Part shown: in pieces, positions 1 through 24,082 of the stretch
Numbering within the stretch: the first letter of the stretch is position 1
How the letters are laid out: each line of letters begins with the position of its first letter
Source: a virus
IMG/VR virus record: IMGVR_UViG_3300030020_000104
Coordinates: 1 to 24,082 of that record
DNA: 24,082 nt
Direction: 5' to 3' (one strand)
The notes under the pieces: model-generated
What the model saw: only the letters and a program-made list of their open reading frames with translations
The model's database searches: none
Told to the model about the DNA's origin: nothing
Made by a program: the position numbers and the translations under genes

Positions 1-483
1 TCCGACCGGCGCATGCGCGATGCTGGGCTCGGGCTTTACAAACAAGGGTCAACCGCGCCCACTCCGGTTGACGCCAAGCCAATCCCGGTTGACGCCAAGC
101 CAATCCCGGTTGACGCGCCGGATTTCGAGACCGACGCGCTCGGCGGCGTCGAAGAGTTCCTCGCGGATCTCAATTCCGGCAATTACCTCAGCCAGGTCGA
201 CGCGCAGCGCATAAAGGAAAACGTCCTCGCCGCGCGCCACCTGATGAGCCTGCGCAAAGAGGCCGGCGAGCTGGTCGACGTCGAACGCGCCGGCAAGCAG
301 TTCTTCAAACTTGCCCGCGACGCGCGCGATGCCTGGATCACCTGGCCCGCGCGCATCGGACCCATGCTCGCAGCGGATCTGCAGGTCGACATCGCCGTCG
401 TTGTCGAGGCCCTCAACCGCTATGTCCAGGAACAGCTCGAAAGGATCGGCGAGAAGGAACCCGATTTCAACGAGGAGTCATAA
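1..483 (+). CDS. Terminase small subunit, Nu1-like (5' partial)
   Basis: Putative small terminase subunit, which recognises phage DNA and hands it to the large subunit for packaging. The reading frame is open to the left edge of the window; the first ATG is at 13, has no Shine-Dalgarno sequence before it, and the N-terminal winged-helix expected in Nu1-like proteins is absent, so I read this as the C-terminal part of a gene that begins upstream. The visible part has a proline/valine-rich linker containing two copies of VDAKPIP (from a 21-bp DNA repeat) followed by a helical domain (residues about 50-150 from ATG 13) with the pattern LSQVDAQRIKENVLAARHL, then GELVDVERAGKQFFKLARDAR and WPARIGPMLAADL. 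That pattern is typical of the oligomerisation/large-subunit-binding half of Nu1-type proteins. The position directly before a GpA-type large subunit supports the call. The family assignment comes from pattern recognition, not a search. Confidence 0.75.
   Translation, partial: SDRRMRDAGLGLYKQGSTAPTPVDAKPIPVDAKPIPVDAPDFETDALGGVEEFLADLNSGNYLSQVDAQRIKENVLAARHLMSLRKEAGELVDVERAGKQFFKLARDARDAWITWPARIGPMLAADLQVDIAVVVEALNRYVQEQLERIGEKEPDFNEES
64..116 (+). repeat. 21-bp tandem repeat, 2.5 copies, in terminase small subunit
   Basis: The unit ccggttgacgccaagccaat plus c occurs perfectly at 64-84 and 85-105, with an 11-base third start at 106-116. The length is a multiple of three, so it extends a VDAKPIP linker without breaking the frame. 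It probably arose by slippage in a flexible hinge region. Confidence 0.9.
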
Positions 484-2554
484 GGCCCCGATCGACGAGC
501 CCGCCGCCAGGCTGGCGCGGTCGTTCGCACGGGGCTGGCGACCGCCGCCCCGCATCAGCATACCCGAATGGGCGGATCGCAACCGCATAAAGCCGCGCGG
601 CACTGGCAGTACCGCCGGCGAATGGCGCACGTCAGACGTCGAGATCGCGCGCGGCCCCATGCTCGCCGCGACCGAGCCTGGCGTCCGCACGATCAGCGCG
701 ATGGTGGCGACCCAGCTGCTCAAGACGTCGCTGATCGAAAACGTGTTCGGCTTTCACGCCGACCTCGACCCGTGTCCCATCATGATCGTCCAGCCCAAGG
801 ACGACGCCGCAGACCAGTTCAGCAAAGAACGCATCGCCCCGTTCATCAAGGCGACGAAAGTTCTGCGCACCATCGTCGGTTCGACCAAAACCCGCACCAG
901 CGATGACACGCTCGATTACAAGGCCTTCCCGGGCGGCTTCCTCGCCATCACGGCGGCAGGCAGTCCCGACAATCTCGCGCGCCGCCCGCTGCGCATCATC
1001 CTCTACGACGAGATCGACAAGTACGTCGTCACCAAGGAAGGGCTCGCCACAGATATCGGCGACGAACGCCTTGCCTCATTTTCAGGCAACGCGCTGTCGA
1101 TCCGCTGCTGCTCGCCCACGGTCAAGGGCGAGAGCGCGATCGAGGCCAGTTACGATGAATCGGACCGGCGGCGCGCCAGCGTCGCATGCCCGGAATGCGA
1201 TCACCGCCAGTTCCTGGAATTCAGACACGTCGAGTGGGACCGCGGGGAGGATGGCAAAAGCCACCGACCCGAAACAGCCGCCATCCATTGCGAGGCATGC
1301 GGCTGTGTCTGGAGCGAGGCTCAGCGCCTGCGCTCACTGGCCACGATCCGTTGGCACCAGACCCGCCGCTTCGAATGCTGCGGCGAATGGCAGTCTCCGC
1401 TCGACGTGTACGACGGAGCCTGGCGCGCCAGCGCGGCCGATCCGGTCGCGCAAGCGTGGGACTGGTGGCAATCGGACCGCTGGGCAGTCTATCGCGCCAG
1501 ATGCCAGCACTGCGGCACTTGGCCAGTATCGAACGAGCACGCGGGCTTCAACGCCAGCAAACTGTTCTCGCCCTGGGAACGCGATCGACCGGCCGCCATC
1601 GCCAAGAAATGGCTGGCCGCACAAGGATTTGAAGACCGGCTGCAGCCCTGGTGGAACACCCAGATGGCGCTGCCGTACCGCAAAAACAGCGGCAAGGAAG
1701 TCTCGGTCGACGCGCTGACGTCACGCTGCGAAATCTGGGAAGCGCGCGTACCCGAAGGCGTCGCGCTGCTGACGATCGGCATCGACGTTCAGGATTACCG
1801 TATCGAGATCGAGGTTGTTGGCTGGGGACGCAACGAGGAAAGCTGGTCGATCGATTACGAAACGATCGACGGCGAATTCTCGCACCCCAACACGCAAAGC
1901 CAGCTCGATGAATACCTGCAGAGGATCTGGCACCGCGCCGATGGCCGGCCGTTCGCGATGCGCGCGGCCTGCATCGACACCGGCGGCCACCACACCGACG
2001 CGGTTTATGAATTCGCAAAGCAGCGCCTTGGCCGCAAGGTCTGGGGCATCAAGGGCGAAAGCGCCCGCACCGGTTTCACCAACCCGGTCTGGCCGATCAA
2101 GCGCCCCAGCTCGCGCACCAAGAAAACCTATCGCCCGGTCATCATCGGCGTCAACGCGGCCAAGGATTTCATTCGGTTCTCCCTGGCCAAGACCGATCCC
2201 GGCCCGGGCTACATGCACTTCAACGTGCAAACCGATCGCGTGCGGTTCGACCAGATGCTGGCCGAAGACATGATCTACGAAGGCCACGGCAGTGCCCGCC
2301 GGCGCAAATGGGTGGCGAAAGCCGGCCGCGCCAACGAGGCGCTCGACTGCCGGGTCTATGCTTATGCCGCCCTCCACGGCCTGATGCACATGGGGCTGAA
2401 ATTGAACAAGCTCGCCGATGATGTCTGTGGCGCCTTCGCGGCGCCGGCACCCGCGCTTGCGCAGGCGATACCCGCGCCCGCGCCCACGCAAACGACCACG
2501 GCGAAAGCCGATACCAAACGCAAGGCCGGCTTCACCCGCCGCCTGGCCCGATAG
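422..2554 (+). CDS. Terminase large subunit, GpA family (start uncertain)
   Basis: ATP-driven packaging motor and endonuclease of the lambda GpA family. Numbering from ATG 422 (710 aa; lambda gpA is about 640): the family N-terminal EWAD motif is at residues 49-52; a degenerate Walker A-like stretch (MVATQLLKTS) begins at about residue 94; the Walker B motif LYDEID is at 194-199; paired cysteines (CPEC from 256, CEACGC from 290, later CCGEW and CQHCGTW) suggest zinc-ribbon inserts; RNase H-like nuclease carboxylates are at GIDV (D455) and CIDTGG (D519). The C-terminal tail is Pro/Ala/Thr-rich. The homologous region begins only near residue 31 (LARSF), and there is no ATG, GTG or TTG close to it: ATG 422 lies 62 bases inside the small-subunit gene and lacks a Shine-Dalgarno sequence, whereas a good one (GAGGAG, 472-477) precedes only ATC 491 and CTG 512 in this frame. 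Identity of the protein is secure; the start is not. Confidence 0.93.
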   Translation: MSRNSSKGSARRNPISTRSHKAPIDEPAARLARSFARGWRPPPRISIPEWADRNRIKPRGTGSTAGEWRTSDVEIARGPMLAATEPGVRTISAMVATQLLKTSLIENVFGFHADLDPCPIMIVQPKDDAADQFSKERIAPFIKATKVLRTIVGSTKTRTSDDTLDYKAFPGGFLAITAAGSPDNLARRPLRIILYDEIDKYVVTKEGLATDIGDERLASFSGNALSIRCCSPTVKGESAIEASYDESDRRRASVACPECDHRQFLEFRHVEWDRGEDGKSHRPETAAIHCEACGCVWSEAQRLRSLATIRWHQTRRFECCGEWQSPLDVYDGAWRASAADPVAQAWDWWQSDRWAVYRARCQHCGTWPVSNEHAGFNASKLFSPWERDRPAAIAKKWLAAQGFEDRLQPWWNTQMALPYRKNSGKEVSVDALTSRCEIWEARVPEGVALLTIGIDVQDYRIEIEVVGWGRNEESWSIDYETIDGEFSHPNTQSQLDEYLQRIWHRADGRPFAMRAACIDTGGHHTDAVYEFAKQRLGRKVWGIKGESARTGFTNPVWPIKRPSSRTKKTYRPVIIGVNAAKDFIRFSLAKTDPGPGYMHFNVQTDRVRFDQMLAEDMIYEGHGSARRRKWVAKAGRANEALDCRVYAYAALHGLMHMGLKLNKLADDVCGAFAAPAPALAQAIPAPAPTQTTTAKADTKRKAGFTRRLAR
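472..477 (+). promoter_or_regulatory. Shine-Dalgarno sequence GAGGAG before the terminase large subunit
   Basis: GAGGAG lies at the end of the small-subunit gene, just before its TAA (481-483). It is well placed to start the large subunit, yet no canonical start codon follows in the right frame; the nearest near-cognate codons are ATC 491 and CTG 512. It therefore bears directly on the unresolved large-subunit start. Confidence 0.5.
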
Positions 2555-2580
2555 AATTCGCCAGAAAGACCGGAACGCGC

Positions 2581-2844
2581 ATGTCGCTCGATCACCCCTC
2601 AGTGTTTGCCGGGGTCGATCCCGGCACGCTGCAGACGTGGCTGAGCACGGCGCAGACCGCGCTGTTTCAGCTGCAATCGGGCGCGCTCATCGCCAACGCG
2701 TCGTACACACAGGGCGATGGCGCCAAATCGGTCTCGTATCGTCAGGTCGACATCGGCGCGCTCAACATTCTGATCCGCCAGTTGCAGCAGGAACTGGGCA
2801 TCGTGCGCCGCGCGCGCCGTCCGCTGCGGATATTCTTTCGATGA
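2581..2844 (+). CDS. Head-tail joining protein, gpW-like
   Basis: An 87-aa protein in the position of lambda W, between large terminase and portal. In lambda, gpW completes the DNA-filled head and provides the binding site for the next connector protein. The sequence has the family layout: an N-terminal helix (LQTWLSTAQTALFQLQSG), a short beta hairpin region (AKSVSYRQVDIG) and a C-terminal helix (ALNILIRQLQQELG) ending in a basic tail (RRARRPLR). Lambda gpW is 68 aa, so this is slightly longer. The ATG at 2581 has GGAA at 2572-2575. The stop overlaps the portal ATG as ATGA (2841-2844), which implies translational coupling. Sequence pattern and gene order agree. Confidence 0.85.
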   Translation: MSLDHPSVFAGVDPGTLQTWLSTAQTALFQLQSGALIANASYTQGDGAKSVSYRQVDIGALNILIRQLQQELGIVRRARRPLRIFFR

Positions 2845-4502
2845 GCGCGCCCGCCGTGCTCGGACCAAACGGCCAACCGATTGCATCGGGCACCATCCAG
2901 CGGATCCGCGAACGCGCGCGCGCACCACGCGGCGGCATGCGTGCGCTCAACGGCAACCAGCCCCAGTGGTTTGCGTATGATGCGCAGGACTGGACCAGCC
3001 CCGACACCGGCGACTGGCTGCCGCAAGTCAATTCGCCCGATCGCGAAATCAATCTCTACCGCGACCGGGTCACCGCCCGGGCACGCGATCTCTATCGCAA
3101 CGATGGCTGGGCAAAGGGCGCGGTCGGGCGCCTGCTCGATTCGACCATCGGCGGTCACCTGCACCTGGTGGCAAAACCCGATTACCGCGCGCTCGGCTTC
3201 GACATGGTCTGGGCGGAGGAATACCGCGCCGCGGTCGAAGGCCACTGGCGCAGCTGGTCGGTCGATATCCGCCGCTACAACGACGTCAGCCGCCGCCACA
3301 CGATGACGCAGATGTTCCGCATCGCGCTGGCGCACAAGCTGGTCGACGGCGAATCGCTGATCCTGTCGCACTGGCGCCAGGACCGCGTGCTGGCCGAAGG
3401 CGCGACGTTTGCCACCTGCTTTCAGGGTATCGATCCCGATCGGCTGTCGAATCCATACCAGATGGTCGACACCAAATATCTGCGCGGCGGGGTGGAGATC
3501 GACGACGACGACGTCGCGATCGCGTTCCACATCCGCAAGGCGCACCAGAACGACTGGTACAACGCGGTCGAGAGCATGCAGTGGGAACGCGTCGATCGCG
3601 AAGACCCCGATGGCTGGCAGCGCGTGTTCCACGATTTCGATCCGGACCGGTTTCAGCAGCACCGCGGCATGTCGATTTTCGCGCCCGTCCTGTCGCGCAT
3701 GAAAATGCTGGCGAAATACTACCAGGTCGAGCTGCAGGCGGCGACCGTCGCCAGCGCCTTCGGCCTCTACGTCACCAGCCCCTTCGATCAGGAAATGGTG
3801 CGCGAAGCGCTCGATGATCCAGACAGCGAGAAAGAAGCCTGGGGCTGGTACCAGGACATGCGCACCGATTTCCACCGCGACAGCGACTTGTCGCTGACCG
3901 GCGCCAAAGTCGCCACGCTTGCCCCCGGCGAGGAAGTCAAGGCCGTCACGGCGGAGCGGCCGAGCAGCGGATTTTCCCCGTTCACGCACGAAATGCTCCG
4001 CTCGATGGGGCAGGTCATGGGGCTGTCGGCCGAGCAGGCGCACAACGATTATTCGGAATCAAGCTGGTCGAGCGCGCGCGCCGGCATCGTCGAAGCCGAA
4101 AAGATGTTCAAGCGCCGCACGGCGGACTTCTATGCCAACACCACCACGCCGGTCTATGCCACCTGGCTTGAGGAACTGCACGATCGCAAGATGGTGCCGC
4201 TGCCCCGCAACGCACCGCCGTTCCGCGCCATGCGCACCGCCTATTCGCGCTGCCGCTGGCTGGGCGCCCCGCGTGGCTGGGTCGATCCGGTCGCAGAGCG
4301 CCAGGGCGCGGTGCTTGGCCTCGATGCCGGGTTCGATACGCTCGAAAACGTCTGCGCGACGCAAGGCAGCGATTGGGAAGAAAACCTCGATCAGCGCGCC
4401 CGCGAATATCAGCGGATGAAGGATCTCGGGCTGCCGCCGCCCGAATGGATCGGCGCCGAACAGACCGCCGCGCAAGTCTCGAAAAAGCCGGAGGCGCAAT
4501 GA
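2841..4502 (+). CDS. Portal protein, lambda gpB-like
   Basis: A 553-aa portal of the lambda gpB family (lambda gpB is 533 aa). The dodecameric portal forms the single DNA entry vertex, docks terminase, nucleates head assembly and later binds the tail connector. Characteristic stretches are the early region with NLYRDRVTARARDLYRNDGWAKGAV, the HKLVDGESLI motif, the CFQGIDPDRLSNP segment, the GVEIDDDDVAIAFHI strand region and the later MGLSAEQAHNDYSESSWSSAR helix, all typical of this family. An open frame extends far upstream inside the terminase gene, but the start at ATG 2841 is chosen because it sits in an ATGA overlap with gpW and gives the expected length. The end overlaps the next gene in the same ATGA manner (4499-4502). 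Confidence 0.93.
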   Translation: MSAPAVLGPNGQPIASGTIQRIRERARAPRGGMRALNGNQPQWFAYDAQDWTSPDTGDWLPQVNSPDREINLYRDRVTARARDLYRNDGWAKGAVGRLLDSTIGGHLHLVAKPDYRALGFDMVWAEEYRAAVEGHWRSWSVDIRRYNDVSRRHTMTQMFRIALAHKLVDGESLILSHWRQDRVLAEGATFATCFQGIDPDRLSNPYQMVDTKYLRGGVEIDDDDVAIAFHIRKAHQNDWYNAVESMQWERVDREDPDGWQRVFHDFDPDRFQQHRGMSIFAPVLSRMKMLAKYYQVELQAATVASAFGLYVTSPFDQEMVREALDDPDSEKEAWGWYQDMRTDFHRDSDLSLTGAKVATLAPGEEVKAVTAERPSSGFSPFTHEMLRSMGQVMGLSAEQAHNDYSESSWSSARAGIVEAEKMFKRRTADFYANTTTPVYATWLEELHDRKMVPLPRNAPPFRAMRTAYSRCRWLGAPRGWVDPVAERQGAVLGLDAGFDTLENVCATQGSDWEENLDQRAREYQRMKDLGLPPPEWIGAEQTAAQVSKKPEAQ

Positions 4503-4759
4503 TCCCGCAGTTTGTCACGGTCACGCTGTGGGGCGGCCGCGCCACCACCCGGATCAACGCACACCTGATCACGCGCATCAGTCCGGCCGCAGAGGGATCG
4601 GTGATCTACCTCGCCGGCGGCGACCCGCTCCGCGTCAACCACAGCGACGAGGAAGTCGAGGCGATGATTGCCGCGCTTGATCGCGACGTCAGGCTCGTGA
4701 CGCCGGTCGAAGTTCGCGCCGAGATCAATCCTCGCGCAGCCCGCAAGAAAGCTGCCTGA
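4499..4759 (+). CDS. Small FlbD-like phage protein of unknown function
   Basis: An 86-aa protein wedged between portal and protease, coupled to both by overlaps (ATGA at 4499-4502; TGATG at 4757-4761). Residues 4-60 follow the spacing of the flagellar FlbD/small barrel family: VTVTLWGGR, then INAHLITRI, SVIYLAGGDPLRV and EEVEAMIAAL. The C-terminal tail is Ala/Arg/Lys-rich. FlbD is a translational regulator of flagellar genes in some bacteria; what a copy in a phage head operon would do is unknown. Its place suggests a role in head assembly or in translation of the capsid genes, but that is inference. It could also be an unrelated small all-beta head protein that happens to share the pattern. 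Confidence 0.75.
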   Translation: MIPQFVTVTLWGGRATTRINAHLITRISPAAEGSVIYLAGGDPLRVNHSDEEVEAMIAALDRDVRLVTPVEVRAEINPRAARKKAA

Positions 4760-5607
4760 TGCACCAGTTTGCCGAGCTTTCGCAGCAGCTGTTCAACAAG
4801 CCGCTGATGATCCTGCCCAACAAGGCAGAGATCATCATGGCCAGCCTGTCCGAGCGCCTTGGGATTACGTCCATCGTGCGCGCGGGCAGCGACGACTTCA
4901 CCTGGCGCGAAGAGCCCGACGCGGGCTATCGCGGCTATGACACAGTGGCAAACATCGCCGTGATCGAAGTGCGCGGCACGCTCGTGCAGCGCACCAGAAC
5001 ATTGCGCCCCTACAGCGGCATGACCGGCTATGACGGCATCCGCCAAAACCTGCTCACCGCGCTGGCCGATCCCGACATCGACGCGATCGCGCTCGATATC
5101 GACAGCCCGGGCGGCGAAGTCGCCGGCTGTTTCGACCTGGTCGACACGATCTATCGCGCGCGCCAGGTCAAACCGATCTGGTCGATCCTCGGTGAAAACG
5201 CGTTCTCAGCCGCCTATGCGCTCGCCAGCGCAGCCGATGTCATCACCGTTCCGCGCACCGGCGGCACCGGCTCGATCGGCGTGATCGTCATGCATGTCAG
5301 CCTGCAGGAAGCGCTCAAAAAGCAGGGCATCGAGGTGACGCTGATCACCAAGGGCGATCTGAAGGGCGAAGGCTCTGAAATGTTCAACCTGACCGATGAC
5401 GCCTTTGCCCGCATCAAAGCCGACGTCGAAGAAGTCGGCGATCTGTTCGACCGCACGGTCGCGCGCAATCGCGGGCTGCCGCGCAAAAAGGTCTTCGACA
5501 CGCAGGCCGGTACATACCTCGGTGCCGCCGGCGTCGAATATGGCCTGGCCGATGCGGTCATGGCCCCCGACGAGGCCTTCCGCGCGCTGATCGACAGCCT
5601 CGACTGA
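4759..5607 (+). CDS. Prohead protease, S49 family (lambda gpC-like)
   Basis: A 282-aa serine protease of the S49 (SppA/protease IV) family, used by lambda-like phages as gpC to mature the prohead. Visible motifs: IALDIDSPGGEV (S116 region, substrate strand), the nucleophile segment ENAFSAAYALASAAD with S150 as probable catalytic serine, the TGGTGSIGVI motif, and ITKGDLKGEG with K198 as probable general base. The Ser-Lys spacing of about 50 residues resembles the single-domain SppA enzymes. Lambda gpC is about 440 aa because its C-terminal third is the Nu3 scaffold; here the protein ends soon after the protease domain and a separate gene at 5705 appears to carry the scaffold part. The start overlaps the preceding stop by one base (TGATG). 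A later in-frame ATG at 4807 is possible but less well placed. Confidence 0.92.
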   Translation: MHQFAELSQQLFNKPLMILPNKAEIIMASLSERLGITSIVRAGSDDFTWREEPDAGYRGYDTVANIAVIEVRGTLVQRTRTLRPYSGMTGYDGIRQNLLTALADPDIDAIALDIDSPGGEVAGCFDLVDTIYRARQVKPIWSILGENAFSAAYALASAADVITVPRTGGTGSIGVIVMHVSLQEALKKQGIEVTLITKGDLKGEGSEMFNLTDDAFARIKADVEEVGDLFDRTVARNRGLPRKKVFDTQAGTYLGAAGVEYGLADAVMAPDEAFRALIDSLD

Positions 5608-5612
5608 CACCA

Positions 5613-5692
5613 AACCCCCGGTGCCTCCGCACCAAATCCCCCCGGCGCGGAGCGCCATACTCCCCCCCCCCGGCGCGGAGCGCCATACTCCC
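5613..5692 (+). repeat. Intergenic block of three small hairpins including a perfect 27-bp direct repeat
   Basis: Between protease and scaffold lie three consecutive stem-loops: GGTGC-CTCC-GCACC (5620-5633), GGCGC-GGA-GCGCC (5644-5656) and GGCGC-GGA-GCGCC (5672-5684). The last two sit in a perfect 27-base repeat (5638-5664 and 5666-5692, period 28). The first is a diverged relative with the same C-run before it. No T-tract follows, so they are not ordinary terminators; a role in mRNA stability or in limiting ribosome access to the gene at 5705 is possible. Confidence 0.85.
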
Positions 5693-5704
5693 AAGGAAAG
5701 CTGC

Positions 5705-6439
5705 ATGACCAAACCCGGTTTCTTGGCGGGTTCGTCCCGCTTTGCCCACCTCGCCGGCCTGGGCCGCGCTCGCCGCGCTGCGGATGCCAACGACGAAGGC
5801 GAAGAATACGGCAACCGCAAGGACGGCCGTAAAGCCGAAGACGATGACGACGACGACGGTCGCGGCGACAAGGACAAGGACAAAGCCCGCAAGTCGAAAG
5901 CCGCCGACGACGATGACAGCGGTGACGACGACGGCGCCCGCAAGGGCCGCAAGTCGAAAGCCGCCGATGACGACGATGACGGCGACGACGATCGCAAGGG
6001 CCGGAAGGCAAAAGCCGCCGACGACGATGACGACGACGACGATCGCAAGGCCCGCAAGGCCAGGCGCGCCGAAGACGACGATGGCGATGATGACGACGAC
6101 GAAGAACGCGAAATGAACGGCCGCAACGCCGTCGCCTCGGCCCGTCGCCGCGAACGCCGCCGCTGCTGCGCGATCCTCGAGGCCGCCGCCGATGCCATGG
6201 GCAACCCCGCGCTGCTCGAAAGCGCGCTGACCCAGATGGAAAGCACCCACGGCACCGGTTACGCCGTGCGTCGTGTCGAACGCGCCGCGCGCGCCGCCGA
6301 AAACAGCGACCGTTCGGAATCGCGCACCCGTCGCAATCCGCAAGTCGGCAGCGACGGCCCGCCGCCGCGCGGCGGTGCGGCAGAGGCCGGCAAAGGCTGG
6401 GCCGCTGCCATCGCCAAAGTCGTCAATCCGAAAGGCTGA
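5705..6439 (+). CDS. Putative capsid scaffold, poly-acidic repeat protein
   Basis: A 244-aa, extremely charged protein in the position of the lambda Nu3 scaffold, between protease and decoration protein. Residues 1-35 are a basic N-terminus with several Arg; residues about 36-140 alternate basic clusters (RKGRKSKAA) with runs of Asp (up to eight in a row), in three approximate repeats of 18-20 aa; residues about 145-200 form a helical segment (AILEAAADAMGNPALLESALTQ) resembling the C-terminal helical part of S49 protease/scaffold proteins of other lambda-like phages; the end is Gly/Arg-rich. Start ATG 5705 has AAGGAAAG at 5693-5700. Scaffold function is inferred from position, charge and the C-terminal helix; a nucleic-acid-like acidic internal protein is the alternative. 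An intrinsic terminator follows at once (6462-6493). Confidence 0.7.
   Translation: MTKPGFLAGSSRFAHLAGLGRARRAADANDEGEEYGNRKDGRKAEDDDDDDGRGDKDKDKARKSKAADDDDSGDDDGARKGRKSKAADDDDDGDDDRKGRKAKAADDDDDDDDRKARKARRAEDDDGDDDDDEEREMNGRNAVASARRRERRRCCAILEAAADAMGNPALLESALTQMESTHGTGYAVRRVERAARAAENSDRSESRTRRNPQVGSDGPPPRGGAAEAGKGWAAAIAKVVNPKG
5888..6055 (+). repeat. Tandem 54-60 bp coding repeats (basic-acidic modules)
   Basis: Three copies starting at 5888, 5948 and 6002, each coding RK(S/A)KAA followed by an Asp-rich run broken by a Gly or Ser. All spacings are multiples of three. The pattern explains long spurious open frames on the opposite strand and in the other forward frame. Confidence 0.85.
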
Positions 6440-6461
6440 ACGACCTCACCTCCATCCCTTC

Positions 6462-6493
6462 AAGGCGCGCGCTCCCGAGCGGCGCCTTTTTTT
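6462..6493 (+). terminator. Intrinsic terminator after the scaffold gene
   Basis: AAGGCGC pairs with GCGCCTT and, after one bulged G, CGCTC pairs with GAGCG, giving a 12-bp GC-rich stem with a two-base loop followed by an unbroken T run (6487-6493). It lies 22 bases after the scaffold stop and ends 16 bases before the decoration gene ATG. Confidence 0.85.
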
Positions 6494-6509
6494 GTGAAAG
6501 ATCAGAGCA

Positions 6510-7169
6510 ATGGGCAATCCCACTGTCACCCCGATCACCGAAGCCTGGCACGCCGGTGGATTTATCATCCAGGAGCCAAGCAACGGCATGTACACCCGCG
6601 CGTCGATCACGCTGAAGAGCGGTTTCGGCGTGCTGCTGGCCGGCACCGTGCTCGGCGCGTTCCTGACCGGCACCGCCGCCGCCACCGCGCTCGGCACCAA
6701 CACCGGCAACGGCACCTTTGGCGCGATCACCGTCGGCGGCGCAGCCGCCACCGGCAATTACGTCGTCGAATTCGACAGCGCGACGCAGTTCATCGTTTCC
6801 GCCCCCAACGGTCAGGAAATCGGCCACGGGACAACGGGAACGGCGTTCAGTGCCGGCGGCATCGGTTTCACCATCACCGCCGGCGGCACGGCGTTTGCGC
6901 CGGGCGACAGCTTCAACGTCGCTGTCACCGGCACGCTGCAATATGCGCCGTTCGACCCGACCGCGACCAACGGCCTGCAGAACGCCGTCGCCATCCTGTG
7001 GAGCGGCCGCCGCGATACGACGTCGGCCGCACAAGTCGCCGTGGCCGTCGTGCGCGGCCCGATCCGCGTGAATGTCGGCGAACTGGTTTGGGGTGCCAAC
7101 GTCACCACCACGCCGCAGCAGACCGCCGCGCTGGCTGCCCTGACCGCGCTGGGCATCCTGTCCAGCTGA
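6510..7169 (+). CDS. Head decoration protein, lambda gpD-like with inserted domain
   Basis: A 219-aa capsid-stabilising protein of the lambda gpD (HDPD) family. gpD trimers clamp the expanded shell of major capsid protein. The N-terminal part shows the family pattern (AWHAGGFIIQEPSNGMYTR, then ITLKSGFGVLLAGTVLG), and the C-terminal part the strand YAPFDPTATNGLQNAVAILW with VAVVRGPIRVN. Lambda gpD is 110 aa; the doubling here comes from a Gly/Thr-rich insert at residues about 55-145 (GNGTFGAITVGGAAATGNYVV, GTAFSAGGIGFTITAGG, FAPGDSFNVAV) that looks like a small all-beta surface domain, a known variation among phage decoration proteins. Start ATG 6510 has only a weak purine stretch before it. 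The gene is bounded on both sides by intrinsic terminators. Confidence 0.88.
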   Translation: MGNPTVTPITEAWHAGGFIIQEPSNGMYTRASITLKSGFGVLLAGTVLGAFLTGTAAATALGTNTGNGTFGAITVGGAAATGNYVVEFDSATQFIVSAPNGQEIGHGTTGTAFSAGGIGFTITAGGTAFAPGDSFNVAVTGTLQYAPFDPTATNGLQNAVAILWSGRRDTTSAAQVAVAVVRGPIRVNVGELVWGANVTTTPQQTAALAALTALGILSS

Positions 7170-7214
7170 TCTCCATCACCCGATACGCCCCCTCGGCCTT
7201 GGGCAAGCCGCACG

Positions 7215-7245
7215 AACGCTCGCCAGCGATGGCGGGCGTTTTTTT
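7215..7245 (+). terminator. Intrinsic terminator between decoration and capsid genes
   Basis: AACGCTCGCC (7215-7224) pairs with GGCGGGCGTT (7231-7240), one G-U pair, six-base loop, followed by a seven-T tract (7239-7245). It lies 46 bases after the decoration stop and ends 18 bases before the capsid ATG. Confidence 0.85.
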
Positions 7246-7263
7246 GTTTGGACGGAGCCCCCA

Positions 7264-8304
7264 ATGGTCTCGCTGAATATCTTCAATCAGGATCCGTTTT
7301 CGACGTTCGAGCTGACCGCCGCCGTCGAGCGCATCCCCCACAATCCCCAAATTCTTGGCGATATGGGCATTTTCGAACCGTTCCCGATCCGCACCACCGC
7401 GCTCGGTATCGAAGAGCGCACCGGCGTGCTCAACCTGATCAAGACATCGCAGCGCGGCGCGCCGCCGTCGACCGATCGCACCACCGAACAGCGCAAGATG
7501 CGCTACTTCGACACCGTGCGCATCAGCCACGATGACACCATTTTCGCCAGCGAACTGCAGAACATCCGCGCATTCGGCACCGAAACCGAGCTGATGCAGG
7601 TCCAGGCCGAAGTCGCACGCCGCCTGGCCGGCCCGACCGGGCTGATCCCGCGCATCCAGTACACCTGGGAAAACATGCGACTGGGCGCGATCCAGGGCAT
7701 CCTGACCGATGCCGATGGCAGCACGCTGTACAACTGGTTCGACGAATTCCAGATCAGCCAGCCCGCCGAGCAGGTGTTCAATCTGGCCGCACAAGTCGTC
7801 GGCTCGCTGCGCCCGCTGTGCAACACGGTCGTGCGCGGCATGCGCCGTGCGGCAAAGGGCGCGTTCCTGCCCGCCACGCAGATCATCGCGCTGTGCGGCG
7901 ATACGTTCTGGGATGACTTCATCGTCCACCCCGACGTCGTCGAAACCTACAAGAACTGGGTCGAAGCCGCCGAACTGCGCGGCGACTGGGCTTTCGGCAC
8001 GTTCTATTTCGGCGGCATCACCTGGATCAACTATCGCGGTTCGGATGACGCCAGCACGATCGCCGTCGCCACCAACAAGGTGAAGTTCTTCCCCAAAGGC
8101 GCACCCGGCATTTTCCGCCAGGTCATGGCGCCGGGCGAAGCCTTCGAATGGGTCAACACCCCCGGCAAGGAATACTATGTGATCCCGATCCCCGATCGTG
8201 AACGCAACACCTTCTGGCGCATGGAGGCGTACAGCTACCCGCTGTTCATCTGCACCCGCCCCGAAGTGCTGTGGTCCGGTACCGCCGATTCTACGGCGGA
8301 CTGA
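7264..8304 (+). CDS. Major capsid protein, lambda gpE-like
   Basis: A 346-aa shell protein of the lambda gpE family (gpE is 341 aa), HK97 fold by family knowledge. Recognisable stretches: NIFNQDPFSTFELTAAVERI at the start, GIFEPFPIRTTALGIEERTG, the RKMRYFDTVRISHDDTIFASELQNIR region, LGAIQGILTDADGSTLYNW, the FWDDFIVHPDVVETYKNW segment and the C-terminal APGEAFEWVNTPGKEYYVIP, EAYSYPLFICTRPEVL. Start ATG 7264 has GGAG at 7254-7257. It follows the decoration gene behind a terminator and is itself followed by strong hairpins, so it may be transcribed partly from read-through or have its own promoter, which I could not identify with confidence. Confidence 0.95.
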   Translation: MVSLNIFNQDPFSTFELTAAVERIPHNPQILGDMGIFEPFPIRTTALGIEERTGVLNLIKTSQRGAPPSTDRTTEQRKMRYFDTVRISHDDTIFASELQNIRAFGTETELMQVQAEVARRLAGPTGLIPRIQYTWENMRLGAIQGILTDADGSTLYNWFDEFQISQPAEQVFNLAAQVVGSLRPLCNTVVRGMRRAAKGAFLPATQIIALCGDTFWDDFIVHPDVVETYKNWVEAAELRGDWAFGTFYFGGITWINYRGSDDASTIAVATNKVKFFPKGAPGIFRQVMAPGEAFEWVNTPGKEYYVIPIPDRERNTFWRMEAYSYPLFICTRPEVLWSGTADSTAD

Positions 8305-8315
8305 TAGACCCGGCC

Positions 8316-8354
8316 GACTGGTGGGGCGTGTCCCCCCTGCGCGCCCCGCCAGTC
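8316..8354 (+). terminator. Strong hairpin after the capsid gene (terminator-like, no T run)
   Basis: GACTGGTGGGGCG (8316-8328) pairs over 13 bases with CGCCCCGCCAGTC (8342-8354), with one G-U pair and a 13-base loop. What follows is pyrimidine-rich (acccctttctcgccttcttt) rather than a pure T tract, so it could be a weak terminator or a 3' stabiliser of capsid mRNA. Confidence 0.6.
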
Positions 8355-8378
8355 ACCCCTTTCTCGCCTTCTTTCGTC

Positions 8379-8399
8379 ATTCCCGACCTGATCGGGAAT
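8379..8399 (+). repeat. REP-like inverted repeat
   Basis: ATTCCCGA (8379-8386) and TCGGGAAT (8392-8399) form a perfect 8-bp stem with a five-base loop. With its CGTC and CC flanks it resembles the widespread CGTCATTCCCG...CGGGAAT dispersed repeat of GC-rich bacterial chromosomes. No T-tract follows. Confidence 0.6.
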
Positions 8400-8421
8400 C
8401 CGACAACTCCGAGTGACCGCC

Positions 8422-8757
8422 ATGCCGATCAACTGGGACGCCCTGTTGCTCAGCGGCGTGATGGGCATTTTCGGCGAACCGATCAGCTACACCCCGCGTG
8501 GTGGCGCGCCGATCGTCATCACCGATGCCGTGTTCGACGAGGAATCGGCCGATATCGCCATCGGCGAGGACGCGCAGATGTCCACCCAGCGCAAACCGAT
8601 CTGCGGCATCCGCGTTGCCGCACTGGGGCAGGCGGCGGCGCAAAACGACACCGTTACGCGCACCAGCACCGGACTGGCCTATATCGTCAAGGACGTCATT
8701 CCCGACGGCCATGGTCACGTAAAGCTGGTGCTGCAGAGCAAGAGCGGGCGCATATGA
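8422..8757 (+). CDS. Head-tail joining protein, FII / Gifsy-2-like
   Basis: A 111-aa connector protein matching the pattern of the lambda FII/Gifsy-2 family: the early IFGEPISYTPRGG segment, a middle VFDEESAD, the IRVAALGQAAAQNDTV strand and the C-terminal GLAYIVKDVIPDGHGHVKLVLQ. FII-type proteins form the ring that closes the head and receives the tail. Placement just after the capsid gene agrees with lambda order. The frame opens with a GTG at 8413, but ATG 8422 is preferred because a GAG lies eight bases before it and the family starts close to this point. The end overlaps the next gene as ATGA (8754-8757). Confidence 0.8.
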   Translation: MPINWDALLLSGVMGIFGEPISYTPRGGAPIVITDAVFDEESADIAIGEDAQMSTQRKPICGIRVAALGQAAAQNDTVTRTSTGLAYIVKDVIPDGHGHVKLVLQSKSGRI

Positions 8758-9344
8758 GCTGGGAAGCGCCGCAACTCGACAGTCCGGTCACCTCGGAAAC
8801 GCTGCTGGCGCTCTGCGTTGCCGCGCTGCGTGCCGATGGCGCCACCGATGCCGGCACCCGCGTCTATTCGCCCGGCGACTGGCCTTCGCAACAGGCCACG
8901 TTGCCGCAGATCAAACTGCGCATCGCGCGCGAAAGCCGCGTTTCGCTGGGTCGGTCGGGTTCGCCGCAATTCACCACGACCGCCACCATCCGCATTCTGG
9001 CGGAGGCGCAGGCCTTTGCACAGACCGACAACGCCGGCGCCGAACAGGCGCAGGCGCTGGCCTGGGCGCTCAAGCGCCAGGTCGAAGTCGCGATCATCAA
9101 TTCCTACCCGTTGTTCAGCGCGATCCAGCAGCTCGCCGGCATGCGCAGCGATCTCGCCTACAACAGCGACGGCGCAACCCATATCGCCGGGATCCAGATG
9201 GATCTCGATCTCGAGTTTTACGAAGACGCCGACAGCTTCGCGCCCATCGCCACGAGCGCGATCAGCGACGTGCTGATCACCGCCACCAATTACGCACCTG
9301 CCGCGATCGACATCCTGCAGGCCTGCGAAGACTCACCCGAATAG
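8754..9344 (+). CDS. Putative tail terminator/completion protein
   Basis: A 196-aa protein coupled to the joiner by an ATGA overlap and sitting just before the sheath operon. Residues 10-30 form a helix (ETLLALCVAALRAD); then VYSPGDWPSQQATLPQIKLRIARES, a beta segment TTTATIRILAEAQA, a long helix (AEQAQALAWALKRQVEVAII) and final strands IAGIQMDLDLEFYED. This alternation of helix and sheet, and the location at the head/tail boundary, match tail terminator or tail completion proteins (gpU/gpZ or Mu gp37 position). I do not recognise a definite family, so the function rests mainly on context. Confidence 0.65.
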   Translation: MSWEAPQLDSPVTSETLLALCVAALRADGATDAGTRVYSPGDWPSQQATLPQIKLRIARESRVSLGRSGSPQFTTTATIRILAEAQAFAQTDNAGAEQAQALAWALKRQVEVAIINSYPLFSAIQQLAGMRSDLAYNSDGATHIAGIQMDLDLEFYEDADSFAPIATSAISDVLITATNYAPAAIDILQACEDSPE

Positions 9345-9353
9345 GAGACCACC

Positions 9354-9602
9354 ATGCGTGTTGTCAGTGTCCCGGGGCGCACCGTGCGCCACTGGGCGAC
9401 CCATCGCGTCATCGACGACAGCGGCATCCTGTATGACGCGCTGTGCGTCACCACCGCGCATTACCTCGGCGCCGGCGATCTCAAACTCGTCAACGACGAC
9501 GGGTCCGATATCGTGCCCGAGCCCGCGCCCGATGCCGCGCCCGCGCCTGATGCTGCGCCCGTCACCAAGGCGGCGCCCGCTGCCAAGCCTGCAGCGGAGT
9601 AA
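9354..9602 (+). CDS. DUF2635-like small protein (Mu gp38 position)
   Basis: An 82-aa protein directly before the sheath gene, where Mu-like phages carry a short DUF2635 protein (Mu gp38) of unknown role. The N-terminal RVVSVPGRTVRHW resembles the start of that family. The last 30 residues are a low-complexity Ala/Pro tail (PEPAPDAAPAPDAAP). Start ATG 9354 has AGGAG at 9343-9347, which overlaps the preceding stop. Confidence 0.6.
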   Translation: MRVVSVPGRTVRHWATHRVIDDSGILYDALCVTTAHYLGAGDLKLVNDDGSDIVPEPAPDAAPAPDAAPVTKAAPAAKPAAE

Positions 9603-9608
9603 CGCGCG

Positions 9609-11129
9609 ATGACCGTTCCCTTCAACACCACCCCGACGAACCTGCGCGTGCCGCTGTTCTATGCCGAACTCGATCCGAGCCGCGCCAACACCGAACCGCA
9701 GTCGCAGCGCACGCTGCTGATCGCGCAGATGTACGGCGCCGGCACCTGGACGCCGAATCTGCCGGTGCGCGTGCCGTCGCCGGCGGCGGCGATCACGGGC
9801 GCGGGCTATGGCTCGATCATGGCCGCCATGGCGGCGATGTACATGCTCAACGACCCGTCGGCCGACGTGCATGCCCTGCCGGTCAGCGATGCGGGCGGCG
9901 CCACGGCGGCGACCGACACGATCACCTTTACCGGCCCGGCCACGGCGGCCGGCACGCTCGCGCTCTATATCGCCGGCGTGCTGGTGCCCGTCGCGGTGTC
10001 GGTGGGCGATACGGCCACCACGATCGCCACCAACACCGTCGCGGCCATCACCGCCTCGACCGGTCAGGCAGTTTCGACGATGGCCAACTGCGGCCTGCCC
10101 GTCACAGCCGCCAGTGCCGCCGGCGTCGTTACGCTGACCGCCGTCAACAAAGGGCTGTGCGGCAACGATATCGATGTGCGCATCAACTATCGCGGCACGG
10201 CCGCCGGCGAAGTCACTCCCGCGGGCGTCGGCGTGGCGATCGCCACGCCGCAGTGCAGCGGCGGCGCGACCAACCCGACGATCACGACCGCGCTGGCGAA
10301 CCTGGCTGACCAGGCGTTCGATTTCATCGTCGTTGCCGCCACCGATTCCGCCACGCTCAACGCGCTCCAGGCGTGGCTGTCCGATGCCACCGGCCGCTGG
10401 AGCCCGCTGCAGCAGATCTATGGCGGCGTGTTCGCGGCCATGCGCGGCAGTGCCGGCGCGCTGGCCACCGCCGGCGCCACGCGCAACGACCAGCACCTTG
10501 AACTGTATGGGTTTTACGACAGCCCGTCGCCGGTCTGGGCATGGGCCGCCTATATGGCCGCGCTGCAGGCCGCATCGCTGCGCAACGATCCGGCACAGCC
10601 GGTGCAGTTTCTCAGCGGCCAGGGCCTGCTGGCGCCGCCGGTGCAGTCGCGCTTTCCGCTGACGGTGCGCAACACCACGCTGCTCTACAGCGGAATCAGC
10701 ACGTTCACCGTCAATGCCAACGGCAATGTCGTGATCGAAAACGCCATCACGACGTACATCACCAACGCCCAGGGCACGCCCGACAACAGCTATCTCGAAA
10801 TCGAGACGCTCTACACGCTGATCTATGTCATCCGCGCGCTGAAGAGCGTGGTCACGACCAAGTATGCGCGGGTGAAGCTGGCGGCGGATGGCACGCGCCT
10901 GTCGCCCAACAGCAACGTCGTGACGCCGTCCACCATCAAGGCCGACATCATCGCCGCCTACATCGCGCTCGAGCTGGCCGGCTTCGTCCAGCAAAGCGAT
11001 GTCTTTGCGCAGAACCTGATCGTCGAAAAGGACGCGACCAACCCCAACCGCGTCAACGTGCTGTGGCCCGGCATCCTCATCGATCAGCTGCGCGTCTTCG
11101 CCACGCTGATCCAGTTCCGCCTCCAGTAA
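9609..11129 (+). CDS. Contractile tail sheath protein, Mu gpL-like
   Basis: A 506-aa tail sheath subunit (Mu gpL is about 495 aa). The sheath surrounds the tube and contracts on infection. The N-terminal segment (LRVPLFYAELDPSRAN, QRTLLIAQMYGAGT) and the middle region ending GNDIDVRINYRG are typical of the Mu family. The conserved C-terminal half has FDFIVVAATDSATLNALQAWL, the NDQHLELYGFYDSPSPVWAW segment, LLYSGISTFTVNANGNVVIENAI, YLEIETLYTLIYVIRALKS and DVFAQNLIVEKDATNPNRVNVLWP, which form the conserved attachment domain. Start ATG 9609 has GGAG at 9596-9599. It marks the switch from the lambda-type head to a Mu-type tail. Confidence 0.95.
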   Translation: MTVPFNTTPTNLRVPLFYAELDPSRANTEPQSQRTLLIAQMYGAGTWTPNLPVRVPSPAAAITGAGYGSIMAAMAAMYMLNDPSADVHALPVSDAGGATAATDTITFTGPATAAGTLALYIAGVLVPVAVSVGDTATTIATNTVAAITASTGQAVSTMANCGLPVTAASAAGVVTLTAVNKGLCGNDIDVRINYRGTAAGEVTPAGVGVAIATPQCSGGATNPTITTALANLADQAFDFIVVAATDSATLNALQAWLSDATGRWSPLQQIYGGVFAAMRGSAGALATAGATRNDQHLELYGFYDSPSPVWAWAAYMAALQAASLRNDPAQPVQFLSGQGLLAPPVQSRFPLTVRNTTLLYSGISTFTVNANGNVVIENAITTYITNAQGTPDNSYLEIETLYTLIYVIRALKSVVTTKYARVKLAADGTRLSPNSNVVTPSTIKADIIAAYIALELAGFVQQSDVFAQNLIVEKDATNPNRVNVLWPGILIDQLRVFATLIQFRLQ

Positions 11130-11141
11130 GGACCCCTCATC

Positions 11142-11501
11142 ATGTCAGCACTTGCTGGAACCCTCACGCTCACGATCGACGGCGTGGCGTATGCCGTGTC
11201 GGGATCGTGCAACTATCTGGTCAGCAGCACCGAACGCGAAACCCTCAAGGGGCAGGACGGCGTTCACGGCTACAAGGAAATGCCGAAGGAAGGCTGGATC
11301 AGTTTCCACGGCCGCGACAGCGGCGCGGTATCGATGGGCACGCTCAATGCCGCCAACGGCGTGACCGTCGTTGCCACGCTGATCAACGGCAAGACGATCA
11401 TCGCCACCAACGCCTGGCGCGATGGCGACCCGGCCGAGGTCAACACCGAGGACGGGACTTTCGACATCAAGTTTTCGGCCGCCAGTGTGACGGAGAACTG
11501 A
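11142..11501 (+). CDS. Tail tube protein, Mu gpM-like
   Basis: A 119-aa tube subunit of the Mu gpM family, which stacks in rings to make the inner tail tube. The family signature is plain: LTIDGVAYAVSGSCNYLVSS, RETLKGQDGVHGYKEMPKEGWI, VVATLINGKTIIATNAWRDGD and VNTEDGTFDIKF. Start ATG 11142 has AAGGA at 11128-11132, overlapping the sheath stop. It lies 12 bases after the sheath gene and one base before the chaperone gene. Confidence 0.94.
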   Translation: MSALAGTLTLTIDGVAYAVSGSCNYLVSSTERETLKGQDGVHGYKEMPKEGWISFHGRDSGAVSMGTLNAANGVTVVATLINGKTIIATNAWRDGDPAEVNTEDGTFDIKFSAASVTEN

Positions 11502-11502
11502 G

Positions 11503-11769
11503 ATGGCTGGCGAGGATCAGGTCGAGGTCACGACCGAGCTGACCATCACACTCAAAAATCCGGTCACGCTGGGCGATCTGTCCTATTCGGAACTGCGCCT
11601 GCGCGAACCGACAGGGGCGGAGATGATCGCGGTCGATGGGAAAAAGGGCTGGGCGCTCGATATCGCGCTGATCGCGCTGGTCGCAGGCGTCCCCGAGCCC
11701 GCCGTCATCAAGATCGGCGGCGGCGACCTGATGCGCGCGCGAAAGTTCATCGACCATTTTTTCGAATAA
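11503..11769 (+). CDS. Tail assembly chaperone, Mu gp41-like (short product)
   Basis: An 88-aa chaperone of the Mu gp41 family, the normal, in-frame product. It has the family pattern ELTITLKNPVTLGDLSYSELRLREPTGAEM followed by two helices (LDIALIALVAGV and LMRARKFIDHFFE). Such proteins coat the tape measure before tube assembly. Start ATG 11503 has GGAGA at 11492-11496. The stop (TAA, 11767-11769) lies directly after a slippery heptamer, so a fraction of ribosomes should make a longer form. Confidence 0.92.
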   Translation: MAGEDQVEVTTELTITLKNPVTLGDLSYSELRLREPTGAEMIAVDGKKGWALDIALIALVAGVPEPAVIKIGGGDLMRARKFIDHFFE

Positions 11770-11894
11770 GGCCGGCGGACTGGCGGTCACGCCTGGTCGC
11801 ATTGGGCCGCATGTTCGGCAAATTCCCCGACGAGGTCGCAACCCGGCCATGGTCGGTCCTGAACGCATGGTGGGATGCCGCGCATGAGCGATGA
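11503..11894 (+). CDS. Tail assembly chaperone, long -1 frameshift product (gp41-gp42 type)
   Basis: The predicted slippage product joins 11503-11763 to 11763-11894 for a 130-aa protein. The heptamer T-TTT-TTC (11757-11763) is in the exact X-XXY-YYZ phase of the chaperone frame. After a -1 shift the frame stays open for 43 codons (RIRPADWRSRLVALGRMF, then GKFPDEVATRPW and NAWWDAAHER) and ends at TGA 11892-11894, overlapping the tape-measure start. This extension has no start of its own with a Shine-Dalgarno sequence, is compositionally helical, and has the Trp-rich end seen in the second half of P2 E+E' and comparable tail chaperones. Frameshifting at this gene pair is well established for lambda G/GT, P2 and Mu; for this phage it is inferred from sequence. 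Confidence 0.85.
11757..11763 (+). promoter_or_regulatory. Programmed -1 frameshift slippery heptamer T-TTT-TTC
   Basis: Six T and one C aligned with codons CAT-TTT-TTC-GAA-TAA of the chaperone gene. Both tRNAs can re-pair after a one-base backward slip (TTT to TTT, TTC to TTT). The zero-frame stop is one codon away. Only a small hairpin (GGCG-GTCA-CGCC) is evident downstream as a possible stimulator. Confidence 0.85.
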
Positions 11895-13476
11895 AATCGC
11901 CAAAGTCGGCATTGGCATCACGGCGGACGATCAGACCAAGAGCGGTATCAAGGCCGCTGAAAACCGCCTCGACCAGATGGCGAAGCGCACGCGCAGCAAG
12001 TTCGAAAAATCGGACCAGTCGCGCGATGCATCGTTCCGCCGCAGCACATCGCGGATCGTCGGCAGCTTTTCCAAGATCGAGCAGGCCAGCGCGCGCGCCT
12101 TTGGCGGATCCTCGCTGACCGCCGGCATCGCAGGCCGAATGCAGGGTGTCGGCAACGCCGCCTCGATCATGGGTGACGCACTGGGCAGCGCAGCCAGCGA
12201 AGGCGGCGGCCTGGCGCGCGCGATGGGCATGGTCGGTGTCGCAGCGGCGGGCACGATCGCGGTCGTTGCGGCCGCGGGCTATGCCGCATTCAGCCTGGCC
12301 AACGATTGGGCCAAAGGCGCGGCGGCGATCGGGCGCACTGCCGATACGATCGGCGTGTCGACCAAGACACTGCAGAACTTCACCAACGCGGCCGCGCGCA
12401 TGGATATCGATCCGGGCGCCGCAGCCGGTGGCCTGGGCGGCCTGTCGCAAACGCTCAATGACGCACGGTATGGCAACAACCCGGGGGCGATGGCGGTGCT
12501 GTCGCGGCTCGGTATCAAGCTCAACCTCAAAAAAGACGGCACCGTCAACACCGATGCGATGCTGCCGGTGATCGCCGACAAATTCGCCCGACAGACCAGC
12601 GCTGGCAAGCGCCTGATGGCATCGCAACTGGGCATCTCGCCGGCGTTGATCCCGCTGCTGAGCATGGGCGGCAAGGCCCTGACCGCCGAAATGGCCGACG
12701 CGCAGAAAAATGCGCCGTTCGAGACCGGCGACAATATCAAGTCGGCACAGCATGTCCGCAGCGATATCGTGAAAATCGGCCAGAAGGCGGACCAGGCCAA
12801 AGCATGGGCCGGGCGCAACCTTGCGATCGAGGGCGACAAAGCCGCGCATGGCGTCGCCGATACAATTGGCAACGCGGCCAAAACCATGCGCGACGCCGGG
12901 CAGGGCATGCAGCAGGGATCGAGCGACTTCGACAAGGCAGTGCGCTCGTTCGCCGCGACCATGGGTTATCTCTACACCGGCCGAAATTACGGGTCGCCAG
13001 CCACAGGCGACAACAGTTTTGACGCGCGTATCGAGCGTGCTGAAAACTCTCGTCAGGACCAGACCAGCCCAAAGGGCGCGCACGGCGTGCGGCAGTTGAT
13101 GCCTGACATGGCGCGCCGAATTGCCTCCTCGATGGGCCAGCCCTTTGACGAGGGCCGGTACCAGAACGACGAAACCTATCAGCGCCTGCTGGGCGATTAC
13201 TACGACGATCAGCTCGCCAAAAAGTACAAAGGCGACGAAACGCTGATGGCCGCCGCGTACAACGCGGGTGAAGGCAATGTCGACAAGTGGATTCGGCAGT
13301 TCGGTGATCCCCGAACAGGGCGCACCACCGACGCGGCTTTTGCCGGGCATATCCCGTTCAAGGAAACCCGCGATTACGTCCACAAAGTCGTGGTCGAATT
13401 CAAGAACGCGCCGCCTGGCACGGCCGCCATGGTGCACAGCCCCGGCGGCGCCGTCAGCTACGGCATCGTGCACTGA
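11884..13476 (+). CDS. Tape measure protein with C-terminal lytic transglycosylase domain
   Basis: A 530-aa tail tape measure protein, which sets tail length and is released into the cell envelope. Residues 1-110 are helical and polar (GIKAAENRLDQMAKRTRSKF); residues about 114-138 are a hydrophobic Ala/Val/Gly segment that could span a membrane; the middle is helical. Residues about 380-510 form an SLT-type transglycosylase domain: RAENS with E387 as the likely catalytic acid, SPKGAHGVRQLMPDMARR, the AAYNAGEGNVDKW motif and PFKETRDYV. This would cut peptidoglycan during DNA entry. The protein is short for a tape measure, implying a short tail. ATG 11884 is preferred over ATG 11875 since the chaperone extension ends at 11894 and family members start close to SDEIAKV. 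Confidence 0.9.
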   Translation: MSDEIAKVGIGITADDQTKSGIKAAENRLDQMAKRTRSKFEKSDQSRDASFRRSTSRIVGSFSKIEQASARAFGGSSLTAGIAGRMQGVGNAASIMGDALGSAASEGGGLARAMGMVGVAAAGTIAVVAAAGYAAFSLANDWAKGAAAIGRTADTIGVSTKTLQNFTNAAARMDIDPGAAAGGLGGLSQTLNDARYGNNPGAMAVLSRLGIKLNLKKDGTVNTDAMLPVIADKFARQTSAGKRLMASQLGISPALIPLLSMGGKALTAEMADAQKNAPFETGDNIKSAQHVRSDIVKIGQKADQAKAWAGRNLAIEGDKAAHGVADTIGNAAKTMRDAGQGMQQGSSDFDKAVRSFAATMGYLYTGRNYGSPATGDNSFDARIERAENSRQDQTSPKGAHGVRQLMPDMARRIASSMGQPFDEGRYQNDETYQRLLGDYYDDQLAKKYKGDETLMAAAYNAGEGNVDKWIRQFGDPRTGRTTDAAFAGHIPFKETRDYVHKVVVEFKNAPPGTAAMVHSPGGAVSYGIVH

Positions 13477-13489
13477 TCGCACGGCGATC
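13475..13489 (+). other. Small hairpin at the tape-measure stop codon
   Basis: GATCGC-ACG-GCGATC, six paired bases with a three-base loop, overlaps the TGA of the tape measure and is followed by a weak T-rich stretch (tagtcttt). It may be a weak terminator or chance. Confidence 0.35.
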
Positions 13490-13516
13490 TAGTCTTTCAA
13501 AACTCGGGAAACCCCC

Positions 13517-14947
13517 ATGTCATTGATCCCTGACCTTGCGAGCATCGCGCAAGGGCAGATCGCTGGCGTGGGAAAACCGGCGGTAAATCCGAACAAGGTG
13601 CAGCCCGCGTCCTGGCGCGGTGTGCAATTCGCCGTGCTGTCGAGCTCGGGCGGCGGCACGCAGCGTCTGGCCAAGCACCGCTATCCCGGCAAGGATGGCG
13701 GGTGGCCCGAACCGATGGGTGCCGATCTCGGCGTCTATCGCCTGCGCGGTTTTGTCCTCGATGGCGACATCAAGCTTGGCGGCGCGGCGATCGCCATGCA
13801 GCGGTCGCAGCTGCTCAAGGCGTGTTTGCAGAAGGGATCGGGGACGCTCGCGCACCCGACGCTGGGCAACCTGACGGTCGTGCTCGATCGCTGGAACATC
13901 TCGGAGGCGCTCGATGCTTCGCGCTATTCCGAGGTCGAGCTCGAATTCACCGATGCCGGGACACAGACCTTTCCGACGGTCACCACGACCAAGTCGGGCA
14001 GTGCGAGTGCGGCCTCGAAATTGCAGACCGCGCTGCTGTCCGACGCGGTCAATGTGATCGGCAAACTGGCCAGCGGCCAGTCGATATCGGCCCTGTCGCT
14101 GCTCGGCATGGGAACGGGCATCCTCGGGCTGGCCGGGGTGCGTGCCGATCTGGTGGCGACGATCGCCGGGTGGGCTGGCAAGGCGATCGTGCTGGCACGG
14201 GATGCCACGTCGCTGTTGCGGCTGACGGCGGTGCTGCCCGGCAATTACGGGCGCTTTGCGGCGGGCGGCAATGCCGGACTGACCGGCATCAATGCCAGCG
14301 TCTATGCGGCCAGCACGACGGTTGACGATCTGATATCGGCGGCATCGACGCAACGGGTTGCCGTGGCGGAGGCGGCGAGCGCGTTCGAAGCCGCCGCAAC
14401 CAATACCGACCTCGCCAATCCGGTCGACCTGCAGCCCGCTGCAAGCGCGTTGATGGCCGCGCTCGTCGCCAGTTGTGCGGATCCGGCCGATGCGATCCGG
14501 CTGCTGTTGCAACTGATGGCCGCGACAATCGACGGATTGCAGACCCAGACCGTCTATGTCGCGTCGCAACTGGTGCTGCGCGCAGCAGCTGCGGCGCTTT
14601 GCCAGGCATCGGCGAACTATCAGCCCGCCAGCGCCAACGACGCCGCCGCGCGCATCGCGCAGATCTGCCCGGTGCTCGATGCGCTGTCGCTGACCGCCTC
14701 GGCGATGGGCGACGATGACAGTTACAACACGCTGGCGGCCTGCAGGGGCACGGTGGCAACAGATCTGCGCACGCGTGGCGCCACACTTGCCCAGGTGACG
14801 ACCTTTGACCGTGCCGCACCACTGCCGGCGCTCGCACTGGCGCAATCGCTCTATGGTGATCCGACGCGCGCCGACCAGCTCGTCGCACAGGCCGCCCCGA
14901 TCAATCCGCTATTCTTTCCAACTTCATTCCAGGCGCTGGCCTCGTGA
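13517..14947 (+). CDS. Mu gpN-like DNA circularisation / baseplate protein
   Basis: A 476-aa protein of the Mu N family (Mu gpN about 490 aa), described as a DNA circularisation protein and located at the baseplate-tape measure junction. Its N-terminal 150 residues carry the family domain: SWRGVQFAVLSSSGGGTQRL, HRYPGKDGGWPEPMG, YRLRGFVLDGD, KGSGTLAHPTLGNLTVVLDRW and SEVELEFTDAGTQTFP. The rest (about 160-476) is Ala-rich and helical with poor conservation, as usual. Start ATG 13517 lies behind a GGGAAA-like stretch. The stop overlaps the next gene in GTGA (14944-14947). Confidence 0.88.
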   Translation: MSLIPDLASIAQGQIAGVGKPAVNPNKVQPASWRGVQFAVLSSSGGGTQRLAKHRYPGKDGGWPEPMGADLGVYRLRGFVLDGDIKLGGAAIAMQRSQLLKACLQKGSGTLAHPTLGNLTVVLDRWNISEALDASRYSEVELEFTDAGTQTFPTVTTTKSGSASAASKLQTALLSDAVNVIGKLASGQSISALSLLGMGTGILGLAGVRADLVATIAGWAGKAIVLARDATSLLRLTAVLPGNYGRFAAGGNAGLTGINASVYAASTTVDDLISAASTQRVAVAEAASAFEAAATNTDLANPVDLQPAASALMAALVASCADPADAIRLLLQLMAATIDGLQTQTVYVASQLVLRAAAAALCQASANYQPASANDAAARIAQICPVLDALSLTASAMGDDDSYNTLAACRGTVATDLRTRGATLAQVTTFDRAAPLPALALAQSLYGDPTRADQLVAQAAPINPLFFPTSFQALAS

Positions 14948-16083
14948 CTGCGATGTCCAGCACGAGCACGCCGTCGACCTCCGCCACTGGCGGTCAGATT
15001 GTCGTCAGCGGCACACCGAAGGCTCCGGACGATCTGACGCTGCTGGTCGGGGGCGCCGTCATCGCCGTGTGGAAGCAGGTCACGGTCACGCTGCGCCTTG
15101 AGGGGTTTCCCAACAGCTTTGAAGTGAAGGCATCGGCCAGCACAAGCGGCCAGGCACCCGTAGCGCCCGGTGACGATTGCGTGGTGAAGCTGGGCAACGA
15201 CACGGTCATCACCGGGTGGGTCGATCGGGTGGTGGAATCGGTTACGCCCGATGCCCACGAAATCACGATCGCCGGGCGCGGATTGACACAGGACCTGGTC
15301 GACTGCGCAGCCGAATGGCCTTCGGCCGAGCTGATCGGCGGCAACGCGCTCACGATCTCGACAAACCTGGCATCGGCTTACGGCATTGACGTCATCATGG
15401 ACAACGGTGCCAGCCCGGGCCCGGACGTAGTGTCGTGGGCGCTCAATTATGGCGAGACGGGCGCCGATATCATCCAGCGCGTCGCCCGCAACGCCGGGCT
15501 GCTCGCCTATGAAAATGCGCGCGGCCAGCTCGTTCTGGCGGAAGTCGGCACGGCCACGGCCGCCAGCGGCATCGTCTATGGCCAGAATGTCGAAGCGTGC
15601 AGCGTCCAGCAGTCGATGGACCAGCGCTATTCGGACTATGTCGGGTGCTTTCTCGCGCTCGACAGCTATGGCGCGCTGGGCGCCGGCAGCGACTTCTTTT
15701 TCGGCGCGACCGATCCCAACGTAACGCGCCACCGCGTGATGCACCTGATCATGGAGGCGGTCGCCGCCAACGCGCAGGATTTCACCGAGAGCCGTGCGAA
15801 CTGGGAGGCGGCGCGCAGGGCCGGGCGATCGTTCGTGGTGCGCGCCACGGTTGACAGCTGGCGCGACAGCGGCGGCACGCTGTGGCTGCCCAATACGCTG
15901 GTTTCGATCGATGTGCCTGGCTGTGTGTCCGCACAAGTCGGCGCGCTGATTATTTCCGAAGTCACCTTCAAACGCGACGATGACAACGGCACGACGGCCG
16001 AGATTGTTGCAATGACGCCGGCGGCATTCCAGCCCGAGCCGATCGTACTGACGCCGGTCAACACAAAGGCACTCACGACATGA
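14944..16083 (+). CDS. Baseplate hub protein, Mu gp44 (gpP)-like
   Basis: A 379-aa hub protein, the same length as Mu gp44, structurally related by family knowledge to T4 gp27 and P2 gpD. It forms the trimeric ring that caps the tail tube and holds the spike. Visible features are TLRLEGFPNSFEVKASAS, the loop DDCVVKLGNDTVITGWVDRV, ITIAGRGLTQDLVDCAAEW, ISTNLASAYGIDV, the ADIIQRVARNAGLLAYENARGQLVL region and the LWLPNTLVSIDVPGC segment near the end. GTG 14944 is chosen because it makes a GTGA coupling with gpN; ATG 14953 is a near alternative. The end couples to the spike gene as ATGA (16080-16083). Confidence 0.9.
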   Translation: MTAMSSTSTPSTSATGGQIVVSGTPKAPDDLTLLVGGAVIAVWKQVTVTLRLEGFPNSFEVKASASTSGQAPVAPGDDCVVKLGNDTVITGWVDRVVESVTPDAHEITIAGRGLTQDLVDCAAEWPSAELIGGNALTISTNLASAYGIDVIMDNGASPGPDVVSWALNYGETGADIIQRVARNAGLLAYENARGQLVLAEVGTATAASGIVYGQNVEACSVQQSMDQRYSDYVGCFLALDSYGALGAGSDFFFGATDPNVTRHRVMHLIMEAVAANAQDFTESRANWEAARRAGRSFVVRATVDSWRDSGGTLWLPNTLVSIDVPGCVSAQVGALIISEVTFKRDDDNGTTAEIVAMTPAAFQPEPIVLTPVNTKALTT

Positions 16084-16625
16084 ATCAGATATTGGCCAAC
16101 CTTGTCGGTGCGGGCAGCGTGACCGGCGCGGATGACACCGGCCCGGTGCAGACGCTGCAGATCACCGAACGCGCCAGCGGCAGCGGCTTTGCCGACCGCG
16201 TGCTCGACAAGGTTCTGCGCTTTTTCCAGTTCGGGTTTACCAGCGTGCCGCCACTCGATTCCGAGACGCTGACCTTGCGGCGCGGCGGCGAGCGAGGGCT
16301 GACGATCGTGATCGGCACCAACCACCGGCCGAGCCGCCCGACAGGGCTGCAGCCGGGCGATTCAGCGCAATACGATGCGCGTGGGGCGATCATCAAACTG
16401 ACCGCGGCGGGCCTGACGATCGACTGCGCGGGCCTGCCGTACGTGATTCAGAATACCAGCGGCGTGAATATCAAGGGCGACCTGGTGGTCGATGGCGAGA
16501 TTACCGGGCTCAACACCAGCAGTGCGCTGACGATGAGCGCGATCCGCAGCTTTGCCAACAGCCATGACCATTCGGGCGTCAGCACCGGCACAGGCAATTC
16601 GGGCCACGCGACGACGACTTTGTGA
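16080..16625 (+). CDS. Baseplate spike protein, Mu gp45-like
   Basis: A 181-aa central spike protein of the Mu gp45 / P2 gpV type. Trimers make the membrane-piercing needle. The N-terminal half holds the OB-fold-like region (VQTLQITERASG, GFTSVPPLDSETLTLRRGG), the middle has the repeated beta-helix-like strands (KLTAAGLTIDCAG, GVNIKGDLVVDGEI), and the tip shows HDH at residues 162-164 followed by H176. An HxH motif binding iron at the apex is known for these spikes. Coupled to gp44 by ATGA; 13 bases separate it from gp46. Confidence 0.92.
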   Translation: MNQILANLVGAGSVTGADDTGPVQTLQITERASGSGFADRVLDKVLRFFQFGFTSVPPLDSETLTLRRGGERGLTIVIGTNHRPSRPTGLQPGDSAQYDARGAIIKLTAAGLTIDCAGLPYVIQNTSGVNIKGDLVVDGEITGLNTSSALTMSAIRSFANSHDHSGVSTGTGNSGHATTTL

Positions 16626-16638
16626 GTGATTTTGGCCC

Positions 16639-17094
16639 ATGACCGATATCCAGACCGGGTGGAATTTTGCCACTGGTCATGCCGACTGGGTGTTTCTGCC
16701 CGGCAACGACGCGGCCGATCCGACCAACCAGCTCAGTTTCGGCAACGACCTGGCCACGGCGGTCATCATCAGCCTGTTTACCGATGCGCAGGCCGGGCCC
16801 GACGATACGATCCCCGACAACACGAGCGACCCGCGCGGGTGGTGGGGTGGGCCGATCGGGTCGCGGATCTGGCTTTATGCCGATCGCGGCAAGGCGACGC
16901 CCGATCTGCCGGGGCAGGTGCAGCAGGCCGCGGCCGAGGCCCTGCAATGGATGATCGATGATGGCGTGGCGACGTCGATCGACACCGCAGCCGCCTATTT
17001 CGGCGCCGGACAGATGATGCTGACCGTGACCGTGCATCGCGGCAACGGGTCGCAGCTCGCGCTGCAATTCGCAAACTTGTGGGATAGCCCGTAA
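16639..17094 (+). CDS. Baseplate wedge protein, Mu gp46-like
   Basis: A 151-aa protein of the Mu gp46 family, the counterpart of P2 gpW / T4 gp25 that anchors the sheath to the baseplate. Key segments: NDLATAVIISLFTDAQAG, the DPRGWWGGPIGSRIWLYADRGK signature, and AAAEALQWMIDDGVATSI followed by LTVTVHRGNGSQLALQF. Start ATG 16639 lies after a weak GGCCC region, with no strong Shine-Dalgarno sequence. The stop TAA shares one base with the next ATG (TAATG, 17092-17096). Confidence 0.92.
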   Translation: MTDIQTGWNFATGHADWVFLPGNDAADPTNQLSFGNDLATAVIISLFTDAQAGPDDTIPDNTSDPRGWWGGPIGSRIWLYADRGKATPDLPGQVQQAAAEALQWMIDDGVATSIDTAAAYFGAGQMMLTVTVHRGNGSQLALQFANLWDSP

Positions 17095-18230
17095 TGCCGT
17101 TTCCGCGTCCCAACATCGCCGCGCTGCGCCTGTCGGCATCGCGGGCGATCGCGGCGGCTTTGCCCGGCGTCGACACGCTGCTGCGCTATTCAAACCTGGG
17201 CATCACCGGCGACGTCCAGGCGGGGCTGGCAGACGGCCTCTATGGCTATCAGGACTACATCGCGCAGCAGAGCGTGCCGTTTACCGCGACCGATGAATAC
17301 CTGGCCGGGTGGGCGGCCCTGCGCCAGGTCTATATCAAGGATGCGGCGGTCGCGTCGGGAACGGTTGCGTTTCCCTGGACAAGCGGCGCGATCGCCACCG
17401 GCACCGGCATCACGCGCAGCGACGGCGCGGCCTATGTGACCACCGGGGCGGGTACGACCGGCGGCGGCCTTATCACCGTGCCCGTAACGGCCGTCATGCC
17501 CGGCGCGGCGGGCAACACCGTGGCCGGCACGATGATGTTCCTGTCGATCGGGATCAGCGGCATCACGCCCCAGGGCGCGGTGGCGGCCGCGATCGCCGGC
17601 GGCGCCGACATCGAGACGCAGGACGATTTCAAAAGCCGCATGCTGCAGGCCTATCAGGCGCAGCTGCAGGGCGGCGCGGTGGCCGATTATGTCAACTGGG
17701 CGGGGCAGGTGCCGGGGGTGACCCGCGCCTGGTGCGTGCCGCGCGGATATGGCCCCGGCACGGTGCAGGTCTATTTCATGATGGACGTGGTCGAGGCGGC
17801 CTATGGCGGGTTTCCGCAGGGGTCGAACGGCCTGGCTGCGGCCGACACGCGCGATGTGGCCGCGACCGGCGATCAGCTCGTCGTGGCCAATTACCTCTGG
17901 ACGGTGCAGCCGGTCTGCCCGCGCGTCTATGCGCTCGCGCCCACGCCGAACACGGTCACCATGACGATCGCGGGCATCAGCGGCGCATCGGGCACGGTCA
18001 AGACCAATATCGCGGCGGCGTTCGCCGGCGCGCTGCTCAGCGATGCAGCGCCCGGCGGCACGACCGATGTCGGCACGATCGAGGCGGCGATCGCGGCCGT
18101 CGCCGGCGCAGCCGGTTTTGTGATTACCCTGATCAGCGCATCGGCGGGCACCGTGACGCCCGGCAGCGCGGGCAACATCGTCTCCAATGCGGGCGCGCTG
18201 GCCGTGGCCGGCACGATCACATATATCTGA
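17094..18230 (+). CDS. Baseplate J-like protein, Mu gp47-like
   Basis: A 378-aa baseplate protein of the Mu gp47 / P2 gpJ family (T4 gp6 counterpart), part of the wedge that senses binding and triggers contraction. Visible pattern: NLGITGDVQAGLADGLYGY, FTATDEYLAGWAALRQVY at residues 60-80, a Gly/Thr-rich beta domain (about 90-165) ending ISGITPQGAV, then IETQDDFKSRMLQAYQ, GAVADYVNWAGQVPGVTRAW and the strand GTVQVYFMMD. The last 100 residues contain the usual alternating Val/Ala strands. One-base overlaps at both ends (TAATG; TGATG at 18228-18232) indicate a tightly coupled gp46-gp47-gp48 block. Confidence 0.92.
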   Translation: MPFPRPNIAALRLSASRAIAAALPGVDTLLRYSNLGITGDVQAGLADGLYGYQDYIAQQSVPFTATDEYLAGWAALRQVYIKDAAVASGTVAFPWTSGAIATGTGITRSDGAAYVTTGAGTTGGGLITVPVTAVMPGAAGNTVAGTMMFLSIGISGITPQGAVAAAIAGGADIETQDDFKSRMLQAYQAQLQGGAVADYVNWAGQVPGVTRAWCVPRGYGPGTVQVYFMMDVVEAAYGGFPQGSNGLAAADTRDVAATGDQLVVANYLWTVQPVCPRVYALAPTPNTVTMTIAGISGASGTVKTNIAAAFAGALLSDAAPGGTTDVGTIEAAIAAVAGAAGFVITLISASAGTVTPGSAGNIVSNAGALAVAGTITYI

Positions 18231-18763
18231 TGGCGCGCACCACATCCGATTACACGGGCGCGACCGTCGCGCTGATGCCGCGCGGCAAGGCGTGGGTGGG
18301 CAGCGAGCCGGGCACGAACCAGGCCGCCGCGCTGGCCGGGCTGGCCGTGCTGTGGGCCGGGGTCGATGCGTCGGCCGAAAACCTGCTCGACAACAGCCTG
18401 CCGGGCGCGAACACCGATCTGCTGCCCGAATGGGAAGAAACGCTCGGGCTGACCAATTCGATTGCCGGGCTGACAAACCTTCAGCGGGGCGCGCAAGTGC
18501 TGTCGCGGTTCGTCGGGACCGGCGGCCAGAGCCAGCCCTATTTCATCGCCTTTGCCGCCGCGCTCGGTTTCACGATCACCATCACGACTTATGCGCCGTT
18601 TCGCGCGGGCGTCGCGGTCGCGAATGGCATCGTTTACGATGACGACTGGTGCTTTTCGTGGGGCGTGCACGTCGTCGCCAACACCAGCGGCCTGTCGACG
18701 TCGGTCCTGATCGCACAGCTGCAGACGATGGCCCCGGCGGAAACCGCCGTTTTCGCAATCTAG
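18230..18763 (+). CDS. Baseplate/tail protein, Mu gp48-like (DUF2313)
   Basis: A 177-aa protein of the Mu gp48 / YmfQ family (DUF2313), the counterpart of P2 gpI, which links the wedge to the tail fibres. The family pattern is seen as VALMPRGKAW, LAVLWAGVDASAENLLDNSLP, DLLPEWEETLGL, and YFIAFAAALGFTITITTYAPF. Its frame is open far upstream inside gp47, but ATG 18230 sits in a TGATG overlap and gives the standard length. The TAG stop lies inside the AGGAA Shine-Dalgarno sequence of the next gene. Confidence 0.9.
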   Translation: MARTTSDYTGATVALMPRGKAWVGSEPGTNQAAALAGLAVLWAGVDASAENLLDNSLPGANTDLLPEWEETLGLTNSIAGLTNLQRGAQVLSRFVGTGGQSQPYFIAFAAALGFTITITTYAPFRAGVAVANGIVYDDDWCFSWGVHVVANTSGLSTSVLIAQLQTMAPAETAVFAI

Positions 18764-18772
18764 GAAATATCG

Positions 18773-19306
18773 ATGTTCAGGATCGACACAGCCACCGCGG
18801 CCGCCAGCCTGCCGGCGCCTGGCGCTGCGGGCACGCCCGGGTACTTCACCAATGGCAACCCGACCACCGGCGTTCCGCCAACCACGATTTCGGCCGACTT
18901 TCTCAACCTGGTCCAGGAAGAGATCATGTCGGTGCTGGCGGCGGCCGGCATCGCCGAAAGCAAGACGGCAACCAACCAGCTGCTGACGGCGCTCGGCGCG
19001 CTGTTTCTGCCGCTGGCCGGCCTGTCCGCGACGCTCGCCGTGCCGGGCGGCATCACGATCGGCGGCCTGGTGCTGAAATGGGGTCTCTTCACGACCAGCA
19101 GCAGCGGCTTTACCAATCTCAGCTTCACCGCGTTTCCGACCGCACTGCTGCTGCCGTTCGGGACGCAGATGGGATCAACCCCGGCGATCTATTCGCCGCA
19201 GTTCAATCTCGCAGGCGCCACCTCGACAACGATCCCCACGGCGGCGATCGGCACCGACAGCGGCTATCATGCCTGCTCGATCGCCTATCTGCTGCTCGGC
19301 CACTGA
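18773..19306 (+). CDS. Short tail fibre protein
   Basis: A 177-aa putative fibre. The first 60 residues match the N-terminal baseplate-attachment pattern common in contractile-tail fibres: FRIDTATAAASLPAPG, GTPGYFTNGNP, then FLNLVQEEIMSVLAAAGI. The remainder is beta-rich (GLVLKWGLFTTSSSGFTNLSF) with KWG, a motif often found in the C-terminal domains of fibre tips. It is much shorter than Mu gp49, so it may be an adaptor or a stubby fibre. Start ATG 18773 has AGGAA at 18762-18766. Confidence 0.8.
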   Translation: MFRIDTATAAASLPAPGAAGTPGYFTNGNPTTGVPPTTISADFLNLVQEEIMSVLAAAGIAESKTATNQLLTALGALFLPLAGLSATLAVPGGITIGGLVLKWGLFTTSSSGFTNLSFTAFPTALLLPFGTQMGSTPAIYSPQFNLAGATSTTIPTAAIGTDSGYHACSIAYLLLGH

Positions 19307-19313
19307 GGGCGAC

Positions 19314-19670
19314 ATGGCCAACTGTGAATTCGCCGTCGGCGCCACGATCCTGATCGGGATCGAATGCCGGGGCGCGACCAATGATCTGCTGATCGGTGCG
19401 ACTTGCACCGGAGCGCTGAAGGCCGCCGTCGAAACGGTCGATGGCTGGGTGGTGCCGGCAGCGTCCGCGGCCACGATCGCGACGTTCAGTCCGGCGGTGC
19501 GCAATGCAACGGCCGATGTCGGGCCCGGGTGGGATCTGACGATCGATCCGGCAACCTGCGCCAGCCTGCCGGTGGGCATCTATGTCTCGAACGCCGTGAT
19601 CACGCTGGCCAGCGGCCTGGTGGTCAAGACGCATCCGCTGTTCATCAAACTGGTACAGGCGACATCATGA
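19314..19670 (+). CDS. Hypothetical beta-rich tail-accessory protein
   Basis: A 118-aa protein seven bases after the fibre gene; start ATG 19314 has GAGGG at 19305-19309, and the frame extends upstream only inside the fibre gene. Predicted beta-rich by eye (EFAVGATILIGIECRG, GALKAAVETVDGWVV, LPVGIYVSNAVITLASG, FIKLVQ). There is no signal peptide or transmembrane segment. I do not recognise the family; the alternation and the placement suggest a small beta-sandwich linked to fibre or baseplate. The stop overlaps the next ATG as ATGA (19667-19670). Confidence 0.75.
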   Translation: MANCEFAVGATILIGIECRGATNDLLIGATCTGALKAAVETVDGWVVPAASAATIATFSPAVRNATADVGPGWDLTIDPATCASLPVGIYVSNAVITLASGLVVKTHPLFIKLVQATS

Positions 19671-20191
19671 CCGACGTTCAAGTGCGCTGGCTGGTACCGC
19701 CCGGCCCAGCCCCGGCCGCGGCGCTGGGCACGCCCGGCGCGACCTGGCCGCAGCAGCTGTTTGCGGCCGGCCTGATCCCCGACGCATCGATCGCGTCGGC
19801 CACCCAATACATGATGTCCGTCTGGACTTTGGAGGAAGCAAGTATGGCCGTCGCAGCGACATCGACGCCGCTGATCGCGACGATCAACGACACCGCCTTG
19901 CATATGCTCGGGCCCTTCGCGCCCCAGCTCGCGCGCCCGATCATCCTGACGCTCGTCGCCACGGGCGCCAGCGGCACCGCGCAGCTGCTGCGCTCGACCG
20001 ATGGCGGCACCACAAAGCTGCCGATCACGCAGGGCGGCGCACCTGCCGCTGATTACCAGATCGGCCTAGGCGGCCCGTTCGCGGGCGTCGTGGCCAACGA
20101 GCGCATCTGGACCGAAACCGATGCCGCCGCGACCGAATACCTGCAGGTCCAACTGACCGCAGGCAGCCTGGCCGTGCGCCTGGCGCAATAA
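19667..20191 (+). CDS. Hypothetical tail protein with a possible internal start
   Basis: A 174-aa protein of unknown function coupled to the previous gene by ATGA. Residues 1-59 are Pro/Ala-rich at first (VPPGPAPAAALGTPG) and then helical; residues 60-174 are beta-rich (PLIATINDTALHMLGPFAP, ILTLVATGASGTAQLLRSTDGG, IWTETDAAATEYLQVQLTAG) and might be a carbohydrate-binding-like sandwich. A second ATG at 19844 in the same frame is preceded by GGAGGA at 19831-19836, better than any site at 19667, so a 115-aa form may be made in addition or instead. Function is inferred only from the position between fibre and lysis genes. Confidence 0.65.
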   Translation: MTDVQVRWLVPPGPAPAAALGTPGATWPQQLFAAGLIPDASIASATQYMMSVWTLEEASMAVAATSTPLIATINDTALHMLGPFAPQLARPIILTLVATGASGTAQLLRSTDGGTTKLPITQGGAPAADYQIGLGGPFAGVVANERIWTETDAAATEYLQVQLTAGSLAVRLAQ

Positions 20192-20214
20192 TCCCTCCAT
20201 TCCCCGAGACTGCC

Positions 20215-20499
20215 ATGCCCGATCCCAACGACCACGGCGCGATGATCGCGGCGGCGTTCGAACGCATGAACGCGCAACAGCGCGATATCGACCGCGTCGA
20301 TAGCGACGTCGACCAGGTGGAAGACTCGCTCGGCGATCAGATCCGCAAGCTCGATGACAAGATCGAGATCCTGATCAAGCAGAACGCCGAAATGCGCGGC
20401 ATCATCGGCGCGCTCAAATGGATCGTCGCGCTGTTGCTTGGCATCGGCACCATTCTCGGCGCGCTGTTCAGCGGCGCACTGACCCCGCCACACCACTGA
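20215..20499 (+). CDS. Coiled-coil membrane protein, XhlA-like (putative holin accessory)
   Basis: A 94-aa protein with a heptad-rich N-terminal half (residues about 20-60, RDIDRVDSDVDQVEDSLGDQ, IRKLDDKIEILIKQN) and one transmembrane segment (residues about 66-88, ALKWIVALLLGIGTILGALF), ending in a short PPHH tail. This layout is that of haemolysin XhlA-like proteins that accompany phage lysis enzymes. It lies nine bases before the lysozyme gene, so a holin or antiholin role is plausible but unproven. It might also be a spanin-like or other membrane anchor. Confidence 0.7.
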   Translation: MPDPNDHGAMIAAAFERMNAQQRDIDRVDSDVDQVEDSLGDQIRKLDDKIEILIKQNAEMRGIIGALKWIVALLLGIGTILGALFSGALTPPHH

Positions 20500-20507
20500 G
20501 GCATCCC

Positions 20508-21065
20508 ATGCAACTGACTGTGCGAAGCGTGGCCTATGTCGCGCACGAAGAAGGCTGCGCACTCGAGGCGTACAATGACAGCGACAACCCGCCGAACCTA
20601 ACCTGGGCGATCGGCCTGACCAGTGCGGCGGGCATCAACGTGCGGCAATACCTCAACCGCCCTGCGCCGATCGAGGTCTGCCTGCGCGCCAGCATCGCGC
20701 GCCTGCAGGCCGGGTATCTGCCACAGATCAACCGCGTGTTTGCCGGGCACGCGCTCAACGACGCGCAGCTCGCCGCGGCGCTGTCGTTCGAATGGAACAC
20801 CGATGCGATCGGCCGCGCCGACTGGGTGCAGCACTGGATTGCCGGGAAGGCTTCCGCTGCGCGCGCCGACCTGACCGGCAACTATCTCGGCGGCGGCAAA
20901 CTGACCGGGCGCCGCGCGCGCGAGGCGGCGCTGTTTTTCGACGGCGTGTGGCCGGCCGACATGCGCTGCCCCGTCTGGCAGGTCAGCCACCCGAGCCTGC
21001 GGCCCTTCGGTCCGATCGCGACCGATATCGTGCCGGTCCTGCAATCGATCATGGGGGGGCAGTGA
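20508..21065 (+). CDS. Phage lysozyme, GH24-like endolysin
   Basis: A 185-aa putative endolysin that cuts peptidoglycan glycan strands at lysis. The N-terminus has the T4-lysozyme-type catalytic arrangement: HEEG with E15, then AYND with D24 nine residues later (the same E-D spacing as in T4 lysozyme), and LTWAIG with T32. Further support comes from ALNDAQLAAALSFEWNTDAI, typical of the family's second lobe, and from the GRRAREAALFF segment. No signal peptide is visible, so release would depend on a holin; membrane-protein genes lie on both sides. Residue E14 next to E15 leaves the exact catalytic Glu slightly uncertain. The stop overlaps the next gene by one base (TGATG). Confidence 0.85.
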   Translation: MQLTVRSVAYVAHEEGCALEAYNDSDNPPNLTWAIGLTSAAGINVRQYLNRPAPIEVCLRASIARLQAGYLPQINRVFAGHALNDAQLAAALSFEWNTDAIGRADWVQHWIAGKASAARADLTGNYLGGGKLTGRRAREAALFFDGVWPADMRCPVWQVSHPSLRPFGPIATDIVPVLQSIMGGQ

Positions 21066-21406
21066 TGCCGGCGCCGCAGCAGACCACGCGCCCGACGCCG
21101 CTGTCGGAATGGACGCTGGCGGGCGTGGCGATCGGGCTTTGCCTGCTCATCATCATCTTTGCCTGCTTGCTGACGTTTCACCCGTGGCCGGCTTCCGTTG
21201 CGTCCGACATCATCTTTTACCTCGGTGGCTGCGTGATCATCCTGGCGATCGGCCTTGGCCTGGTCGTGGTCGGCATGATGTCGCCCTGGCTGGGGACGGT
21301 TCAGATCACCGGCATGGGCATGGATCTCGATGTCAACGGCACGGCCGGCGCACCGCCGCCCGCGCCGCCGCCCGCGCCGCCGCCCGCGCCGCCGCCCAGC
21401 GCATAA
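21065..21406 (+). CDS. Two-TM membrane protein, holin candidate
   Basis: A 113-aa protein with two hydrophobic segments (residues about 18-38, GVAIGLCLLIIIFACLL, and about 49-72, IIFYLGGCVIILAIGLGLVVVG) and a C-terminal proline tail of PPPA units. It starts one base inside the lysozyme stop. Size, topology and context suit a class II holin, but I do not recognise a specific family, and another membrane function is possible. Confidence 0.65.
   Translation: MPAPQQTTRPTPLSEWTLAGVAIGLCLLIIIFACLLTFHPWPASVASDIIFYLGGCVIILAIGLGLVVVGMMSPWLGTVQITGMGMDLDVNGTAGAPPPAPPPAPPPAPPPSA
21353..21397 (+). repeat. 12-bp tandem repeat coding PPPA
   Basis: Unit ccgccgcccgcg at 21353-21364, 21365-21376 and 21377-21388, plus nine bases of a fourth. 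It codes the proline-rich C-terminal tail of the two-TM protein and is likely to vary in copy number. Confidence 0.9.
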
Positions 21407-21425
21407 TCTTCAAAAAGGAATTTCG

Positions 21426-22817
21426 ATGAAACTGATCCGCAGTCTGGCGGCGCTGATCGCGCTCGCCTGCGCGATGCCCGTTGCGGCGCAGACCACGACC
21501 GCCGTTGTCGTGTCGTCATGCGGCACGCCGCCAACCACGTACACGGCGGGCCAAATCCGTCAGATCACACAGGACGCCACCGGCACGCTGTGCACGCCCT
21601 CGGGCGGCGGCAGCGGCGGCGCAATTACCGCAGCCGATGGGGCGATCACCACGATTGGTGCAAAGGCGGATGCTGCCTGGACCAGCGGGGCCGGTACGAT
21701 CGACGCGATCCTGAAGGCGATTGATCGCGACGTCCTCGCGCCGCTGGCGGCCGGCACCAACGCGATCGGGTCGATCACCAACACCAGTTTTGGCATCAGC
21801 GGGACGCTTCCCGCTTTTGGATCGACGCCGACGTTCACGGACGGGTCGTTTGTCGCGCAGGCCAGCACGACCAGCGGGCAGACCGGGCCGCTGATTCAGG
21901 GTGCGGTGACGACCGGCACGCCGACTTATACCACGGCTCAGACGAGCCCGCTGTCGTTGACCCCGGGCGGTGCGCTGCGCGGCGATATCACGAGTGTCGC
22001 TGGCAACGCCGCGGCATCGGCCGCGGCCAATGGATCAAGTGTTTACGGCCTGGGCATCTATCAAACGACGGCCGTTCCCAACACTGACCAGAGCGCCACG
22101 GCGTTCGCCGGTTCGGGCTCGGTACTGGGCACGGCGGTCGCATCGGTGCATGGCGGCGGTGCGGTTGTCTCGGCCGAAATCAATGTCTCGGCCCTGACGC
22201 TCGGCACGGCTTCGTCGGTTATTTTCTGCCTCCAGCAATCGGCCGGCGGCACCAACTTTTCCGATATCTGGTGCGGCGATCCGGTCACTGCGACGGGCAC
22301 TTATTCCGTTCCCGCCGTGTCGGTCATGGGCCGCCGCCGCTGGCGCGCCTTCAGCGTCGGCGGGACTTCGACCACCGTCACGGCGACGATCTCCGCGCTG
22401 GAATTGCCGACTGGGTTCCCGCTGATCCGGCAGGGGCGGGATGCCTATTCGGCGACCAACCCCTTTGCGACGATGTACAATTCGGCGGCGCTGGCCGCGA
22501 GCACGTTTGTGCTGACGACGGTCAACAGCGCTACCACGCCGTTTTATATCGAGGGCGCCAAGCAGGTGACGGGGTTCATCTCCGTCACCGGCTCGCCGAC
22601 GATCACGACATCGCCCATTGTCGGGCTGCAATTGTCGAATGACGGCGTGAACTGGTTTTCCTCGGGCGCTTCAGCCGTCACGCTTTCCGCGAACGGCAGC
22701 TACGCCCTGAACTCGATTTATACGGCCAAATTTGCACGGATGACCGTCAACACAGCCGCGGTCTTTTCATCGGGCGCGTTCACGATCAGCCTTATCGGCG
22801 TGAACGCGGTCAACTGA
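21426..22817 (+). CDS. Beta-rich protein with Sec signal peptide, fibre/exported candidate
   Basis: A 463-aa protein of unknown function. The N-terminus is a textbook signal peptide: a basic start (MKLIR), a hydrophobic core (SLAALIALACAM) and a probable cut after VAA or AQ near residue 21. The rest is Gly/Thr/Ser/Ala-rich and beta-prone. An early segment (SCGTPPTTYTAGQIRQITQD) resembles the linker regions of phage structural proteins, and the C-terminal 90 residues (VTGFISVTGSPTITTSPIVG, LQLSNDGVNWFSS, YTAKFARMTVNTA) look like a discoidin- or fibre-type beta-sandwich. Start ATG 21426 has AAGGAA at 21415-21420. It follows the lysis cassette in the position where such phages carry extra fibre genes. 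Why it carries an export signal is unclear. Confidence 0.75.
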   Translation: MKLIRSLAALIALACAMPVAAQTTTAVVVSSCGTPPTTYTAGQIRQITQDATGTLCTPSGGGSGGAITAADGAITTIGAKADAAWTSGAGTIDAILKAIDRDVLAPLAAGTNAIGSITNTSFGISGTLPAFGSTPTFTDGSFVAQASTTSGQTGPLIQGAVTTGTPTYTTAQTSPLSLTPGGALRGDITSVAGNAAASAAANGSSVYGLGIYQTTAVPNTDQSATAFAGSGSVLGTAVASVHGGGAVVSAEINVSALTLGTASSVIFCLQQSAGGTNFSDIWCGDPVTATGTYSVPAVSVMGRRRWRAFSVGGTSTTVTATISALELPTGFPLIRQGRDAYSATNPFATMYNSAALAASTFVLTTVNSATTPFYIEGAKQVTGFISVTGSPTITTSPIVGLQLSNDGVNWFSSGASAVTLSANGSYALNSIYTAKFARMTVNTAAVFSSGAFTISLIGVNAVN

Positions 22818-22862
22818 CCCGATGCGCGCGGCACTGCCCATTCCAATTTCGAGGATAAATCG

Positions 22863-23276
22863 GTGAAATTCATCCGCTTCATGGCGGCGCTGCTGGCGTT
22901 TGCCTTTTGCATTGTCACGCCCGTTTTCGCGCAGACTGCTGCCCCGACGTATATCCAGGGCAACCAGCTCAAGACCGCCGACGGCGTCATCTTGTTCGAT
23001 AAGAATGGCAATCCGGCCACCCCGGGCAACCCGCTGCCTGCCGCCGACGCGAACAACGCGCCGTTTTCCGCGCCCACCGTTGTCGCCGTGGGCGGTTCAT
23101 TCAGCACCGCTCGCTCGATCGGCTTTCTGGTCACCACCGCCGGCAACACCGTGGTGACCTTCACCAACGGCACCGCGATCACGCTGCCGGTGGTGCCAGG
23201 CTGGAACCAATACCCCTTCAGCAACTGCACGCTGACATCAACCACCGCGACCGAAACCGCCTACGCGCTCAATTGA
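22863..23276 (+). CDS. Small protein with Sec signal peptide
   Basis: A 137-aa protein starting at GTG 22863, with GAGGA at 22851-22855. GTG is chosen over ATG 22881 because it gives a complete signal peptide: basic KFIR, hydrophobic MAALLAFAFCIVT, then PVFAQ as the likely cut site near residue 24. The mature part is beta-prone (TAAPTYIQGNQLKTADGVIL, FSTARSIGFLVTTAGNTVVTF, ITLPVVPGWNQYPFSNCTLT). It resembles a small capping domain found in phage proteins that ends with a strand carrying one cysteine. The family is not recognised. Confidence 0.7.
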   Translation: MKFIRFMAALLAFAFCIVTPVFAQTAAPTYIQGNQLKTADGVILFDKNGNPATPGNPLPAADANNAPFSAPTVVAVGGSFSTARSIGFLVTTAGNTVVTFTNGTAITLPVVPGWNQYPFSNCTLTSTTATETAYALN

Positions 23277-23284
23277 GGCAGACC

Positions 23285-24082
23285 ATGAAACGCCTTCTTC
23301 TCGCACTCGCGGCCCTGCTGGCCACCCCGGCGCTTGCCGCGCCACCGATGGCGTCGACGCCGGCGCTTTCGCCCACGGGCGACGCGTCGAAAACGACCGT
23401 GCAAGTGCTGGGCGCTCCCACGTCCAACGCCGATACGCAGGCGGCATGGTGGGCTGATTTCCTCAACGTCCGCCGTTTCAAGCATCCCGGCGACCCTGAC
23501 GACACACTCTCTTTCAATCGGATGTGCGCTTACGCTCAGACCGCCGGAAACAGCGTTCCCAAGACAGTCACAATCCCGACTTACGCTTATTCAGTTGCGC
23601 CGCCATCGCCCACCACTCCGGTCTGCACGATCACGGGTTCTTATTGGCACATTAGCGGGAAAGGGCAGTCGTCGATCATCAACATGACAGCGGACGGCGA
23701 ACTGTTCCGCTTCGACATCTCAACGATTACCTCGAACGACAATAGCATCGAAGGTTTCCGCACGATTTCCAATCTCGGCGCAGGAAACCAGACCAACACC
23801 AACGTCATTCGTCTTTATTGCGCCACGCCGGGGGCATCGCCGTGCAAGGCTGCGACCCATTTCAGGTTTCAAAACCTGACGGGTTCCGGCATCTATCGCC
23901 TCGTTAAGCTCGACAAGACGAGCTACACCTCGTGGGGCGACGGCTCGACAATCCAGAATTACGGACAGCTCGATTTTCTCGACCTCGACACCGACAGTTC
24001 GACCGGTCTGCTGCCATATGAGGTCGTGCACATTGATGGTGGCCCTGGCGCGCACAACATCTTTCGGGGCGGCGACTGGGCG
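23285..24082 (+). CDS. Putative tailspike/beta-helix protein with signal peptide (3' partial)
   Basis: The frame is open from ATG 23285 to the right edge (266 codons visible). The first 19 residues are a signal peptide (MKRLLLALAALLATPALA, then APP). Residues about 45-105 contain VLGAPTSNADTQAAWWADFL, and from about 110 on there is a run of short strands with the feel of a right-handed beta-helix: ITGSYWHISGKGQSSIINM, LFRFDISTITSNDNSIEGF, NVIRLYCATPG, THFRFQNLTGSGIYRLVKL. The order 'is hidden behind a stable fold, then a G-x-G turn' matches pectate-lyase-like tailspikes that bind or cleave surface polysaccharide. GC falls to about 50% here against about 65-68% in the tail genes, suggesting separate origin. 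No catalytic residues can be assigned in the visible part. Confidence 0.7.
   Translation, partial: MKRLLLALAALLATPALAAPPMASTPALSPTGDASKTTVQVLGAPTSNADTQAAWWADFLNVRRFKHPGDPDDTLSFNRMCAYAQTAGNSVPKTVTIPTYAYSVAPPSPTTPVCTITGSYWHISGKGQSSIINMTADGELFRFDISTITSNDNSIEGFRTISNLGAGNQTNTNVIRLYCATPGASPCKAATHFRFQNLTGSGIYRLVKLDKTSYTSWGDGSTIQNYGQLDFLDLDTDSSTGLLPYEVVHIDGGPGAHNIFRGGDWA

Follow-up and report, generated by a model that had tools for sequence, protein, structure and literature searches.

Does a ribosome that reaches the end of the tail assembly chaperone gene in this phage always stop there, or does it sometimes shift frame and read on into the 114 nt (11770-11883) that separate the chaperone stop from the tape-measure start? 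The stretch of DNA analyzed here, which we call the window, comes from IMG/VR and is a viral fragment of 24 kb (24,082 nt in full), and an earlier note on it had proposed that a slippery heptamer lying in the correct phase one codon ahead of the chaperone stop, followed by a 43-codon -1 frame that fills this gap and runs over the tape-measure start, leads to a 130-aa fusion. The coordinates, phase, length and gap of this site all check out on re-reading of the sequence (Table 1). Taken with the comparisons described below, they indicate that programmed -1 ribosomal frameshifting very probably yields the 130-aa chaperone fusion (a probability of about 0.94), the ribosomal shift itself being what we infer from these sequences.

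The slippery site and its setting

The window is chimeric: its head genes (311-8304) are of lambda type, and the contractile tail module that follows them (9609-18230) is of Mu type. The head module encodes a gpA terminase, a lambda-family portal, an S49 protease, a gpD-type decoration protein and a gpE-type capsid protein; the frame 5621-6255, immediately before the gene for this decoration protein, contains long Asp runs and repeated (R)KGRKxKAADDDDD units. The tail module encodes sheath, tube, chaperone, tape measure, DNA_circ_N, GpP-like, gp45-like and baseplate J proteins, and the chaperone gene has the PF10618 tube gene before it and the tape-measure gene after it. The chaperone product matches the Pfam family named 'E, or 41 or 14' (E=5.3e-11; 42.8 bits, with a cut-off of 25) and belongs to phrog_166. 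The tape-measure protein is short (530 aa) and its SLT transglycosylase domain is C-terminal.

Table 1. Features at the chaperone/tape-measure junction of the window.
Feature	Position	Strand	Support or remarks
Tail tube protein	11142..11501	+	PF10618, Pfam E=6.4e-30; phrog_185
0-frame tail assembly chaperone, 88 aa	11503..11769	+	Phage_TAC_7; PF10109, phrog_166
Slippery heptamer T TTT TTC, in phase, one codon ahead of the 0-frame stop	11757..11763	+	Kept in L010 and L011
-1 frame extension, 43 codons + TGA (11892-11894)	11763..11894	+	dN/dS 0.15-0.22 in the -1 frame only; RPxDW conserved
Putative frameshift fusion product, 130 aa (87 chaperone residues + 43)	11503..11894	+	Predicted from sequence
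Tape-measure protein with SLT transglycosylase domain	11884..13476	+	Pfam SLT 2.5e-9; phrog_2276 tail length tape measure

The chaperone ORF begins with ATG at 11503 and its 3' end reads CAT TTT TTC GAA TAA, with the TAA at 11767-11769, such that the first T of T TTT TTC falls at a third codon position, the phase that an X XXY YYZ site needs. The 43-codon extension translates as RIRPADWRSRLVALGRMFGKFPDEVATRPWSVLNAWWDAAHER, and its end overlaps the tape-measure gene by 11 nt with the tape-measure start set at the ATG at 11884; a further in-frame ATG at 11875 is absent from the homologue in L011. Searched on its own against Pfam and PHROGs, the extension gives nothing meaningful, the Zn-ribbon match at E=0.05 being under its cut-off.

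Heptamers of this kind are rare in the window. Among 4860 codon positions of its genes (a count that omits the portal gene), the in-phase T6 heptamer occurs only at 11757, and an in-phase XXXYYYZ of any kind at 13, three of which have a slippery-type make-up. The open frame is a different matter, since about 50% of Markov-1 resamplings of this region (65% GC) leave a frame of 43 codons without a stop, much as expected if a heptamer and an open frame had come to lie side by side by chance in a GC-rich genome. By itself the frame is thus uninformative, and comparison has to carry the case.

Conservation and selection beyond the heptamer

Two viral contigs (L002 and L003) are nearly identical to the window. 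The prophage L004/L010 from Novosphingobium sp. FSW06-99, with 80% identity, and a contig binned as Methylovirgula (a MAG, L011), with 68% identity, both retain CAT TTT TTC GA[AC] T[AG]A GGCCG together with the 43-codon extension. When the window, L010 and L011 are compared mutually, the -1 frame gives dN/dS of 0.22, 0.15 and 0.17 after the heptamer, against 1.2-2.4 for the remaining two frames, and substitutions fall at -1-frame third positions in 11/19, 19/34 and 17/30 cases for the three pairs. The frame test is valid because the chaperone, used as a control, gives low values in its 0 frame (0.26 and 0.17) and values above 1 in the -1 frame (1.9 and 1.5). The comparison is decisive: judged by these substitution patterns, the extension is evolving as a protein solely in the -1 frame.

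A rival reading takes the extension for a separate small gene, re-initiated at its own start, for which a TTG at 11802 and an ATG at 11811 are available in frame. Neither has a convincing Shine-Dalgarno sequence by eye; in L031 both starts are absent from that place, and the TTG is also missing from L010. The most conserved part of the extension, an RPxDW motif found at its start in the nearer relatives, lies upstream of both, and selection spans the frame from the heptamer onward. We regard separate initiation as very unlikely, because the candidate starts are unconserved and lie downstream of RPxDW.

A search of about 1180 alphaproteobacterial genomes plus viral contigs yielded 36 usable chaperone loci, a set that takes in the window and some duplicates from one genome, and from which one fragment (L042) was left out. 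In 34 of the 36, an XXXYYYZ lies in phase no more than 30 codons from the 0-frame stop, with a -1 extension after it, in most cases of 42-65 codons. The heptamers are mostly TTTTTTN or GGGTTTT and in most loci occupy a homologous place, at a conserved F-[FL] or G-F that ends the chaperone domain; the assignment is less sure in a few distant loci (L043, L052, L056 and L059). The same combination is present in all six named phage records (Wolbachia WO twice, phiKM1, phiAP1, BZS1 and phiNP), one of the Wolbachia WO records being annotated with gpG and gpGT ORFs, and a site-pattern search of viral contigs returned nothing beyond relatives already known, save for L073, whose site region is nearly identical to that of L031. 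One extension, of 32 codons in L025, is probably damaged: this locus (reverse strand, about 1740-1835 as oriented) has T TTT TTG, and its extension comes to a stop with a dissimilar end, possibly because the prophage is decaying or the sequence contains an error.

Heptamer and open -1 frame, whose conservation the earlier note had put forward as a check, are thus jointly conserved, with protein-level selection in the -1 frame only; loss of the heptamer together with stops in the extension frame, named beforehand as what would speak against the proposal, was looked for in approximately 40 relatives and not found. For 34 of 36 loci at 8% each, the binomial odds are near 1e-35 if relatedness is ignored. 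We consider chance excluded because of this joint conservation across loci and the selection, with dN/dS below 1, that is confined to the -1 frame.

The same loci bear on RNA polymerase slippage, by which transcripts with an altered T run would arise and the fusion would be read from the slipped mRNA. There is a run of six T at 11757-11762 on which this could occur, although six is short for bacterial transcriptional slippage, and several relatives have a codon-phased GGGTTTT and no long homopolymer. Strict codon phasing, moreover, is a requirement of the ribosome, not of RNA polymerase. Because the T's are so few and GGGTTTT serves in several relatives, transcriptional slippage is disfavored, and we hold it to be just as improbable as separate initiation.

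Two prophages of a single Sphingomonadaceae genome, L027 (reverse strand, around the 0-frame stop) and L032 (1730-1890), depart from the pattern of programmed -1 frameshifting at a canonical heptamer. At the homologous position they read CGT TTC TTC TA[AG], so that T TTC TTC stands where no canonical heptamer is present and the 0-frame stop follows directly. The spacing from site to extension equals that in L025, and the extension is open, with pN/pS of about 0.25 as against about 3 in other frames. We tentatively suggest, as a possibility on the less probable side, that these represent a sub-lineage with a selected -1 extension in which the canonical heptamer has been replaced by a non-canonical recoding site, T TTC TTC plus the stop. 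If this is so, T TTC TTC, through P-site tRNA-Phe slippage or with assistance from the stop, would serve in place of the X XXY YYZ of the window. A published Mu-like phage without a recognizable site is KS10 (PMC2628397).

Stimulatory elements and comparison with P2, lambda and Mu

The sequence downstream of the window site folds no better than shuffles (z = 0.3), and across 25 loci no family-wide stimulatory structure emerges relative to synonymous resampling (mean z -0.36). Neither individual folds nor an alignment of four DNA sequences nor the 25-locus test, all confined to pseudoknot-free structures, reveals a conserved hairpin 5-9 nt downstream; a perfect GCCGCC/GGCGGC hairpin is present in L011 and L031 only. 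No upstream Shine-Dalgarno-like stimulator is obvious by eye. The site is therefore simple, as the earlier note had described it, no stimulatory structure being supported. The other half of that description, that it is lambda-like, does not hold, the heptamer being of the P2 T6 type (T TTT TTG in P2; PMC3091744).

The resemblance to P2 E/E+E' is close. Both systems lie between the tube and tape-measure genes, both chaperones carry the same Pfam family name, both use a T6 heptamer and a -1 shift, and in both the extension ends about 10 nt inside the tape-measure gene; the P2 record has an annotated frameshift with the same layout, in which the E+E' stop overlaps T. The extensions are similar in size (43 aa in the window and about 51 aa in P2), the likeness to E' being one of length. 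In P2 the heptamer TTTTTTG gives E of 91 aa and E+E' of 142 aa (PMC3091744). The systems differ in the last base of the heptamer, C in the window and G in P2, and in the position of the 0-frame stop, which follows one codon after the heptamer in the window and several codons after it in P2. A hairpin is predicted neither in P2 nor in its Burkholderia relatives (PMC3091744), and the two systems are alike in this respect too.

Lambda gpG/gpGT is likewise a chaperone with a -1 extension ahead of the tape-measure gene, but it differs from the window in chaperone sequence, heptamer and siphovirus tail. The crucial ratio of its two products is about 30:1, and P2 frameshifts 2- to 3-fold more efficiently than lambda (PMC5009743). 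Mu shares with the window a Mu-like tail module and the order of its genes, with gp41 lying between gp40/M (tube) and gp42 (tape measure), yet its gp41 frameshift is -2 (PMC5009743) and we found no XXXYYYZ at the end of Mu gp41, whereas the window has a canonical heptamer and a -1 extension. Of the precedents cited earlier, Mu does not use a -1 shift; nor is 'gp42-like' a suitable name for the extension, as Mu gp42 is the tape measure.

Proposed mechanism and implications

We propose that the two Phe tRNAs, with TTT in the P site and TTC in the A site, would slip together on T TTT TTC, with a minority of ribosomes, probably a few to about 20%, re-pairing one base back at TTT TTT. The slipped ribosomes would bypass the TAA and append 43 residues, and the 130-aa fusion would be produced alongside an abundant 88-aa chaperone. 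By analogy with lambda gpG/gpGT and P2 E/E+E', we expect that the 88-aa form would coat the tape measure and that the extension would bring in subunits of the tail tube. The mechanism itself is established in other phages (PMC5009743, PMC3091744).

On the strength of these sequence comparisons, the site is almost certainly an instance of the widely conserved gpG/gpGT (P2 E/E+E') tail-assembly frameshift, and an ordinary further example of a well-known class, tail-chaperone frameshifts being already known in most long-tailed phages. It provides a clean example with evidence of selection, in a phage that combines a lambda-type head with a Mu-type tail. Gene callers split or miss such extensions, and a joined CDS is the proper annotation. 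For the wider family, these loci show that the Mu-like tails of alphaproteobacterial phages mostly carry a simple P2-type heptamer for a -1 shift, and not the -2 shift of Mu.
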